Of a stretch of DNA of 64,000 nt, positions 1 to 64,000 are shown piece after piece. Under the pieces are notes generated by a model that ran no database searches, was not told the DNA's origin, and saw nothing but the letters and a program-made list of their open reading frames with translations. Within the stretch, counting starts at the first letter, position 1. Every line of letters starts with the position of its first letter. A program made the position numbers and the translations under genes. Location: NCBI RefSeq assembly GCF_032051675.1, contig NZ_CP116968.1, positions 558,001 through 622,000 of the forward strand, in the 5' to 3' direction. Source of the DNA: Candidatus Nitrospira neomarina. GTDB lineage: Bacteria; Nitrospirota; Nitrospiria; Nitrospirales; UBA8639.

Positions 1-669
1 GGGGGTTGATGTTCCAGAATCGCCACACTGAATGCTCCCGCAAATGCATCGCCCGCTCCGGTGGTATCCACCGCCTCGACCTCGGGAGCGGAGATGACAT
101 ACTGAACGTCCCTTGTGACTATCGCGCATCCCCCTGTTCCCAGTTTTACGCAGACTCCTTTTTCCGTGTTTCATGAGTCTCTTAGCCGCTTCCAAGGCCT
201 GGTCATGAGTATCTATTGGAATGTTTGTCAATCGCTGAGCCTCGGATTGATTGGGGGTCAAATAGCAGTCGGCTTCCAATAATTCCTCATCCAATCTCTC
301 CGCCGGTGAAGGATCTAGAACAATGGGCATACCACATTCCTCGGATTGTCGAACCACCTGCTTCACAATTGACAACGGGACTTCCAAATCCACAGACAAT
401 ACGGATCCGGGTGGTGCCGATTGAATGGCGTATCTGACTAATTCTTCATCCTCTTTGGACCAGATGCCATTGGCATTCGGAGCCAACATCATCCCTTTTC
501 GTCCGTTGGGTGGAACAATGATGACTGACACACCGGTGGCTTGGTTTTTTATGCTTCGGATGGTGGATACATCGACACCCATTGCCCGCAATGGATGAAG
601 GGCGATTTCCTGAAGTGAATTGGAGCCTACATGGCCTATGCCTCGATTCCCAGATGGCCCAATGAGCAA
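1..669 (-). pseudogene. PfkB/ribokinase-family sugar kinase remnant
   Basis: The minus strand encodes a PfkB-family carbohydrate kinase, which would phosphorylate a sugar or nucleoside in the cytoplasm. The family signature DTTGAGDAFAGA (anion hole and catalytic Asp) is read near positions 30-70, and upstream blocks such as VLDPSPAERL and LTPNQSEAQRL fit the fold. Two lesions are visible. The frame begins right after the stop of the upstream hydrolase, at residues matching about position 60 of the family, so the N-terminal lid and GGKGANQA region are absent. The frame also shifts by one base at a run of five T on the plus strand near 158-162; removing one base restores VKLGTGGCAIVTRD. The 3' end runs off the window. 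Loss of both substrate-binding N-terminus and frame makes it a likely pseudogene; the homopolymer shift alone could be a sequencing error. Confidence 0.8.
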
Positions 670-1524
670 CTAGACCATTAAAGGCCGGGATGGCACGGTA
701 CGGTCGAAAAAGTCCAGCAGATGCTTTGTCACGATGTCCGGTTGATCCCACATCAGGAAGTGTCTTGCGTCTTTCACGCGAATCAGTCTCGATTCGTGGA
801 TATCATTCACCAGCCGTTCCCCGTAATGGATCGGCTGAAATCGATCCTTCACACCCCAGAGGACAAGTGTGGGAATTCTAATACCGGACAGGAGATGAGT
901 AATCTCCGTCGTCAGATTGGTATTCAGTGCAGCAGCATTTCGTATGAGGGATAGTTTCCCCGTCTCAGTGGTGTAGGGTGCCAACAACCCCTCCAATATG
1001 TTCCGGTTCAGGGATGACGCAAATCCGCGTTTTAAGGCTTGTCGAAGCAATCGCACGGCCAGTGAGGCCGATAGTTTCCGATGCGCTTCAGGGTGTCCGA
1101 ACTGGAGCATCAATTCAATTGGCCAGGAGTCATAACAGACGGTGTTCATGACGATCAGCGCTTCGACTCGTGCGGGGAATAGGGTGGCCATCCTCAACGC
1201 CACCCCGCCACCGATATCATGTCCGATGATTGTGGCCCGAGGAATCCCTAATTGTGTCATCCAGGCGGTGATCATGTGTGCCTGGCAGGCAATGGATCGG
1301 TCAAAACAATCCGCCTTATCACTAAAACCAAATCCGAGTAAATCGGGAATCAGGACGCGACGGGTTCGCGCCAACTCAGAATAGATACCGTGCCACAGGT
1401 AACCCCAGACCGGAATCCCATGAATCAGAATGACCGGGGGACCATCTCCCGCCTCCACATAACTGACAAACCGGTCATTGACCCGGCTGACATTTTGGAG
1501 CCGTTGAAATTCGCGCCAGGTCAT
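670..1524 (-). CDS. alpha/beta hydrolase, haloalkane dehalogenase/epoxide hydrolase-like
   Basis: This is an alpha/beta-hydrolase of 284 aa when started at the ATG whose bases overlap the stop of the upstream dehI-like gene (ATGA overlap at 1521-1524). An upstream in-frame start exists but would lie inside that gene. The oxyanion motif HGIP, the nucleophile elbow GHDIGGG with Asp instead of Ser, and a C-terminal DARHFLMWD block with the catalytic His are all present. An Asp nucleophile is typical of haloalkane dehalogenases and epoxide hydrolases, so dehalogenation or epoxide hydrolysis is the inferred reaction. Translational coupling to a DehI-type 2-haloacid dehalogenase supports a joint role with halogenated substrates. 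The substrate is unknown. The gene abuts the truncated kinase with no spacer. Confidence 0.82.
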   Translation of the reverse strand: MTWREFQRLQNVSRVNDRFVSYVEAGDGPPVILIHGIPVWGYLWHGIYSELARTRRVLIPDLLGFGFSDKADCFDRSIACQAHMITAWMTQLGIPRATIIGHDIGGGVALRMATLFPARVEALIVMNTVCYDSWPIELMLQFGHPEAHRKLSASLAVRLLRQALKRGFASSLNRNILEGLLAPYTTETGKLSLIRNAAALNTNLTTEITHLLSGIRIPTLVLWGVKDRFQPIHYGERLVNDIHESRLIRVKDARHFLMWDQPDIVTKHLLDFFDRTVPSRPLMV

Positions 1525-2417
1525 GTCGATGGTTCCAGGACCGGTGAGGAGAATTCGATGGGAAAGGGAGATCCCTCTAAGTCCTGACGAGATCGCCAAT
1601 CCAGGGATATCAGCACGATATTGATAATCAGGGGTGGCAAAAGTTGGGTAAAATGAGCGGTCGTCTCAAGGAAGTGTGTGCGTTTCCTACCCAGAATCCT
1701 CAACTGATCCTCAGACACAGTCAGTCGAGGAAGCACATGGCTCGCCATCTGTTGAGCCGCTTCCCGCAGTGTTAGCGCGGTTTCCAGGTAAAGAGGGTGG
1801 GTGATCACCGGTTTCAACCGATGCCATACTGAACATAAATATTCCGGCCACAATGCCAGCGTGCGATAATCGCTGTTAATGCCGGGTAAACCCAATGTTC
1901 GTTGGATATCCCGGAAGGTTCTCCGGAGAGTGGCATCGTCGGGGGTTTCGTCGATCATTTCCATGGGATACATGCGAAGGGGAATGCCTCGTGGAACAAG
2001 CTCATGATCCGGTCGTTGGGACTGGAACCCGGGCATGGTTGGGTGTTGGCAGGCGTACTCCACCACGGACGAAATGACCAGGAGCTTGGGATTGATGTAA
2101 TGATAGAGGTCGAGAGCCGCTTGTATCTGAAAACTCTGACTCTCCCCCAATCCGACGGACGCGGCGGCATCTAACCGAGGAAGTTTCTCCGCAAGGCGGG
2201 CAGCTAGCGCCCGGATCTGATTGGATGATTCTTCAAAGAGACGGGTTTCAGCGACCGGTCGAATTGACTCCCATAAGACAGGGAAAAAATTCGGATAGGT
2301 GGCCCATGTGCGAAAGTTGAGATTCACTCCCGACACACGAAAGACCTGTTTTATCTCATGAAAAATGCTGTCCAGCTCTTTTTCAGCCTCTTCTTCTGGT
2401 ATGGGATGGTTTTTCAT
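1521..2417 (-). CDS. DehI-family 2-haloacid dehalogenase-like protein
   Basis: The 298-aa protein has an internal duplication: residues about 18-80 (VSGVNLNFRTWATYPNFF) and 168-230 (LPGINSDYRTLALWPEYL) align, as in the pseudo-dimeric DehI family. In DehI a Ser-Asp pair in the second repeat and an Asn in an NPK motif form the active site. Here S182-D183 in NSDYR and N109 in YINPK are retained, while the first repeat has LN instead of SD, as expected for the non-catalytic half. Family members hydrolyse the carbon-halogen bond of 2-haloacids. The stop overlaps the start of the next hydrolase. A divergent copy of the window's 16-bp promoter element lies about 115 bp upstream. No good ribosome binding site is visible before the ATG at 2417. 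Confidence 0.75.
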   Translation of the reverse strand: MKNHPIPEEEAEKELDSIFHEIKQVFRVSGVNLNFRTWATYPNFFPVLWESIRPVAETRLFEESSNQIRALAARLAEKLPRLDAAASVGLGESQSFQIQAALDLYHYINPKLLVISSVVEYACQHPTMPGFQSQRPDHELVPRGIPLRMYPMEMIDETPDDATLRRTFRDIQRTLGLPGINSDYRTLALWPEYLCSVWHRLKPVITHPLYLETALTLREAAQQMASHVLPRLTVSEDQLRILGRKRTHFLETTAHFTQLLPPLIINIVLISLDWRSRQDLEGSPFPIEFSSPVLEPST

Positions 2418-2499
2418 AATACACGAAAACTCGCATCTGAAGGTATTGTCTGATCTCGTTCCCGGATCATCCCACTCTCCTCCCGAGAATCAAAGTGTG

Positions 2500-2609
2500 G
2501 CCCACGCGCCTGGAATTGACTACTAGCAGAAACCCTGAAATTCCACCGCATGCCAGGGTTTCTGTTAGTTGTTGAACCTTTTGACCTTCCTTATCTTCTA
2601 AATTACACT
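2500..2609. promoter_or_regulatory. divergent promoter region with back-to-back CMAG-N8-CCAG elements
   Basis: A near-perfect 15-bp inverted repeat (2523-2537 and 2554-2568, one G-T pair) holds one copy of the 16-bp element on each strand. On plus, CCAGGGTTTCTGTTAG is followed after the AGGGTTT core by exactly 30 bp and TATCTT (2592-2597), with TTGTTG at 2569-2574 as a -35 with 17-bp spacing. On minus, TCAGGGTTTCTGCTAG is followed by 30 bp and a weak CACACT. The plus promoter would drive the sulfur operon and the minus one the dehI pair. TTGACC-17-TACACT (2581-2609) is an alternative plain sigma-70 promoter. The repeat could also act as a hairpin. Confidence 0.6.
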
Positions 2610-2666
2610 GAGCGACCGTCTACGGCGTGGAAGTGCGTCGTCCACAGAAATGAAGGGAGGCCATGT

Positions 2667-3155
2667 ATGATTATTTCACCAACGACCACACGAGTTGAGG
2701 AACATACCGACGATGACATAAATGAGGAAATTTACAACCGCACCCAAAATAATGTCCTGTTGTATGCCTCCGCCGGACCTTCGGCTATCGATCGACGGTT
2801 AAGGGAGCTCGAGGTGGAATGGGATATTGAAAGAGTGCTTGAAGCCAATGCAGCCTCATTTTCCCTCATGGGCCTGGCCTTGGGCGCTTTTATTGATCGC
2901 CGGTGGTTTATGTTTCCTGCCGCCGTCGCCGGTTTTCTCCTGCAACATGCCATACAAGGTTGGTGCCCGCCGGTTCCCCTGTTTCGGCGAATGGGAATAC
3001 GGACCACACATGAGATTCAACAGGAACGTCATGCGTTAAAGGCATTGCGGGGAGATTATCGGGACGTGGCCGAAATAGCGGGCCAGGTCAATGGGGCGGA
3101 CGTGCCGCAAGTGACTCAAGCATTTGAGGCAGCCGGAAATACCTCATCCTCCTGA
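2667..3155 (+). CDS. DUF2892 (YgaP-like) inner-membrane protein
   Basis: The protein is 162 aa from the ATG at 2667, chosen because GGGAGG lies 7 bp upstream; a longer frame from 2550 would start inside the promoter. Residues about 70-105 form two hydrophobic helices (MGLALGAFIDRRWFMFPAAV and a following segment) and end in GWCPPVPLFRRMGIRT. This is the DUF2892/YgaP transmembrane pattern, often found next to or fused with rhodaneses. The N-terminal 65 residues are polar. It is the first gene of a sulfur-handling operon: a persulfide-dioxygenase/rhodanese follows 42 bp later and YeeE/YedE transporter genes come after. It probably anchors or feeds sulfane-sulfur chemistry at the membrane; the biochemical role is not established. 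Confidence 0.75.
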   Translation: MIISPTTTRVEEHTDDDINEEIYNRTQNNVLLYASAGPSAIDRRLRELEVEWDIERVLEANAASFSLMGLALGAFIDRRWFMFPAAVAGFLLQHAIQGWCPPVPLFRRMGIRTTHEIQQERHALKALRGDYRDVAEIAGQVNGADVPQVTQAFEAAGNTSSS

Positions 3156-3197
3156 AGAAGTTAAGAGCATTCTCGAAACATTCATCAGGTATAACTT

Positions 3198-4604
3198 ATG
3201 ATCATAAAACAGTTTCATGTGGAAAGTTTGGGGCACGCCTCGTATCTTCTCGGTTCGGAAGAAACCGGAGAGTCCCTGGTGTTGGATATCCAGCGGGACG
3301 TTGAGCCCTATCTCAAAGAATCCCGCGCTCAGGGGATGACTATTGCGTATGCTCTGGAGACCCATCAACACAATGACTATGTGACGGGAATCCGTGAATT
3401 AGCCGAAAGAATTCCTCTTCAATGTTTAGCGGGCCAACATGCCTCACTCGGATATGACGCGCGTCCCATGGCCGATGGGGAACGGTTAACCATGGGCGAA
3501 ATAGATTTTCACATTCTGCATACGCCGGGACATACACCCGAACACATCAGTGTCCTGGTGACAGACCGCTCCCGGGGGAAAGAACCCGTTCTGCTCCTTT
3601 CCGGGGGAGCCTTGCTGGTTGGTGATGTGGCCAGACCCGATCTCCTGGGTGGAACGGAAGAAGCGGCTCATCACGCGGAGGTCATGTGCAAAATGCTCCA
3701 GGAAAAAATTCTTCCGCTTCCGGACTACGTGGAAGTCTATCCGACGCATGTGAGCGGCTCTCTGTGTGGGGGGAATATCGGGAGCCGGTTGTCCACGACG
3801 ATCGGATACGAACGGCGGATGAATCCTCTTCTGGCCAACATGGACACCAAAGACCATTTCGTCAAACAATGTCTGGATTTAAAACATCTTCCCGGTGTGC
3901 CGCCCTATTGGCCCAGAATGCGAAAAATGAATACGGAAGGCCCACCTCTTCTTGGAACATTGCCCGAACCGCCTGCACTCACGCCGGATCAGTTTGGCCG
4001 ACTACAGGAAAAAGGGGGAATAGTCGTTGATTGCCGTCAAGCCGAAGGGTTTACGACTCATATTCCCGGTGCGCTGAACGTCGGACTGGGATCGTCGTTT
4101 CCGACATGGGCCGGTACGGTCATCCCGGCGGATTCACGTGTCTTACTTGTTTTGGATGATCCGGCAGACCTTTGGGAAGTGTGCTGGCAGCTTCTCCGAA
4201 TCGGATATCCCATCCCGGCAGGTTGGCTGGCTGGAGGAATGTTTGCATGGCGTACGGCCGCCAAACCTCTTCAGATTCTTGAACAATGGACAGTCTTCGA
4301 TCTGGAACAGCAGCTACAGGATAACAAAAAGCTGGTCGTGCTGGATGTGCGCCAGCCGGGGGAGTGGGCCGCCGGACATATTGACAGGGCGCAATTCGTG
4401 ACGGGAAGTGCACTGCCTCAACGATTTCAGGAAATCCCGCGTGACCGACAGGTCGCGGTCATTTGTGGAAGCGGATACCGTTCTTCTGTTTCCGCTGCAT
4501 TTCTGCAATATCACGGATATAAAAAGGTTGTGAATGTTCTGGGGGGTATGAGTGCGTGGAAATCAGCAGGATTTTCCACCGTGAAGGATGATGAACATGC
4601 ATGA
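3198..4604 (+). CDS. MBL-fold persulfide dioxygenase with two rhodanese domains
   Basis: This 468-aa fusion begins with a metallo-beta-lactamase domain of the ETHE1/CstB type (residues about 5-245). The metal motif reads THQHNDY (H56, H58, D60), followed by HTPGHTPEH and GDVARPD. Such enzymes oxidise glutathione or CoA persulfide to sulfite with Fe(II) and O2. A first rhodanese domain (about 265-355) lacks the active-site Cys and is probably structural. The second (about 365-460) has the loop CGSGYRSS with C423, so it can carry persulfide. The arrangement suggests sulfane sulfur is oxidised or transferred within one polypeptide. It sits between a DUF2892 membrane protein and YeeE/YedE transporter genes, consistent with sulfide or thiosulfate detoxification. 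Its end overlaps the next small ORF by 8 bp. Confidence 0.88.
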   Translation: MIIKQFHVESLGHASYLLGSEETGESLVLDIQRDVEPYLKESRAQGMTIAYALETHQHNDYVTGIRELAERIPLQCLAGQHASLGYDARPMADGERLTMGEIDFHILHTPGHTPEHISVLVTDRSRGKEPVLLLSGGALLVGDVARPDLLGGTEEAAHHAEVMCKMLQEKILPLPDYVEVYPTHVSGSLCGGNIGSRLSTTIGYERRMNPLLANMDTKDHFVKQCLDLKHLPGVPPYWPRMRKMNTEGPPLLGTLPEPPALTPDQFGRLQEKGGIVVDCRQAEGFTTHIPGALNVGLGSSFPTWAGTVIPADSRVLLVLDDPADLWEVCWQLLRIGYPIPAGWLAGGMFAWRTAAKPLQILEQWTVFDLEQQLQDNKKLVVLDVRQPGEWAAGHIDRAQFVTGSALPQRFQEIPRDRQVAVICGSGYRSSVSAAFLQYHGYKKVVNVLGGMSAWKSAGFSTVKDDEHA

Positions 4605-4932
4605 GGAATTGGAGGTGATGGAGCAGAAACTGAATAGTTACAGAAAGACCATTCATTTATGGAAAGCCGGGTTCTATGGACAAGAGGATGAAAATTTTCC
4701 TCTCGGAGAACCTTGACTGGCTTGGTCGTTCAATCATTTACATGAGCCTCAAAAAGGCCTGCTCGAGAGTGTCTATCTAAGCCTGGATATTTCTGTGGAA
4801 CAGCAACGGAAGGAGCGGAGGGATTTGATTTCTCAGGCGAAGGCTCAATGCGGAGTCAATGCCATTGCCGGTGAATTTAACGGGGAATCGAAGCCATTGG
4901 AAGGCGTGAAGGCCAAAGGGGGATGCGAATAA
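4597..4932 (+). pseudogene. small ORF interrupted by an in-frame TGA
   Basis: A frame of 111 codons starts at ATG 4597, overlapping the end of the persulfide dioxygenase, and runs to TAA at 4930-4932, broken only by TGA at 4714-4716 (codon 40). The read-through product has a helical, charged middle section (VEQQRKERRDLISQAKAQ) and two Cys residues in its second half. I do not recognise the family. The open frame on both sides of the TGA argues for a recently inactivated gene, for example Trp TGG to TGA, or a sequence error. Selenocysteine is formally possible, but I see no convincing SECIS hairpin directly after the codon. Position in the operon suggests a sulfur-related accessory role. Confidence 0.5.
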
Positions 4933-4974
4933 ATTGGGTTTACCAGGAACCTGAGACTGAAGGCTGGCTATTGG

Positions 4975-5505
4975 ATGAATGTCCTGAGCCAAAAATATTG
5001 GTCCCCCTATGTCGTGGGTGCGGCCATCGGGGTACTGAGCTGGTTTGCCTTTGCCTCGGCCGATCATCCCATTGGCATTACGACGCCGTTCGAACACACA
5101 GCGGCCCTTATTTTTCAAACTGCCGATCCCACCCTGACTCAGGCATATATGCAGAAAACAGAGAAACAGCCCGTCATCGGGTGGGAATGGATGCTGGTGC
5201 TTGGTGTCTTTAGCGGTGCCAGTCTCAGTGCATGGCTGTCGGGAGACCGTACGCGGGAAATTGTCCCAGAGCTTTGGCAGTGGCGCTTCGGTTCCAGCGT
5301 GCCTCTCCGTCTCGCAGGGGCCTTTCTCGGAGCGGCGTTAATGATGATAGGGGCCAGAATCGCCCAAGGGTGCACGAGTGGACATGGCATCAGCGGAACC
5401 CTCCAGCTGGCGCTCTCCAGTTGGGTTTTTGTCGTCGTGATCTTTTCCGTGGCGGCCCTCACCGCCTTTGTCATGTTTGGGAAGAGAGGACGCGAACATG
5501 TTTGA
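4975..5505 (+). CDS. YeeE/YedE-family sulfur transporter, first half
   Basis: The protein is 176 aa with about five hydrophobic segments. The conserved motif GARIAQGCTSGHGISG (about 123-138) holds the Cys that lines the thiosulfate path in YeeE-type transporters, so uptake of thiosulfate or another sulfane-sulfur anion across the inner membrane is the inferred role. The family often occurs as two half-size proteins encoded side by side, and the second half follows here with an 8-bp overlap (5498-5505), implying coupled translation and a heteromeric transporter. The ATG at 4975 has only a weak GAAGG-like site upstream. Location directly after the persulfide dioxygenase fits import of substrate for that enzyme. 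Confidence 0.85.
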   Translation: MNVLSQKYWSPYVVGAAIGVLSWFAFASADHPIGITTPFEHTAALIFQTADPTLTQAYMQKTEKQPVIGWEWMLVLGVFSGASLSAWLSGDRTREIVPELWQWRFGSSVPLRLAGAFLGAALMMIGARIAQGCTSGHGISGTLQLALSSWVFVVVIFSVAALTAFVMFGKRGREHV

Positions 5506-6074
5506 TCCGCCTGACCGTCTTTTGTTGGGGTTGGTGACCGGAATCCTATTTGGTTTTCTCCTTCAGAAGGGGCGTGTGGCCAAATATCCGATAATACTTG
5601 GACAACTGCTGTTGAAAGACTGGACGGTGTTAAAAATTATGCTGACGGCAATTGCCGTGGGCGCAATAGGCGTTTATGGTTTGGTGGCTGTAGAATTGGC
5701 CAGTCTCCATATAAAACCCACGCTATGGGAAGGCGTGCTCGTGGGAGGGGTCTTGTTTGGTATCGGTATCGCCATTTTTGGATATTGCCCTGGTACTGGC
5801 GTGGCGGCATGTGGAGAAGGACGTAAAGACGCGATGGTAGGGGTGGTTGGAATGTTGGCGGGCGCCTGGGCTTATGTGTGGATGTATCCGCTATTGGTAC
5901 CGCTTATTGGCGATGACGGAGATTCGGGGGAAAATCACCCTTCCTGAGGTGACAGGAATCCCCGCAGAGGGATGGATCGTGCTGGTTTGGGTGATTGCCG
6001 TTGGGGTTAATGTAGGTTTGCCGCATTCCCGTCCCGTTATGCAGGACCAATCTGAAAAGACCGCGTTGCACTAA
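5498..6074 (+). pseudogene. YeeE/YedE-family sulfur transporter, second half (frameshifted)
   Basis: From ATG 5498 (AGAGAGGACG upstream) the frame encodes the second YeeE/YedE half, including the FGYCPGTGVAACGEG motif with the conserved Cys, and stops at 5947. The expected C-terminus is found in another frame directly downstream: GKITLPEVTGIPAEG followed by a transmembrane stretch WIVLVWVIAVGVNVGL, ending at 6074. Removing one G from the run of five G at 5926-5930 joins the two parts (GDSGKITLPEV). The lesion is thus one base in a homopolymer, either a recent frameshift or an assembly error. Without it the protein would be about 191 aa. As written, the last transmembrane helix is lost and function with the first half is doubtful. 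Confidence 0.78.
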
Positions 6075-6614
6075 CTCGAAAGCGGGAATTCCAAGAGATA
6101 ATCTCATGACAGTCAAAGCCGGCTACCAGCGGCTTCAGTGTTGGGAGAGTGTTCGAAGAGTACATTGTGAGGGAGTGAGGTGAAGGTTGAAAAGCGTTCT
6201 TGAGCCAGCAAATACGCCCTTTCCGCTAATTTAAACAGAAAATTTTCTTATTTTCGCTTCTGAAACATCTTTCCTACCATCGCCACTCCCGACATCTTAC
6301 GGGGATCCTGTCTCTTGCTGAATAGGAATGGATACCGCTGATAAATTGCAGAGGTGATGAACTACATGAACATCCGGCAAGGGTAGGCGCTCTAAAGGGC
6401 TGGATGTCTAGGGAATGTGAGAGAAGAATTGAGGTGTTAAGAAAAACATTTACAAAAACAGAGATTTGATTCCCATGGGAGATGAAAAACTCTTTCAAAA
6501 ATGGGCATCGGCCGATCGTCCGATCTCCCCTTCGTCCGATCGGCTCCTACCCCTCACTAGATGGCATTCCCTGTCCCCTAGTGATTTTTAGGGGGATGAT
6601 ACTTCATATCACTT
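6075..6614. other. intergenic region with hairpins
   Basis: No gene is supported here. Small inverted repeats are visible: AAGCCG/CGGCTT at 6116-6135, which may end the sulfur operon although no T-run follows; GCCGATCG/CGATCGGC with an 18-base loop near 6510-6543; and a group at about 6556-6600 in which TCACTAG pairs with CTAGTGA ahead of TTTTT and, overlapping it, CCCCTA pairs with TAGGGG. The last group lies just beyond the stop of the minus-strand gene at 6615 and could terminate it. Confidence 0.4.
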
Positions 6615-6962
6615 TCACATACCTTGCCGACGTTTCTCCATTTCTTCTGCCTTTTTATCCTCACCCGTATATCCTGGCGAGGTTTCGCCTGGGGGCAGGG
6701 AGCTGGGACTACCAAAACTGGACCCTTCTTCCCCGACTCCGCCAGGGCGAGCGGCCTTTTGTTCTTCCGATTCAAAAGGTTCTGTATTTTGGCTAGAGGG
6801 ACTCTTGGATTCTATTGAAGACCCCATGTGTTGTTTATTTTGCATAGCCGGATCATTTGACTGGTCACCCTGTCGGTTCATGTTCGATTGTTCAGCAAAC
6901 ACTCCGACGCTTGAAAGGACAAGGAAAGCGGAAAACCCCACCATGGTCATAATTTTTTTCAT
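6615..6962 (-). CDS. small secreted low-complexity protein
   Basis: This 115-aa protein has a clear signal peptide (MKKIMTMVGFSAFLVLSSVGVFA, cleavage after VFA) followed by a polar tail rich in Ser, Gln, Glu, Gly and Pro with no recognisable domain. AAAGGAG lies 7 bp before the ATG. It resembles the secreted protein at 13345-13680 in size, signal peptide and a disordered Gln/Ser/Glu-rich mature part, so the two may be loosely related. It follows the PRC-barrel gene 7053-8492 on the same strand, separated by a hairpin. A periplasmic or envelope stress role is only a guess from the neighbourhood. Confidence 0.7.
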   Translation of the reverse strand: MKKIMTMVGFSAFLVLSSVGVFAEQSNMNRQGDQSNDPAMQNKQHMGSSIESKSPSSQNTEPFESEEQKAARPGGVGEEGSSFGSPSSLPPGETSPGYTGEDKKAEEMEKRRQGM

Positions 6963-7015
6963 GTCATTTCTCCTTTGATGTGAATGAGTACGGTTGAAGA
7001 TAATATAGGAACCTC

Positions 7016-7042
7016 ACCCCTGGGCCATTAAGACCCAGGGGT
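7016..7042 (-). terminator. hairpin between two minus-strand genes
   Basis: ACCCCTGGG (7016-7024) pairs with CCCAGGGGT (7034-7042), a 9-bp GC-rich stem with a 9-base loop, directly after the stop of the PRC-barrel gene. There is no clear T-run on the minus strand, so a Rho-independent terminator is plausible but unproven. Confidence 0.5.
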
Positions 7043-7052
7043 TGGGAATCCG

Positions 7053-8492
7053 TTAAGGTCGATATCCATCAGGACGGTAATCATAATCTTTCCCGCCGGA
7101 ACGCCGTGATTGATATTGATCGGCTCCTTGCCTCTGAGGATCATAGTGCCTTCTTGAGGTAGTGGTGTTATACCGGTCTGACGATCGATCCATCTGATCC
7201 TGATAATTTCTTTCACGACTTTGGGAATACATGGACCGCTGATTTCCGCGATTCCGGTTATCACCATCATCGTAATCCCTCATGTTTGACCGGGACTGCC
7301 CCCGATAATTGCCACGATCCCGGTTACCTCGGTCATAGGAATTTTTCTGATCAGCTCCCTCATATTGAAAGGCGCGATCATGTGGGGGGAATTCTGTTGG
7401 GCTGAAACTGTCTCGTCTTGTCTGAAAGTCCTCCGCATTTTGATCCTGGTAGTGACGCGATCGGTCAGACCCGGAACGGCTCATGCGAGACCGATCACGA
7501 TCGTAACGATCATAGCCTTCCCGATTCCCTTCGAATGTGGGCGTATCCTCATAATAACGATCGCGGTCGGAGTAGAATCGATCCAATCTTTCATTCCATT
7601 TCGTTAAATTCTGTCGTTGCTCTTCAGAGAGGTCCCAATTTTTTTGGACGTGTGACCCGGCATTTTCCCCCTCTTCCAGAATGGGAAGGTTGCCTAATTG
7701 ATTTTGGGTGACGTTCAGCTTAAAGGACTTATTACCCGATCCTTCCAACGCCTGCCAAGGAACGGAAATCAATTGTCCATCTTCTTTTTTTCTCACGATG
7801 GCATAGGTCAGGTCTCCGTTATTGTTCGTCATCACTCGATAGACACTTCCAATTGCCTGGCCATCGGACGATTTCACGGAATAATTGGCATCCTTATCCG
7901 AGATATCCAGGCCGCCTAATTGGCCGGCTGGAAGGACAAAATACTCATCGCCCATTCTTCCGGAACTAAAATAATTATCGTCATTCTGGCCCATCGAGCG
8001 GATAAACGTAGCCTTTCCTTCTTCATCGATTTTTGCCTTGACAAATTCTCCTTTTTCAAAATTACACTCGCCAAAAGAAAAACCGGCCTTGGATGCACTC
8101 TCCTGTGTGCCGGATGAAGTTTGACTTGAACTCTCCCCGCTTGAACTACCGAACAGGCTACTCGAACTCTGTCCTGTGCTTGACGAACCCTGACTCGAGG
8201 AGCCTTGACTCATCTTAGAACTCTTGGCACTCATCCCTTGGGGACACATCCGGTTGGTTTCGTCATTAATCCGGAATGTGATGCGTTCTCCATTACTCGC
8301 GCGAAGGGTGATTTGATCGCCGTTCTTTTTGGAGATTTCTCCCTGGATGATTTGCTCCATAGAGTTGGAGCGTTCCGATTCCATGCGATCCGACCGGTCG
8401 CGTGACATACCGGATTCGGCCAATAACGGTAATGTCAATAATGGAATCCCGGCAAGGATAACTGATCTGGCCATTTTGTTCCGCGTGAACAT
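7053..8492 (-). CDS. secreted PRC-barrel protein with low-complexity Arg/Asp/Tyr tail
   Basis: The protein is 479 aa. It has an N-terminal signal peptide (KMARSVILAGIPLLTLPLLA), then a Ser/Gln-rich linker (about 88-130) containing repeated SSS and GSSSQ units. A PRC-barrel-like domain follows at about 200-270 (GQAIGSVYRVM, LTYAIVRKK, LISVPWQAL). The C-terminal third is extremely rich in Arg, Asp, Tyr, Ser and Gln with repeated DRSR, YDRDR and RGNRDRG units and is probably disordered and charged. PRC-barrels bind partners or small ligands in electron-transfer and RNA-metabolism proteins. It is divergent from a second PRC-barrel gene at 8703, with one copy of the 16-bp promoter element facing each gene. 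No precise function can be assigned. Confidence 0.75.
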   Translation of the reverse strand: MFTRNKMARSVILAGIPLLTLPLLAESGMSRDRSDRMESERSNSMEQIIQGEISKKNGDQITLRASNGERITFRINDETNRMCPQGMSAKSSKMSQGSSSQGSSSTGQSSSSLFGSSSGESSSQTSSGTQESASKAGFSFGECNFEKGEFVKAKIDEEGKATFIRSMGQNDDNYFSSGRMGDEYFVLPAGQLGGLDISDKDANYSVKSSDGQAIGSVYRVMTNNNGDLTYAIVRKKEDGQLISVPWQALEGSGNKSFKLNVTQNQLGNLPILEEGENAGSHVQKNWDLSEEQRQNLTKWNERLDRFYSDRDRYYEDTPTFEGNREGYDRYDRDRSRMSRSGSDRSRHYQDQNAEDFQTRRDSFSPTEFPPHDRAFQYEGADQKNSYDRGNRDRGNYRGQSRSNMRDYDDGDNRNRGNQRSMYSQSRERNYQDQMDRSSDRYNTTTSRRHYDPQRQGADQYQSRRSGGKDYDYRPDGYRP

Positions 8493-8542
8493 AATGTGGC
8501 ACCTCCTTTACATAGTGAAAAATTTGAGTAAATACTTTCCAC

Positions 8543-8649
8543 AGGATAAATGATTTTTGCACCGGTACAACTGGAGAAAACCCTGGTTTGGGATTTCTTT
8601 TTCCAAGGGTTTATCCCAGTTTGGTCGGATGGGAAGGACATGGTATATC
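8543..8649. promoter_or_regulatory. divergent promoter pair with CMAG-N8-CCAG elements
   Basis: Two element copies sit back-to-back between the PRC-barrel genes. On minus, CCAGGGTTTTCTCCAG (core 8584-8578) is followed by 29 bp and TATCCT (8548-8543), facing the gene at 8492. On plus, CAAGGGTTTATCCCAG (core 8606-8612) is followed by 31 bp and TATATC (8644-8649), facing the gene at 8703. Both place the element centre near -42, as for a class-II activator site. Confidence 0.6.
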
Positions 8650-8702
8650 GAATCAGAATTGTTTCTTTTATTATCCTTGCCTGTTCCAAAGAAGGAGGTT
8701 TT

Positions 8703-9062
8703 ATGACTACCAAAATTCGTCAGGTTCTTTCATCAAGTTCTATTGTCGGAACGAACGTCCAAAATTCCGCGAGAGAAGACCTGGGAGAAATTAAAGATCT
8801 CATGATCGATCTCTCAGGAGGACGCATTGCCTATGCGGTGCTGTCATTTGGGGGATTTTTAGGAATGGGAGATAAACTGTTTGCGATTCCCTGGGAGGCA
8901 TTTCAGGTCGTTCAAGAAGAGGAAATCTTAGTCTTAAACGTGGCAAAGGAGAAATTAGAACAAGCTCCCGGTTTTGACAAAGATAACTGGCCGGATATGG
9001 CTGATGTGACCTGGGGAAAAAGCATTCATGCCTATTATGGTTATGACCCCTATTGGGATTAA
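8703..9062 (+). CDS. PRC-barrel domain protein
   Basis: The protein is 119 aa from ATG 8703, chosen for the AAGGAGG seven bases upstream; the frame is open further 5' but that part is the promoter. Residues about 8-80 form a PRC-barrel (EDLGEIKDLMIDLSGGRIAY, FAIPWEAFQV), with the usual alternating beta pattern, and the tail GKSIHAYYGYDPYWD is aromatic-rich. The same YGY/YWD type ending occurs in the double-PRC protein at 13879. It has no signal peptide and is likely cytoplasmic or membrane-associated. It is divergent from the secreted PRC protein and probably shares its stress control. The exact role is unknown. Confidence 0.82.
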   Translation: MTTKIRQVLSSSSIVGTNVQNSAREDLGEIKDLMIDLSGGRIAYAVLSFGGFLGMGDKLFAIPWEAFQVVQEEEILVLNVAKEKLEQAPGFDKDNWPDMADVTWGKSIHAYYGYDPYWD

Positions 9063-9110
9063 CCTCGTGAAATCCCTGAAACCAGGTTCACAGTGATGGA
9101 AGGCTGCTCA

Positions 9111-9141
9111 GCAGGAACTCGCCATCCCGGCGGGTTCTTGC
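9111..9141. terminator. bidirectional terminator-like hairpin
   Basis: GCAGGAACTCGCC (9111-9123) pairs with GGCGGGTTCTTGC (9129-9141) with two non-canonical positions and a 5-base loop. It lies between the convergent PRC-barrel gene and the hpnR remnant and could stop transcription from both sides. No long T-run is present. Confidence 0.5.
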
Positions 9142-9192
9142 TGCGGACTCCACTCCTCTTTCAAACGCCTCTCTTTCCCACTGAAAAAATCT

Positions 9193-10730
9193 CTACTGAC
9201 TGATCCCATTCCTGGTCGACTCCACAAATTCTTCCGTTGAGTGATCTAACGCCCGGCCAGCCCGGCCTTTTCCTTTGTGGATAAATAAGAGGTGAGGTTC
9301 CGCTGACGAATGGCTGGATGAAGGGATAGACAGCTCATAGGGAACAGGGCGTTGATGGTCAGACAATTGCAAATTTGAATTATAGACACTATTAAATTTC
9401 CATAACATTTTGACAAAATTTGTCTGCCCGCGGAGGAGGAGGCCGGCTGCAATCCCCATAGTGCCTTTTAGCGCACTCCAGCCAAAATGTTTGTGGATGA
9501 GAATTCGTTGGGTGTTGACCAGCTCTTGATAAAATTCCGGCAATGGCAAGAGGGTGGGGAGCACCGAATGTTGGATGTCGTATAACCGGTAATCCCGCGT
9601 CGTCACTCTCCGCGATTCCTTGTGCCACGTTTCAGTGCCGGGGTAGGGCGTGTTGACACTAATGTTGACAACCTCCGGGACCTCCAAACACCATTGACGC
9701 ACGGTTTCAAATCGTTCCTTATCCCAGCTGGGATCGGCAATGATGTTAATGGCCACGATGATGCCCAGAGAGAGGGGGCAAATTCCAGTGCCTCAAAATT
9801 TTGGCCGAGTGAGAGGCGTTTTCGATGTTGGATCAAACCTTTCTGATCTATGGCCTCCAGCCCGATAAACATATATTTCATTCCCAGCGTTTTCCACAGG
9901 CGGAAGACTTCTTTATTTCTCAACAGGACATCACCAGGGGTTTCGAGATAATAGGACTTTTTAATACCCCGGCGTGCTATGGCCTCACCAATGGCCATGC
10001 CATGCTCTGCCTGGATGAAGGCCACATCATCTACCAAAAACACTCCGGGTTCACGAATGATCTTCGACGACCACCTCAGGACTGACAGGGCGATAACTTC
10101 GTCCATAAAATGTCCAGGCACTACAAAATGAACAATCCCAGGGACACCCGCGAGTTACTTCAATGGATGCGCAAGGATCCAGTACCCCAAGAAAATATTT
10201 GCTCCGGTGACGAAGTAAATGCCTGGCCGGCCTCACCTCATCCAGAGACTTGACGAATTCAGGAGGCGGTCCCTCAGCTTCTGGTGTGACCACACCGGGA
10301 AGCCGGTGTACATTTGAGCGGTCATGTTGGATTGCGTTGAGAAGAGGCCCGATGACCCGTTCGCCTTCCCCTTTGACAATGGCATCGATGGCGCCCTCTG
10401 CATGCTCCAGAACCTCCCTGGCGACAAAAGAAAGGCTGTGTCCTCCGGCCACGATAAAAATATTTGTAAACGAGGCCTTGGTCATTTTTGCGAGATCGAT
10501 GATCTCGGGAACATTCGATAAATAATTACAGGAGAGCGCGACCACATCGGGGCACCATTTCTTCAATATTCTGAAATATCCCGGTGTATTTCCACCTGCA
10601 AATCTATAAGTCGCACGTCATGACCAGCCTGTCTGGCTGCTCCCGCGACCAGTTCCAAGCCCAAGGGCTCCAAACGCAAAAAAATTTTGGTATACATCAA
10701 CGGACCGGGATGAACGGCGAGAATTTTTAA
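9193..10730 (-). pseudogene. hpnR: hopanoid C-3 methylase (B12-binding radical SAM) pseudogene
   Basis: The pieces together match HpnR, the B12-dependent radical-SAM enzyme that methylates hopanoids at C-3. An N-terminal B12-binding part (KILAVHPGPLMYTKIFLRLE), the radical-SAM cluster motif CPWDCSFCSAWTFYGR and a conserved C-terminal half are present. The frame is broken three times: a missing base near 10573-10580, a net shift near 10059 just after EVVVED, and an extra dinucleotide in a TCTCTC run near 9763-9776. The codon expected to be the start is TTA (10730-10728), although a good AAAAGGAGG site precedes it. Four independent lesions of different kinds argue for genuine decay. The organism probably no longer makes 3-methylhopanoids by this copy. 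Confidence 0.85.
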
Positions 10731-10798
10731 AACGAACCTCCTTTTACATGTACTAAAAGACCGCGCTTTCGATTCTTCTGTAGATGGCGAAAGGTCAC

Positions 10799-10843
10799 CC
10801 AGGGTTTTTCAGAGTATATGCCATTGGTGCAATCAGGTATGGT
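10799..10843 (+). promoter_or_regulatory. promoter with CMAG-N8-CCAG-type element for cupin gene
   Basis: CCAGGGTTTTTCAGAG has its core AGGGTTT at 10801-10807, followed by exactly 30 bp and TATGGT (10838-10843). The cupin start codon lies about 40 bp further on. Confidence 0.55.
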
Positions 10844-10884
10844 GTATTCAGACAACCACCTACAGACAGGAGGCGCAGGTATTC

Positions 10885-11235
10885 ATGGTCGATACGAGTA
10901 TTAAAAAAGTCCAATCAGATCATTCTCCTAAGGGTTCCATGGGACAGACTTACTTAGCCACGGGCGTGGGAATAGCCATGCGATTATGGGAACAATTGCC
11001 TATTGGACAGACACAGGAATCTTCATCCAGGGAATATGAAACCATCGGATATGTCATCCACGGTCGAGCTGAGCTGCAGTTGGAAGGTCAAACCATTTTG
11101 CTGAATGCGGGAGATTGTTGGGTGGTTCCCAAAGGCGCAAGTCACAGCTATACCATTCTTGAAACATTCACCGCGGTTGAAGCGACCCACCCCCCAGCGC
11201 ATGTCCATGGTCGCGATGAAGTCCCCCCCTCTTGA
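10885..11235 (+). CDS. small cupin-domain protein
   Basis: This 116-aa protein is a single-domain cupin_2 (about 30-105): YETIGYVIHGRAELQLEGQ and LNAGDCWVVPKGASHSYTIL are the two cupin motifs, with a His in GASHSY as a likely metal ligand. Such small cupins bind metal or small ligands and include sensors and isomerases, so no reaction can be named. CAGGAGG lies about 14-20 bp before the ATG and is rather distant. It is transcribed away from the hpnR remnant, downstream of a copy of the 16-bp promoter element, and converges with the M48 protease gene. Confidence 0.8.
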   Translation: MVDTSIKKVQSDHSPKGSMGQTYLATGVGIAMRLWEQLPIGQTQESSSREYETIGYVIHGRAELQLEGQTILLNAGDCWVVPKGASHSYTILETFTAVEATHPPAHVHGRDEVPPS

Positions 11236-11270
11236 TGTGCCGGCTGTTTCTGCCACAGTGAAATGATTCA

Positions 11271-12143
11271 TTATGGATTGACAGCCGGAAGCTCATGTTC
11301 TGGCGCATGTTCCACCTTCCGGAAGATTTGTAAGGCCTCAGGCATTTCTTCTTGAAGACGTGTAATTCTCGTCTCATGGCTTGGATGGGTGGAAAGAAAT
11401 TCGGAGGGGGCTCCCTCGCTTCCTTGTTGCATGCGTTGCCACACCCGAACCGCTTCCTGAGGATCATAGCCAGCCCGGGCTGCCAGAATCAGCCCAATAG
11501 AGTCGGCTTCGGATTCATGCGTGCGACTGTAGGGGAGGAGGATGCCGACTTTTGTTCCCAAGCCTAAGGCAGCCATCGTGGCCTGCCCCACAACAGGGCC
11601 CGCACCACTTACCCCAAGCCCCACGGCGGCAGCGGATAGTCCGGCTTGAGCAAGCACCTCCTGACTCATACGCTCCGAACCGTGGCGGGCAAGGGCATGG
11701 ACGACCTCGTGTCCCAGAATGGCCGCCAGTCCGGCATCGGTTTTGGCAACGGGGAAGATTCCGGTATACACGGCAATCTTCCCGCCCGGCAAAGCAAACG
11801 CATTTTTGGTCTGGTCATCTTTGATCACAGTGACTTCCCACTTAAAGGCTTTGGCGTCTTCCGCAAATTTGGATTCTTTTGCCGCTTGGATGATTCTTTC
11901 CGCCACACGATTTACGGCTTCTTGTTCCTCAGGGGATTGAGATTGTTGGACTTTAGGATCGGAAAGAATTTGCTGAAAAGCCTGTTCGCCCATTTCTGTG
12001 GCCTGAGATTGCGGTACCACAACAAGTTGGGACCGATCGGTATACGGAACGGTTTCGCACCCTATCGCCATGCTCATGAATATAATCAAAGAACAAAAAT
12101 GTTTACCAAGGTGAAGACGCGGAAAAACGATTTGTTTGTGCAT
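11271..12143 (-). CDS. M48-family zinc metalloprotease, lipoprotein
   Basis: The protein is 290 aa. A hydrophobic N-terminal segment ends in a lipobox MAIGC (C29), so it is probably an outer-membrane-anchored periplasmic lipoprotein. The peptidase domain has HEVVH (H145, E146, H149) and the third zinc ligand in ESEADSIGL, with the surrounding LARHGSERM typical of LoiP/BepA-type M48 proteases that degrade misassembled outer-membrane proteins. Length fits the single-domain (no TPR) subgroup. It converges with the cupin gene, leaving only 35 bp. Envelope quality control fits the many BON and secreted proteins nearby. Confidence 0.9.
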   Translation of the reverse strand: MHKQIVFPRLHLGKHFCSLIIFMSMAIGCETVPYTDRSQLVVVPQSQATEMGEQAFQQILSDPKVQQSQSPEEQEAVNRVAERIIQAAKESKFAEDAKAFKWEVTVIKDDQTKNAFALPGGKIAVYTGIFPVAKTDAGLAAILGHEVVHALARHGSERMSQEVLAQAGLSAAAVGLGVSGAGPVVGQATMAALGLGTKVGILLPYSRTHESEADSIGLILAARAGYDPQEAVRVWQRMQQGSEGAPSEFLSTHPSHETRITRLQEEMPEALQIFRKVEHAPEHELPAVNP

Positions 12144-12433
12144 AAATGTACTCTCACGTTAATGGCTAAGAAATCAAATCAAATGAACCAGTGAAAATCA
12201 TGAGGGAACCGGATGGTGGAATGCAAAAGACAAGTGACTCTTTGAAGGTGGACAAAATGTCTATCGGGCCAATAATAAATACTTTCTGAGATGCCGGGTT
12301 CGCAAAAAAAGCCAGGGTGGGATTGATTGAGGAGAAAAGAAAAAACCAACAAGGACGAAAATATTCCAGTTCATGTAAAGCGAGGCGGTGTCGATGAGGT
12401 ATAGCCAGGGTAAGCCGGACTGTAGATGCCGCT

Positions 12434-12792
12434 TCAGCGCCTGATTAAAACAAGGACTGTTTGCAGAGTTTCCAAGGAATAGGGCTCTACCTGAGTGGTG
12501 GTCGCTCCGAGGGAGAACGCATGGTCAATCACAGTCCGAGCAGAATGCGTCGTTGTGAAAATGATGAAAATAGTTGAGATATCGTAGGTCGTTCCTAAGG
12601 TGTGGATGAATCGAAAGCCATTCATTTCCGGCATACGATAATCACAAATCACAAGATCAAACCGTGAGGAGCGTAATACGCTAAGACCTTCGCGACCACC
12701 AGCCACCCCCTGCCACACATATCCTCACGAGTATAATCTGGTTGTTAGAATTTCCCATGGTCCGGATGGTCCTCCACGATTAAAATTCTCAT
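12434..12792 (-). pseudogene. decayed response-regulator receiver
   Basis: A CheY-like receiver is readable but broken. The start MRILIVEDHPDH (ATG at 12792) carries the acidic pair. A frameshift follows within about 10 bases, then EILTTRLYS in the shifted frame meets a TGA before GYVWQGVAGGREGLSVL. The rest is intact and includes FDLVICDYRMPEMNG with the phospho-acceptor Asp. The tail has GATTTQVEPYS, where the usual Lys of KP is Glu. Frameshift, internal stop and loss of the conserved Lys together indicate a pseudogene. No output domain or partner kinase is adjacent. Confidence 0.75.
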
Positions 12793-13344
12793 CTTACGTA
12801 CCCTTTGAGATATGTGGGTGGACCAAAGGTTTCAGTCATAGGCCCGGGAAAATGTGACGATGACCTGCATGAGTCAATGCTGTTGATTTCATTATCTTCT
12901 CAGTCAGTCCAGGGGGGTAACTATCCCGGCTGACGCCTTCCTTCTTCGGTTCTAGCCTCACTGCTTCACGAAAGAGGTTTACTGTCTCTTTCATCATTAT
13001 CCTATTTCATGTGAAATGGTTGACGGTTGTACACGACATGTTTTTCTCCTTATCCCATTGGACAGATGGAACTGCCACTCGTGGGGCTGTTGCAGTCCGT
13101 TGGTAAACAGTGAAAAAACCCGGACAAGAAGATTCTGAGGTGACAACCTGAGTTGTCGCCTGGGACAAACCTTATACATTTGGTTTTTTCTAATTGCCGA
13201 TTTGTCCATTGGTCCGTTTGCGCGTTCATGCTAATGATATAGGGGAAGACGGCAATTGAGAATCTGGCATGAAGGATTCAGCTTTAATGTTGGACACTCA
13301 ACAGTTTTTCAATTGAAAATTACATTCACTATTTCAGGAGGTGT
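12793..13344. other. intergenic region, no gene supported
   Basis: I see no convincing coding sequence. A 9-bp hairpin GGTGACAAC/GTTGTCGCC lies at 13139-13160 and a T-run at about 13182. The last 60 bases should hold the promoter of the next gene (AT-rich, TACATT near 13320), but no standard -35 at correct spacing is clear. Confidence 0.35.
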
Positions 13345-13680
13345 ATGATGACAAGATTTTTAACAGTGTTGACGGCAACCGCGTTCATGCTGGGCATGAC
13401 ATCCATGGGAATGGCCGGCCAGGGAATGAAGGCCGGTTCCGCTGAGGAGAATGTCCCTGAGAACATTCAACGTAGCACCCCGTCCGCTGAGCCTTCACTC
13501 GACAGCGGAAGTGGTCCGGGGAGCCGAGCGGATCAATTAACGGAAATGGAGGATGTGGATCCTAAGAATCCCAATATGTCGAATAAGGAAGGAAAGGCTG
13601 CACAGGCCGCCAAAGATTTGAAGAACAAGGATCAGCAATCTCCAATATCCAGTCAGAGTTCATCACAAAAAAGTCACTGA
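13345..13680 (+). CDS. small secreted low-complexity protein
   Basis: This 111-aa protein has a signal peptide (TRFLTVLTATAFMLGMTSMGMA) and a mature part rich in Ser, Glu, Asp, Lys and Gly with no fold recognisable, ending in a Ser/Gln-rich tail SSQSSSQKSH. AGGAGG lies 5 bp before the first of two ATG codons. It is comparable to the protein at 6615-6962 in size and style. A PRC-barrel gene follows after a hairpin. It is probably periplasmic or extracellular; no function can be inferred beyond association with envelope stress genes. Confidence 0.7.
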   Translation: MMTRFLTVLTATAFMLGMTSMGMAGQGMKAGSAEENVPENIQRSTPSAEPSLDSGSGPGSRADQLTEMEDVDPKNPNMSNKEGKAAQAAKDLKNKDQQSPISSQSSSQKSH

Positions 13681-13716
13681 TGTCCTGAGTAGCTTGGTAG
13701 CGTGTCGCATGTCATG

Positions 13717-13756
13717 AATTGGCCGTCAATCCGGTAAACCCCATTGACGGCCAATT
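13717..13756. terminator. perfect 14-bp inverted repeat
   Basis: AATTGGCCGTCAAT (13717-13730) and ATTGACGGCCAATT (13743-13756) are perfect complements with a 12-base loop, 37 bp after the preceding stop. No T-run follows. It could be a terminator or a binding site for a dimeric protein. Confidence 0.5.
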
Positions 13757-13878
13757 GCTCAGTTCACAACATTCTTGATGTCTCATTCGTGAATCAGGTT
13801 CGATGTCCGCATAGTTGGTGTCAATGGTCGTCCGGACTGGGTTGACGGTTACGGACTTACATAAGAAGAGGAAACGAC

Positions 13879-14559
13879 ATGTTACGAGATCTTAATAAAA
13901 TTAAAAACTGCGTGCTCCAGGGTACGGATGGAATTATCGGTACCGTGGCAGACTTCTATGCCAATGATCAGACATGGAAAATCCATTATCTGGCTGCTGA
14001 CACCGGAAACTGGTTGCAAGGCCGGCATGTGTTGATTTCTACCCAGAGTTTTATGCACCCCCATGAAGATGTTGGGTCGTTCCGGGCCTTAGTCAGTAAA
14101 GCGCAAGTTGAGGGCGCGCCGGAGTTTGAAATAGAAAAACCATTCTCCCGGGAGAAGGAACGGGAAATCTGCAATTATTATCAATGGAATACCTATTTTC
14201 CAATTGACGAGAGGGAACTTGCGGTGTTCCCCGGCACATTAACCAGCGCGAACGGGCTCAAGGATTTTTCCCTCCAGGCGACGGATGGTGAAATCGGGAA
14301 GATTATTAATTTCCTCATTGACGATGCCAATTGGACCGTGCGCTATTTGGTCGTGGATACCTCCAAATGGCTCGCCGGCAGAAAAGTGTTGATCAGTCCC
14401 ATGTGGAATAAATCCATTAACTGGGCAGAGAGAATGATGGTCGTGGACCTCAATCAGGACCAGATTGAAAAATCTCCGGAATATGATCCAGCCGCCCCAA
14501 TCGAACGGGTGTACGAAATAAATCTGTATAAACATTACGGTAAACCACAATACTGGTAG
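13879..14559 (+). CDS. protein with two PRC-barrel domains
   Basis: The 226-aa protein contains two PRC-barrel repeats: residues about 3-75 (VLQGTDGIIGTVADFYANDQ, WKIHYLAADTGNWLQGRHVL) and about 125-200 (LQATDGEIGKIINFLIDDAN, WTVRYLVVDTSKWLAGRKVL). Both repeats keep the DG-x-IG turn and the W-L-x-GR-x-VLI strand. No signal peptide or membrane helix is seen. The C-terminal end NLYKHYGKPQYW is aromatic, as in the PRC protein at 8703. Tandem PRC-barrels are widespread in stress islands of environmental bacteria, with unknown ligands. GAAGAGGAAACGAC precedes the ATG. It appears monocistronic. Confidence 0.85.
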   Translation: MLRDLNKIKNCVLQGTDGIIGTVADFYANDQTWKIHYLAADTGNWLQGRHVLISTQSFMHPHEDVGSFRALVSKAQVEGAPEFEIEKPFSREKEREICNYYQWNTYFPIDERELAVFPGTLTSANGLKDFSLQATDGEIGKIINFLIDDANWTVRYLVVDTSKWLAGRKVLISPMWNKSINWAERMMVVDLNQDQIEKSPEYDPAAPIERVYEINLYKHYGKPQYW

Positions 14560-14779
14560 AACTAAGAGTAACCTGCATGCCAAAATTTTGGTGTGATGTT
14601 AGGGGAGGGAGGACATCCTGGTAAAAAGGGCCAGCCATGGTAATTCTTTCGGAGAAACAGGCCTATCATCAGGTTCACGTATTTTCCTCCCGACGCTCTC
14701 TTACATGCTCTTACGTGTAATGTGACAACGAGGTTTGTCGCTCCGATTGTTTTCTCGAAGTGAGGTTCACAAAGACCGT

Positions 14780-16231
14780 ATGTATGAGCATCTGGTCATT
14801 TTTGGAGCGACAGGCGACGTCTCGAAACGGTATGTTTTTCCTGCCTTGGCTCAAGTGTTCGCCAACCGGGGTCTTCCCACAGAGTATAAAATCACCGGCG
14901 TTGGACGGCGAGATTGGCATACGCCTCAGTTTCAAGAACATGTGTCCGAATTTCTCGCCAACCATCACACGCCACCCCCTTCACGATCCCGGGAAGGATT
15001 TCTGGAATCGTTGGAGTATGTACGGGTAGAAGATCTTGGTGACACTCGACAAATTCAGTCGATCTTTAATAAACAGGCAGGATCGACGCTGTTATATTTA
15101 GGGCTACCTCCCCAGATGTTTCCTCCCGTTTTGGAGTCCCTCCGACAGGTTAACTTACCACCAGGGACCCGTCTCATTATCGAAAAACCGTTCGGGTTAA
15201 GCTATGCCCAATCCCAGAATTTGAACCGGATTGTCCATCAAAAATTTCCTGAAGAGAGTATATTTCGTATTGACCACTTTTTAGGAATGCCGATCGTGTG
15301 CACCATTTTTGGTCTCCGATTCGCCAATCCGGTCTTTACGCCTATCTGGAACCGGCATTCCATTAACAAGATTGAGGTGATATGGGATGAGACCTTGACC
15401 GTGGAAGGGCGTGCGGACTTCTACGATCGTGCCGGAGCCCTGAAGGATATGATTCAAAATCACCTCCTTCAGTTGTTGGCCGTCCTGGCTCATGAGCCCT
15501 TGGAGACCATGTGGTCTCCTGATTTTCGAGACAAAAGAGTGGAATTGTTTCAATCAGTGAGAAAACCGTCAAGGGCTGAGATTCGAGCGCAGACCGTACG
15601 AGCTCGTTACCGGTCAGGGGAGATCGGTGGTGTGCGGGTTCCCGGCTATGCAAAAAGCAAGGGGGTGGTTCCCGGACGAAACACTGAAACGTTTGCTCAG
15701 GTGATCCTCTGGGTCGACAATGAACGCTGGCAAGGCGTGCCTTTTGTGTTACGTTCCGGGAAAGCGTTAAGTCGGGATCGAAAAGAAATTCGAGTGCATT
15801 TCAAACCTGGGCAGAAAAATACGGAATCGCTCCTTTCAGAAGAAGGCGGTAACATCCTGCGATTGAATCTCGCGAGTGAAGAAGTCAATCTTGGGATATT
15901 TACTATCCAGGAAGCCGGTGGGGTCACACCTGCACCGATGAGGGTGGACGATCCCATTTCTCCTGAACGTCTTTCTCCCTATGAACGGTTGTTTCTCGAG
16001 GCCATGTCCGGCCAATCACGACTGTTTGTGCGGGATGATGAGGTCGAAGAGATGTGGCAAATTATTCAACCCATTGCCGATGCCTGGGCAGAAAACGTGG
16101 TTCCCTTACAGGTGTACCCGGCCGGGTCCAACGGTCCATCCTTGGAGGATACCGAAGGAGTGACAGAGTCCGCCCAATTCCCGACAACAGCGGACACTCC
16201 TGGAGGCGAGCCATTCCCATCCTATCATTAG
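14780..16231 (+). CDS. zwf: glucose-6-phosphate 1-dehydrogenase
   Basis: The enzyme catalyses the NAD(P)-dependent first step of the oxidative pentose-phosphate pathway. The Rossmann motif GATGDVSKR, EKPFG and the substrate site RIDHFLG are all present (about residues 9-17, 135-139 and 163-169 from the ATG at 14780). Total length is 483 aa, usual for the family. The canonical DHYLGKE reads DHFLGMP here, so the Lys that contacts the substrate phosphate is Met; some actinobacterial-type Zwf paralogues share this, but it may alter specificity. A TTG at 14735 is an alternative start. No 6-phosphogluconolactonase or gnd gene is adjacent. The stop overlaps the convergent mgtC-like gene by 4 bp. Confidence 0.9.
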   Translation: MYEHLVIFGATGDVSKRYVFPALAQVFANRGLPTEYKITGVGRRDWHTPQFQEHVSEFLANHHTPPPSRSREGFLESLEYVRVEDLGDTRQIQSIFNKQAGSTLLYLGLPPQMFPPVLESLRQVNLPPGTRLIIEKPFGLSYAQSQNLNRIVHQKFPEESIFRIDHFLGMPIVCTIFGLRFANPVFTPIWNRHSINKIEVIWDETLTVEGRADFYDRAGALKDMIQNHLLQLLAVLAHEPLETMWSPDFRDKRVELFQSVRKPSRAEIRAQTVRARYRSGEIGGVRVPGYAKSKGVVPGRNTETFAQVILWVDNERWQGVPFVLRSGKALSRDRKEIRVHFKPGQKNTESLLSEEGGNILRLNLASEEVNLGIFTIQEAGGVTPAPMRVDDPISPERLSPYERLFLEAMSGQSRLFVRDDEVEEMWQIIQPIADAWAENVVPLQVYPAGSNGPSLEDTEGVTESAQFPTTADTPGGEPFPSYH

Positions 16232-16695
16232 GATTCCATGTGATCGGGTTTTGATGGGGTGGTCGTGACACGTTTTTTCACCAACGGCATGAACCGAAAC
16301 GTCAAAAAATTCAACGCGCTTAACACCATGGCAATTTCGTAGCGATCCCAGGCCACGGCCATTCCGATGGCTCCGGTATTCCAAATACTTGCCGCGGTTG
16401 CGGTTCCGGCCACATTCCCTTTGTCTTTGAGAATGGCGCCACCGCCAATAAAACCGATTCCGGTTAAGATGCCATAGATGACACGTCCTTCGGCATCGGT
16501 GGACGTCAACACATGGATTCCGGTCAACATATAGGCGCATGACCCAAGCGCAACCAGGGGGAATGTGCGCAGCCCTGCACCGCGCGATTCTTGTTCGCGA
16601 TCCCATCCGAGAGGAACGGCTAATAGAAACGCAATGACCAGATGATAAAAATGGGACCATATTTGATACCACTCCAATTCAGACACCACATCCAT
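16228..16695 (-). CDS. MgtC/SapB-family membrane protein
   Basis: The protein is 155 aa with about four transmembrane helices. The family core GAGLRTFPLVALGSCAYML and GIGFIGGGAILKDKGNVAGT is intact, including the Gly-rich loop and the following TATAASIW stretch. MgtC-like proteins modulate Mg2+ homeostasis and F-type ATPase activity in some bacteria; many environmental homologues are uncharacterised. It is shorter than virulence-type MgtC because the C-terminal ACT-like domain is missing, which is usual for SapB-type members. It converges on zwf with a 4-bp overlap, and is followed upstream on the same strand by the mscS remnant. Confidence 0.88.
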   Translation of the reverse strand: MDVVSELEWYQIWSHFYHLVIAFLLAVPLGWDREQESRGAGLRTFPLVALGSCAYMLTGIHVLTSTDAEGRVIYGILTGIGFIGGGAILKDKGNVAGTATAASIWNTGAIGMAVAWDRYEIAMVLSALNFLTFRFMPLVKKRVTTTPSKPDHMES

Positions 16696-16762
16696 CGTGA
16701 GTCTTCCCCCTTATATGCTCTGTTGAACAGGTAGGATGGTGAAAAAGACATGAATGAGACAG

Positions 16763-17652
16763 TCACGTGTCATCAGAATCACTCCGATTCGTTTGCTGTC
16801 TGGTCATCAGGGTTTGCAACGGTTCCTTAAAGGTCAACGTGCGATAGGGGAACGGAATTTCAATTCCGGCCTGATCTAACGCCCGTTTGACGGCCGCGAC
16901 GACTTTGTCCTTTGATTTCCGGATGTCTAAGGGCAGGGAACCCGTCCACCAGGTCACTTCAAAATCAATGCTACTGCTCCCAAACCCCTGAGCAAAGATT
17001 TGAACGGCCTTATCCCGGTTAACTGATTCAAGGCCGTCGAGTGCCTCTTGTATGACCTGTCGCGCGCGGTCGACATCCTCTCCATAGGCGATACCGCAGA
17101 TAATGGTGACGCGTCGCAAGTCCCGATCCGTTCGCACTGTGACCGGATTTTTAAACAGCATGCTATTTGGCAGGACAACCCGTTGGCCGTCCGTCTGACG
17201 GATGTGGGTATCTCGAATGGTAATCTCCTCTACAAATCCCTCCAGCTCCTCGCATTCAATAACATCTCCCAATTGGAACGGTTCGCGAAGCAGGATTAAG
17301 ATGCCGGCAAGGAAAATTTCGAATATATCTTTGAAGGCAAATCCGATGGCGATAGATCCCAACCCCAATCCCGTGAGAATTTTTCCCGGAGTCAAGCTGG
17401 GGAAAATAATCATGGCTGCGATCACACTCCGACGATCCAAATGCCGATATAGACAAGTTTTCTCAGCAGTTCCGAAAGGGATTCCCGAATGCCTAACCGG
17501 GAAAAAATCCGGCTTAAAACCCTCTCCAGAATTCTGGTCATCCCCCAGGCCGCCACAAGAATCACCACGGCCGAGATGACATGAGGAAGATGCGCCAGAA
17601 CTTGGCGTCCTAAATCACGGAGACTGTTCACGATGATGGTAAGAGGTTCCAT
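16763..17652 (-). pseudogene. MscS-family mechanosensitive channel with frameshift
   Basis: The N-terminal part (start ATG 17652) gives the first two transmembrane helices up to LVYIGIWIVGV and stops at 17422. The rest, from VIAAMIIFPSLTPGKILTGL with the pore helix GLGSIAIGFAFKDI and the full cytoplasmic beta and alpha/beta domains, continues in another frame to 16763. One base is missing at about 17427-17431 (GGAGTGTGATC, expected GGAGTNGTGATC). Repaired, it would be a normal small-conductance channel of about 295 aa that releases solutes upon osmotic downshock. A single indel outside a homopolymer may be a real mutation or an assembly error. Genes on both sides are intact. Confidence 0.85.
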
Positions 17653-17689
17653 AGAATATTATGACAGACAGTACATTGAGCCGGATGTA

Positions 17690-18907
17690 TTAGGGCGTGT
17701 AAATTTCATGGGGCACTTCCGTGATATGGCCTCGCTGAATCCGGGGAATAATCAGCTCCTTGGCCATAATTTTCAGACAAGCCGCGAAAGGGATGGCAAG
17801 AATTAATCCCAACACGCCGCCAAGCGCCCCGCCGATCAGCACCACCAGCAGAATGGTCGCAGCGCTGAGGTCGGTCGACTGGCTTTGGATCCAAGGAGTT
17901 AACACCCACCCCTCAAGGAATTGAACGCCCAGATAGACGGCACTGGGCCAGACAAGGAGTTGCATCCAATAATTGTCGGTTGAGCCGGATCCCATGGACA
18001 TATCTAAATATTTCAAAAGAAGGGCGACAGGCCACATCAAGGTGGCGGCATAAGGGACCAGACTCAATAATCCTGCGCCGAGTCCCAGGAGAATCCAATA
18101 CGGCATTCCTACCCAAAACCATCCGATGGCAAACATCACACTCATCATTAACGCAATCAACAACCGGCCTCTGAAGAATTCTCCAATGGCCCGATCCATT
18201 TTTGACAGTAATTTCGCCCACCGGTCGTCCTCCTGAGATTCGACGACACTCCATACCGTATGTTGAATAGAAGGAAAACTCCAGGCAAAAAAGAAAAAAT
18301 AAAGGATGATTAAAGAGAACGAGAATAAAAATGAACCCAATGTGCCGATAATAAGATTTGTGAAATAAAAAACCTGGCCCGTTCCGGATAAAAACGTCTT
18401 AAGTGTAGACAGCGGATTTTCCTGGATATTCCCTGAGATTTCCCTAAAATTTTGTGTTATCTCTTTCACATCTAGGCCGTGCCGGTCGGCCAGAAGAGAA
18501 AGATAGGTGGGAACCTTTTCAATAAAAAGGCTCAATTGTTCCACAAGGTTTGGACCCAACCAGAGGAAGAACCCACTCACCAATGCGCAGATGATCATCG
18601 CCATGAAGGTCACGGCGAGCCACCGAGGGAGTTTCCATCTCTGCTCAACATAATCCAAGGCAGGTTCAGTGAGATAGGCCAGTCCCAGGCCTATGAAAAC
18701 CGGAACTAAAATGGCCTGCAATTGAAAGCACAACCAAACCAAAAAGATCCCTATCGCCAGGATACACAGTTCACGAACCGCAACAATTTCCCAGAGATGG
18801 ACATGGCGGGCAGATTTCATCGTGGTGGGAGAGGGAGATGGTACTGGCATACAGGAGTTTCCATTATGGATGTTCTCATTATGATGTCCCATCATCATCT
18901 CTATCAA
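17690..18907 (-). CDS. AI-2E family (UPF0118) permease
   Basis: This roughly 400-aa integral membrane protein shows the AI-2E-family layout: two N-terminal helices (ILAIGIFLVWLCFQLQAILV, LAYLTEPALDYVEQRW), a long soluble region (about 130-190), and five or more C-terminal helices with GLGAGLLSLVPYAATLMWP and GGALGGVLGLILAIPFAA motifs. Members include the proposed AI-2 exporter TqsA and Na+/H+ antiporters, so the substrate is open. The first codon is TTG; in-frame ATG codons lie at 18898 and beyond, and the His/Asn-rich N-terminus is unusual. It follows the mscS remnant's strand but is separate. Confidence 0.87.
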   Translation of the reverse strand: MIEMMMGHHNENIHNGNSCMPVPSPSPTTMKSARHVHLWEIVAVRELCILAIGIFLVWLCFQLQAILVPVFIGLGLAYLTEPALDYVEQRWKLPRWLAVTFMAMIICALVSGFFLWLGPNLVEQLSLFIEKVPTYLSLLADRHGLDVKEITQNFREISGNIQENPLSTLKTFLSGTGQVFYFTNLIIGTLGSFLFSFSLIILYFFFFAWSFPSIQHTVWSVVESQEDDRWAKLLSKMDRAIGEFFRGRLLIALMMSVMFAIGWFWVGMPYWILLGLGAGLLSLVPYAATLMWPVALLLKYLDMSMGSGSTDNYWMQLLVWPSAVYLGVQFLEGWVLTPWIQSQSTDLSAATILLVVLIGGALGGVLGLILAIPFAACLKIMAKELIIPRIQRGHITEVPHEIYTP

Positions 18908-19103
18908 AGTTCAGGATGATGCTACATGGATAAAACCTCGTTGTGGCCTTCGTAACTTGTCTATTTGAATAAACAACTTATGGAGACAAGATGAATAATC
19001 GGAGAAAATGAATGAGCAAAATTTGATGGCATGCCCTCTTTGGCAGGAAGGAAAGGGGGCCAGGAAGCATTTGTTACTGTCAAAGTGTCAGGCGGAGGAC
19101 AGG

Positions 19104-19490
19104 ATGATCGGGACATGGGCCGTCAATCTTACTGAAGCAGCCAACCACTCATTTCAGGGGCCCCAAAAGAGCCCCCCCGTGAACCCCCCGCCCGAACCTG
19201 AAAGAAAATCTCCGCCCATTGGTCCTCCCAAGCGGGACCCAAAACCGGAACCGATTCATGATCCGCCTATGCCTCCATCGCCGGGAACTGATCCCGACGA
19301 TGAGCCTCTCCCAATTGGTGACCCCCCGGATCCCTCTGATCACCCTATCCGTATGAGACTCACGGCCGGCGGCTTCCCTGTTGAATGGCCCATGAATGAT
19401 TCCCGAATCAGAGGCGGTGTGGCTTCAATACACACATGTGATTCAACAATCTGTGATCCTCTTCAAATTTGTGAAAGGAGGTCTCTATGA
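19104..19490 (+). CDS. proline-rich small protein, coupled to DUF1328 gene
   Basis: From ATG 19104 (GGAGGA five bases upstream) the frame encodes 128 aa. Its first half is dominated by Pro, Glu, Asp and Lys (NPPPEPERKSPP, DPKPEPIHDPPMPP), likely an extended polyproline coil. The last 40 residues are non-repetitive with three Cys. Its stop overlaps the start of the DUF1328 gene as ATGA (19487-19490), which supports real translation. The frame is open to ATG 19008, so the start is uncertain. A comparable Pro-rich ORF coupled by ATGA to sodB occurs at 49230. No function can be named, and it may be a leader-type ORF. Confidence 0.45.
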   Translation: MIGTWAVNLTEAANHSFQGPQKSPPVNPPPEPERKSPPIGPPKRDPKPEPIHDPPMPPSPGTDPDDEPLPIGDPPDPSDHPIRMRLTAGGFPVEWPMNDSRIRGGVASIHTCDSTICDPLQICERRSL

Positions 19491-19666
19491 CGATATTAAA
19501 ATGGGCCGCCATTTTCTTTGTCATTGCGCTCATCGCGGGCGGATTTGGTTTCTCCGGAATTGCGGAAGGAGCGGCCGGAATTGCCCAAGTATTATTTTAT
19601 ATTTTTCTCGTGCTGTGCGTGGTTATGGTTCTCATCGGAGTGTTTGTGGCCAAAAAAATTACGTGA
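19487..19666 (+). CDS. DUF1328 (YtjA-like) small membrane protein
   Basis: The 59-aa product MTILKWAAIFFVIALIAGGF followed by GFSGIAEGAAGIAQVLFYIF and a second helix is a textbook DUF1328 protein with two transmembrane segments and the conserved GFxGIAEGAAGIA centre. A strong AAAGGAGG lies 5 bp upstream. Homologues such as YtjA are small inner-membrane proteins linked to stress and stationary phase, with no known biochemistry. It was recognised from sequence in a frame overshadowed by a longer spurious ORF. It is translationally coupled to the Pro-rich ORF upstream. Confidence 0.9.
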   Translation: MTILKWAAIFFVIALIAGGFGFSGIAEGAAGIAQVLFYIFLVLCVVMVLIGVFVAKKIT

Positions 19667-19777
19667 GGTCACTGTCAATGATTAATGGTGAGCATGACCA
19701 ATCAACAGCGTTGTTTCACATGCTGTCGCAAAGAAAGGCGCGAACATGAGAAATGATAATAGGAGAAAAAGGATGTT

Positions 19778-20071
19778 ATGACAAATCAGGAAAAAGCCAA
19801 ATTGATTGCGCCGTGGGTCAATCCTGCAGAACGGGTCACGGTGGACTTTAACGATGTGACGGGTTTAAACGCCGAAGTGTTCGGATGCACCGAAAACGTG
19901 GTCTATTTGTTTTTTCAAGAAACCTTCCCACATATGAAGGAACAAATTACCATTCCGTTAAAAGCGGTGCAGGTAGAAGAAGATGACGGCCACTATACCC
20001 GTGATCCCGATGCGCCTCTTCAGTGGCGATTGCGCCTGCGGGTGGATCAAAATCGTCCGGAAGGAATATGA
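19778..20071 (+). CDS. hypothetical small cytoplasmic protein
   Basis: This 97-aa protein has no signal peptide or membrane helix. It is acidic in the middle and has alternating beta-like stretches (VTVDFNDVTGLNAEVFGCTE, VVYLFFQETFPH, IPLKAVQVEEDDG), compatible with a small beta-barrel. I do not recognise a family. AGGAGAAAAAGG lies before the ATG. It lies 111 bp after the DUF1328 gene and 213 bp before the double-BON gene, among envelope-stress-type genes, without sign of co-transcription. Confidence 0.65.
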   Translation: MTNQEKAKLIAPWVNPAERVTVDFNDVTGLNAEVFGCTENVVYLFFQETFPHMKEQITIPLKAVQVEEDDGHYTRDPDAPLQWRLRLRVDQNRPEGI

Positions 20072-20284
20072 CATTGCTTAAGCTCACGCGGAGTTGCCGT
20101 AACGAGTGTTGATCCATTGGATAGGTCGTTTAAGTAGAGCCAATGATTCGGGAGGAAGAATTAGACGATGGCCGGACATTGACCCCCCAACTTGTCCATT
20201 CACAATTTGCCGGGTTTCCGGCTATCGTTGAAGTAGGATTTGCCCATAATTCAATTTGCCATTATTAGAAGAAAGGAGAGAACG

Positions 20285-21040
20285 ATGAAATCAACAGCAG
20301 GAGAACGAATGAAGATGGGAGCTGCCGCCATGGCGTTGTGCTTGGGCATGCCTGTTATGGCTCAGGCAGGATCATCGTATGATTACCGAGACCGATCAGA
20401 TGTGGATACACGCGGATGGTCGGATTACCGTGCGTATGATGGCGACCGCGATCGTCATGACAATCGGCAGTTTTATACCGATCAATATGGTGATCTGGAT
20501 ACGATGGAAGAACAGGACAAACACCACAGGTCTCGGCCTGAGGGGTATGTGACTCAGGACGGATACCGGTCCACCGCTTCCTCACGGAATACACGGAACC
20601 CGAATGACAGGCGTGCCGACCAAACCATTCGGCGAGACATCATGTCCGAGCTGGGCGAGGGCACCGAAAGGGTTCATGTCAGCGTAGAAAATGGCGTCGC
20701 GACGCTGTCGGGCATGGTTTTGAATCGGGAAGCCATGATGGAAGCGGAGGAGGCCGCTTATGATGGCGGCGCGCGAAAAGTGCGAAACGAAATGCAAGTA
20801 TTTCGATATGATGAGCGACCGTGGGGAGAAATGAGTGATAGGAGTTTGGCCAGGGCTGTGAGAGAAGAATTGTCATGGAGTCCATTTGTGGATGAGGATC
20901 CGATTCGGGTGAATGCCCGGCGAGGAGTGGTAACGTTGCAAGGAACTGTTAAGGACAGGTCGCAAATGGCGGCTGCAGTCGAAAATGCCTATGAAGCCGG
21001 AGCCCGTCGTGTCAATAATCAACTAAGGATTGGCAACTAA
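20285..21040 (+). CDS. secreted protein with two BON domains
   Basis: From ATG 20285 (GAAAGGAGAG upstream) the protein is 251 aa. A signal peptide ends at AQA (about residue 28), followed by an Asp/Arg/Tyr/Gly-rich linker (30-105). Two BON domains follow: about 112-178 (IRRDIMSELGEGTERVHVSV, NGVATLSGMV) and about 186-250 (VREELSWSPFVDEDPIRVNA, GVVTLQGTV). BON domains bind phospholipid or peptidoglycan surfaces, as in OsmY, so a periplasmic osmotic or envelope stress role is likely. The second domain (EELxWSPFV, VENAYEAGAR) is strikingly close to that of the BON protein at 46882, indicating paralogues. Confidence 0.85.
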   Translation: MKSTAGERMKMGAAAMALCLGMPVMAQAGSSYDYRDRSDVDTRGWSDYRAYDGDRDRHDNRQFYTDQYGDLDTMEEQDKHHRSRPEGYVTQDGYRSTASSRNTRNPNDRRADQTIRRDIMSELGEGTERVHVSVENGVATLSGMVLNREAMMEAEEAAYDGGARKVRNEMQVFRYDERPWGEMSDRSLARAVREELSWSPFVDEDPIRVNARRGVVTLQGTVKDRSQMAAAVENAYEAGARRVNNQLRIGN

Positions 21041-21211
21041 CTCAGTAACCCGGGTGCTACCATTGAGTTGGGAATGGGCAGATTGACATGTTCCTTCACA
21101 GGCATCCAAATGCTTAATGATGTAGGAATACCAGTGATCCAACCGACGGAGAAATTCATGGGGAATAGTTACACATCCGTCACGCTATAGCCCAACAGAA
21201 AGGAGGAAGTT

Positions 21212-21292
21212 ATGCCGATTTTATTGTGGATTTTAGGAGTTCCGTTTAGTCTCGTGCTGATATTATGGTTGTTCGGAGTCATCGCTTTTTAA
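21212..21292 (+). CDS. 26-aa single-helix membrane peptide
   Basis: ATG at 21212 is preceded by AAAGGAGGAAGTT, a strong ribosome binding site, and encodes MPILLWILGVPFSLVLILWL plus FGVIAF, then TAA. The product is a single hydrophobic helix. Very small membrane peptides of this kind are common near stress genes, but no named family is claimed. The strong Shine-Dalgarno sequence, 90 bp before a terminator, is the main evidence that it is translated. Confidence 0.6.
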   Translation: MPILLWILGVPFSLVLILWLFGVIAF

Positions 21293-21385
21293 TAATCCAT
21301 TGTCCGGATTTAATTTCGGGATAGGTTGATGTGAATAACCAAGTATTCTGAGTACACCAATTTAATATATTGTCTGTACGATATG

Positions 21386-21435
21386 ACGGGCCCGGGTATT
21401 TCAGTTTCAGGAATGTCCGGGCCCGTTTCTATTAT
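21386..21435 (+). terminator. GC-rich terminator hairpin
   Basis: ACGGGCCCGG (21386-21395) pairs with CCGGGCCCGT (21417-21426) and is followed by TTCTATTAT. The loop is 21 bases. It probably ends the transcript carrying the 26-aa peptide. Confidence 0.6.
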
Positions 21436-21615
21436 GCCGCACCCTGGCTCCGCTTATTTTTCCATTGAACCTGAGTCGCGGGTCACCTCAGATATCATGG
21501 CGGACTTTTGCCTGACAAGCTTTATAAAAACTAAAGCCAAATGTCCATTTGTTCATGTGTCGTTATATGGTAAAGCTGAATCTGATCAAAAAGATTTCGG
21601 AGATTCTTCGGGACA

Positions 21616-22056
21616 ATGAAAAATGTGGGGATAACGCCGATGTCAGGGATTATACAACAGGCTGAATATGGAGAAGGGCGTGGCACACTGGTTTGTATTA
21701 ATGTGGCAATGGGGGTATTGGTGACAGCTCTTCTGTATGCTTCTCACATCACCCCTCCTGCCGTGGGCTTGCCGACATCTTCCATTCAAGATCATGGGCT
21801 GCAGATGAACCGTCAGGAGGAATCTATTTCCAGGGGTACTCCCGGGAGGCGCTTTATCTATTCATTGGAACCCTGGGGTGGGGTTCGGGGTGACGAGGCT
21901 GAAAGACCTCTCTTCGCCATGTGGGATGTCTCTATCCTGCCCTCGAGGTCGGGAGTCGATCTCCTGTCAACCAACGCACATATGAGACGGGGCGACATTC
22001 GTCGGTCCACTCAATTTCTCCGGTTACGAAATCTGAATTGGATCACGACATCATGA
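21616..22056 (+). CDS. hypothetical protein
   Basis: This 146-aa ORF has one hydrophobic segment (LVCINVAMGVLVTALLYASH, about 25-44) that could be a signal anchor, then a polar region without recognisable motifs. No strong ribosome binding site is visible before the ATG. It does not overlap another gene, and a receiver-domain gene follows 139 bp later. I cannot assign a family; it may be a lineage-specific envelope protein or a chance ORF. Confidence 0.35.
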   Translation: MKNVGITPMSGIIQQAEYGEGRGTLVCINVAMGVLVTALLYASHITPPAVGLPTSSIQDHGLQMNRQEESISRGTPGRRFIYSLEPWGGVRGDEAERPLFAMWDVSILPSRSGVDLLSTNAHMRRGDIRRSTQFLRLRNLNWITTS

Positions 22057-22194
22057 GGGATGACATCGTTTTCGTGTTCACCACATAAGATTTGACGTCA
22101 ACCGAAGGGAAGACAAAAGAGGGGATCGGGTTCTAGCGATGCGGGTTTCTTATCCGGATAATTCGAAGGTCAAGGGTGCGCGGTTCAACATACT

Positions 22195-22584
22195 ATGATG
22201 GGTATTCTTCTCGTTATTGACCCCGATCCTGATTCCCAAGAGTCCTGGGTGCGTCTCGGGGAATCGTGCGGAGTCGAGATAATGGTTGCAGGAAATCTTT
22301 CTGATGGAATCAGTCTCTCGACACAACAGTCTGTGGATCTCATCGTTGTCGACTTGTTTCTCCCTCAAAAAAGCGGGTTTTCGTTAATAGCGGAAATCAC
22401 GTCGAAAGAACACCATCCTCCAATCATTGCGACTTTCTCAGCCGATCAAGCGCCAAAGTTTAATGTTAAACGGTTTGCTCATTTGCTGGGAGCGTCCTAT
22501 ACCTTCGAAAAACCTCTCAACCCCACATTATTTCTTCAAGCCTGTAGGGAGTTGGTAACGCATTTCCCACCTCACGCGGGGTAA
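22195..22584 (+). CDS. single-domain response regulator (receiver only)
   Basis: This 129-aa CheY-like receiver has the acidic cluster in VIDPDPDSQ, phospho-acceptor D53 in LIVVDLFLPQKSG and the switch Lys in TFEKPL. The Thr/Ser switch position reads TFSAD. There is no output domain. It is likely a phosphate shuttle in the kinase-rich region that starts 1.4 kb downstream, but the partner is unknown. No clear Shine-Dalgarno precedes ATG 22195. It converges with the sigma-like gene 22705-23625. Confidence 0.78.
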   Translation: MMGILLVIDPDPDSQESWVRLGESCGVEIMVAGNLSDGISLSTQQSVDLIVVDLFLPQKSGFSLIAEITSKEHHPPIIATFSADQAPKFNVKRFAHLLGASYTFEKPLNPTLFLQACRELVTHFPPHAG

Positions 22585-22704
22585 GGATACACTGCCAGGC
22601 TAGGAGACGGTGACTCAACCTGTTTGGGGAGCACTGTTCTCTCATGATGAACAATCCCCACTGCGGTTTTGAGCCAAATCTTTTCCGTACTGTGAGAAGA
22701 CACG

Positions 22705-23625
22705 TTAGGCCATCTGAAGGCTCCGATTGAAAGTATGGCGTTTTTTCTCTGTATGGAAATTTTTTTGTGCCGGCCAAAATACTTCTTCCTCCCTCAACGA
22801 ATGAGGAGAAACATGAAAATTCAGCGTCACGTCGGGGTTGAGGAGGAATGAGTCGCCAACTTCCGTAATGACCTTCATACAGGACAGGCAAAGGGGTAAG
22901 TGCCACATCCGGTAATCAAATCCATATCCCTCCCTGAACATCTCCTGCCATTTCGTATCCTCAAGGCAGGGATAGTAGGGAGGATCGCTTTTTCGATAAA
23001 ATGGCAATAAGGTTTCCAGATTTTCCCTCACCTGAAGATGAAATGATTCAGGGTTGGACGCTTGATTTTCAACCAACGATTGGACCTCTTGGGTGGTTAA
23101 TCCAACTTCTTCTGCCGCCTGGAACCATCCCTTTTGCCGCCATCGTGCGAAGTTTTTATAGATGCGTTGGGTCTGCCCTTCTTCCAGACCAAGAAGGAAT
23201 CCGACCTCGACCGGCTTCATGCCGTAAAAGTGATAGAACAGACAGATCAAGGCATCCCGGCTGAGAACGGCTCGATTGAGCAGGCCATCCAGAAACCGGT
23301 ACAACACGGGATTGGAGGTTGACGAGGCTTTGGATTCCTGGGGCCTTCCAAAAAAATCTGATATGAACCCATCCAACAACAAGGAAGGCCGACAGGGGAG
23401 CTGGGAGGGACAGTATTCGATAAACCGTTCCACCAGATCAAACGACAGACGCAACAATAACTTTTCATGTGCCGAATTGTCGGCCCATTGCCCCATGTCT
23501 TGCAGAATACGTCGGATCAGGCCCGACGACCGTTCAAGAAAATAGGAAAAGTTTGCCGGAATGAACTGTTTGAATTCTTCAGAATTGTTAATGACACCGT
23601 TGGTTGATGGAGATAGCGTCTTCAA
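22705..23625 (-). CDS. sigma-70 region 4-like protein of unknown function
   Basis: The 306-aa protein starts at TTG 23625 with GGAGG eight bases upstream. Residues about 117-165 (LSRDALICLFYHFYGMKPVE, VGFLLGLEEGQTQRIYKNFA) resemble a sigma factor region 4 helix-turn-helix. A region-2-like part is not evident, though residues 30-75 are helical. The C-terminal part contains a CLSC pair and a beta-rich segment. It may be an atypical sigma factor or a sigma-mimic regulator rather than a classical ECF sigma. It is encoded divergently from the large hybrid kinase at 23992 with a 366-bp gap, which suggests it could act with that kinase. Family assignment is tentative. Confidence 0.5.
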   Translation of the reverse strand: MKTLSPSTNGVINNSEEFKQFIPANFSYFLERSSGLIRRILQDMGQWADNSAHEKLLLRLSFDLVERFIEYCPSQLPCRPSLLLDGFISDFFGRPQESKASSTSNPVLYRFLDGLLNRAVLSRDALICLFYHFYGMKPVEVGFLLGLEEGQTQRIYKNFARWRQKGWFQAAEEVGLTTQEVQSLVENQASNPESFHLQVRENLETLLPFYRKSDPPYYPCLEDTKWQEMFREGYGFDYRMWHLPLCLSCMKVITEVGDSFLLNPDVTLNFHVSPHSLREEEVFWPAQKNFHTEKKRHTFNRSLQMA

Positions 23626-23991
23626 GGTCGTCCTCCTTGTTTGGGGGAATGAAAATGAATGAAAAAATAATGGAAAATCCTCATAGGGTCATCAGGCTGT
23701 ATTGTTGTACAAATTTATCGAGATGCCCCCCATTTCTGTACTGTTAAAATCCCTTGATTCTGCCGCTACCGACCCTAGGGAAGTCATGGCTGGACGTGGA
23801 AGTTCCAAAGGAAAAATCGTAGGAAGCAGAGGACAGCCTTCTAAAAGAGAGGGAGAAAAACCCTGATTTGTCAACTGAATGGGCGGGATAGGTGTGATAG
23901 GGTTGAGGCTGAAAAACCAGAAAAATTAGGCATCCACCCGGTTTCTCCATTGGCAGCCTAGCGGGTTCATTGAGGCGAAAGGGCTTAGGTT
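23626..23991. other. divergent intergenic region
   Basis: This 366-bp spacer separates the sigma-like gene from the large kinase gene. It contains a near miss of the promoter element on minus (TCAGGGTTTTTCTCCC near 23857-23872) without the terminal CAG and without a -10 at proper spacing. No gene is supported. Confidence 0.35.
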
Positions 23992-26900
23992 ATGTTGTCT
24001 TCCAACCAGATGGCAGAACATATTCGAAATAAAAATTGGCTGGAAACCCCGCTGGGGGACATGGCCGGATGGCCCGCTCAGCTCAAAACCTCCGTCCAAA
24101 TTATCCTGGATTCGAGATATCCCATGTTTGTCTGGTGGGGGAGACATCTCATCAATATTTATAACGATGCCTATATTCCGATATTGGGGAACCGACATCC
24201 GCAGGCGTTGGGTGCTTGTGCATCGGAGATTTGGTCTGATGTCTGGGAGGTGGTTGGTCCCCAGGCCGACATTGTTTTTCAAGAAGGTCGTTCCACATGG
24301 AATGAGGATCTTCTCTTATTTATGCGTAGACATGGATTCTTAGAGGAAACCTTTTTTACATTTTCCTACAGCCCGATTAAGAATGAACAAGAAGATATCC
24401 TAGGACTCTTTTGTGCCTGTACCGAAGAAACCAGCCAGGTATTAAAAGGGCGAAGGCTTCATGCGCTCAGACGTTTGTCCGCAGTGACGGAAGAAGCCGA
24501 TTCTGTGGGAGAGGTGTGTCGGCTTTCGGCGGAAATTCTCACAGACAATTCCTTTGATATTCCGTTCAGCCTCATATATTTGTGGGATAAGGACGTACGC
24601 TCTCTGTGTCTGGCCGCACAATCAGGTTTTCAGTCTGATTCACTCCTGACTCCACTTCGACTCGAGATGGATGGAGACATGTTTCATCCTCAGCCATGGT
24701 GGCCGCTGTCACTTTCCCACAGGCGGGATGAGACCGTCTTCACTATAAACAGGCAGCTGAATCTTCCCGGAGGGCCGTGGCCGGAGCCGCCCCATCAGGG
24801 GATAGTGCTGCCTGTGGAGTCCTGGGAGACACAAAAACAATCCGGCTATCTAATTGTGGGGATCAGTCCGAGGCTGGCCATTGATGACCAGTACCGTGAG
24901 TTTTTGAATCTGCTCGCGAAGGGGATCTCGGGAGCCATTAATCGTGCGCAGGTCCGGACCGAAGAGCGGAAACGGATTGAAGCCTTGGCCGAACTGAACC
25001 GGGCCAAAACCGATTTTTTCAGTAATGTGAGCCACGAGTTCCGCACACCTCTCACACTGATTCTCGGGTCTCTGGAAGAAGCGATGCAAACCACCACCTT
25101 CACCACGGCTCCTGGTGTGGAGGTGGCCCACCGAAATGCGGTGCGGATGCTGAAGCTGGTGAACACGCTATTGGACTTTTCCAGTCTGGAAGCAGGCCGC
25201 ATGCAGGCCGTGTTTGAACCGGTGGATCTCTGTGAGTTGACCATTGACCTGGCATCGTCGTTTGAATCCGCCATGAAAAATGCCGGTCTGGAATTTGTCG
25301 TGTCCTGTTCCATGCTGTCTCAACCGGTCTACGTGGATCGGACCTGCTGGGAAAAGATCATGCTGAATCTGCTTTCCAATGCCTTAAAGTTCACGTTGCA
25401 AGGACGGGTGTCCATGGAAGTCAGTCCGCATGGGGAGAGCGTGGATGTCCGGATTGAGGATTCCGGAGTCGGCATGAGCCGGGAGACGCTTTCTCATGTG
25501 TTTGACCGGTTCTTTAGGGCCAAGGAAGCCCAGGGACGAACATTTGAAGGAACCGGAATCGGTCTGGCCTTAGTGAAAGAGTTGGTCGAAATGCATGGCG
25601 GGAGGATTCATGTAGAGAGTGAACCCGGAAGAGGAAGTGTGTTTACCGTGACGGTGCCGTTCGGATTTCATCACCTTCCGCCGGAGCAGGTGTGCCACAC
25701 ATCGACGCAACCAAAGGACGAACGTGTGGCCAAGTCGTTCATTTTGGAGACCCAGCAGTGGGCCGGAGCCACGGATCATGAACCGGCCGGTCAAAAAAAT
25801 CTCCAGGATGAAGAAGCTTTACCCCAGGAAATGGATCACTCACGCCCCACCATTTTACTGGTTGAAGACAATCGGGATATGCGGAATTATTTGACGCGTT
25901 TACTGTGTGCCGACTATGAGGTGGTGTCTGTCTGTGACGGGCAGGAAGCCTTGGAGCGGATTCACACGGTCCGCCCTCACCTTATTCTGAGTGATATCAT
26001 GATGCCCCGCATTGATGGACATGAATTGCTGACACGTCTTCGGTCCAATCAGGATTTTCAATCGACCCCGTTTATCTTCCTATCGGCCAGGGCCGGTCAG
26101 GAGGCCGAAATAGATGGACTTCTGACCGGTGCGGATGACTATCTCGTCAAGCCGTTTTCGGGGAGAGAGCTTCTGGCAAGGGTAAAAAAAATACTTCAAT
26201 TGGCCGCGATGCGTCGTACCGCGATCGAATATCAATCACGTTTCCAGTATCTCGCCCACCACCCCGAGATCATGACCTGGATTACGGACGCAGACGGGAA
26301 CTGTGTCTTCCTCAGTCAAACCTGGTATGACTTGACCGGGCAGACAGAGGCAACCGGGCTCGGTGAGGGTTGGTTGTCTGCCATTCATCCTCAGGATCGT
26401 CTATCTACCGAACAGGCGTTTTACGAAGCGAACAGAAAAAGACAGTCCGTTCGACTGGAATATCGCCTTCGGAGTGCGAAGGGTGAGTATCACTCTGTTC
26501 TGGATTCCGCCTCGCCCCGCTTTGAATCGGACGGCCGATATTTGGGGTATGTCGGTTTGGTGCTGGACCTTTCCTATCAGAAAGATATCGAGGAACAACA
26601 CCTGGAAAGTGAAGAGCGATTTCGTACTCTTGCCAATACGATTTCCCAATTTGCCTGGATGGCTGATTCCACGGGATGGGGATATTGGTACAACGCACGC
26701 TGGTACGAGTATACCGGGACCACGTTCAAGGATATGGAAGGGTGGGGCTGGAGGAAAGTCCATCACCCCGATCATGTCGACCGGGTGGTTGAAAAAATCC
26801 GCCGCTGTTTTCAATCCGGGCACATATGGGAGGACACCTTTCCTCTCAAGGGCAAGGACGGTGAATACCGATGGTTTCTCTCAAGAGCCGTGCCCATTCG

Positions 26901-28173
26901 GAATCAGCATGGGGAGGTCGTGCGATGGATCGGCACCAATACGGACATTACCGAATTAAAAACTACACAGGAGCAACTCCAACACCTGACGATCAAATTA
27001 GAAAGCCAAATTGCCAAACGCACGGAAGAGCTGCGGCATAATCAATCCCGTTTGCAGGCACTCGTGGGTGAACTGATTCTGACGGAACAGCGCGAACGAC
27101 GGAGGATTGCCGAGGAACTTCATGATTTTCTGGCGCAACTCCTCGTCGCCTGCCGGTTGCACGTCAACAGACTTGAGCAGATGAGTCACGAGGGTCACAT
27201 GCTTCCGGTTCTTCAAGAAATTGATCGCATTCTCAACCAATCGGTGGCGTATACACGCTCGCTGGTGGCTCAATTGGTCCCGTCAGTGTTGTATCAATTC
27301 GGGTTACTCAAGGCTTTGCAGTGGTTGGCAGAGGATATGAAACAATATGGACTGACCGTGGAAGTCAAAATGGAGCGCGACCATCTGACGCTCACCGAGA
27401 ATGAGGCGGTGCTTTTGTTTCAATCCATTCGTGAACTTATGATGAACGTGGTGAAACATGCCGGCGCGGACACCGTCTATCTGGCCGTCAGCCTTTCCTC
27501 ACCGGATGAGGTCTGTATCGACATTTCGGATCGGGGCGTTGGCTTCGATCCCAACCTCATCGAAAAACATAGCCATACGGCCAATCAATTCGGATTGTTC
27601 AGTATTCGAGAACGCATGTCTTTATTAGGTGGACGGATGGTCATAGACTCGAGTCCCGGTTCCGGAACACGCATCCGCTTGTATGTGGCCCTCTCTGAGC
27701 ATGACCAATCACATGTGACCGTACCTTTTTCAGATGGTGCACCTTCGATAGCCCAGGGAGCCGGTCAAGGCTCAAGTCCGGAAATGTCCTCGGGTTATCG
27801 AGTCCTTTTGGTCGATGACCATGCCGTGGTTCGACAGGGATTGCGAAGTTTGCTGGATGCCTGGCCCGACGTCGAGGTTGTCGGAGAAGCGGGGGATGGG
27901 ATCGAAGCCATCCGTCTGACAGAATCTCTGCAACCGGATGTGGTGGTCATGGATATTAATATGCCACATATGAACGGTATTGACGCCACCAGGCAGATTC
28001 GTCAGAACAACCCCAATATTCAGGTGATCGGATTATCGGTTCGTCAGGATAAGGAAACGGAGCAAGCCATGCGTGAAGCCGGTGCGGCCGGCTATTTGTC
28101 CAAGGAAACTGCCGGACAAGACCTGTATCGCATGATTGCCCGTATAGCCCGGCTGCATCAAAACTTCAGTTAA
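23992..28173 (+). CDS. two-kinase hybrid sensor: PAS-GAF-HisKA-REC-PAS-PAS-HisKA_3-REC
   Basis: This 1393-aa soluble protein combines two histidine kinases. An N-terminal PAS-like region (1-150) and GAF-like region (165-320) precede a class-I kinase with NVSHEFRTP (H348) and an intact ATPase (N463, DSGVGM, GTGIGLALV). A receiver follows (about 618-740, D668 in LSDIMMPRIDG), then two PAS/PAC domains (about 750-1005). A NarL-type HisKA_3 kinase has RRRIAEELHDFLAQLL (His near 1040) and its own ATPase with DRGVGFDP. A C-terminal receiver closes the protein (VVVMDINMPHMNG). It lacks DNA-binding output, so signals must leave by phosphotransfer, perhaps to the receiver at 22195 or LuxR-type regulators at 49-51 kb. 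No membrane helix implies a cytoplasmic signal. Confidence 0.9.
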   Translation: MLSSNQMAEHIRNKNWLETPLGDMAGWPAQLKTSVQIILDSRYPMFVWWGRHLINIYNDAYIPILGNRHPQALGACASEIWSDVWEVVGPQADIVFQEGRSTWNEDLLLFMRRHGFLEETFFTFSYSPIKNEQEDILGLFCACTEETSQVLKGRRLHALRRLSAVTEEADSVGEVCRLSAEILTDNSFDIPFSLIYLWDKDVRSLCLAAQSGFQSDSLLTPLRLEMDGDMFHPQPWWPLSLSHRRDETVFTINRQLNLPGGPWPEPPHQGIVLPVESWETQKQSGYLIVGISPRLAIDDQYREFLNLLAKGISGAINRAQVRTEERKRIEALAELNRAKTDFFSNVSHEFRTPLTLILGSLEEAMQTTTFTTAPGVEVAHRNAVRMLKLVNTLLDFSSLEAGRMQAVFEPVDLCELTIDLASSFESAMKNAGLEFVVSCSMLSQPVYVDRTCWEKIMLNLLSNALKFTLQGRVSMEVSPHGESVDVRIEDSGVGMSRETLSHVFDRFFRAKEAQGRTFEGTGIGLALVKELVEMHGGRIHVESEPGRGSVFTVTVPFGFHHLPPEQVCHTSTQPKDERVAKSFILETQQWAGATDHEPAGQKNLQDEEALPQEMDHSRPTILLVEDNRDMRNYLTRLLCADYEVVSVCDGQEALERIHTVRPHLILSDIMMPRIDGHELLTRLRSNQDFQSTPFIFLSARAGQEAEIDGLLTGADDYLVKPFSGRELLARVKKILQLAAMRRTAIEYQSRFQYLAHHPEIMTWITDADGNCVFLSQTWYDLTGQTEATGLGEGWLSAIHPQDRLSTEQAFYEANRKRQSVRLEYRLRSAKGEYHSVLDSASPRFESDGRYLGYVGLVLDLSYQKDIEEQHLESEERFRTLANTISQFAWMADSTGWGYWYNARWYEYTGTTFKDMEGWGWRKVHHPDHVDRVVEKIRRCFQSGHIWEDTFPLKGKDGEYRWFLSRAVPIRNQHGEVVRWIGTNTDITELKTTQEQLQHLTIKLESQIAKRTEELRHNQSRLQALVGELILTEQRERRRIAEELHDFLAQLLVACRLHVNRLEQMSHEGHMLPVLQEIDRILNQSVAYTRSLVAQLVPSVLYQFGLLKALQWLAEDMKQYGLTVEVKMERDHLTLTENEAVLLFQSIRELMMNVVKHAGADTVYLAVSLSSPDEVCIDISDRGVGFDPNLIEKHSHTANQFGLFSIRERMSLLGGRMVIDSSPGSGTRIRLYVALSEHDQSHVTVPFSDGAPSIAQGAGQGSSPEMSSGYRVLLVDDHAVVRQGLRSLLDAWPDVEVVGEAGDGIEAIRLTESLQPDVVVMDINMPHMNGIDATRQIRQNNPNIQVIGLSVRQDKETEQAMREAGAAGYLSKETAGQDLYRMIARIARLHQNFS

Positions 28174-28243
28174 ACCTCTACGCAGATTCTGAATCCCGGA
28201 TAATTTTTGTTTGTGCCCGCCAAATTTGTCAACTGACATTCCC

Positions 28244-28286
28244 GGGGTTTTTCCTCATGGTATCCAAGACCGTTCCTGCTCATCTT
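28244..28286 (+). promoter_or_regulatory. variant CMAG-N8-CCAG promoter before the six-BON gene
   Basis: CCGGGGTTTTTCCTCA has core GGGGTTT at 28244-28250, 30 bp before CATCTT (28281-28286). It is a weaker match than most, but the spacing is exact and the start codon lies just downstream. Confidence 0.4.
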
Positions 28287-28306
28287 TCAGTCAATGGGAT
28301 ACGCCT

Positions 28307-29809
28307 TTGCTGGTTTACACTGTTATCATTGCTCTGATTTTTGGCCTTTCGGCCGGTCCTGGAATGGCCGCAGAGGACGTGGAAAATACTGCCGAGGTTA
28401 CTGGAAAAGAGGTTCAAAAGGTACAGGATATCGAGATAGCCGTGGCCATTAAAAACCGGTTGTCCAGGGTCGATCGCCAATCGTTTTCCTCAATTGAAGT
28501 GTCAGTGAAGGATGGCATTGCCACCTTGACCGGGACAGCCGACAGTCTTTGGATTCAGCAGCGTGCCACGGAAATTTCTCAGGCTATTCGTGGCGTTGGA
28601 GGGGTCATCGATCGCATCTCAGTGGGACCGGTCGTGACAAACGACGATACCGGCCTACAGCGACAACTTGAATACCTCTTCCTCCAAGATCCGGTGGTGG
28701 AGCGCGACGACATTCATGTTGATGTGGTCGAAGGAGTCGTCACCTTGACGGGTCAGGTGCACTCCCGGCAAGAACAACACACTGCGCTCAATTTAGCCAA
28801 AATGGTCAAAGGCATTCGCGAGGTTCGGGACCTTTTGAAGGTGGAGAGCGTTCCAGATAGGCCGGATTCAATCCTGAAGGAGGAAATCACCCATCGTCTG
28901 GCATTTGATGTCTGGGTGGTCAACCCATCCCTCTTACATGTCCAGGTGGAAAAGGGTCGCGCGATTCTGACTGGACAGGTGGAAAGCGTATACGAAAAAA
29001 GTCGGATTGCCGAATTGGCATGGGTCGAAGGTGTGCAGGACGTGGATGTGAGCGGTATCACCATTAATTGGGTGTCGCCGGATCCGATGATGCGGACTCA
29101 GCGTCCCGCGTTTACGGACCGGGAAGTTGCCACTGCCATTCAAAAAGTGCTGGCGTATGACCGCCGAGTCGCGCCATTCGGGATCAGTGTGACGGTAAAA
29201 AATGGGACGGTGACCTTGAAAGGAAGTGTACCCTTTCTCTCCATTAGACGTGAGGCTGAGCACAACGCCAATAACACGGTCGGGGTCCAATCCGTCAACA
29301 ATCTTATCATCGTCCAGTCCAAAGCGACTCCAAAGGATGCCGATATCCAGGCCCGGTTGTTCGCCGCGTTTTCACGAGATCCTGTCTTGAAGCCCTTCTC
29401 CCTCGGGGGATCGGTCAAAAAAGGAGCTGTCCTGCTAACGGGGACGGTCGATTCGATTTATGAACGAAACCATGCCGAAAACGTGGCATCCCGGATCCGA
29501 GGCGTGACAAGCCTGACCAATCACATCAGCTTTTCAAATTCCGAAATCGAAAAAACGGACTGGGAAATCCAACTGGATTTCGAAAACCAGGTGTGGTGGA
29601 GCCCCTTCTTATCGAGCCAGGATATTGTGGCGACGGTGGAAGATGGCAAGGCGACCTTGTCCGGATCAGTTCAGCATATGCACCACCGGCTCATGGCCGA
29701 ACAGCAGGCGTTTGAGGCAGGAGCCTCGATCGTCATCAACCGCTTGCGAGTGGGAAAATCTCTCGCTTCTTCTGATTTGTTCAGTCAAGACATTCATTCC
29801 CGACGTTGA
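28307..29809 (+). CDS. secreted protein with six BON domains
   Basis: Six consecutive BON domains of about 65 residues follow a signal-peptide-like segment (LLVYTVIIALIFGLSAGPGMA). Each unit contains the GxxTLxGxV strand, for example GIATLTGTADS, GVVTLTGQVHS, GRAILTGQVES, GTVTLKGSVPF, GAVLLTGTVDS and GKATLSGSVQH. Multi-BON proteins are periplasmic and thought to bind membranes or peptidoglycan under osmotic stress. The start is uncertain: TTG 28307 gives a reasonable signal peptide but lacks the usual positive residues. Another frame from ATG 28257 (VSKTVPAHLSVNGIRLCWF) gives a good n-region and would need a frameshift. It follows the 1393-aa kinase by 133 bp, possibly its regulated partner. 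Confidence 0.82.
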   Translation: MLVYTVIIALIFGLSAGPGMAAEDVENTAEVTGKEVQKVQDIEIAVAIKNRLSRVDRQSFSSIEVSVKDGIATLTGTADSLWIQQRATEISQAIRGVGGVIDRISVGPVVTNDDTGLQRQLEYLFLQDPVVERDDIHVDVVEGVVTLTGQVHSRQEQHTALNLAKMVKGIREVRDLLKVESVPDRPDSILKEEITHRLAFDVWVVNPSLLHVQVEKGRAILTGQVESVYEKSRIAELAWVEGVQDVDVSGITINWVSPDPMMRTQRPAFTDREVATAIQKVLAYDRRVAPFGISVTVKNGTVTLKGSVPFLSIRREAEHNANNTVGVQSVNNLIIVQSKATPKDADIQARLFAAFSRDPVLKPFSLGGSVKKGAVLLTGTVDSIYERNHAENVASRIRGVTSLTNHISFSNSEIEKTDWEIQLDFENQVWWSPFLSSQDIVATVEDGKATLSGSVQHMHHRLMAEQQAFEAGASIVINRLRVGKSLASSDLFSQDIHSRR

Positions 29810-30070
29810 AAGTCGGGCTGGTCCAAATCGGAACAATCAAATCCATTTTCACTCTAATCCCCATCGTTTCAATTTTGTATGAAATCCTCTTTTGAGTGCC
29901 AGGGAAGGCATGAAATCCTCCCCATAGCCCGCTTAGGTATTTAACCTCAAGGGTAATAGAGAGTAGCGCGAATTACCGGGACGCGTAAAATCAAAAGACT
30001 TTTTTCATACTTTTTTTTAATTTTTTTTCGTTTTTATCACCTAACTAATCACCTAACCCATAGGGAGGAC
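29810..30070 (+). other. intergenic leader with phased poly-T tracts
   Basis: A small hairpin CCCGAC/GTCGGG (29799-29817) overlaps the preceding stop. Around 29998-30040 the plus strand has runs of 6, 8, 8 and 5 T separated by short spacers, then a direct repeat CACCTAAC (30039 and 30051 region) just before GGGAGG. A weak element-like AGGGTAATAGAGAG near 29953 precedes TAAAAT by 29 bp. The tracts suggest bent DNA or a structured leader for the STAS gene. Confidence 0.4.
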
Positions 30071-30514
30071 ATGGTAATGAAATGCACTATTAGCACCCCT
30101 GGCCAACAAGTGGTCCTGACACTCACCGTGGATCTCAGTATTAATACCCCTAATTTGAGTCGAACCGACATGTTATTGGAGCGTGTGGTCTCGTCGCCGA
30201 TTTCCTTACTCATTTTAGATTTACGGTCCTTGTCATGTGTGAATTCTATCGGGACCTGGACCATCTTCCAGATTGTGTTTAAAGCCAGGGAACAGGGGAA
30301 AGGTGTATTTTTGTATAACATGCAACCTTCCATTCAACCCTATTTGAAAGAGGCAGGAATATTGGAATTGTCCACCTCAATTGAATCCCAGGAGGAGCTC
30401 GGAAATGTGTTAGAAGGGAATTTCCGGCTTCCGAGGTTATGTGCAAATGGGGAAAAGTTGAAGACCCCATTAAACGAAAGGCAGGTATCATCTGCCGGAA
30501 TAGCATCGGTGTAG
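30071..30514 (+). CDS. STAS-domain anti-sigma factor antagonist-like protein
   Basis: The 147-aa protein has a STAS fold in residues about 8-110: LLILDLRSLSCVNSIGTWTI corresponds to the SpoIIAA strand with the phosphorylatable Ser (VNSIG), followed by GVFLYNMQPSIQPYLKEAGI. STAS proteins act in partner-switching by binding an anti-sigma kinase. No cognate RsbW-like kinase is adjacent, so it may work with the chemotaxis/kinase megaprotein 290 bp downstream or with the sigma-like protein at 22705. GGGAGG lies 4 bp before ATG 30071. The C-terminal 35 residues are polar and unmatched. Confidence 0.75.
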   Translation: MVMKCTISTPGQQVVLTLTVDLSINTPNLSRTDMLLERVVSSPISLLILDLRSLSCVNSIGTWTIFQIVFKAREQGKGVFLYNMQPSIQPYLKEAGILELSTSIESQEELGNVLEGNFRLPRLCANGEKLKTPLNERQVSSAGIASV

Positions 30515-30801
30515 AAAACGCGCCTGACTTGAGAAATGTATGTTTGAATGATCAGGTGATTGCAGGGTTCAGACGTGAAGGAGTGTTGCGAAATGGTCAG
30601 CTCATTCATCATCCTGACTTGTGGCGGGAGTTAGGTCGCAGAAGTGAAAACTGCCATATGAATAATTTTAATCCCCTTTCCACAAGTGGTTAGGTACACC
30701 GATGGAGAATGAAACCGAATAAATTTCGGCACATGCTCTTTCTTTGAAACCGTGAGGTAGAGTAATATTCACACGAACTTCGCGGAAAGCCAAGACTTTT
30801 A

Positions 30802-33800
30802 GTGACTAGAAAAAAAGATTCGTCCAAGGGTCGATCAGCATCCTCCCCTGCTCCCTCGCCGAAGCAATCCCCAACCGTCAAAAAAGCACGGAAGTCCTCC
30901 AATAGCCCAAAGGCTTCCTCTTCAGCACCAAGCCCTACACCAGATTCCCAGAGGGTGGCGGCTGATTCGCAGTCCAATGCCTTTCCCATTGCCGGGATCG
31001 GCGCTTCGGCTGGAGGGCTCGAGGCATTGGGCGGGTTCTTTTCCACGCTTCCTGAGGATAGCGGAATGGCTTTTGTGGTGATTCAGCACCTGGCTCCCGA
31101 TCGCGAAAGCCTGATGCCGGAATTGCTGACGCGGAAGACCTCGCTGCCGATTCATGTCGCGGTAGATGAAACGTTAGTCGAACCCAATCATATTTATATT
31201 ATGCCTCCGAACACGCAATTGAGCATTGAGGGTGGATTTTTGCGAGTGGACCGTCCTTCACAAGTGCATGGCCTTCGAACGCCCATCGATAAGTTTTTCC
31301 AATCCCTGGCCGAAGATCAGGGTCCATTTGCCATCGGAGTGATTCTGTCCGGCGCAGGGTCCGACGGAGCAGTCGGGCTTCGATCCGTGAAGGAGCATGG
31401 CGGGTTAACGATTGCCCAATCAGCCGAAACGGCCCAATTCTCCGGGATGCCGACGAGTGCCATTCTGACCGGATTGATCGATCATATCCTCCCGGTCGAA
31501 GCCATCGCGGAAGTGCTGATTCTCTATGCGAAGTATTTATACGAATTACGGGACGGGAAAGGACTGGACACCCTTCGTGCAGAAGCGCTGAACCACTTAG
31601 ACGTGATCTGTTCGCATCTGCACCGTCGGACCGGACACGATTTCCGTGGCTACAAACGGAATACGATGGGTCGGCGGGTTCAGCGGCGCATGCAGATTCT
31701 GCACATTGCCTCTCCCGCGAGTTATGTCAAACGATTACAGGAGGACTCGGATGAAGTCGATGGGTTGTTTAAGGAGCTGTTAATCGGTGTGACGCAATTT
31801 TTTAGAGATCCGGAAGCGTTTGCATTTTTCTCCGGCACGATCGTCCCCAAGATCGTGCAATCCAAACAAAACGATGAAGCCATCCGGGTGTGGGTCCCGG
31901 GCTGTTCGACGGGAGAAGAAGCGTATTCGCTGGCGATTCTCTTTCATGAATACCTCCGTCGGGAACATCTTAGCATTCCTATTCAAATCTTCGGGACGGA
32001 TATTGATGAACGGGCATTGGATTTTGCCCGCCGTGGACGATATCCGGAGAGCATTCGGGAGGATGTGCCGCCCGATCGACTGTTCCAGTTCTTTGAACAG
32101 GAGGGTTCCGTTTATCGGGTCGCCAAGGAAATACGCGAATTATGTATCTTTTCCTTTCATAATCTCGTCGGCAATCCCCCGTTTTCCCGCATGGATGTGA
32201 TTTCCTGCCGGAACCTGTTGATCTACATGGAACCCGATCTTCAGAATCAGATGTTTGCCGTGTTTCATTATTCCCTCAACCCTGAGGGCTATCTGTTTCT
32301 CGGCGCGTCGGAACAGGCGGAAGACCAATCCCGATTCTTTCACTCCGTGAATAAACGCTTTCGGGTGTTTCAACCCAAAGAGATCATGCGCCGCACATTT
32401 CCCAACTTTCCGATACGGGGACCGCGTGGCCGCCTGCCTACTGCGAAACCGGCTCTGTTTCCCCAGATGCAGGACCCCTTCACGCACACCTTCGATCAAC
32501 TGGTGAGAGAGGAGTACGGTCCTCCCGCGGTGTTGATCGATAAAGATTGCCATGTGCAATATGTCTCCGGCCGGACCGGGACCTACCTGCAGCTTCCCTC
32601 AGGTTCGCTCGACGTGAATTTGATCAATATGGTCACGCCGGATTTGCGTATGCCCTTGCGAACCGGAATATTCAAGGCCGTGAAAACCGGCAAGGAAGTG
32701 GTCAACCCCAATATTCAATTGGCTGTGAATGATGATCTGCAATCTGTGGATATCATTGTTCGTCCGCTGTTTCATGCCAAGCAATCATCCGATCTGCTGA
32801 TGGTGGTCTTCCGTGAGAAAGGACTCACCCGGAAATCTTCCAAAGTCCCGAAGAAATACTCCAAAGGCGAGCACCGGACGATCACGGACTTGGAGCAGGA
32901 AATTCACGCCACCAAGGAGCATTTGCAAACGGCCCTGGAAGAACTGGAGACCTCCAACCAGGATTTGAAATTTTCCAATCAGGAATTGATGTCGGTCAAT
33001 GAGGAGCTCCAATCCGCCAATGAAGAACTGCAAACATCCACGGAAGAATTGCAGTCGATCAATGAAGAATTGGAAACGGTCAATGCGCAACTCTCAGGAA
33101 AAGTGGAGGAACTGGATCACGCCAATAGCGATATGGAAAATCTTTTTCGGACGACGGACATTGCCACGTTATTTCTAAATGCCGATTTAGGTATTCAGAA
33201 ATACACGCCTGCTGCCCAAAAGATGTTTCAGTTTTTGGATACCGATCTCGGCCGGCCCATCACTCAATTGTCCTCATTTTCTGAGGATAAAACGTTAATG
33301 GGGGATATTCGGGAGGTGCTGCGCACCTCACGGATTAAGGAGCGGACGCGCCGATTTTCTCATGACACCCGGACATTTTTCTCACGATTGACTCCCTACC
33401 AAAGCAGCAACAATGAGGTCGAGGGAGTCGTGCTGACCTTTGTGGACATCACGCAGCTTTCCAATGTGGAAGATCAAGTGCTTCGTTTCTCTCAACAACA
33501 GAAGGTGATGGCGGACTTCGCCCAGTTGGCGCTTCAGGAAAGAGATGTGCAGAGGGTCATGGACGCATGTGTGACACTCCTGAGTCAGACCTTACCGATC
33601 GAAATGGCCAAAGTGCTTGAATTATTGCCGGGAGGAGAGTCTCTCCTTCTTCGCGCCGGAATCGGATGGAAAGAAGGATTGGTCGGCCATGCGGTGGTGG
33701 GCACCGATCTCGATTCCCAGGCTGGGTATACGCTGATATGCGACAAGCCCGTGATCGTCAAAGATCTATCCCGGGAAAGCCGGTTTTCCGGTCCCTCCTT

Positions 33801-35166
33801 ACTGATTGATCATCAGGTGACCAGTGGCATGAGTTGCATCATCCGGGATCAGGACGGCAATCCGCACGGAGTGCTCGGTGTGCATACGTCATCGAGTCGG
33901 GAGTTTGGGGAGAAGGAGGTAGAGTTCCTACAAGCCATGGCCAATATTCTGGCCTCGGCCATACACCGGAAAAATATCGAAAATAAACTGCAGTCCATGA
34001 CCGAATCGCTGGAAGGCCGCGTCGCTGAACGGACACAGGAACTCCTTCAGCATCAACACCGACTGCGTCAACTGTCCTTAGACCTTATTCTCACCGAACA
34101 ACGGGAACGGCGTCGCATTGCCACCGAATTACATGATTATTTGGGCCAGTTGCTGGTTGTGGGGAAGATCAAAGTCAGTCAGTTGCAACAAGCCGATCTT
34201 TCGAATCGGCAGGCACCTCTTGTGCGGGAAATGGAAGAATCTCTGGATGAGGCGTTGCAATACACGCGGGATCTCATTCCTCAAATCAGTCCGCCCATCT
34301 TGTATGAATTCGGGTTCATGGCAGCCATCCGATGGTTGGCCGAAAAAATGGGCCGGTATGATTTGCGCGTCACGGTGACCTCTCATGTTGATGATCATCT
34401 ATTAAATCTTCCGGAATCCGACTCAATTATTCTGTATCAGGTCATCAGGGAATTATTGTTGAATGTGATGAAGCATGCCCAAACCCAGGAAGCCTCCATT
34501 GTCCTCAATTTAGTCTCACCGGAGTTTTTTGGAATAGAAGTGGCGGATCGCGGATGTGGTTTTGATCTGTCCTCGACCCGTGAAACTCATTCCCACTACG
34601 AAAAATTCGGCCTGTTAAATGTGCAAGAACGCGTGGAAAGTCTTGGAGGTGAATGTGAGGTTCTTTCGACTGTCGGTGCGGGCACCCGCGTGCTGATCAA
34701 GATGCCTTTTTCCTTTCAAGATGCTGAGTTGGAGGCCATTCAGCTCTCCTCTCCTGCCAAGGCTGTGGAGATTGCGAATCCCGGGAAAATGGAGGAAAGC
34801 ATTCGGGTCGTGCTTGCGGATGACCATCCCATATTCCGTGAAGGATTGAGCACCATGTTAAATGCCTGCCCCGATATTCAGGTGGTCGGAGAAGCCCAAA
34901 ACGGCGAACAGGCGGTTGAGCTTGTTCGGTCTCTCCATCCTGATGTGGTGGTGATGGATATCAATATGCCGGTGATGAACGGAATAGAAGCTACCCGCCT
35001 CATCAAAGCCAGCCACCCGTCAGTCTATGTTATCGGGTTGTCCATGCATGGGGATCAGATCGTGACCAAGAACTTTGCAGAGGCTGGAGGAGATGAATAT
35101 GTTTCCAAAGGGGATTCATTCGGTTCCTTCGCCGAATTCATTCGATCCAGTCAAAAAAATCGATGA
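30802..35166 (+). CDS. CheB-CheR-PAS-GAF-histidine kinase-receiver fusion
   Basis: This is a 1454-aa fusion. After a Ser/Pro/Lys-rich N-terminus (1-58) comes a CheB methylesterase with GIGASAGG (S69), IQHLAPD (H96) and GAGSDG. A CheR methyltransferase follows (about 250-480, VPGCSTGEEAYSLA and NLLIYM). Next are a PAS-like region and a long coiled coil of NEELQSANEELQ type repeats (about 690-780). PAS, GAF, and a NarL-type HisKA_3 kinase (RRRIATELHDYLGQLL) with ATPase follow, ending in a receiver (VVVMDINMPVMNG). CheB-CheR-PAS fusions regulate chemoreceptor-like signalling; the added kinase and receiver make it a self-contained relay. The start is GTG without a clear Shine-Dalgarno. No receptor or CheA is adjacent. 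Confidence 0.9.
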   Translation: MTRKKDSSKGRSASSPAPSPKQSPTVKKARKSSNSPKASSSAPSPTPDSQRVAADSQSNAFPIAGIGASAGGLEALGGFFSTLPEDSGMAFVVIQHLAPDRESLMPELLTRKTSLPIHVAVDETLVEPNHIYIMPPNTQLSIEGGFLRVDRPSQVHGLRTPIDKFFQSLAEDQGPFAIGVILSGAGSDGAVGLRSVKEHGGLTIAQSAETAQFSGMPTSAILTGLIDHILPVEAIAEVLILYAKYLYELRDGKGLDTLRAEALNHLDVICSHLHRRTGHDFRGYKRNTMGRRVQRRMQILHIASPASYVKRLQEDSDEVDGLFKELLIGVTQFFRDPEAFAFFSGTIVPKIVQSKQNDEAIRVWVPGCSTGEEAYSLAILFHEYLRREHLSIPIQIFGTDIDERALDFARRGRYPESIREDVPPDRLFQFFEQEGSVYRVAKEIRELCIFSFHNLVGNPPFSRMDVISCRNLLIYMEPDLQNQMFAVFHYSLNPEGYLFLGASEQAEDQSRFFHSVNKRFRVFQPKEIMRRTFPNFPIRGPRGRLPTAKPALFPQMQDPFTHTFDQLVREEYGPPAVLIDKDCHVQYVSGRTGTYLQLPSGSLDVNLINMVTPDLRMPLRTGIFKAVKTGKEVVNPNIQLAVNDDLQSVDIIVRPLFHAKQSSDLLMVVFREKGLTRKSSKVPKKYSKGEHRTITDLEQEIHATKEHLQTALEELETSNQDLKFSNQELMSVNEELQSANEELQTSTEELQSINEELETVNAQLSGKVEELDHANSDMENLFRTTDIATLFLNADLGIQKYTPAAQKMFQFLDTDLGRPITQLSSFSEDKTLMGDIREVLRTSRIKERTRRFSHDTRTFFSRLTPYQSSNNEVEGVVLTFVDITQLSNVEDQVLRFSQQQKVMADFAQLALQERDVQRVMDACVTLLSQTLPIEMAKVLELLPGGESLLLRAGIGWKEGLVGHAVVGTDLDSQAGYTLICDKPVIVKDLSRESRFSGPSLLIDHQVTSGMSCIIRDQDGNPHGVLGVHTSSSREFGEKEVEFLQAMANILASAIHRKNIENKLQSMTESLEGRVAERTQELLQHQHRLRQLSLDLILTEQRERRRIATELHDYLGQLLVVGKIKVSQLQQADLSNRQAPLVREMEESLDEALQYTRDLIPQISPPILYEFGFMAAIRWLAEKMGRYDLRVTVTSHVDDHLLNLPESDSIILYQVIRELLLNVMKHAQTQEASIVLNLVSPEFFGIEVADRGCGFDLSSTRETHSHYEKFGLLNVQERVESLGGECEVLSTVGAGTRVLIKMPFSFQDAELEAIQLSSPAKAVEIANPGKMEESIRVVLADDHPIFREGLSTMLNACPDIQVVGEAQNGEQAVELVRSLHPDVVVMDINMPVMNGIEATRLIKASHPSVYVIGLSMHGDQIVTKNFAEAGGDEYVSKGDSFGSFAEFIRSSQKNR

Positions 35167-36157
35167 TGTCTCTTGAGCCCCTCACATAAAAATTAAGTCC
35201 CAGGAGCGAAGAAGGGAAGCGAAAGAATCTCGCTATACCTATCGCACGCGTGACCATCATTTTCGACTTCCCGGTTCTACGGTTGTCATGCTGAGCTGCA
35301 GGCGAAGCATCTCCCCAGGCCAAGGCCCGGTTGGGCCGGGCTCAGATCCTTCGTCAGACTCCGGATGACAATGCCGAGGGGCTGGATAATGATCGCCCCA
35401 CCATATCGGTGTCATGCTGAGCTGCAGGCGAAGCATCTGGCCAAGCCGTGACTCGGTTGAGCCAAGCCTAGATCCTTCGTCCGACTCAGGATGACCAAGC
35501 GGAGGGACGGGATAAGGTGATGCCTCCCGATCCCTTCGGTGTTTCAGCTCCACGGTTGTCATGCTGAGCGGCAGGCGAAGCATCTCCCCCAGCCGTGACC
35601 CGGTTGAGCCGGGCACCGATCCTTCGTCCGACTCAGGATGACCAAGCGGAGGGACGGGATAAGGTGATGCCTCCCGATTCCTTCGGTGTTTCAGCTCCAC
35701 GGTTGTCATGCTGAGGTCCGCGAAGCATCTGGCCAAGCCGTGACCTGGTTGAGCCAGGCACCGATCCTTCGTCCGACTCAGGATGACAAAGCGGAGGGCT
35801 GGATTATGATCGCCCTACCATTGATGCCTCACGACCCCTTCGGCTTTTCAGTTCCCCGGTTGTCATGCTGAGCTGCAAGCGAAGCATCTCGCCAAGCCAA
35901 GATCCGCTCGAGCCTGGGAGAGACAGCTTTCTCGTCTCTCAGGATAAATTACTTCGTGGCAGGCTATGGAAGAGCCATCCATTCACTTGGACCAGGGAAG
36001 AAGAATTATATTTTTCATTTGAGTCTTCCCGCATTTTGTCCATGTCGTTTGACATTCGCGTTCTGGTTCACTGTGCGCAACCGGTATTCAATAGGGTAAT
36101 AGCGAGGCGGCGAGTCTCTACGGAGATGGAGGCTTCCGCAATTGGCAACGTATCCCC
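35167..36157. repeat. five imperfect tandem palindromic repeats
   Basis: Units start at about 35281, 35408, 35554, 35701 and 35858 (period roughly 127-157 bp). Each begins GGTTGTCATGCTGAG and ends near CTCAGGATGAC about 85-90 bp later; GTCATGCTGAG and CTCAGGATGAC are complementary except for one base, so each unit can form a long hairpin. Inner blocks GCGAAGCATCT and GATCCTTCGTC are also conserved. Between units lie AAGGTGATGCCTCCCGAT-type spacers. The fifth copy loses its right end. The array is intergenic, REP/BIME-like, and gives a spurious repetitive ORF on the minus strand. From about 35960 to 36157 nothing further is seen. Confidence 0.85.
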
Positions 36158-37189
36158 ATGATTCAGTCCTCACATCCCGACATTATTGTCATTGGAGCGT
36201 CAGCAGGAGGAATTACCGCGCTCAAAAAGCTGGTGTCCTATTTTCCCCAGGATTTGCAAGCTTCGATATTGGTGGTTCTCCATCTCGGCTCGTATTCGAC
36301 TTCCACGCTGGATACCATTTTAGCGGAGGCCGGGCCTCTACCGGCCACATTTGCCAAAAATGGAGAATTCATTTCCTACGGGAGGATGTATGTGGCTCCT
36401 CCGGATTTTCATCTGCTGATTGATAAGGATGTGATGGTCCTTTCCAAGGGACCGCGTGAAAATCTTTGGCGGCCGTCTATTGACACGTTATTTCGTTCGG
36501 CGGCGGTGTCCTATGGCGTGCGGGTCGTGGGGATTATTTTATCAGGATATCTGGATGATGGCGTGGCCGGCCTTCTGGCCATCCAGCGGTGCGGGGGGAT
36601 GATTATGGTTCAGGATCCCGCAGAGGCTCTGTTTCCCGATCTGCCGAATAATGTGCTGGCTCATATGCGCGTCGATGTATGTTTGCCGGTGGAAGATCTG
36701 GCCCGCCAACTGATTCAACAGGTCAAGACCACGGTAGGTCAGGAATTTCCTCCTCCTGAAGATCTGATTGAAGAAAACGTCACTGTCGATGATTATATGA
36801 GTCATCTTCCCCCTCGGCACGTCAAGGGGGAAGTGGCCGGGCTCAGTTGCCCCGAATGCGGAGGGACCCTTTGGGAACTGGCCCAGGGCTCCTTAACGCG
36901 GTATCAATGTCACGTCGGGCATGGATTTACCGAACAGTCTTTGTTGGCAGGAAAATCGAATAGCCTGGACCAGGCTTTGTGGACGGCCTTTCGTCTCATG
37001 GAGGAGCGTGTGGCCCTCCTGCAAAAATGTATTGCCAGAGCTGAATACACTGGTCGTCGGCACACCCTGAGCTTGTATCAAAAGCAGCTGGAACCTCTCC
37101 TGCCTCAATTGCAACAATTTCGAGATCTGTTAAGTCAGAAATCTTCCCTTCCGCTTGAACCTCCCACGCCAGCCAACACGTCTGAATGA
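36158..37189 (+). CDS. CheB-type methylesterase with C-terminal zinc-ribbon region
   Basis: The protein is 343 aa. Residues 8-190 form a CheB esterase domain with IGASAGG (S15), VLHLG (H42) and a SGYLDDGVAG loop with the Asp. No receiver domain precedes it, as in the stand-alone CheB subfamily. The C-terminal part has CPECGG (about 230) and YQCHVGHGF, likely one zinc site, followed by a helical segment (LDQALWTAFRLMEERVALLQ). It should remove methyl or amide groups from chemoreceptor-like proteins. It lies about 1 kb after the CheB-CheR fusion across the repeat array, and the two may act on the same targets. No MCP gene is in the window. Confidence 0.87.
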   Translation: MIQSSHPDIIVIGASAGGITALKKLVSYFPQDLQASILVVLHLGSYSTSTLDTILAEAGPLPATFAKNGEFISYGRMYVAPPDFHLLIDKDVMVLSKGPRENLWRPSIDTLFRSAAVSYGVRVVGIILSGYLDDGVAGLLAIQRCGGMIMVQDPAEALFPDLPNNVLAHMRVDVCLPVEDLARQLIQQVKTTVGQEFPPPEDLIEENVTVDDYMSHLPPRHVKGEVAGLSCPECGGTLWELAQGSLTRYQCHVGHGFTEQSLLAGKSNSLDQALWTAFRLMEERVALLQKCIARAEYTGRRHTLSLYQKQLEPLLPQLQQFRDLLSQKSSLPLEPPTPANTSE

Positions 37190-37516
37190 ATCATGCACCA
37201 ATCCGACGGGTTTCTCCTGATTGTTGAGGAGGATGCCCCGGACCGGCTGTTCAACACCGCACCAAACTTTTCAAAGCGGTCTGAATCAAAAAAAATTACC
37301 ATCTTCCATGACCGAAGCAGGATGTTCAAATAGGCTGTCCGGTTCCGTTTGGTGTTTTTTCAGCGTGAGTGCATCACGTTCCAACCACGTTCTGCGGATT
37401 GGTTTCATGCCGGTACGGGGGATCTTCGTTATTGTCGATGCCCTACAGGGAGTGTTGAATGATAATAATTTCCAGGGGCCTATTGACCCACTGGCACGTT
37501 GAATATTAGAGGCCTC
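37190..37516. other. intergenic region, no gene supported
   Basis: Short ORFs on both strands overlap each other and none has a ribosome binding site or recognisable product. The region leads into a MITE-like element. Confidence 0.3.
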
Positions 37517-37716
37517 GGGGCTGTTCAAAAAAGCATGCCCTGAGTCTTCCCGAAGGGTCCGTCCAGTCCTGTCCTGAGGCTTTTCGAAGAAAAGGCCGCA
37601 AATTTCCTGACGTGGCCCGAAGGGCACAACTTTTGTTTTGCGCGCAGAGCGTACTTCCAGTACGTGAGCACGGATAAAGGGCGAGAACGCCGCTGGCGGC
37701 TTTTTTCAACAGCCCC
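37517..37716. mobile_element. MITE-like element with inverted ends, long form
   Basis: The 200-bp element starts GGGGCTGTTCAAAAAAGC and ends GCTTTTTTCAACAGCCCC, which are inverse complements except for one base. Internally GCGCAGAGCGTACTTCCAG, TACGTGAGCACGG and GAGAACGCCGCTGG recur in the shorter copy at 63799-63921. The right end contains GCCGCTGGCGGC followed by six T, a good intrinsic terminator. No transposase is encoded. It may be mobilised in trans and serve as a portable terminator. Confidence 0.7.
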
Positions 37717-37852
37717 CAACACGATGCGCAGCCTGGTTCGGTCTTCCTCTTCATGGGCATGAAGTCATTCCCATTGGCTTGATTCCCTCTTTCGTCCATT
37801 CATAACCCTCATATTGCGTTCGACATGTTTCAAGGGATCTTCAGGTCTAGAC

Positions 37853-37897
37853 CTAGGGTTTTGGGCAGTAGTCGCTTTCGGGGTGGGAAACTACAGT
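37853..37897 (+). promoter_or_regulatory. CMAG-N8-CCAG-type promoter before zinc-ribbon gene
   Basis: CTAGGGTTTTGGGCAG has core AGGGTTT at 37855-37861, exactly 30 bp before TACAGT (37892-37897). The gene at 37943 starts 46 bp downstream. Confidence 0.6.
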
Positions 37898-37942
37898 CAG
37901 ACCATGAATATAAATTATTTCAATTCAAAAGAAGGAGGCGTT

Positions 37943-38248
37943 ATGCAAACATTTACCCTGACCGCGATGAGAAACGAGCACCCCGAGGTGTTCCCTCAAT
38001 TGATTCACCAAATGCAACAATCACATTGTTCACGGTGCGGAGGAACGATGGTCGAAGAGACGTATATGGATATTTTCTCCGATTATGAGGATTTTAAGTT
38101 TCAGGCCAAGCACTGTATTCAATGTGGTGACGTCATCGACCCGTTTATTTTGCTGAACCGTTTGCGAACACATGCAGGTGAGACTCCGTCCGTGAATACT
38201 TTGTCTCAGCCGCGTCATCGTGAAAATGGATTGGTGATGACAGGGTAA
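37943..38248 (+). CDS. small protein with two CxxC motifs, paralogue of 62964-63269
   Basis: From ATG 37943 (AAGGAGG upstream) the product is 101 aa. Two CxxC pairs, CSRCGGT (about 29-32) and KHCIQCGDVIDP (about 58-61), are about 28 residues apart and probably bind one zinc or iron. The block KHCIQCGxVIDPxI is nearly identical in the protein at 62964-63269, and both genes carry the same promoter element, so they are co-regulated paralogues. The family is unnamed to me. A nucleic-acid or protein-binding zinc ribbon is the best guess. The tail (residues 70-101) is variable. Confidence 0.75.
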   Translation: MQTFTLTAMRNEHPEVFPQLIHQMQQSHCSRCGGTMVEETYMDIFSDYEDFKFQAKHCIQCGDVIDPFILLNRLRTHAGETPSVNTLSQPRHRENGLVMTG

Positions 38249-38313
38249 AAAAACATGGATATTCATTTTGGTGGATTCGACCACAAACGGGTCACAATAA
38301 AAGGGCAACTATC

Positions 38314-38691
38314 ATGAACGGCAAAAAATGTAGCTTTTGGATATGTAGCATTCTCCTGAGTCTCATGATGGCGGGAAATGGCATCGCCGCGGACATTCCG
38401 AAGGAACCCGGTGAGGCCAATCTCATCAATGAAGATGTGAATATCGTTACGGGATTGTATATCCGGGAATACTCCTTACGGGGAGATGGAGTCGTCGATT
38501 ATAAAACGGCCCGGCAAATTATTTTTTATGAAAATAATAAATTTTGGAATACGGTCGTTGAAACGGTTCAATGGCCTTTATTCTACTGGCTGGATGACGA
38601 TCGGGATGGCGTCTTCGATCAATTTGTCGATCAGCGGGTCGAAGGAGATGAAGATTATATCATCCCGTATTTGCCGGTTTCGGAGAAATAG
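38314..38691 (+). CDS. secreted hypothetical protein with Asp-rich loop
   Basis: This 125-aa protein has a signal peptide (SFWICSILLSLMMAGNGIAA) and a mature domain of about 100 residues with aromatic stretches (FYENNKFWNTVVE, FYWLDDDRDGVFDQF). DRDGVFDQFVD resembles a calcium-binding dockerin/EF-type loop. No family is recognised. The stop lies 3 bp before the start of the Lon-like protease, so the two are certainly co-transcribed and may act together in the periplasm, perhaps as substrate or inhibitor and protease. The ribosome binding site before ATG 38314 is weak. Confidence 0.7.
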   Translation: MNGKKCSFWICSILLSLMMAGNGIAADIPKEPGEANLINEDVNIVTGLYIREYSLRGDGVVDYKTARQIIFYENNKFWNTVVETVQWPLFYWLDDDRDGVFDQFVDQRVEGDEDYIIPYLPVSEK

Positions 38692-38694
38692 TCT

Positions 38695-39417
38695 ATGCAT
38701 CATTTGAGAAGAGCAATGATCATCGGCAGCATTCTGGCATGGGCCATCCCTGGCGGATGGGCCTTTTCCTTCGCAAAACCGCCTGTGGCCGAACAGATGT
38801 ATTGGCAGAAGCAATCCGTGACCTTTCTGGGAACCTCTCTCGACCTGGATGGTGAACCGATCGGAATTGTGTCTGAACTGGACATTTCATTTCGGAAACA
38901 GGAAGGTCAGGAAGCGTTGAACGTGACCTTTTCGAGCGGACCGGGAAAATTTTCACCGTTAACTCAAGTGGCCATTCATTCCGGGATCGTCTCGGCGGCT
39001 CGCATGGCAGGGCTTGATCCAAAAACCTGGAATGTTTTTTTGAAATTTCCAAATCCCGGTGTGACGATTTACGGGGATAGTTTGACCGCGATGGTAAGTG
39101 TAGTGGCCCTGGCGATGGCTAACAATAATGACATTATCCTGAACCACGTGATGACCGGGAAAGTGACCCATGACGGTCATATCGGGGCGGTGGGGGGAAT
39201 CCCACTGAAAATCCAGGCCGCCTTTGAGGAACATATTCCAAGAGTCATTATTCCTGAAGATCAGTTTCCTGAAGACGATGATTGGCAGACGCCTTTTCTG
39301 ATGCAGGTTTCTCCCGTCAATACGGTGTTGCAGGCCTATCAGATGTTAACCGGAGCGACACTGTCGGGCACCGGAAACACATCCGAGTTGATGGCGCAGC
39401 ATTCCAACGAGAAATAG
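38695..39417 (+). CDS. secreted Lon-like (S16) serine protease domain protein
   Basis: The 240-aa protein has a signal peptide (IIGSILAWAIPGGWAF) and a Lon proteolytic domain (about 85-215) without any ATPase. The catalytic dyad is S129 in YGDSLTAMV and K172 in GGIPLKIQAA; the 43-residue spacing equals that of E. coli Lon (S679-K722). The block MTGKVTHDGHIGAVGGIPLK is characteristic. Most Lon proteases are cytoplasmic and ATP-dependent, so an exported ATP-free version is notable and should degrade unfolded periplasmic substrates or process a partner. It is paired with the secreted protein 3 bp upstream and converges with the kinase operon. Confidence 0.85.
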   Translation: MHHLRRAMIIGSILAWAIPGGWAFSFAKPPVAEQMYWQKQSVTFLGTSLDLDGEPIGIVSELDISFRKQEGQEALNVTFSSGPGKFSPLTQVAIHSGIVSAARMAGLDPKTWNVFLKFPNPGVTIYGDSLTAMVSVVALAMANNNDIILNHVMTGKVTHDGHIGAVGGIPLKIQAAFEEHIPRVIIPEDQFPEDDDWQTPFLMQVSPVNTVLQAYQMLTGATLSGTGNTSELMAQHSNEK

Positions 39418-39426
39418 GGAAGAGGG

Positions 39427-41409
39427 CTAGGCAGGTTTTTGTTGACGCCGATATTTCCTGACGATGGTGACTAAGTTTTCAGCCGGACCTCCCTTCGTGA
39501 CAAATGCCGCCGCTCCTGCCTCCCGGAACCATCGGGCCACGTCCGGCGTGTCATACACGGATAATCCGATCATCACAGTGTCGGGAAAGAATTGTTTGAT
39601 ATTTTTGATGGCTTCCAGACCGTCCATCTTGGGCATGTGAAGATCCATCACGACGACGTCGGGGCGGAGTGACTCACAAAGGGTCACTGCCTGTTTCCCG
39701 TCTTCTGCCTCTCCGACGACTTCAAAATCCACTTGAGCGTTCAGAATATGGCAAAATCCCTCACGGACCATCTTATGATCATCTGCGAGAAGAATGCGGA
39801 TTTTTTCTGAAGGAGGACGGGAAACATGAGCCTTTTTGTGGGCGTGCACCTGAGTCGGTTTGACCGTGCGTAGCTGGAGATCCTCCTGGCTGTGTTCAAT
39901 GGGAATACGCAAAAGGACTTGAGTGCCTTGTTGCGGGGCTGAATGGAGAACCATTTCTCCGCCGAGGGCTTCCAATCGCTCTCGAATACTAAAGAGTCCA
40001 AAATTGGTCGGAGATTGTTCATTTCTCTCTTCAAGACTTTCATGAAACCCGCAGCCGGAATCCTTCACTTCGATCAGCAGATGGCTGTCCTGTGGGAAAG
40101 ACAGATTCACCATCACCTCATGCACGCCGGAATGTTTAAGTACGTTATATAACAGTTCCCGAACGGATTGAAAGACGAGAACGGCTTGATCTTCCGGCAG
40201 GTTTAGTGTCTCATCTGTACTTTTCAAGGTGACCGTTAATCCCTGTTTTCCCATTTCGGTTCCCAACCAGACGAGAGCGGCATGGAGTCCGAATTCATAG
40301 AGACAGGTCGGACTCAGTTGGCTGACCAGTGTTCGTGTATACGTCAGGGATTGATCCAAGAGGTTATCCGCTTCCTGAATCACCTTGAGGAGGGTTTCCT
40401 TATCTGAAATCGATTGACCTTGACTTAATTTCAGTCGACAGACGACAAGGAGCTGTGCCAGATAATCATGAAGGTCCGTCGCCAACCGGCGTCGTTCCCG
40501 TTGTTCGGTTACCGTGAGATCGGAAGCCATGGCGCGTAGCCGTTCCTGGTTGCGAGTGAGTTCCTGAGTACGTTGCATCACGCGCTCTTCCAATGTGCGA
40601 TTTAATTCGGCTAATTTGTCACTGGTATCTTTTTGAGCGCTTTTGTCCCGGACCACTTTGGCAAATCCGATCAGTTTGTCGTCGGGGTCGCGTATAGCCG
40701 TCACCGCGCCACTGGCCCAAAATCGTGACCCATCGGCCCGTACCAGCCAATTGTCATCGTCCCCTTTTTCTAAGGATTCCGCCCTTCGCAATTCGGTTGC
40801 CGGGCGACCATCCCGTTTGTCTTCAGCAGTAAAGAGTAGAGAAAAATGTTTATGCAATGCCGCGACTTCTGTGTGCCCAAAAAGCCGCTCAGCTCCGGAA
40901 TTCCAATGGGTAATGTTCCCCTCCAAATCAAGCATGATAAAAGCCAGGCCGGTGGCGCCATCAACAAATAGCCGGTACTTTCTTTCACTATCCCGGCGAA
41001 TCCGCTCATTCTTTTCCCGTTCAATGGCATAGTGCAGAATTCGGGAAAGTAACACGGCATTCATCGAAGATTTCGGGATATAATCCTGTGCCCCTAATTT
41101 GATGGCTTCAAGGGCCAGCGGTTCATCATCGGTGCCGGTTAACACCACGAGGGGAATGGCCGAGTTTGCCGACCGGATTATTTTCAAGGTTTCAAGTCCA
41201 TTGGTTTCCGGCAGATTTAGATCAAGAAGGATAACGTCAAACGGCGTGCCGTGAAGGATGGTCAGGGCCTCTTTCAGCGTCGATACCCGGGTGATATGAA
41301 AGGGGGACATGCCGGAGGCATCCTTCAGCCGCTCGCGCACTAATTCTGCGTCGGCCGGATTGTCCTCCACTAACAGGATGGAATGAGTCGGGGATGGGAG
41401 ATCGCTCAT
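39427..41409 (-). CDS. hybrid sensor: REC-PAS-HisKA_3-ATPase-REC
   Basis: This 660-aa protein begins with a receiver ([13 protein letters not shown]). A PAS domain follows (about 140-260), then a NarL-type kinase with [16 protein letters not shown], an ATPase domain (about 400-495) with DSGCGFHE, and a C-terminal receiver ([13 protein letters not shown]). It is similar in its last 360 residues to the kinases at 23992, 30802 and 52339, so these are paralogues. It is the last gene of a three-gene minus-strand operon: its ATG overlaps the stop of the Rcp1-like regulator (ATGA). No DNA-binding domain is present. The N-terminal receiver suggests it integrates phosphate from the upstream kinase. 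Confidence 0.9.
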
Positions 41410-41849
41410 GCCTCTGCCACTTTTGGAGGGAGTTTGACTACAGAGAGCCAGAAATCTTCGAGTGATTGAATCATTTTGATGAATTGCAAAATATCAATGG
41501 GTTTGACCAAATACGCGTTGGCATGCAGATCGTAACTCCGCAAGACATCTGCTTCGTCATCAGATGTGGTCAACACCACCACGGGAATTGTGCGGATGTG
41601 CGGGTCGGATTTGATTTCCTTTAGAACGTCCCTCCCGTCCTTTTTGGGAAGGTTTAAATCCAACAGAATAAGGTCCGGTCGGGGCGCCTGTTGAAAGGGT
41701 GCTGCCTGCCGAATGAAGGCCATGGCGCTGACCCCGTCTTGAACCACATGAAGGGTATTCCGGAGGCGAGCTTCCCGAAAGGCTTCCTGGGTCAGCCGGA
41801 TATCAGCGGGATTATCCTCTATGAGTAAAATTTCAATAGGATTCTGCAT
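41406..41849 (-). CDS. Rcp1-like single-domain response regulator
   Basis: This 147-aa receiver has IEDNPAD, phospho-acceptor D64 in [13 protein letters not shown], the [10 protein letters not shown] loop and Lys in YLVKPI. Insertions and the extended C-terminus match the Rcp1 subfamily that pairs with PAS or phytochrome kinases. GGAGAACG lies before the ATG. It sits 14 bp after the membrane PAS kinase and overlaps the hybrid kinase downstream, so phosphate probably flows kinase to this receiver to the hybrid. No output domain. Confidence 0.9.
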
Positions 41850-41863
41850 GAACGTTCTCCGGT

Positions 41864-43327
41864 TTATTTAGGTAGAGTAAAAGAAAACTTGGATCCACTT
41901 CCCGGTTCGGATTCCACCCAGATGCGGCCTCCACGGCGCTCCACAATTTTCTTGCATATGGCCAGACCGATTCCGGTGCCCTGATATTCTTCCCTCGTGT
42001 GCAGTCTTTTGAACGGAAGAAAGATCCGCTCGAAATATTCCGATCCGACGCCGATCCCGTTATCCTGCACCGAAAAGATCCACCCGTCGGACCCTTCCTC
42101 AGCAGATACATGAATATGGGGCGTTTTCGGGCCGTGAAATTTCATGGCATTGGTTATCAGATTTTGGAGTAGATGTTGAAAATGCGACCGATCGGTCCGG
42201 ATGGTCGGCAGAGGGTCATGAGTGATCGAAGCCTGTTTGTCCTCAATGGCCATGCGGAGATGTTCGAGGACTTCATTGAGCACATCCCCGGCGTTGACCG
42301 GAACAGGGTTCAGTTCCTGGGCCTGAATTCTCGAATATTTCAGGAGGTCTTGAATGAGGGTTTGCATGCGATTCGCTCCATCCGTCACGAATCCAATAAA
42401 TTCCTGACCCTGTTTGTCCAATTGCTCTTTATAGCGCTCCGACAACAACTGCGTAAAGCCATGAATTGTGCGGAGGGGTTCTTGGAGATCATGAGAGGCA
42501 ATATAGGCAAATTGTTCAAGATCCTCGTTTGATTGCTTAAGGGAGGCTGCGTGGCTGGCCAAGGAGAGGTTTTGTATCGCCAGGAGATTCTCCAACCTCT
42601 TTTGCTGAGAAATATCCCGTGCAATTTTCGACGCGCCAATTGCGTTTCCCCACCGGTCGATAATGGGGGAAATTGTTAGCGATACCGGTATGTCCTGTCC
42701 GTCCTTCCTCCGCCGAATCGTTTCAAAATTTTGAATCGGCTTCCCACTCTGAAGTTTTGCCAGAATATCCTTTTCTTCGGCAATCCGGTCTGGCGGAAAC
42801 AGAAATGGCATGTATTGCCCGATGCTCTCCTGTGACGAATATCCGAACATCTGTTCGGCTCCGTTGTTCCAACTGGTGACTTGTCCTTGGAGTGTTTGGC
42901 CGATAATGGCGTCAGGGGTGGATTCCACGATAGAGGCTAACCGAAGCCGGACCTCCATCCCCTGACGATATTGATAAGAGAGGAGGGCTGTGGCCCAAAT
43001 CATAAAAAGCGATAACAGACGATTGGCCACGGCATTGCCGGCAATGGTACTCCCCGAATATACGACGTTCACGCCTGGGGAATAGATTACTCCAACAATG
43101 GCAAAGACCGTGCAGACTCCCGCGACGATGAATGGTGATTTTGGATAGGGCAAATAGTGAGTCAGCATGATGGCACTCACATATAACATGCCAATCGCGA
43201 CTCCTGTTTTGGTGAATAGATCCAACACGAAAATACCGACAATGAGAGCGCTGATGGCTACCAGCAGGATAATATCCAATTTTTTTGCGTGAGCCCCGGC
43301 TTTGACCTGTTCTTGAACCGTCATCAT
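41864..43327 (-). CDS. membrane PAS-domain histidine kinase
   Basis: The 487-aa protein has four transmembrane helices (about 18-120) forming an integral sensory module, a PAS domain (about 127-240), a HisKA domain with [13 protein letters not shown] (H279) and an ATPase domain ending [20 protein letters not shown]. The HDLQEPLR type belongs to phytochrome-like kinases that use Rcp1-type receivers, which fits the next gene. It is first in a three-gene operon (41864-39427). The signal is unknown; the short-loop membrane region suggests sensing within the membrane. Confidence 0.9.
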
Positions 43328-43599
43328 ACGTTCACTTTTTTCCTTTTAAAACTGAAGAACAGCATGCGCATTCCGGGTTCTGTGTAAAAAATAAGAAGAA
43401 AGTGGACTCCAAATATTACCTCGAATGATGAGACGGATGCGGTTCTCACTCGGCTACGGTTACACAGAACGACGTTGGGGTCCTGTCGTGAAAGAACGAA
43501 ATTCGGAAAAGTATAGCTTCAACGATTAAGTCTTGTCTAAGAGTGAAAGTCCACATCTGTGACCCACCGGGTCATCCAGGGTTGTTGTTCAATCAACCC
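43328..43599. other. divergent intergenic region
   Basis: No gene is supported. Near the right end CCAGGGTTGTTG (43576-43587) is an extra partial copy of the promoter element, 24 bp before the full copy, giving a direct repeat of CCAGGGTT. Confidence 0.4.
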
Positions 43600-43642
43600 A
43601 GGGTTTCTCTCAGGTCTTGCCGCCCAAACGATTCTGTATAAA
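43598..43642 (+). promoter_or_regulatory. CMAG-N8-CCAG promoter before small-protein cluster
   Basis: CCAGGGTTTCTCTCAG has core AGGGTTT at 43600-43606, exactly 30 bp before TATAAA (43637-43642), the best -10 of the set. The first ORF starts at 43696. Confidence 0.65.
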
Positions 43643-43695
43643 TAAAAAAAACAAGGATTAAAAGGCAACTGACACCCCATAAGGAGAACAAACCC

Positions 43696-43881
43696 ATGAA
43701 CACAAGTCTTGAACAGGAAACGGTTCATCCAAAGAAATCGGGGCAGACCGGAATGTCGCGTTGTTTGTTCGGGGATTGGCCGCGGCGAATGGTGCTCAAG
43801 TTGGCTCTGCCCGTTACAGACTTACCGCTTTCCCTGCCGTCCTGCAAGGAACGCATGAGCACTGATGTTAAGGCCTGTTAA
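43696..43881 (+). CDS. small hypothetical protein
   Basis: This 61-aa ORF is preceded by AAGGAG nine bases upstream and lies in the expected position after a strong promoter. The product has two Cys and mixed charge, with a hydrophobic middle (MVLKLALPVTDLPLSLPSC), and no family is recognised. The DUF3309 gene follows 24 bp later, so it would be the first gene of that transcript. It may alternatively be a leader ORF. Confidence 0.45.
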   Translation: MNTSLEQETVHPKKSGQTGMSRCLFGDWPRRMVLKLALPVTDLPLSLPSCKERMSTDVKAC

Positions 43882-43905
43882 AAACAGGGAGAGGAAACCA
43901 GATCT

Positions 43906-44058
43906 ATGTCAACGATCGTCTTAGTCATACTCATTCTTTTGCTGGTCGGGGCCTTGCCGGTCTGGCCGTACAGTTCGTCGTGGGGGCCCTACCCCAGTGG
44001 CGGGCTTGGATTGGTGCTGGTGATCGTGCTGATTCTGGCTTTGACAGGAAGAGTGTAA
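43906..44058 (+). CDS. DUF3309 small membrane protein
   Basis: The 50-aa product MSTIVLVILILLLVGALPVW followed by PYSSSWGPYPSGGLGLVLVI and a short tail LTGRV is a typical DUF3309 protein: two helices separated by a conserved WPxSxxWGxxPSGGLG loop. GGGAGAGGAAACC lies upstream. Function is unknown; such proteins are common in stress-associated clusters. The gene is too short for most ORF cut-offs. Confidence 0.9.
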   Translation: MSTIVLVILILLLVGALPVWPYSSSWGPYPSGGLGLVLVIVLILALTGRV

Positions 44059-44110
44059 GCCTCGCTTTGCGATCTTTTTGTTTATCATAAGAGAGACGGA
44101 GAAGTTGGGT

Positions 44111-44581
44111 ATGCCCTTAAGAAAAACCACATGGTGGACCATAGTAGTCGGATTATTCTTGTTGGGTTCAATGGGGGGAATGCTGTTGGCTTCTACAAAC
44201 CCTACCGACTCAAAGGTATCAGCGACCAACCCGGGAAAGCCAATCACGACTTCGGCCTTACATATCGTGAATGAAGAAGGTCAGGTCCGTGCAACCCTGA
44301 GTCTGTGGGACGGTGAGCACCCGGCACTCATCATGGGAGATGAGCATTGTGACCGTCGAACTTCTCTTGCCGTGTATGGGAAGGAGCGAACCGGATTAAC
44401 TCTCTACGGAGAGGACTGTAAGCGGAGGGTTGCTTTGGAAGTTCAGAGCGATGACCTCCCAATGTTCGTTTTACGGGATCATTTGGATAATCCGCGGGTT
44501 CAAGTCGTGTTAAATAAGGACGGGAGTCCCCTGGTCCGGTTGTTTGATGCGAATGGAAAAGCCCTGTGGGAAAAGCCATAA
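44111..44581 (+). CDS. exported hypothetical protein
   Basis: From ATG 44111 the protein is 156 aa. A signal or anchor helix (TTWWTIVVGLFLLGSMGGML) precedes a beta-rich mature domain with loosely repeated units such as IVNEEGQVRATLSLWDGEHP, SLAVYGKERTGLTLYGEDC and VVLNKDGSPLVRLFDANGKA, suggesting a solenoid or propeller of short strands. A start at 44078 would add 11 residues. No named family is claimed. It sits between DUF3309 and the diheme peroxidase on the same strand, 84 bp before the latter. Confidence 0.65.
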   Translation: MPLRKTTWWTIVVGLFLLGSMGGMLLASTNPTDSKVSATNPGKPITTSALHIVNEEGQVRATLSLWDGEHPALIMGDEHCDRRTSLAVYGKERTGLTLYGEDCKRRVALEVQSDDLPMFVLRDHLDNPRVQVVLNKDGSPLVRLFDANGKALWEKP

Positions 44582-44665
44582 CCTATTAAGCATATTTTTC
44601 ATTACAATTTTTTCCTGATTTCAGGACTATCATGTCCCGGCATAGGGCATAAAAGAAGGAGACCA

Positions 44666-46237
44666 ATGTCTACCGATTCAACATGTATGCACACGACCAG
44701 GATGAAGCGACTGTTCCTCACGGGAATCCTATTATTGATCGCCGGCAGCTTTTTGGGGATGGTATATGCCGCGGATCAGGACAACCCCAAAAGCTGGAAG
44801 GCAGTGCCGGGCCCGAAAGAGCTGGTTCCGGACATTGGTCCTCCGGCCGTCGTTAAGGACTGGCAACGTGCCTATCCACAGTATCAACCCGTCGGAAAAG
44901 GCGATACGGAAGAGGCTCCGGACGCGAAGCCGGGGACACCCAATCCTCCGGATATTCATACATTGGGTGGCCGGACCCCTAGTTCATTTGTGTTTGATCT
45001 GAGTCCCAAGGATCCACTTGAGAAGGTGATTGAGCGGGAACGCCAGCAACGATCAAAGATCAACACCCAACAGCAACAATTGCTTGAGGAGCGGTATGAC
45101 TTGTCCCCGCAATTTGTCGAAGGGGTCACGATGACGCGAGGGAAGCCCATCCCCAAGGGGCCCACCGCTCGCTTACCGAAGGGCCTCAATTTTGAACAGC
45201 TCGGCAAAATGCCTCCGGAAGAGATAAAGGCCAAAGATCTCTTCCCCTACCTGCCGTTGCCGCATCCGCTTCATTCAACAGGCGGCATGGTGTTTCCGTC
45301 GATGATGACGGATATTCATCCTGAGCGTGAACGGTTTGATGTTCTTCATGATGTGCCGGATCATTTTTTGCCGGAATTTCCACCTCCTCTGTTTTTAACA
45401 AGCCGTCCGGACTTAGGCGATGTCTCACAAGGTCAGGAAATCACCAATGAAAATTTCTATGCGTTGTTCGATGGCATTCTCTCGCCCGTGCAGTTTGACG
45501 GGGTTCGATTACTGGTCGAAAAAATTCCCCAACAGCAATTTAATGCGACTGACGACCGGAAAACGATTGCGCCCAGCCGGGGGGTTTCCTGTTTTGATTG
45601 CCATGTGAACGGGCATACCAATGGCGCCATACATTTGAATCCGGATAACCGGCCTCAATTCTCACGGTTTCGCATCGAAACGCCGACCCTACGCGGCGTC
45701 AATATCCAGGAGGTCTTTGGATCCAAGCGAGCCTTGGCGTCCGTTGAGGATTTCTCCGAATTTGAAAACCGGTCTGCCTATTTCGATCATGATCTGGCGA
45801 CAGCCGAAAAAAAAGGACGTCGTGATTTGACCCGAACGGAAGTGATGAAAATGGCTCAGTTTCAGAAGCTTGTCGATTTTCCCCCTGCGCCGAAGTTAGA
45901 CCTTTTTGGCCGATTGAATTCTCAAAAAGCCAGCGAAAAAGAATTGCGAGGTGAAGCGCTCTTTTTTGGGAAAGCGAAATGTGTGGCCTGCCATACTGCT
46001 CCGTATTTTACGGATAACCTGATGCATGACTTGCGGGTGGAACGGTTTTATCATGGCCGGGCAGAGGGATCTATTAAAACGTTTCCCCTTCGGGGAATCA
46101 AAGATTCCCCACCCTATCTCCATGACGGTCGCCTCCTGACTCTCGAAGACACGGTAGAGTTTTTTGCCCTAGTCACCGGAGTCCAGTTGACCACAGAAGA
46201 AAAAGCGGATCTCTCCGCTTATCTTCGAGCCTTGTAA
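44666..46237 (+). CDS. diheme cytochrome c peroxidase-like protein
   Basis: The 523-aa protein has a signal peptide (KRLFLTGILLLIAGSFLGMV) and two c-type heme sites, CFDCH (309-313) and CVACH (439-443). The C-terminal part FPLRGIKDSPPYLHDGRLLT is the conserved peroxidase/MauG end. An N-terminal extension of about 200 residues, rich in Pro and charged residues, is longer than in classical CcpA. Periplasmic H2O2 reduction or a MauG-like oxidation is inferred. AGAAGGAGACC lies before the ATG; M13 is an alternative start. The next gene, a Pro-rich secreted protein, follows after 64 bp. It fits the oxidative-stress theme with superoxide dismutase at 48.6 kb. Confidence 0.88.
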   Translation: MSTDSTCMHTTRMKRLFLTGILLLIAGSFLGMVYAADQDNPKSWKAVPGPKELVPDIGPPAVVKDWQRAYPQYQPVGKGDTEEAPDAKPGTPNPPDIHTLGGRTPSSFVFDLSPKDPLEKVIERERQQRSKINTQQQQLLEERYDLSPQFVEGVTMTRGKPIPKGPTARLPKGLNFEQLGKMPPEEIKAKDLFPYLPLPHPLHSTGGMVFPSMMTDIHPERERFDVLHDVPDHFLPEFPPPLFLTSRPDLGDVSQGQEITNENFYALFDGILSPVQFDGVRLLVEKIPQQQFNATDDRKTIAPSRGVSCFDCHVNGHTNGAIHLNPDNRPQFSRFRIETPTLRGVNIQEVFGSKRALASVEDFSEFENRSAYFDHDLATAEKKGRRDLTRTEVMKMAQFQKLVDFPPAPKLDLFGRLNSQKASEKELRGEALFFGKAKCVACHTAPYFTDNLMHDLRVERFYHGRAEGSIKTFPLRGIKDSPPYLHDGRLLTLEDTVEFFALVTGVQLTTEEKADLSAYLRAL

Positions 46238-46301
46238 GGCGAAGATTTTCAAGTGAAGGATTGATGAGTTCGGTGTTGGATTCTCTTAAGGAGCATGCCC
46301 C

Positions 46302-46712
46302 ATGAAACAACCGGCCCATGCCGATCAGGTCTTTATCCTATCCTTGTGCTGCCTGGGATTCATGGTTGCTTTAGCATTGCCCCTGGTTGAACCGGCCTTG
46401 GGGGATAGTGGTCAGGATACATCCTCCGGTGGCATTCAATCCGATGACCACTCAAAAAATCCGTCCGGTGAAGATTCCCCCCTCATAGGGGGAGGTGTCC
46501 GGATCCCCCCCGACATCGGCGCTTCAGGTACCTCATCTTCCACTCCTCCGGTTCGAACCGAATCACCCACAGACGAACCTGACATTCTTCCGGATGCCTC
46601 ACCTGTTCCCACCGATCCCTCAATTCCTGAAAAGGCTCCGGTCAAAGAGAGTGAGCCGTTAGGACAACCCAAACAGCTTGAAAAGACGCCCGAAAAAATG
46701 GAACGCTTTTGA
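46302..46712 (+). CDS. secreted Pro/Ser-rich protein
   Basis: This 136-aa protein has a signal peptide (FILSLCCLGFMVALALPLVE) and a disordered mature part rich in Pro, Ser, Asp, Glu and Gly (PLIGGGVRIPPDIGASGTSS, PVPTDPSIPEKAPVK). No domain is recognised. TTAAGGAGCATGCCCC precedes ATG 46302. It is probably co-transcribed with the diheme peroxidase. Function is unknown. Confidence 0.65.
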   Translation: MKQPAHADQVFILSLCCLGFMVALALPLVEPALGDSGQDTSSGGIQSDDHSKNPSGEDSPLIGGGVRIPPDIGASGTSSSTPPVRTESPTDEPDILPDASPVPTDPSIPEKAPVKESEPLGQPKQLEKTPEKMERF

Positions 46713-46881
46713 GCGTTGTCTGTGTGCCGGGAGAAAGGCCGATTTGTTGTTGGAAATTTTGAAGCCGTACTCCCTTTCTCCAGATTACATATAGAAAACC
46801 AATGAGAGTCAAATGGTTGTCTCTGTGCTGAGCATATTGATGATTTCTCGTATGGAGGAGAAAGATGTTGGGACTCTTTAT

Positions 46882-47499
46882 CTAATCTAATGTGGGATCG
46901 ATCCATAAACGAATGCGGACATTTCTCGCTCCGGCTTCGTAGGCGTTTTCCACCGCATCCACAATTTCCCCTCGATTCTCGACTCTTCCAGAGAGTGTGA
47001 CGATCCCGTTTCGAGCTTCAACACGAATGGGAACAGAATTCACAAATGGGCTCCAATACAGCTCCTCTTCAACCGCTTCTTTCAATTCCTCATCGGTCAT
47101 CTTTTTCCATGGGAAGTTTTGGTTTTTGATGCGGAGTTGATTATTGACATTCGTGGCTCCGGCGTCATAGGCGATTTCGACCACATCCACCAAGGCATCC
47201 TGATCTTCGACATATCCTGAGAGTACTGTTTCGCCCTGTCCCACGTGAACCGTGATCTCACCATTCTTATATGGACTGGCTTCCAAGCGCCGTTGAATGC
47301 GATATTTTATTTCTTCGTCTGGCAACACAGAGGTCTTGTCGGCGGATAGCGGATCATGTGCTTCTGGAGTAATGGCTTCGTCAAATCCTGTTGCAGGGAC
47401 AGCCAGGATCTGGCCATGGGTTTGTTCCATCATGGCTACGATGAATAATGAACACATCATCCATACGCATACCAGTAAATGTTTGCATGGGGAGTTCAT
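46882..47499 (-). CDS. secreted protein with two BON domains
   Basis: From ATG 47499 (GGAGGTG upstream) the protein is 205 aa with a signal peptide (HLLVCVWMMCSLFIVAMM) and two BON domains: about 55-125 (QRRLEASPYKNGEITVHVGQ, ETVLSGYVEDQ) and about 137-200 (VEEELYWSPFVNSVPIRVEA, GIVTLSGRVENRG). The second is closely related to the second BON of the protein at 20285. A copy of the promoter element lies about 120 bp upstream. An osmotic or envelope-stress role is inferred, as for OsmY-type proteins. Confidence 0.85.
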   Translation of the reverse strand: MNSPCKHLLVCVWMMCSLFIVAMMEQTHGQILAVPATGFDEAITPEAHDPLSADKTSVLPDEEIKYRIQRRLEASPYKNGEITVHVGQGETVLSGYVEDQDALVDVVEIAYDAGATNVNNQLRIKNQNFPWKKMTDEELKEAVEEELYWSPFVNSVPIRVEARNGIVTLSGRVENRGEIVDAVENAYEAGARNVRIRLWIDPTLD

Positions 47500-47617
47500 A
47501 GGCACCTCCAGAACGATTTGGCCATTCTCCGATTGGCCAGGAAAAGCTCTCACTCCGATTTATTCCGGCAGCCGCCATGTCCGGTGTGATGGCAGAGAGC
47601 AGACAACGGCTTATCAA

Positions 47618-47662
47618 AACATATCAAAATGAGAAAAAAGGAAACCTGGATTAAACCCTGGG
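47618..47662 (-). promoter_or_regulatory. CMAG-N8-CCAG promoter before BON gene
   Basis: On minus, CCAGGGTTTAATCCAG has core AGGGTTT at 47659-47653, 29 bp before TATGTT (47623-47618). The leader to ATG 47499 would be about 110 bases. Confidence 0.55.
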
Positions 47663-47883
47663 TGTTCGAGCAATTTTCAAGGAGAAGTGTAAAGGAGAAT
47701 TGTAGATGAGAGGATCGTGAGGAAAAACCCGGGTCCCTCTGGGGGAAAAATCAAGGAAATCGTTTCCTGACGCGCAATCGTTCATCCGCAGATGCAGAAT
47801 TTTCTCTTTTCCTCTTGAGCGGTCAGGAACATGTTCCCGATGCCAGAGTGGTCAATCGGGGCTTCACCATGCCAGCTATGTAT

Positions 47884-48378
47884 TTAATCATCTCTATTAG
47901 CGGGTTTTTGGGTGGTTTCGTGGGTGGCATGAATGAGCTGAACCGCTTTTTCGGGATCACTTTCCGCTGCAAATGTTTCTGCGGCCGTCAGGAGCATCTC
48001 GGATTGTACCAATTGACTGTTTGAACCCTGGTTTGAGTGAGACTTGAGGAGTTTGAGGATATGGGTGGCTTTTAATGCCTGATCAAGCTGATTATCGTCA
48101 AGCAACCGATGGATTTCCTGAAGAATGTGTGTATCGATGTTCGAAAAGGAGAGGTCCTTCTCCGTTTCAGCGTCAGGCGAGGTGTTTGGCGATTGGGAAA
48201 TCCATTGAATCGCCTCAGGAGAGAGAGTGAAGCGATCATGGCGAATGGTTTCAATAAGAAACCGCAATACCTTCCACGCATGAATGGTGAGATCTTCGAC
48301 TTTTTTCATGCCGAGTGTGGATTGAAGAGCCGATACTTCTTTGCTCATGTCATCGGATATCGTGAATTGGATTTCCAT
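47884..48378 (-). CDS. hypothetical helical protein divergent from superoxide dismutase
   Basis: From ATG 48378 the protein is 164 aa (an ATG at 48396 adds 6). The first 50 residues (MEIQFTISDDMSKEVSALQS) resemble the sort of short N-terminal pattern seen in ribbon-helix-helix or dimerisation segments, but the match is weak. The rest is predicted helical with two Leu-rich helices (HILQEIHRLLDDNQLDQALK), possibly TPR-like. No signal peptide. It is divergent from sodB and both genes carry facing copies of the promoter element, so co-regulation is likely. Confidence 0.6.
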   Translation of the reverse strand: MEIQFTISDDMSKEVSALQSTLGMKKVEDLTIHAWKVLRFLIETIRHDRFTLSPEAIQWISQSPNTSPDAETEKDLSFSNIDTHILQEIHRLLDDNQLDQALKATHILKLLKSHSNQGSNSQLVQSEMLLTAAETFAAESDPEKAVQLIHATHETTQKPANRDD

Positions 48379-48427
48379 GTTTAACATGCCTTTCACATGC
48401 CACTGTTACTTCTCATCACATCACTTC

Positions 48428-48559
48428 AAGATATCGCAGGAAAGAGCGGGAAGGCGACTGGGGAAAACCCTGGCCGTAAGCCTTTTTTTGATCCCATCCT
48501 TCAAGAAGGAGGTTCAAGGGTTTTTCCCAGTTACGCTGTTTTGTGTTTCCGCCTATATT
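48428..48559. promoter_or_regulatory. divergent promoter pair with CMAG-N8-CCAG elements (sodB)
   Basis: On minus, CCAGGGTTTTCCCCAG (core 48471-48465) is followed by 31 bp and TATCTT (48433-48428). On plus, CAAGGGTTTTTCCCAG (core 48517-48523) is followed by exactly 30 bp and TATATT (48554-48559), about 54 bp before the sodB ATG. Between them AAGAAGGAGG is not near any start. The two copies form a 16-bp inverted repeat. Confidence 0.65.
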
Positions 48560-48612
48560 TGGCTCCTAGAAAAGGGTTGGAGCCGATTGTTGGATTTGTG
48601 TTGGGGGACCTT

Positions 48613-49233
48613 ATGCGCATGAAAACCAGTAATGATTATCCGGTCAAAGATTTCAAGCTCAAGGGATTGAACGGTATTTCAGATAAAACGTTAGAGATGC
48701 ATTTGAAGCTTTACGAAGGCTACGTGAAAGCCACCAACTCTCTTTCCAGACAAATCGGGGAGTTTTTGATCGATGGGCAGGTGGATCAGGAGGAAATGCC
48801 GGCCTACTCCGAACTCACCCGGCGGCTGGGATTTGAATATAATGGCATGGTGCTCCATGAATTGTATTTTCAAAATATGACCTCCCAGGCGTCCAAATCG
48901 CCCCAAGGACAGGATTCCCTGCTGAAAGCTCTTGAAGGCAGCTTTGGGAGTTTTGAGACCTGGAAAACGGATTTTTCAAGCGTGGGGAAGATGCGCGGAG
49001 TCGGCTGGGCTGTGTGCAATCTCAATCCGGAAAACGGCAGGATCTCCAATCATTGGATCAGCCTTCATGAATTCGGCAATATTGCAGGTTTTCGTCCTAT
49101 TTTAGTGATGGATGTGTGGGAACATGCGTATTTGTTGGATTTTCAACCGTCGGAACGAGGCAAATACATTGATCATTTCCTTTCCCAAGTACATTGGGAT
49201 GTTGTGGCCAAACGTCTAGAGGGGCGATTATGA
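48613..49233 (+). CDS. Fe/Mn-family superoxide dismutase
   Basis: From ATG 48613 (GGGGGA upstream) the protein is 206 aa. Ligand residues of the Fe/Mn SOD family are found: H30 in LEMHLKLYEGYV, H82 in VLHELYFQNM, and D167 and H171 in MDVWEHAYLLDF. It disproportionates superoxide in the cytoplasm; no signal peptide is present. The N-terminal half is of the HELYF subtype rather than the classical E. coli SodA/SodB type. The frame is open upstream to 48397, but that part is the promoter. Its stop overlaps the start of a Pro-rich ORF (ATGA). Confidence 0.9.
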   Translation: MRMKTSNDYPVKDFKLKGLNGISDKTLEMHLKLYEGYVKATNSLSRQIGEFLIDGQVDQEEMPAYSELTRRLGFEYNGMVLHELYFQNMTSQASKSPQGQDSLLKALEGSFGSFETWKTDFSSVGKMRGVGWAVCNLNPENGRISNHWISLHEFGNIAGFRPILVMDVWEHAYLLDFQPSERGKYIDHFLSQVHWDVVAKRLEGRL

Positions 49234-49460
49234 ACAACGCCATATACCATGGCTGGTGCCTGCCTAGTGTTGATGTTCGTGATACCTCTCCAATCCCGAA
49301 CCCCGATCCTAACCCCAACCCGGACCCTTTCCCTAATCCTGGACCTCTTCCAAACCCTATGCCTGACCCACCGCAGCCTCCCACTCCTCCTCCAACACGT
49401 CCCCCCGTACCCAAAATTCCTTCACTTTCCCTTTCCTTATTGGAATTCGTATCTTTATGA
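49230..49460 (+). CDS. Pro-rich small protein coupled to superoxide dismutase
   Basis: This 76-aa ORF starts in the ATGA overlap with the sodB stop, implying translational coupling. The centre is a Pro-Asn-Asp repeat (SPIPNPDPNPNPDPFPNPGP) then PPQPPTPPPTRPPVP, likely a polyproline coil. The reverse strand yields a Gly-rich spurious ORF. No function is known. Its coupling mirrors the Pro-rich ORF at 19104, which is coupled to a DUF1328 gene. Translating consecutive prolines would need EF-P and could be regulatory. Confidence 0.5.
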   Translation: MNNAIYHGWCLPSVDVRDTSPIPNPDPNPNPDPFPNPGPLPNPMPDPPQPPTPPPTRPPVPKIPSLSLSLLEFVSL

Positions 49461-49641
49461 TGCTTGGATTTGCGGATCCACAACATAGCAAGACTGAAGT
49501 TGTCAAAGCGCGTTGGTAAAACATAGAGTTTTGCCAAATTGGAATCAATTGGGCGGTTTATTGTAGACTTATCTGCATGATTCTTTCATAATGTCACTCC
49601 TAGATTTCATAATAACAATTTATCTTTAATTCTTTTTTTAC

Positions 49642-50295
49642 ATGAGCAAAGCGCGGGTACTCTTAGCTGAAGATCACGTTCTGGTTAGTGAGGGGCTGAC
49701 CAAACTACTGGAAGCTGATTTCACATTGGTGGGGACTGTTGTCGACGGTCATGCATTAGTGAAAGCCGTCAAGAAACATACACCGGACATTGCGATCATT
49801 GATATTTCACTGCCGCTATTGAATGGGTTGGAAGCCGCCCGACAAATAAAAAAATGTGAACCCCAAACAAAATTAATTTTTCTCACTATGCATTCCGAGG
49901 AACATTTTGTCCATGAGGCCTTCAAGGCCGGTGGGGTGGGGTATATTTTAAAACAATCTGCGACAGCAGAATTAGTGTTTGCGATTAAGGAGGTGTATCA
50001 GGGGCGCACCTACGTTTCTCCTTCTATTGCCCAGGGTCTGGTCAGTCAAGCACTGAACCCCTCTGCTAATTCGAAAAAACCCCCTCAGGCAGAGACTCCC
50101 GCATTGACTCAACGACAGGTGGAAATCCTTCAATTGGTTGCTGAAGGAAAATCCAATAAAGACATTGCGATCATTTTAAATTTGGCCGTCAAAACCGTGG
50201 AATTTCATAAGACACGTGTCATGCAGGTCTTAGGACTCAAAACGGCCTCCGAACTTACGAAATATGCCATTTCCAATGGAATTATTTCTGTGTAA
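49642..50295 (+). CDS. NarL/LuxR-family response regulator
   Basis: This 217-aa regulator has a receiver (1-120, D54 in IAIIDISLPLLNG, Lys in YILKQS) and a C-terminal LuxR-type HTH (about 152-205, LTQRQVEILQLVAEGKSNKD then VKTVEFHKTRVM). It is a likely DNA-binding output for the NarL-type kinases in the window (23992, 30802, 39427, 52339), none of which has its own HTH. It converges with a paralogue at 50406 (about 45% similar by eye). The Lys of KP is followed by Gln rather than Pro. No strong Shine-Dalgarno precedes the ATG. Confidence 0.9.
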   Translation: MSKARVLLAEDHVLVSEGLTKLLEADFTLVGTVVDGHALVKAVKKHTPDIAIIDISLPLLNGLEAARQIKKCEPQTKLIFLTMHSEEHFVHEAFKAGGVGYILKQSATAELVFAIKEVYQGRTYVSPSIAQGLVSQALNPSANSKKPPQAETPALTQRQVEILQLVAEGKSNKDIAIILNLAVKTVEFHKTRVMQVLGLKTASELTKYAISNGIISV

Positions 50296-50405
50296 CAGCT
50301 GGTCGAGTCCTTTGGATTCATTCTTTTCCTCCCGTAGCCTTTTTCAGCTCCTTTCAGAACCTCACCGCGATCGTAAGTGCCAGTTAGCTTGAGGAGGGTA
50401 CTCTC

Positions 50406-51065
50406 TTAATCAAGGGAGGAAATCCCTAATTTGACAGCGTATTTCGTCAGATCTGCCTTAGAGTGAAGACCCAGGGCCTGCACAATTTGCATTTTATGGA
50501 ATGCGACTGTGCTTTGAGATATGGCCAACAAGTTGGCTATGTCTTTCGCCGAGAAACCTTGAGCCACAAGCTTTAACACCTCCTGTTGCCTGGGAGTCAA
50601 TTTTCCGGAAAGTTCGGTCCCCGGCATCCCATCCATTTGGGCAAGAACCGCATTCTGGACCTCCTCAGGAATGAGGGGAGAGAGATATTTCCGGTTTTCC
50701 TGAACTTGTTGAATCGCTGATAACAATTCGTTCCCTGCCGTTTGCTTCGGGACATACCCTTCACCGCCACTACGGAACGCCTCCATGATAAAGGTAGGTT
50801 CTAAATGCATGGAAACAAAAATTATTTTAATTGATGGACATATCGTTTTTAACATTAGAGCAGCTTCGTATCCGTTTTGATCCGGCATTGAGATGTCCAT
50901 GAGAAGAATGTCGGGCTTGGTTTGTCGGATTTGGCCGGCCAAATCACTTGCGGTATGGGCCTCCCCAACGATGTCGTGATAGGGTTCAAGCAATTTTTTA
51001 CAGCTCTCTAATACAAGAATATGATCGTCAACAAGGAATAATCGTGCCCGCTTCGTTGTATTCAT
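50406..51065 (-). CDS. NarL/LuxR-family response regulator
   Basis: The 219-aa protein has a receiver (1-125, D57 in ILLMDISMPDQNG, Lys in YVPKQT) and a LuxR HTH (about 155-210, LTPRQQEVLKLVAQGFSAKD then STVAFHKMQIVQ). It is a close paralogue of 49642. A copy of the promoter element with exact 30-bp spacing lies about 140 bp upstream, so this regulator is itself a member of the putative regulon, which is compatible with autoregulation. Its partner kinase is unknown; the ABM-domain kinase at 52339 is the nearest candidate. Confidence 0.9.
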   Translation of the reverse strand: MNTTKRARLFLVDDHILVLESCKKLLEPYHDIVGEAHTASDLAGQIRQTKPDILLMDISMPDQNGYEAALMLKTICPSIKIIFVSMHLEPTFIMEAFRSGGEGYVPKQTAGNELLSAIQQVQENRKYLSPLIPEEVQNAVLAQMDGMPGTELSGKLTPRQQEVLKLVAQGFSAKDIANLLAISQSTVAFHKMQIVQALGLHSKADLTKYAVKLGISSLD

Positions 51066-51203
51066 ACTCTAATAACGTCTGGTAGGTGACATTTCTCCCA
51101 GATAGCTCATGCGAATTGAAGACCCCGAATCTCATGGCCTAAAAAACGTTCCACTTTAACATTTCCCAACATTTTCTTCTCCATACCGTTCTCTCCGTAC
51201 TTT

Positions 51204-51249
51204 AATGTAGCCAGGATTGGCTTTTTCGCCAACTGGACAAAACCCTTGG
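51204..51249 (-). promoter_or_regulatory. CMAG-N8-CCAG promoter before LuxR-type regulator
   Basis: On minus, CAAGGGTTTTGTCCAG has core AGGGTTT at 51246-51240, exactly 30 bp before TACATT (51209-51204), with TTGGCG as a -35 at 17-bp spacing. Confidence 0.6.
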
Positions 51250-51479
51250 ATAATTGATTGTAATTATGACTGAATTAATGAATCCAGGGCCGCGAAGGGT
51301 TTGTTGAATATTTGGTGGTGGTTGATATTGAACAAGAAGGATTGGCGGAATTTTCAGTATCCCTCTCTCCTCCTTGAGAGACTTCTCGAGATTTGTCTCT
51401 GATGTGGGAGAGCCCTTATCTATTTCTTTCGGGCCTTCCGGGAGAGTCATTCAGGAATTGTCTTTCCAAACAAAGGAAT
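51250..51479. other. intergenic region, no gene supported
   Basis: Only a weak minus-strand ORF without ribosome binding site overlaps this stretch. AGGGTTT at 51294 is a chance core without the CAG half or a -10 at proper distance. Confidence 0.3.
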
Positions 51480-51520
51480 GAAGCGAATCATGGAGGGGAA
51501 TCCCCTTCATGATTCGCTTC
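51480..51520 (-). terminator. long stem-loop after PepSY gene
   Basis: GAAGCGAATCATGGAGGGG (51480-51498) pairs with CCCCTTCATGATTCGCTTC (51502-51520), a 19-bp stem with one mismatch and a 3-base loop. It lies 54 bp beyond the stop of the PepSY gene on minus. No strong T-run follows. Confidence 0.55.
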
Positions 51521-51573
51521 ATAAAGATGAACATGTCCTGAACGTGACGCGTGCAGCCTCACAAGGATCAGGG

Positions 51574-51870
51574 TTAATCCTTTTCAATCTTTACGACTTC
51601 TCCTGAATGAGCATCCACATAAACTTCTCTGGTTTTTTCATTTTCGTCGACGATTTTAACTTCGAAAACAGTCTTACCCTGTTCTTTTTCTAATTCGACA
51701 TCCACGGCCTTGCCCTTCACCGTTGTCATGGCTTTTTCCACAGCTTCGACGAGTGTGATTTGCGTGCCCTTCAATAATTCGGCTGGGTCCTCATCAAACA
51801 AGGCTAACGCCGAGCTGACCGGCAGAAGACACGTGGCCATCATGACATTGAGAATGAGACGATTCTTCAT
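51574..51870 (-). CDS. secreted PepSY-domain protein
   Basis: From ATG 51870 (AAGGAGT upstream) the protein is 98 aa: signal peptide (NRLILNVMMATCLLPVSSALA) and a PepSY domain (about 38-96: TLVEAVEKAMTTVKGKAVDV, VFEVKIVDENEKTREVYVDA and GEVVKIEKD). PepSY modules inhibit proteases or bind ligands in the periplasm. It resembles small PepSY proteins of the type found near kinases and metal stress genes. Long leader up to 52008 is not coding. No partner is adjacent. Confidence 0.88.
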   Translation of the reverse strand: MKNRLILNVMMATCLLPVSSALALFDEDPAELLKGTQITLVEAVEKAMTTVKGKAVDVELEKEQGKTVFEVKIVDENEKTREVYVDAHSGEVVKIEKD

Positions 51871-52338
51871 AGCGGACTCCTTTGTTGTAAATATGAGCAT
51901 CATTGTCCTATCGCAGACCTTCAAAGCGAGTATGCCCTTCCCGAACGCCTGTGGCATTAGACAAAAAGGCATGATCCAACCTGATGTTGTCTGCCCAGGG
52001 AGGTGCATTTTAAATAGATATTTTGGTCATTTTGTGAGGGAAAACACACAAAATAAAACAAGGATTCATAAATGGCTTCGGTGCTGGGAGCAAACGTGGA
52101 TGAGGGTGTGGAGTATTTGAATATTTGGCCTTTCCATTGTCATTGTGTGCAATGTGCGGCAGAGACCCAGTGGGGAAGATTTTATAGAGTGCTCAAAAGG
52201 GTTCGTTCAAAAAATCTGCACTTGCATGGATGAAGGGGAGGGTACGAAGGAATCGGTGATCACGACCATTTCGGCCAGGACCCCCATGGCGCACTTTTCC
52301 CTACTCCCTGAATCATTCTCAATGGAGAGGAAGTATAG
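51871..52338. other. intergenic region, no gene supported
   Basis: The open minus frame upstream of the PepSY start lacks a ribosome binding site and looks non-coding. Short plus ORFs at 52145-52342 have no support. No motif copy is seen. Confidence 0.3.
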
Positions 52339-53817
52339 CTAGGGGGACAATGGGATCGTGATGGTGATGGTTGTGCCTCTCTGAGGAGAGGAGATAATAT
52401 CTAACTGTCCTTTTACGGCCTTAATGCGTTCGCGATAAAAGAAGAGGCCCAGATGTCCAGAATCCTGTTCGCGTTGGCTGACCACTGGGTCAAATCCTTT
52501 TCCCGAATCGAGTACCCGGATGAGAAGCTCGTGTTCCGAAGGACATTCCCAATCAATCGATGCGTTCGCGACTCCTGCATGTTTTATGACATTAATCAGC
52601 AACTCCCGAACGGTCTTGTAGACCACGATGCTGATATTTTCTGCAACCTTCACTGATGGGACGATCCCAGGACTCGACACCGTTAAACCAAAGCGTCGCA
52701 TATCCGCAATGAGGTATTGGAGTGCGGCCAGTAATCCCTGCTGGTGCAATATGGCCGGGTGTAAATCCGAGATCAGTGTTCGGGTAAATGTCAAGGATTG
52801 ATCGATGATTCCGTCAACCTCCTGAAGGACCCTTGCATAGGCCGGTTTGATGGTTTCCTGACCAATTTGGGCGAGCTTGAGTCGACAGGCGATGAGCATC
52901 TGGGCAAGATAATCATGTAATTCGTTTGCCAGGTGTTGGCGTTCGCGTTGTTCGACAAGGGCCAATTCTACCAACATGGACCGCAATTGTTCCTGATGGA
53001 ACACCAGATCTTTTGTCCGTTCGGTGACCAGCTGATTTAAATATGAATTATTTTCAGACAGCCGGTTCGCGCTTTTTACCTCTTCCCGCATCTTGACCGT
53101 CATTTCATTTTGAATCTGCATGAGTTCCACGAACGCCCGCTGGTTGAACTTTTCCGGTTCCTCCCCGATTAAAATGATCGCCTGAGAAGAGGTCTTCTGG
53201 ACTAAGCAGTCGAACGTGTGAGGATTGTAAGCCGAATCAATAAAATTGAGCTGGATCCGCTCGTGGGAGTTGGAACTCCCAATTTCAAGAACATCCTGAA
53301 GGCGATGTTGGTCCGTTGTGGTGAGAAAATCCCAGATGGTTTTGGTCTCAAATTCTGTTTTGGGTATGTTGAGTTTACCAAGCAGGACGTCGTTATAGAC
53401 CTGAATTCGTCCATCGGGACTGATCACACAATACACGATGGTATCTGTTTGATTCAGAAACGCTTCAAGGAGCAGGATGGAATCACCAAGAAAATCCATA
53501 AGTTCACCTTGGTCTTCCCGGTGAGGAAGACGTTCCAGTTCAAGGATTTGCGTGACGGTCGGATCCAACTTGAGGCCCTGGGGAAGCATGTTGTGGGAAA
53601 GGCGATGTTCGGGACTTTTATGCCAGGCGTGAAAGGTTTCACGATCGGTCCAACGCGTGACCAGGTGGAAAATACTTGGATCTGAGGGAGGGGTATACAC
53701 TTCTATTCCTAAGAATCCCGGCACGGTCTCTACCAACCTGGGTCGTTCTTGAAAGGCCTTAGCCACGTCCTGTTCCAACCCGTTTGCGACCTTAAATCGT
53801 GATATGACAAGCACCAT
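52339..53817 (-). CDS. histidine kinase with N-terminal ABM/IsdG-like domain
   Basis: This 492-aa protein begins with an antibiotic-biosynthesis-monooxygenase (ABM) fold (1-80): VISRFKVANGLEQDVAKAFQ, VPGFLGIEVY and RWTDRETFHAWHKSPEHRLS. In IsdG-type heme-degrading members the proximal His sits in the last helix; H75 is in the matching place. A PAS-like region (about 115-235), a coiled coil (235-285) and a NarL-type kinase (RQHLANELHDYLAQ, H301) with ATPase (DSGKGFDP) follow. It has no membrane helix. ABM domains as kinase sensors are unusual; heme, a quinone-like ligand or redox change could be the signal. The gene starts 13 bp after the B12-binding protein, forming one operon with it. Confidence 0.85.
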   Translation of the reverse strand: MVLVISRFKVANGLEQDVAKAFQERPRLVETVPGFLGIEVYTPPSDPSIFHLVTRWTDRETFHAWHKSPEHRLSHNMLPQGLKLDPTVTQILELERLPHREDQGELMDFLGDSILLLEAFLNQTDTIVYCVISPDGRIQVYNDVLLGKLNIPKTEFETKTIWDFLTTTDQHRLQDVLEIGSSNSHERIQLNFIDSAYNPHTFDCLVQKTSSQAIILIGEEPEKFNQRAFVELMQIQNEMTVKMREEVKSANRLSENNSYLNQLVTERTKDLVFHQEQLRSMLVELALVEQRERQHLANELHDYLAQMLIACRLKLAQIGQETIKPAYARVLQEVDGIIDQSLTFTRTLISDLHPAILHQQGLLAALQYLIADMRRFGLTVSSPGIVPSVKVAENISIVVYKTVRELLINVIKHAGVANASIDWECPSEHELLIRVLDSGKGFDPVVSQREQDSGHLGLFFYRERIKAVKGQLDIISSPQRGTTITITIPLSP

Positions 53818-53830
53818 TATTGTGTTCCCA

Positions 53831-54883
53831 TCATGCCAAAAGGGTCGTTAAGGAGCGTAAATCGTGCGCAAACCCATCTGCTCCGATTTCTCGAAAGACA
53901 TCGGGGAGTGACCGGAATGCCGATCCGCCCACAAGGATGCGAGGGGTGTGCTCCGGGAGAAAATGATTTCTGATGTCTTTGATCAAATCTCTCACAGTCG
54001 GGACCTTGAGAACCATCGTCGCGGAAATACCGACAAGTGTGGGTTGGAATTCCTTGATCATGTGAAGGATGGCCTGATGAGGAATATTGACACCTAAAAA
54101 CCGGATATCCCATCCTCTCGCTTCGAGCAGGTCCGCCACCATGTGGGACCCCACTTGATGGAGTTCGCCTTCCACACCGGTGATAATCCCTTTCCCTTGA
54201 AACGGTTGTGCAGGTTTAACGCAGGAATAGAGGTTGGCCATCACATATTGGGTGATGGCCGTCGCCACGTGTTCCTGGGCGACCGAGATACGATTGGATT
54301 CCCAGAGTCTGCCGATTTCATATAACGATTCTTGAAAAAGTTCTACATACACATCGGAGAGAGAGTCGGTCATCGAAAACGCTTCAATCGCAATCGTTTT
54401 GGCAGCGTGGCGGTCTCCGGCCAAAAGGGCTTGAAGAAAGATTTCCTGATGCAGTGTTAACGGAGAGCGGGGAGGCGTGGCGGTGGGAGCTTCTGATAGT
54501 GGAGACTCATGAGGGCTCTCTATTAAATGGGTCCGCACGACCCTTTTTTCCAAATCGGTAAGATGGGGCTCTAATGCCTGAGAGATGTGGTTCAAAAACT
54601 TCTGGAGTACACTCCGGGGAATACTTCTTGCCTGAAGCACATTGGTTGTCCAACGTACGTATTGTCTGAAAGTTTCCTCCGTTCCAAATTCAATGGCCGT
54701 TCTGAGAAAAGTCAAGTGGAAACGGGCGTCGGTGGCACAGTGTACCTTCCCTGATTCTCCATACGCATCTGTTTCGGGATAGTGTTGAAAGAACTGTGTC
54801 GTAATGACCTCAATTACCTCCCCTTCAAGGAACTTCAATTTTTCTGCAAGCCGGTGCCGGTCTTTACTGGGGACGTCTTTCAT
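53831..54883 (-). CDS. B12-binding photoreceptor-like protein (W-x9-E-H motif)
   Basis: The 350-aa protein has an N-terminal helical domain (1-120) of unknown type, a linker, a B12-binding four-helix cap (about 143-222) and a Rossmann B12-binding domain (about 230-345). The cap carries W194, then nine residues, then E204-H205, the W-x9-E-H signature of AdoCbl photoreceptors such as CarH, in which Trp and His shield the adenosyl group. The Rossmann part has E240-L-H242-Q-V-G, with H242 as lower axial ligand. Unlike CarH, no MerR-type DNA-binding domain is present. It probably senses light or B12 and passes the signal to the ABM-domain kinase encoded 13 bp downstream. Family function as a light sensor is inferred, not shown. 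Confidence 0.85.
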   Translation of the reverse strand: MKDVPSKDRHRLAEKLKFLEGEVIEVITTQFFQHYPETDAYGESGKVHCATDARFHLTFLRTAIEFGTEETFRQYVRWTTNVLQARSIPRSVLQKFLNHISQALEPHLTDLEKRVVRTHLIESPHESPLSEAPTATPPRSPLTLHQEIFLQALLAGDRHAAKTIAIEAFSMTDSLSDVYVELFQESLYEIGRLWESNRISVAQEHVATAITQYVMANLYSCVKPAQPFQGKGIITGVEGELHQVGSHMVADLLEARGWDIRFLGVNIPHQAILHMIKEFQPTLVGISATMVLKVPTVRDLIKDIRNHFLPEHTPRILVGGSAFRSLPDVFREIGADGFAHDLRSLTTLLA

Positions 54884-55513
54884 AAAAATGGGGAAGAGGG
54901 CATGGAAAGGATAAATGCCTCATTACCTTACGAAGATAAGGAAAATACGAGAAAGATTGAAAGTGTGAATGGTCCAGGTTGACGAGTCATGCCAGGCAAA
55001 ATGGTTCAAGGCCGTTAGTTTAGCTCTGCAGGACACTATGTTCAACCAGACGTGGGGTGATCATTAATACTTGCGGATGGCTTTGAAATGAGCAATTTGG
55101 TGTAGGCGTGGAATGGTGGGGCTATGGAACAGACAGGATAGCATTAAACGACCGATTGAAGAGCGCTTCAGGAAGGTGATTTCATTGATCTGCCAATGGT
55201 TGAGACCTGTCCCAGGATGTTCGAGGGTCCAGATTCGTAACAAGTCCACGACTCAGATCCGTGTGGGCGATACCACCCACACTCAATCAGGAGACTGATT
55301 TGCATAAAAAATGGAACTCTACTGCCTTTAAGACTTCGGATACCGGTAAAGATCCACTCGTTCAAACCAGCTCCTTGCATGGATATAAGACCGTTGTAAA
55401 TGGAAAGTTTATCTAGTGAGGAAGAGCAGATTTTCTTTCATAATTACCCAGAGTTTCATCGGCCATGACGGGCCATGGCTGTTTGATTGATCAAAAATTG
55501 AAAGGAGGGGCTC
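54884..55513. other. divergent intergenic region, no gene supported
   Basis: This 630-bp stretch between the B12-sensor operon and the gene at 55514 has only short ORFs lacking ribosome binding sites. CAGAGTTTCATCGG near 55450 is not a good copy of the promoter element. I see nothing else. Confidence 0.3.
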
Positions 55514-55849
55514 ATGCAAAAACGAAAATGTGTCAGTTCATGTGTGCGTGTTATGACGATCGTGTTTGTGGTGGCATCGGGCGTGATTCCTTATCATATT
55601 CATGCCTCAGAACCTGACCAAAAGGAAATTGCGCCTGTCGCGGCTGGAGTCGTTGAAGGCCGCGTTATCGAAGCAGAAGAGTTGACTCTTGTGATCGAAA
55701 AAGCAAATGGAGAAGTCGTTCGCGTTCCCATGCCGGGAAAAAGCGGGGAATCTTCTGCCGACTTTGAAAAAGGAGATTATATCGAGGTAGCCATATCTCC
55801 TGAAGGAATAACGACTTCGGTGAGAAAGGTTGCTAAAACGGAAAACTGA
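55514..55849 (+). CDS. small secreted protein, OB/SH3-like beta domain
   Basis: The 111-aa product has a signal peptide (VRVMTIVFVVASGVIPYHIH, cleavage near HAS) and a compact beta-rich mature domain (VVEGRVIEAEELTLVIEKAN, KGDYIEVAISPEGITTSVRK). It resembles small barrel proteins that follow similar VxGxVxxVDxxxxTLxIxxxx patterns, but no family is certain. AAAGGAGGGGCTC is a strong ribosome binding site. It lies 103 bp before the metallothionein gene. Confidence 0.7.
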   Translation: MQKRKCVSSCVRVMTIVFVVASGVIPYHIHASEPDQKEIAPVAAGVVEGRVIEAEELTLVIEKANGEVVRVPMPGKSGESSADFEKGDYIEVAISPEGITTSVRKVAKTEN

Positions 55850-55952
55850 CAGACATAATAAGGGACCATGTCTACAAGATGAGGGAATGTTGGAGAAGCC
55901 GGCCATGAAATGAAATTACGCTCCGTAGTTTGGAAGAAAGTGAGGTTTCTTG

Positions 55953-56117
55953 ATGAATGCCGTCTGCGCTCATCCCCCCTGTTCATGCCAGAATTCCGAG
56001 GGTGAGGAATACTGTTCGGAAGAATGTGCAAATGTGATCACCGCGCCGGTAGGAAAGTGTCGGTGTGGTCATGATGGTTGTGAAGGTTATTTAAAGTATC
56101 GAGACGCTCCGTCTTAA
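55953..56117 (+). CDS. bacterial metallothionein
   Basis: This 54-aa protein has Cys at 5, 10, 12, 21, 25, 36, 38 and 43 and His at 7 and 40 in the pattern CAHPPCSCQ, EEYCSEECA, KCRCGHDGCEG, which matches the SmtA/BmtA-type bacterial metallothionein with a zinc-finger-like core. It binds Zn, Cd or Cu in the cytoplasm for storage and detoxification. GAAAGTGAGG lies 7-8 bp before ATG 55953. The gene is short and easily missed. The upstream secreted gene may be on the same transcript. No SmtB-type repressor is in the window. Confidence 0.9.
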   Translation: MNAVCAHPPCSCQNSEGEEYCSEECANVITAPVGKCRCGHDGCEGYLKYRDAPS

Positions 56118-56432
56118 GCATCATCAGGCTTTTCCAAGCGCAGGGAAGAGTTGGTCGTCAAGAATCCAGGTTCTCTGTTGGAACGACAGAGCCTCAAGGT
56201 CGGGGGGCTCTGTCAAGGCAATGCATGATTACCGCGTTTACGCTCTTCTCGTTGGGGCTGAATAGCACGCGCATCATCCAGCCCAAGTAACAATCGCCCA
56301 ACATTTGGCGAGGTGCGGATCCGAGGTTATCCCCTAAAGAGTTTAGGTAGCGGTTTTTTAAGCTGCCTCCTCTGTCCATTTCTTCGAGGAAGCATTGTTC
56401 TTCAATGGCAAACTTTTGAAAAAGTGACCATG
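56118..56432. other. intergenic region, no gene supported
   Basis: This 315-bp region lies between the metallothionein and the convergent lipoprotein gene. Short ORFs have no support. No clear terminator hairpin with a T-run was found. Confidence 0.3.
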
Positions 56433-56981
56433 CTATTCGGGAGCCACGAATGTGGCGGAGGACTGGGAATGCCTTTGATCCTCTCCCGGAGGGGTTGAAG
56501 GGACACTATGTTCGACCTGAGGCGAACAGGGCATTTGAATCAGTGCAAAGCGGCCTCCCGATTGAGTGGGAGAATGGTTGTCTTCTATTCGTGTGTACCA
56601 CCACCGGCCTTCTGCCTGATTACCGGACGGTGATAAGCGGAGATCAAATTCACCTTCGCGATCGTTTTTGGTTTGATACCATTTACCTTGCCACCTGCCA
56701 TTATCCAGTCTGGTTGTCACCAAACGTCCCTCTTGCCATTCATACACGCCGTGGCCTTCCCGATTGAGTGTGAGGCAGTACGCACCGTTTTCATCGCGGA
56801 ATTCCCATGTCCCGGCCAGATCCGATTTCTTCATTGAAGATGGTTGCAGATCTTGACCCGGTGCATGTACCTGAGGTTCCGGCGGATTGGTTCGACAGCC
56901 AAAGAACACAAATTGAAGGACAAGAAAGACACCGATCATTTTCCATTGGCGCAAGTGAACTGTTTCGAGATTTTTTATCAT
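56433..56981 (-). CDS. lipoprotein of unknown function
   Basis: The 182-aa protein has a signal with lipobox VFFGC (Cys about 29), then a Pro-rich linker and a beta-rich domain (about 55-150): LAGTWEFRDENGAYCLTLNR, GVYEWQEGRLV, GRWQGKWYQTKNDREGEFDL and GRWWYTRIED. The repeated W-x-G-x-W and strand pattern suggests a lipocalin-like small barrel. The C-terminal 35 residues are polar. No family is certain. AGGTCGGATCATG precedes the start. Confidence 0.7.
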   Translation of the reverse strand: MIKNLETVHLRQWKMIGVFLVLQFVFFGCRTNPPEPQVHAPGQDLQPSSMKKSDLAGTWEFRDENGAYCLTLNREGHGVYEWQEGRLVTTRLDNGRWQGKWYQTKNDREGEFDLRLSPSGNQAEGRWWYTRIEDNHSPTQSGGRFALIQMPCSPQVEHSVPSTPPGEDQRHSQSSATFVAPE

Positions 56982-57527
56982 GATCCGACCTTCTATTTTT
57001 CACTAGGGTTGGAAGCCAGTACCGTTATTCAAACATTGGTCTGCTGCATAGCCGCGCATTTTTCGTTTGCCTTTTTCCCGTAGGAATTCGGGAAGGACGT
57101 CCGGAAAGGATGACGCGGTGTTCTCATTGCTCAACGATTTCCGTTATTGAATGCCTTCTTTCATGATATCCATGTTTATTTTTATTTATACGGCTCAAAT
57201 TATGACATGGATATGAAAAGGCCTACATGGACAAAAGCCTTTAGTGAATTTGGGAAATATCCAAAGAATCGAGCTTTACGCGAAGGCAAGGAAGAGGTGA
57301 GACGTGAAAGGTATTGCCCAGGAGTAGGAGCACAATTGCTCAGACAGTGCCACTCCTGATTTTCCGCTCCGGTGAGACGAGAATAGAATAGCGGGCAGGT
57401 CACAGACCGGCTTCCTGTCGAAGGGAGGAGTGTCGGCACATCTCTGAGGCCAGCAAAACGATTGTAGGTCACCTGATGCTTGAAAGGTCTGAAGGAAAGT
57501 CTCAACCAACCCCACCCGTGATTTTTA
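56982..57527. other. intergenic region, no gene supported
   Basis: The plus ORF at 57147-57359 lacks a ribosome binding site. CTAGGGTTGGAAGCCAG near 57004 resembles the promoter element but is one base too long and has no -10 at 30 bp. Nothing else is recognised. Confidence 0.3.
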
Positions 57528-57770
57528 TTAATTGAAGCACAGTCTTTCGTTTGCTGGAGTGTTTGGCCCGTACCCAGTAATTGCCGTCCGTGCCTCACTT
57601 TTTTTATCTTCACCATGGCCCTGGGGGGGATGTTTTTCCTGAATAATTACTTCCCGAAGCCGGTGGTTTTCCTCTACCACTTGAGAAAGTTCCTTGATAA
57701 GTTTTCGATTTTGTTCCTGAAGATATAAAATTTCCTGCTCTAATTGCTCGATATTTAAGAAATTCATCAT
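57528..57770 (-). CDS. small coiled-coil protein
   Basis: From ATG 57770 (GGGAGGAG upstream) the product is 80 aa. Residues about 5-45 (LNIEQLEQEILYLQEQNRKL then ELSQVVEENHRLREVI) form a heptad-repeat coiled coil, and the tail is polar. It probably dimerises, and may be a partner or scaffold for another protein. The longer frame to 57953 is rejected as leader. No function is known. Confidence 0.6.
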   Translation of the reverse strand: MMNFLNIEQLEQEILYLQEQNRKLIKELSQVVEENHRLREVIIQEKHPPQGHGEDKKSEARTAITGYGPNTPANERLCFN

Positions 57771-57956
57771 CGTCTCCTCCCTTGTGGGGGTCCACGTTCC
57801 CCAATTTTGAAAATGTACGCCAGCCTCCTCTGTCCATGACAGAACTGGCCCCTTTTTCATCATATCAGATAAGTCAAAACAAGGAGGAATGATGTTGAGC
57901 AGACTTAGCTCACCGATTGCGGAATTGAACTTGACAAGGAGATTGCCGAGCAATTT

Positions 57957-58928
57957 TTAATCAGACGAGGCCGGTGCTCTGGATTCTTCTGCATCGGAGA
58001 GTCTGAATGGAGTATTGGAGGCCGGACCCAAGGTTCCGGTCCACCATTGTGTTTGCGCGGGATTCTCTTTTTTCATGGTTTTCGTTATGCCACAAATTTC
58101 ATGTTTACTCATTTTTCCGATCGGATTCAGCCGGGCATCCCGATACTTCCATGAATGAATCGGGATGACATATTGTTCCCAGGAAAGAAGAGATCCATAA
58201 CATACTCTGGATGTTGACAAAGCGGGCGCTCCGGCTAATTTGTCGGATAGTCTTTCCCAGAGATCCCGCCAAACCCAATTGGGGATTTTCCAGGTCTCGC
58301 CGGGATACACAAACGAAAATATGGTGAGGTGACTCAGGAGAAGCTCCCAATGTGTCTCAAAACGTTTAAATAATCGAGCCCAATCCAGCCCGGGGCCGCA
58401 GGCATGAAACAGATGAATGATGTCCGCTCCATCATACCGATGACGTTCCATCACAAAAGCTTTCGTCCAAATCATTTCTTCTGGAGGGGTGAGACGGATC
58501 GGCCAGCTCTCCCACGTGGCATAAGGGGCATACCGAAACCATTCCTCATCCACATCACACAACCCGTTCCCTGAACTGAAAATCATATCGACAAACAATT
58601 CATTATGGGAGACCTTGCCCAGCCAATGACTATAGGTTGTTTCCGTTCGATAACCCGCTTTTTTCATGGCTTTCATCACTTCAGGATAATCATGAGGGTA
58701 GACAAAAATGTCGATATCTTTTGTGTGGCGTGCGATACCTGTTAAGGCGGCCAACGCATAAGATCCGCCTAATAGAAAGGAAATGTTGGACTTCAGGAGG
58801 AATGACAGCACGTCGGTGTAAAACCGGCGGTAGGAAGCTTTCCGGGCCAGGTCGGGAACCGAAAAAGGCGTCTGAATGGTTGTGCCATCGCCGATGGATG
58901 GTGGGGGGTTTGTGTACCTTGGAGCCAT
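57957..58928 (-). CDS. nucleotidyltransferase-fold protein
   Basis: The 323-aa protein has a nucleotidyltransferase core: FLLGGSYALA (G54, S56) and KDIDIFV (D71, D73), the GGS-x-DxD pattern, followed by a region with VDMIFSSGNG carrying a third acidic residue. A helical C-terminal half (about 150-300) follows, with Trp-rich motifs (WKIPNWVWRDLWERL). Related stand-alone enzymes include MNT toxins/antitoxins, AbiEii and tRNA or aminoglycoside modifying enzymes; the target cannot be named. It is 10 bp downstream of the metallophosphoesterase gene, so the two form an operon. Confidence 0.75.
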   Translation of the reverse strand: MAPRYTNPPPSIGDGTTIQTPFSVPDLARKASYRRFYTDVLSFLLKSNISFLLGGSYALAALTGIARHTKDIDIFVYPHDYPEVMKAMKKAGYRTETTYSHWLGKVSHNELFVDMIFSSGNGLCDVDEEWFRYAPYATWESWPIRLTPPEEMIWTKAFVMERHRYDGADIIHLFHACGPGLDWARLFKRFETHWELLLSHLTIFSFVYPGETWKIPNWVWRDLWERLSDKLAGAPALSTSRVCYGSLLSWEQYVIPIHSWKYRDARLNPIGKMSKHEICGITKTMKKENPAQTQWWTGTLGPASNTPFRLSDAEESRAPASSD

Positions 58929-58938
58929 CGATTAGGTC

Positions 58939-59781
58939 TCATTCATGATGATCGACAGGGGTTGCAAGTTTGAGAGTATGCACAAAAAATGGCATCCTGG
59001 CAGGATTCGTCCGATGAAGCAGGGGCATTGCCACATTCCACACTGGTATGTGATTCCTGGTTCTTCCTTCCACCTTTCCATGATGTGCATGTCCATGAAA
59101 CACCATATTTACCGGATAGCGCATCAGTATCTCTTCAAACATGCTGGACCCAAGAAATGGGATAATTTCCTTGGCTTCCCCTTCAACGGTTTCCCGAATT
59201 GGGGCATAATGTAAAATCGCCACACGATGAGTACTCTTGGATTGTTTGAGGGCCGTTTCAAATTTCCGAGCTTCCTGGCGGGTCTCCTGGACGAATTCCT
59301 TCATGATTGCTTCACCCCATGGCTGCAACGCATATTCCCCAAATCCCCCTCCGAATCCTTTCACACCGATAAAATCAACTCCGTTGACCGTATGAAATGT
59401 GCCATCAAGAATAATGATTCCGGCTTCTTCCAATACCTCCCGAATGATATCGGCCTTTCCTTGTTCATGATCATGATTGCCCAGGACTCCAAGTACGGGA
59501 CAGGAAAAAATTTGTAGACACTTCAGTAAGGTATTCGCCTCCTCTGGATCGCCATGATGGGTCAAATCGCCACATAACACCACCACATCCGCTTGTTCTT
59601 TCATTCCGTTACAGACCGATTGTAAGAATTCCGGAGAAATATAAGAACAATGCAGGTCACCCACTGCCGCAATCCGCAACACTGATTCCTGTTTGGCCAG
59701 ATGGTTATCCGTGGATTCCGGACTGGAGACGTGTGAAGACCGGCCCACGGGCCTACTCTGGGAAAAGGGCTTCGAAGACAT
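58939..59781 (-). CDS. metallophosphoesterase
   Basis: The protein is 280 aa from ATG 59781 (TTG 59787 is an in-frame alternative). It has the full calcineurin-like metal motif set: VGDLH, CGDLTHHGD, GNHDHE, ILHYAP and HGHAHHG. Such enzymes hydrolyse phosphomonoesters or cyclic nucleotides; the substrate is unknown. The N-terminal 30 residues are polar. A copy of the promoter element with a TGTAAT -10 at 59793-59788 would place the transcript start at the ATG, implying leaderless mRNA. It is followed after 10 bp by the nucleotidyltransferase gene. Confidence 0.88.
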   Translation of the reverse strand: MSSKPFSQSRPVGRSSHVSSPESTDNHLAKQESVLRIAAVGDLHCSYISPEFLQSVCNGMKEQADVVVLCGDLTHHGDPEEANTLLKCLQIFSCPVLGVLGNHDHEQGKADIIREVLEEAGIIILDGTFHTVNGVDFIGVKGFGGGFGEYALQPWGEAIMKEFVQETRQEARKFETALKQSKSTHRVAILHYAPIRETVEGEAKEIIPFLGSSMFEEILMRYPVNMVFHGHAHHGKVEGRTRNHIPVWNVAMPLLHRTNPARMPFFVHTLKLATPVDHHE

Positions 59782-59787
59782 GCGCAA

Positions 59788-59900
59788 ATTACATCAGAAA
59801 GATAATCCATCTGCACCTGGCAAAGACCCTGGGAGGAATATTATTTCCCAGGGCTAGGGTTCTTCCCAGTGGGGGAAAATTTTTGCCCTGTTAGTATTTT
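59788..59900. promoter_or_regulatory. divergent promoter pair with CMAG-N8-CCAG elements
   Basis: On minus, CCAGGGTCTTTGCCAG (core 59830-59824) is followed by exactly 30 bp and TGTAAT (59793-59788). On plus, CTAGGGTTCTTCCCAG (core 59856-59862) is followed by 32 bp and TATTTT (59895-59900), but the nearest plus gene starts 300 bp later. The minus copy fits the phosphoesterase start closely. Confidence 0.5.
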
Positions 59901-60203
59901 AATTTTGATTAGCTGGTTTTCGAATTATACAAGCAGGGAGATGGAGATGTTCTGGTAAGCGGACCAGGCCTTGATGTGATCATTCTAGGAATCCTCATCA
60001 CGCAAGAGCAGTCAAAACGTCTTCGGCAAATCGGGCGAGCCGAGGCAATGAATGGCGGACATTGGGAAAACCTTATGCTGGGCCTAAGGCTTTCTCTCCA
60101 TCGGAACAAAGCTCCTTATCCTAAGCCTATCCATTAATGACAGGCACCACAACATGGAGCATTATTGCGGATCAGGCTTGCTCGGAGAAGGGAGAGAACA
60201 TCG

Positions 60204-62006
60204 TTGATACGTTACCCGCCTATCGAACAGCATGGCGTCATCGGGGATCTGCATACGGTGGCGTTAGTGGGGATGAACGGTTCGATCGATTTCATGTGTT
60301 TTCCACGTTTTGATTCCCCCACCATTTTTGCCTCCTTGCTGGACCAACAGCGTGGTGGAGAATTTTCTATCCTTGCCGTTCGTGATACCGGCCAACGAAA
60401 GCAACTGTACTTGACGGACACCAACATTCTCTTGACGCAATTGTCTGCCGAAGAAGGAATGGGCGAAATTTCCGACTTTATGCCTATTGAAGAGGCCGGG
60501 CAGATTCATAATGTGATTCGTCGTGTGAAATCCGTCCGGGGACGAATGCAATACTGCATGCGGTGCGCCCCGAGGTTCAATTATGCCAGCGCGACTCATT
60601 CCCTTGAACAGCATCATGACAAAGAAGTGGTGTTTATTTCCCATGGTCCCGATCAGACGCGCTTGCGACTTCGCGCGTCCATTCCTCTACACGTGCACGA
60701 TCAGGATGTCATTGCGGAATTCACGCTCAAAGCCGGGGAGCATGCCACCTTCATTTTGGAGGATGCCGGCAATAGTGAGCAGTCTGTCGCGTCCAATCCG
60801 GAGGATGTGTCGGACGTCTTTAAAGCCACGATGAATTTTTGGCACAACTGGTTGGCCTCCTGCCGGTATGAAGGTCGCTGGCGAGAAACCATCCATCGTT
60901 CCGCGTTGATGCTGAAATTGTTGACCTTTCGTCCGAACGGAGCGATTGTGGCTTCCCCCACATTTGGGCTTCCGGAAATCATTGGTGGAGAAAAGAATTG
61001 GGATTATCGGTATACCTGGATACGAGATGCCGCTTTTACCGTGTATGCGTTTTTGCGCCTGGGGTTTACCCAGGAGGCCGTGGCTTTTAACGAATGGGTG
61101 GAGGATCGCTTTAGCCATATGAACGGACAGCATCCTCTCCAGGTCATGTATCGGATCGATGGTAGTACGGATCTACACGAACAGACCCTACCACACTTGA
61201 GTGGATATCAAGGATCCTCACCGGTCAGGATCGGCAATGCCGGCCACGAACAGCTTCAACTCGATGGATTGGGGGCACTCATGGATTCCGTCTACTTATC
61301 CAATAAATATGGGAGACTAATCTCCTATGATTTTTGGAAAAGTCTCGCCCATCTGATCGATTGGGTCTGTGATAACTGGCAGGTTCCGGACCATGGTGTA
61401 TGGGAATTTCGCGGGGAACCTCGTGAATTTTTGTATTCCCGCTTGTTCTGTTGGGTGGCCGTGGATCGTGGAATACGGTTGGCAAAAAAACGGTCCTTAC
61501 CTGGACCGATCAGACGGTGGGAACAGGTTCGGGATGAAATTTACCATGAAGTGATGCAAGACTTCTGGAATCCCGAATTGAAATGCTTCGTTCAATCTAA
61601 GGGCAGTCAAATTGTGGATGCGTCAAGTCTGGTGATGCCATTAGTCAAATTTGTCAGTCCGACGGATCCCCGATGGTTAATGACGCTGGAGTCTATAGAA
61701 TCCCATCTTGTCGAAGATTCGCTTGTCTATCGGTATCGCGAAAAGAATCAAGCTCTGGGTGCTCTTTCAACGGAAAATGGAAGTTTTTCGATGTGTACGT
61801 TTTGGTACATTGAGTGTTTATCTCGCGCCGGAGATGTCAAAAAGGCCCACTTTCTGTTTGATAAAATGTTGGGCCATGCCAATCATCTTGGATTATTCGG
61901 CGAAGGCTTAGGTCCCGGCCTGGCGCATGTGGGGAATTTTCCTCAAGCTCTGACGCATTTGGCCTTAATCAGCGCGGCATATGATCTGAACCGGCGTATG
62001 CAATAA
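60204..62006 (+). CDS. glycoside hydrolase family 15 (glucoamylase/trehalase-like)
   Basis: Started at TTG 60204 (AAGGGAG nine bases upstream) the enzyme is 600 aa, the usual GH15 length; a TTG at 60165 is an alternative. The N-terminal beta-sandwich (IEQHGVIGDLHTVALVGMNG then GSIDFMCFPRFDSP) and the (alpha/alpha)6 barrel with GLPEIIGGEKNWDYRYTWIR and DGLGALMDSVYL are conserved. Members hydrolyse alpha-glucosidic bonds (glucoamylase, trehalase). No signal peptide, so it is cytoplasmic and might break down glycogen or trehalose, an osmolyte. No sugar operon surrounds it. Confidence 0.9.
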   Translation: MIRYPPIEQHGVIGDLHTVALVGMNGSIDFMCFPRFDSPTIFASLLDQQRGGEFSILAVRDTGQRKQLYLTDTNILLTQLSAEEGMGEISDFMPIEEAGQIHNVIRRVKSVRGRMQYCMRCAPRFNYASATHSLEQHHDKEVVFISHGPDQTRLRLRASIPLHVHDQDVIAEFTLKAGEHATFILEDAGNSEQSVASNPEDVSDVFKATMNFWHNWLASCRYEGRWRETIHRSALMLKLLTFRPNGAIVASPTFGLPEIIGGEKNWDYRYTWIRDAAFTVYAFLRLGFTQEAVAFNEWVEDRFSHMNGQHPLQVMYRIDGSTDLHEQTLPHLSGYQGSSPVRIGNAGHEQLQLDGLGALMDSVYLSNKYGRLISYDFWKSLAHLIDWVCDNWQVPDHGVWEFRGEPREFLYSRLFCWVAVDRGIRLAKKRSLPGPIRRWEQVRDEIYHEVMQDFWNPELKCFVQSKGSQIVDASSLVMPLVKFVSPTDPRWLMTLESIESHLVEDSLVYRYREKNQALGALSTENGSFSMCTFWYIECLSRAGDVKKAHFLFDKMLGHANHLGLFGEGLGPGLAHVGNFPQALTHLALISAAYDLNRRMQ

Positions 62007-62326
62007 CCTGTCTCGTTCCTGCCGGTTCGGCTATTGGGTTGCCTGAAACATGGCCCGGCTCTCACACTCCCTTATCCGGTATAACGAAAGATCCCGACAG
62101 GAGTCTTGTGAATCAGGCAGGAGAACGTTGTTCGCCTCTGTCCTTTTTATGTTTATTGACGGCCTGAATTTACAGTGGAATTCATAGGTGATTGGCCTAT
62201 GTGATGTAGTCCAACTCACGAAGGATATTCATATTGGACGAGTCTCAGTCTTTTATCACCCTTGGGGGACATGAATAAGCGGGACCTGGATGCATTCTCA
62301 TGGAGACCGAAGTGTCTTTTCAGGCA
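62007..62326. other. intergenic region, no gene supported
   Basis: No supported ORF, and no clear terminator after the GH15 gene. The right end leads into the promoter of the DksA-like gene. Confidence 0.3.
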
Positions 62327-62328
62327 GT

Positions 62329-62374
62329 TCCAGGGTTCCTTGCAGTGTTCGGATGAACAAAAAACCGTTACATT
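62329..62374 (+). promoter_or_regulatory. CMAG-N8-CCAG promoter before DksA/TraR gene
   Basis: CCAGGGTTCCTTGCAG has core AGGGTTC at 62332-62338, exactly 30 bp before TACATT (62369-62374). The start codon lies about 95 bp downstream. Confidence 0.6.
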
Positions 62375-62470
62375 CCGGTGAAGTTTTTTTATGCGCGATG
62401 AATTATAGGGTTGAGACGGCACGTATCGTTAGCAATACCACAATGTTCATGCCAGCAAGGGGTTACCGTT

Positions 62471-62872
62471 ATGAAGGAGATGGCTCACGAAGTTATTTCT
62501 GAAGGGCGAAACGAAGGACTACGGCAAATGCTGTTAGAGAAGAAAAATGAGGTTCAAAAACAAATTGATGATCTGATTCTCCAGCGTCGTGAAGAACAGG
62601 AACGGTGGCGAGGGGAACCGGCCATGGATGATCAGGATATGGCTTACCGCGATAGTTCAGCCGATCAACTCCTTTCTTTACTGGAAATCCGTCACCGGAT
62701 GAGAGTGACCCTTGATGAAGCCTTGACCCGCCTTCGGGAAGGGACCTACGGGTTTTGCAATGAATGTGGAGAGCCGGTCAGTAATGCCCGCCTCAAGGCT
62801 TTACCGTTCGCAAAAACCTGTTTTGACTGTCAAAATGTGATCGAGGAACTGGAAAAAGTCGCACGAAGTTAA
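62471..62872 (+). CDS. DksA/TraR-family zinc-finger protein
   Basis: From ATG 62471 the product is 133 aa. A long helical hairpin (about 10-90) contains LEKKNEVQKQIDDLILQRRE and MDDQDMAYRDSSADQLLSLL, and the zinc finger reads CNECGEPVSNARLKALPFAK then CFDCQ, with all four Cys present. The D-x-x-D tip that acts in the RNA polymerase secondary channel in DksA is roughly DDQDMAY here. It likely modulates transcription under stress with or without ppGpp. AAGGGG lies before the start. The promoter element upstream links it to the stress regulon. Confidence 0.88.
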   Translation: MKEMAHEVISEGRNEGLRQMLLEKKNEVQKQIDDLILQRREEQERWRGEPAMDDQDMAYRDSSADQLLSLLEIRHRMRVTLDEALTRLREGTYGFCNECGEPVSNARLKALPFAKTCFDCQNVIEELEKVARS

Positions 62873-62963
62873 GATGTACCCCCTTTAACAGGAGGAGGGG
62901 AGATGAGTCGTTGCCGGGGCTGAACCAACCTGCTTGGGAATCTGTTTGAGGAGCTTTTGAAAT

Positions 62964-63269
62964 TTATCGGTTCCGTCTCTGGAAGGCCACCCCAAAAGTC
63001 GGCCGGGGACGAGGCACCCGCTCCGCTGGCGAAGGGGGATCCAACACTTCCTTCTGGTTCTTTAAGATCACCGGATCAATAACATTGCCGCATTGTATGC
63101 AGTGTTTGGTGGTGATCCATAATTCTCCTCCGGGGTTGGCGACATCCAAACAATGTCCCTTAATCAGGAGACCTCCACATCGATCACAAGACGATTGATT
63201 CATCATGTGGGCAATATCCCTCTCTATGGTATGGGCGTCACGAGTGGGTTTTTTTGTCGTCTGTGGCAT
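62964..63269 (-). CDS. small protein with two CxxC motifs, paralogue of 37943-38248
   Basis: The 101-aa protein has CDRCGGLL (about 28-31) and KHCIQCGNVIDPVI (about 56-59). The second block is almost identical to that of the protein at 37943. The zinc pairs are about 28 residues apart. The C-terminal tail is Pro/Arg-rich (ERVPRPRPTFGVAFQRRNR), possibly nucleic-acid binding. AGAAGAGGTGTGATATG precedes the start. A variant promoter element lies about 70 bp upstream. The family is unnamed to me. Confidence 0.75.
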   Translation of the reverse strand: MPQTTKKPTRDAHTIERDIAHMMNQSSCDRCGGLLIKGHCLDVANPGGELWITTKHCIQCGNVIDPVILKNQKEVLDPPSPAERVPRPRPTFGVAFQRRNR

Positions 63270-63335
63270 ATCACACCTCTTCTCTCGTTAAGCACATGAG
63301 TGGGAGTTGAACTCCCAATTTGAAGATTGGAACCT

Positions 63336-63380
63336 ACCCTAAAGAGGAATCTCCCTCATGACAACTGCAAAAATCCCTGG
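63336..63380 (-). promoter_or_regulatory. variant CMAG-N8-CCAG promoter before zinc-ribbon gene
   Basis: On minus, CCAGGGATTTTTGCAG has core AGGGATT at 63378-63372, exactly 30 bp before TAGGGT (63341-63336), a weak -10, with TTGTCA as a good -35 at 17-bp spacing. Confidence 0.5.
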
Positions 63381-63798
63381 TTTTTGGGAAAGAATGCCGA
63401 CCCTGGAATTCCGTCTGGAGGGGAAATCCAGTTTTCCTGAGCGTTGAAAACCCCAGCTCGTATTGAGGAACGCTTGGGCGTGCCTTTCCGGATTGGAAAA
63501 TCTCACTTCATACTTTAGGTTTGAGGCCGATCGATCATTTCCACCTCACTTGTCTCCCATGGGCTTGCATGTTAAACCAACGCTCGGTGGATGATACAGG
63601 TTCAGATCTGTTGCACGAGAGGTCTTCCCTTGAGCGTTCGTCTCTGAAAATTCAAACCAGTCACAGGGCTGCTGTCGGAACACTCACATACATCCCAACG
63701 TATCATCCGGGAAGATCGATATGTCTTCACGGAGTGTTGAGGAATAAAGATGTTCAAGGGCAAATTTGCCCAGGATTAGATTACTCATCAAAGGCTCC
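63381..63798. other. intergenic region, no gene supported
   Basis: A plus ORF across 63521-63871 has no ribosome binding site and runs into the MITE-like element, so it is rejected. Nothing else is recognised. Confidence 0.3.
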
Positions 63799-63921
63799 GG
63801 GTCGGTTCAAAAAAGTCCGTCCAGCAAGGCCGCAGCCGCTTTTTCGCGCGGAGCGTACGCTTAGTACGTGAGCACGGGAAAATGGCGAGAACGCCGCTGG
63901 TGGCTTTTTTCAACAGACCCC
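63799..63921. mobile_element. MITE-like element with inverted ends, short form
   Basis: The 123-bp element starts GGGTCGGTTCAAAAAAGTCC and ends GGCTTTTTTCAACAGACCCC, which pair with three mismatches. Internal blocks GCGGAGCGTACGCTTAGTAC, GTGAGCACGG and GAGAACGCCGCTGG match the longer copy at 37517-37716, which has about 80 extra bases on its left side. GCCGCTGGTGGC plus six T near the right end may act as terminator. It has no transposase. Confidence 0.7.
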
Positions 63922-64000
63922 TTCACGATTCTCTGTGACTGACATTTTTCCGGAGGGTGCTCTTCTGGACTTATTCCTGAAGATCCGACCGGATTTGTCC

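Follow-up and report, generated by a model that had tools for sequence, protein, structure and literature searches.

The window, a stretch of 64,000 nucleotides from Candidatus Nitrospira neomarina, contains two neighbouring genes that encode a B12 protein and a sensor histidine kinase (Table 1). Among 20 genomes of the genus that were examined, six have an orthologue of the B12 protein, each with the kinase 13 nt downstream, and a seventh has a fragment of the kinase only. The gene pairing, which had been proposed as a check in an original prediction made for this locus, is kept in six species with the exact 13-nt gap, and similar pairs occur in other phyla. Viral contigs were searched for relatives and none were found. 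The LuxR/NarL-type response regulator at 50406-51065 is on the same strand as the kinase, and its synteny holds across the four genomes compared, G016, G018, and G013 having it in the same order and orientation. It is probably the output of the kinase. A second LuxR-type regulator is also found nearby (Table 1).

Table 1. Positions of the gene pair, its domains and motifs, and the nearby regulators in the window
Feature	Position	Strand	Remarks
Photocobilin-type protein, 350 aa	53831..54883	(-)	N-terminal bilin-type globin and C-terminal CarH-like cobalamin domain
Phycobiliprotein/photoglobin-like domain, aa 1-122, five helices	54518..54883	(-)	Profile, Pfam, and structure matches
C49-A-T-D52	54728..54739	(-)	D52 = SasPcob Asp270; C49 = phycobiliprotein attachment Cys position
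W78 = SasPcob Trp296	54650..54652	(-)	Alignment; invariant in 14 homologues
Cobalamin-binding domain, aa 143-350, helical bundle and Rossmann fold	53834..54457	(-)	PF02607 and PF02310; nearest structures 8jbs, 8j2w
GxxW194-x9-E204-H205, upper-ligand (adenosyl) pocket signature	54269..54313	(-)	
E240-x-H242-x-x-G245, cobalt-ligand motif	54149..54166	(-)	
Intergenic gap, 13 nt	53818..53830		Same length in all six species
Sensor histidine kinase, 492 aa	52339..53817	(-)	ABM / PAS-like / coiled coil / HisKA_3 / HATPase_c
ABM/IsdG-like domain, aa 1-98	53524..53817	(-)	S6 in place of catalytic Asn; W65 and H75 kept
PAS-like domain, aa 110-225	53143..53490	(-)	PAS_9 17 bits, below cut-off; low-confidence secondary structure
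HisKA_3 (phosphoacceptor H301 in ELHD) and HATPase_c (N409, DSGKGF, GHLGL)	52345..52944	(-)	
LuxR/NarL-type response regulator	50406..51065	(-)	Probable output
Second LuxR-type response regulator	49642..50295	(+)	Strand opposite to the pair; syntenic

Other regions of the window were also annotated. Three large hybrid kinases (23992-28173, 30802-35166, and 39427-41409) have HisKA_3 cores that are 35-43% identical to that of the ABM kinase, which suggests a local family expansion. A B12-binding radical-SAM-like gene at 9193-10566 is apparently split into three open reading frames, with an internal TGA near 10560 within the B12 match. The open reading frame at 35257-35736 is built of a repeated ESDEGS...EMLRL-LSMT unit and is probably a translated intergenic DNA repeat and not a gene. 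The protein encoded at 57957-58928 is nucleotidyltransferase-like (NTP_transf_5), and its similarity to AbiEii is weak.

The C-terminal part of the B12 protein matches the B12-binding (9e-17) and B12-binding_2 (2e-15) families far above chance. The published signature of light-responsive cobalamin domains consists of GxxW, EH, GxxH, and GxxxP (PMC11796333), and all four motifs are present in the protein as G191-x-x-W194-x9-E204-H205 and E240-L-H242-Q-V-G245, with G239-E-L-H and G264-V-N-I-P rounding off the set. The W194-x9-E204-H205 and E240-x-H242-x-x-G motifs had been predicted and are exact in coordinates and residues. In a PDB sequence search, the best match was the photocobilin SasPcob (8j2w/8j2x, E 2e-28), and 8jbs was found at 5e-21. 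VIA structure alignment of the protein to these nearest solved relatives, which are light receptors, gave Z 18.2 and 17.9, and the cobalamin domain aligned to CarH 5c8d with Z 13.9. Among the other B12-domain loci checked in the window's genome, GxxW-x9-EH occurs in the MerR-type CarH only. In a tree of cobalamin-binding domains (CBDs), the B12 protein and this CarH fall apart, the deep order being without resolution. Adenosylcobalamin (AdoCbl) is likely to be supplied, since two families of cob(I)alamin adenosyltransferases are present in the genome.

Related domains were observed at other loci. At L100 (G000:C1:2443500-2457500; 1867-2781 and 10736-11734), the MerR-type CarH with its intact W-x9-EH and a MerR-CBD paralogue that has lost the EH motif lie 8 kb apart, which is reminiscent of a CarH/CarA pair. 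In other Nitrospirota, free-standing cobalamin domains of 217-218 aa carry the full light motif and are not fused to a globin (L084, 3121-3777; L085, 6304-6957).

The original prediction of a helical N-terminal domain in place of a MerR helix-turn-helix (HTH) was borne out, and the domain can now be named. In the single-sequence PDB search, a second, faint stretch of the B12 protein matched the C-terminal biliverdin-binding globin of SasPcob. A profile of 11 N-terminal domains matched the SasPcob biliverdin domain at 9.6e-7, allophycocyanin beta-18 at 8e-5, and many phycocyanins. The Pfam Phycobilisome family was matched by 6 of the 11 domains (best 1e-9), the window's own domain alone giving no match. 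The designed tendon-repeat protein 7rdr, also matched by the profile, was dropped because its score is the sum of eight repeats of 4-5 bits. In an AlphaFold model of modest quality (pLDDT 66), the N-terminus forms five helices. Residues 5-130 align with smURFP (VIA Z 14.5, 3.2 A, 126 residues) and the N-terminal model with allophycocyanin (Z 14.2, 2.6 A, 120 residues), but a VIA Z of 14 is about chance level for helical bundles, so the globin identity is carried by the sequence evidence, by which the N-terminus is a bilin-binding-type globin of the phycobiliprotein/photoglobin kind. In SasPcob, Asp270 is the key biliverdin contact and Trp296 touches ring D (PMC10979010; the numbering is chain index + 5, per the paper). 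Among 11 homologues, the equivalent D52 is invariant, and C49 is present in at least 90%. C49 is three residues ahead of D52 and falls, in the alignment, on the Cys in the CxRD motif of phycobiliproteins (CVRD in 6hrk, allophycocyanin), and covalent attachment of a bilin through it is possible.

By its anatomy, the B12 protein belongs to those photocobilins that have a C-terminal CBD, a layout that has already been recognised (PMC10979010). It has a CarH-like domain with GxxW-(x9)-EH and E/DxHxxG, a fused phycobiliprotein-like globin, and the Asp270/Trp296 equivalents D52/W78. With the photocobilins SasPcob (8J2W/8J2X) and AbDPcob (8J2Y) it shares the same motif in the CarH-like domain, a five-helix biliverdin-type globin, and a coupled signalling output (PMC10979010). 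In contrast, the globin is C-terminal in SasPcob and N-terminal here, SasPcob has Thr at the position of C49 and photocobilins are said to lack this Cys (PMC10979010), and the output here is a separate ABM-PAS-HisKA_3 kinase. Photoglobins/BBAG-2 (PMC10151467) are likewise bilin-type globins tied to B12-binding proteins and bilin-synthesis genes. However, BBAG-2 is without the CxRD motif, whereas the window protein has C49-x-x-D52, and pre-PcyA was not seen at the loci examined. CarH/LitR proteins are similar in the signature and fold of the cobalamin domain but differ in their MerR DNA-binding domain, and a CarH of the MerR type is encoded elsewhere in this genome. Membership of CarH/LitR was rejected, as the N-terminus is a globin and a MerR HTH was not matched. 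The CarH/LitR-type B12 photoreceptor proposed originally therefore holds for the complete light signature, whereas the relatives are photocobilins and the bilin-type globin had been missed.

Spread outside the genus was judged from Nitrospirota genomes and plasmids, and a wider contig scan with genus-specific peptides gave two loci. The globin-then-CBD order is also found in Azospirillum, Skermanella, Ilyobacter, and other Nitrospirota, where the neighbours are mostly signalling genes. The HisKA kinases beside the globin-CBD gene in Azospirillum and G196 are homologues of each other (30% over ~400 aa, 1e-56), a GGDEF-type diguanylate cyclase adjoins it in Ilyobacter and G123, and in G257 its neighbours are a hybrid kinase and a PAS protein. 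In Skermanella, no signalling partner follows directly. Similarity between the sensory regions of the partner kinases from other phyla and those of the window kinase was not detectable. A PAS/coiled-coil docking element shared with the kinases and cyclases of other phyla, considered from a loose N-E-[LM]-x4-R pattern seen by eye, was dropped at a profile comparison probability of 2.7%.

Haem oxygenase is present in 11 of 395 genomes of the phylum. The G196 operon opens with one (1.2e-55), and the G257 operon encodes a haem-oxygenase protein two genes 3' of the globin-CBD gene on the same strand. Bilin binding by the globin family gains support from this linkage. The G196 operon (L081, G196:C85, 1207-6429), from Nitrospirota, comprises haem oxygenase, globin-CBD, HisKA kinase, response-regulator/kinase hybrid, and response regulator genes, and is a candidate for a complete bilin/B12 light-signalling operon. 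The G257 protein (L082, G257:C41, 4166-5449) has 427 aa and starts with a haem oxygenase domain, the ~220 residues at its C-terminus having no assigned domain, and the globin-CBD and PAS genes are on its strand. A search for canonical haem oxygenase (PF01126) found none in any of the six genomes that carry the window's pair, so the globin may be empty. In addition, no phytochrome PHY domain was found in the window's genome.

CBDs may also serve as light-independent B12 sensors. In such a case, cobalamin or its redox or ligand state would be read and passed to the kinase, and the globin would be structural. The cobalamin-domain fold is common to corrinoid proteins and AerR/AppA SCHIC, which fits a B12-status sensor, as do the genomes without PF01126, and the light-driven reading is based on sequence and predicted structure. 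On the other hand, the light signature is complete, the nearest relatives are measured light receptors, the bilin contact residues are retained, and haem oxygenase is linked in the sister operons, all of which make sensing of B12 status instead of light rather unlikely.

The kinase matches ABM (1.5e-17), HisKA_3 (1.6e-9), and HATPase_c (4e-11), and its phosphoacceptor His and intact HATPase_c place it in the NarL/HisKA_3 type. A kinase of this type 13 bases downstream with an ABM N-terminus was predicted correctly, the PAS match being weak. The ABM family takes in haem-degrading enzymes, and the ABM domain here aligns with MhuD, TT1380 (1iuj, the top match), and 8avh and is also related to IsdG. 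In the alignment with 8avh, a haem-degrading enzyme, H75 is opposite the His, as expected from the predicted place of a haem ligand, and W65 is opposite the Trp, whereas the third catalytic residue, Asn, is replaced by Ser6. The domain thus resembles the IsdG/MhuD-type haem-degrading monooxygenases (ABM, PF03992) in the ABM fold and in two residues of the catalytic triad, Trp and His, but differs from them in this Ser and in its fusion to a histidine kinase. Judged from these residues, binding of haem or bilin is plausible and turnover of haem doubtful; active IsdG-type haem degradation is unsupported, as the Asn-Trp-His triad is incomplete. The proposed haem reading by the ABM domain accordingly keeps two of its three residues. 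Structure prediction of the single proteins, also suggested at the outset, gave globin/photocobilin fold matches for the B12 protein, but the kinase N-terminus (pLDDT 49) was too poor for a structure search. On plasmids, an ABM-kinase fusion was not seen at a coverage of at least 80%.

The kinase itself could also lead, as a haem or haem/bilin sensor in which the ABM domain binds haem via H75 as the main input and the photocobilin modulates. The relationship to MhuD, 8avh, and IsdG, the invariance of W65 and H75, and the position of the genome's sole ABM (PF03992) domain on this kinase agree with it, and between G000 and G013 the ABM domain is 88% identical, compared to 73% for the kinase domain. 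The coiled coil is likewise better conserved between these two genomes (92%). However, this arrangement is very unlikely in view of Ser6 at the catalytic Asn, the many ABM proteins that do not bind haem, and the top match, TT1380, which was deposited as a hypothetical protein. A light-independent corrinoid methyl-transfer protein that lies beside the kinase gene by chance is hardly credible. Weak matches to MtbC/MtgC-type proteins, far under their cut-offs, speak for it, but a methyltransferase neighbour is absent, W-x9-EH and the globin domain are present, and the pairing with signalling genes is strict.

The pair is best explained, with a probability of about 0.6, as a split photosensory two-component system that consists of a photocobilin, a co-encoded kinase, and a neighbouring LuxR-type regulator, and it probably converts light to gene regulation. 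Its domains, signature residues, conserved pairing, and synteny are read from the DNA. As for cofactor occupancy, AdoCbl would be seated between the helical bundle and the Rossmann fold, with H242 under the cobalt and W194, E204, and H205 around the adenosyl group, and the globin would offer a bilin pocket with D52, W78, and possibly a covalent link to C49. In the photochemistry we infer, light taken up by AdoCbl, or by the bilin and then passed on, would break the Co-C bond. AdoCbl photolysis is known to disturb the photocobilin dimer, and enzyme control through protein contact has been reported for a stand-alone photocobilin domain (PMC10979010). Similarly, Co-C breakage here would alter the dimer interface and change a presumed direct contact with the kinase at its ABM/PAS part; the kinase would then shift its phosphorylation state and pass phosphate to the neighbouring regulator. 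A role of the ABM domain in haem or bilin handling may be added, in which it would supply or hand over the chromophore of its partner in place of haem oxygenase, so that a single operon would produce its bilin, bind it covalently via C49 of the photocobilin, and read it; this is a speculative and quite unlikely extension.

The earlier interpretation is thus partly supported, being right in direction and incomplete. Its joint sensor of two proteins survives as a conserved pairing of a B12-type photoreceptor with a kinase, but a bilin is a likelier second chromophore than haem. Three features are apparently new, and part of this may already be on record: the occurrence in a Nitrospirales genus, a Cys of the phycobiliprotein type, and, in genomes where canonical haem oxygenase was not found, the fixed pairing with a kinase headed by an ABM domain.

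If true, the split photosensory system would extend two-chromophore B12/bilin photoreception to the Nitrospirales lineage. It would also provide a naturally occurring, light-controlled histidine kinase in the form of two separable proteins, which would be useful for optogenetics and could easily be reconstructed in E. coli. With a Cys at the phycobiliprotein position, the photocobilin may be a covalent one, which offers a testable link between photocobilins and phycobiliproteins. Moreover, with sister operons that contain haem oxygenase and a genus that lacks it but has an ABM domain on the kinase, the source of the bilin becomes a direct question.
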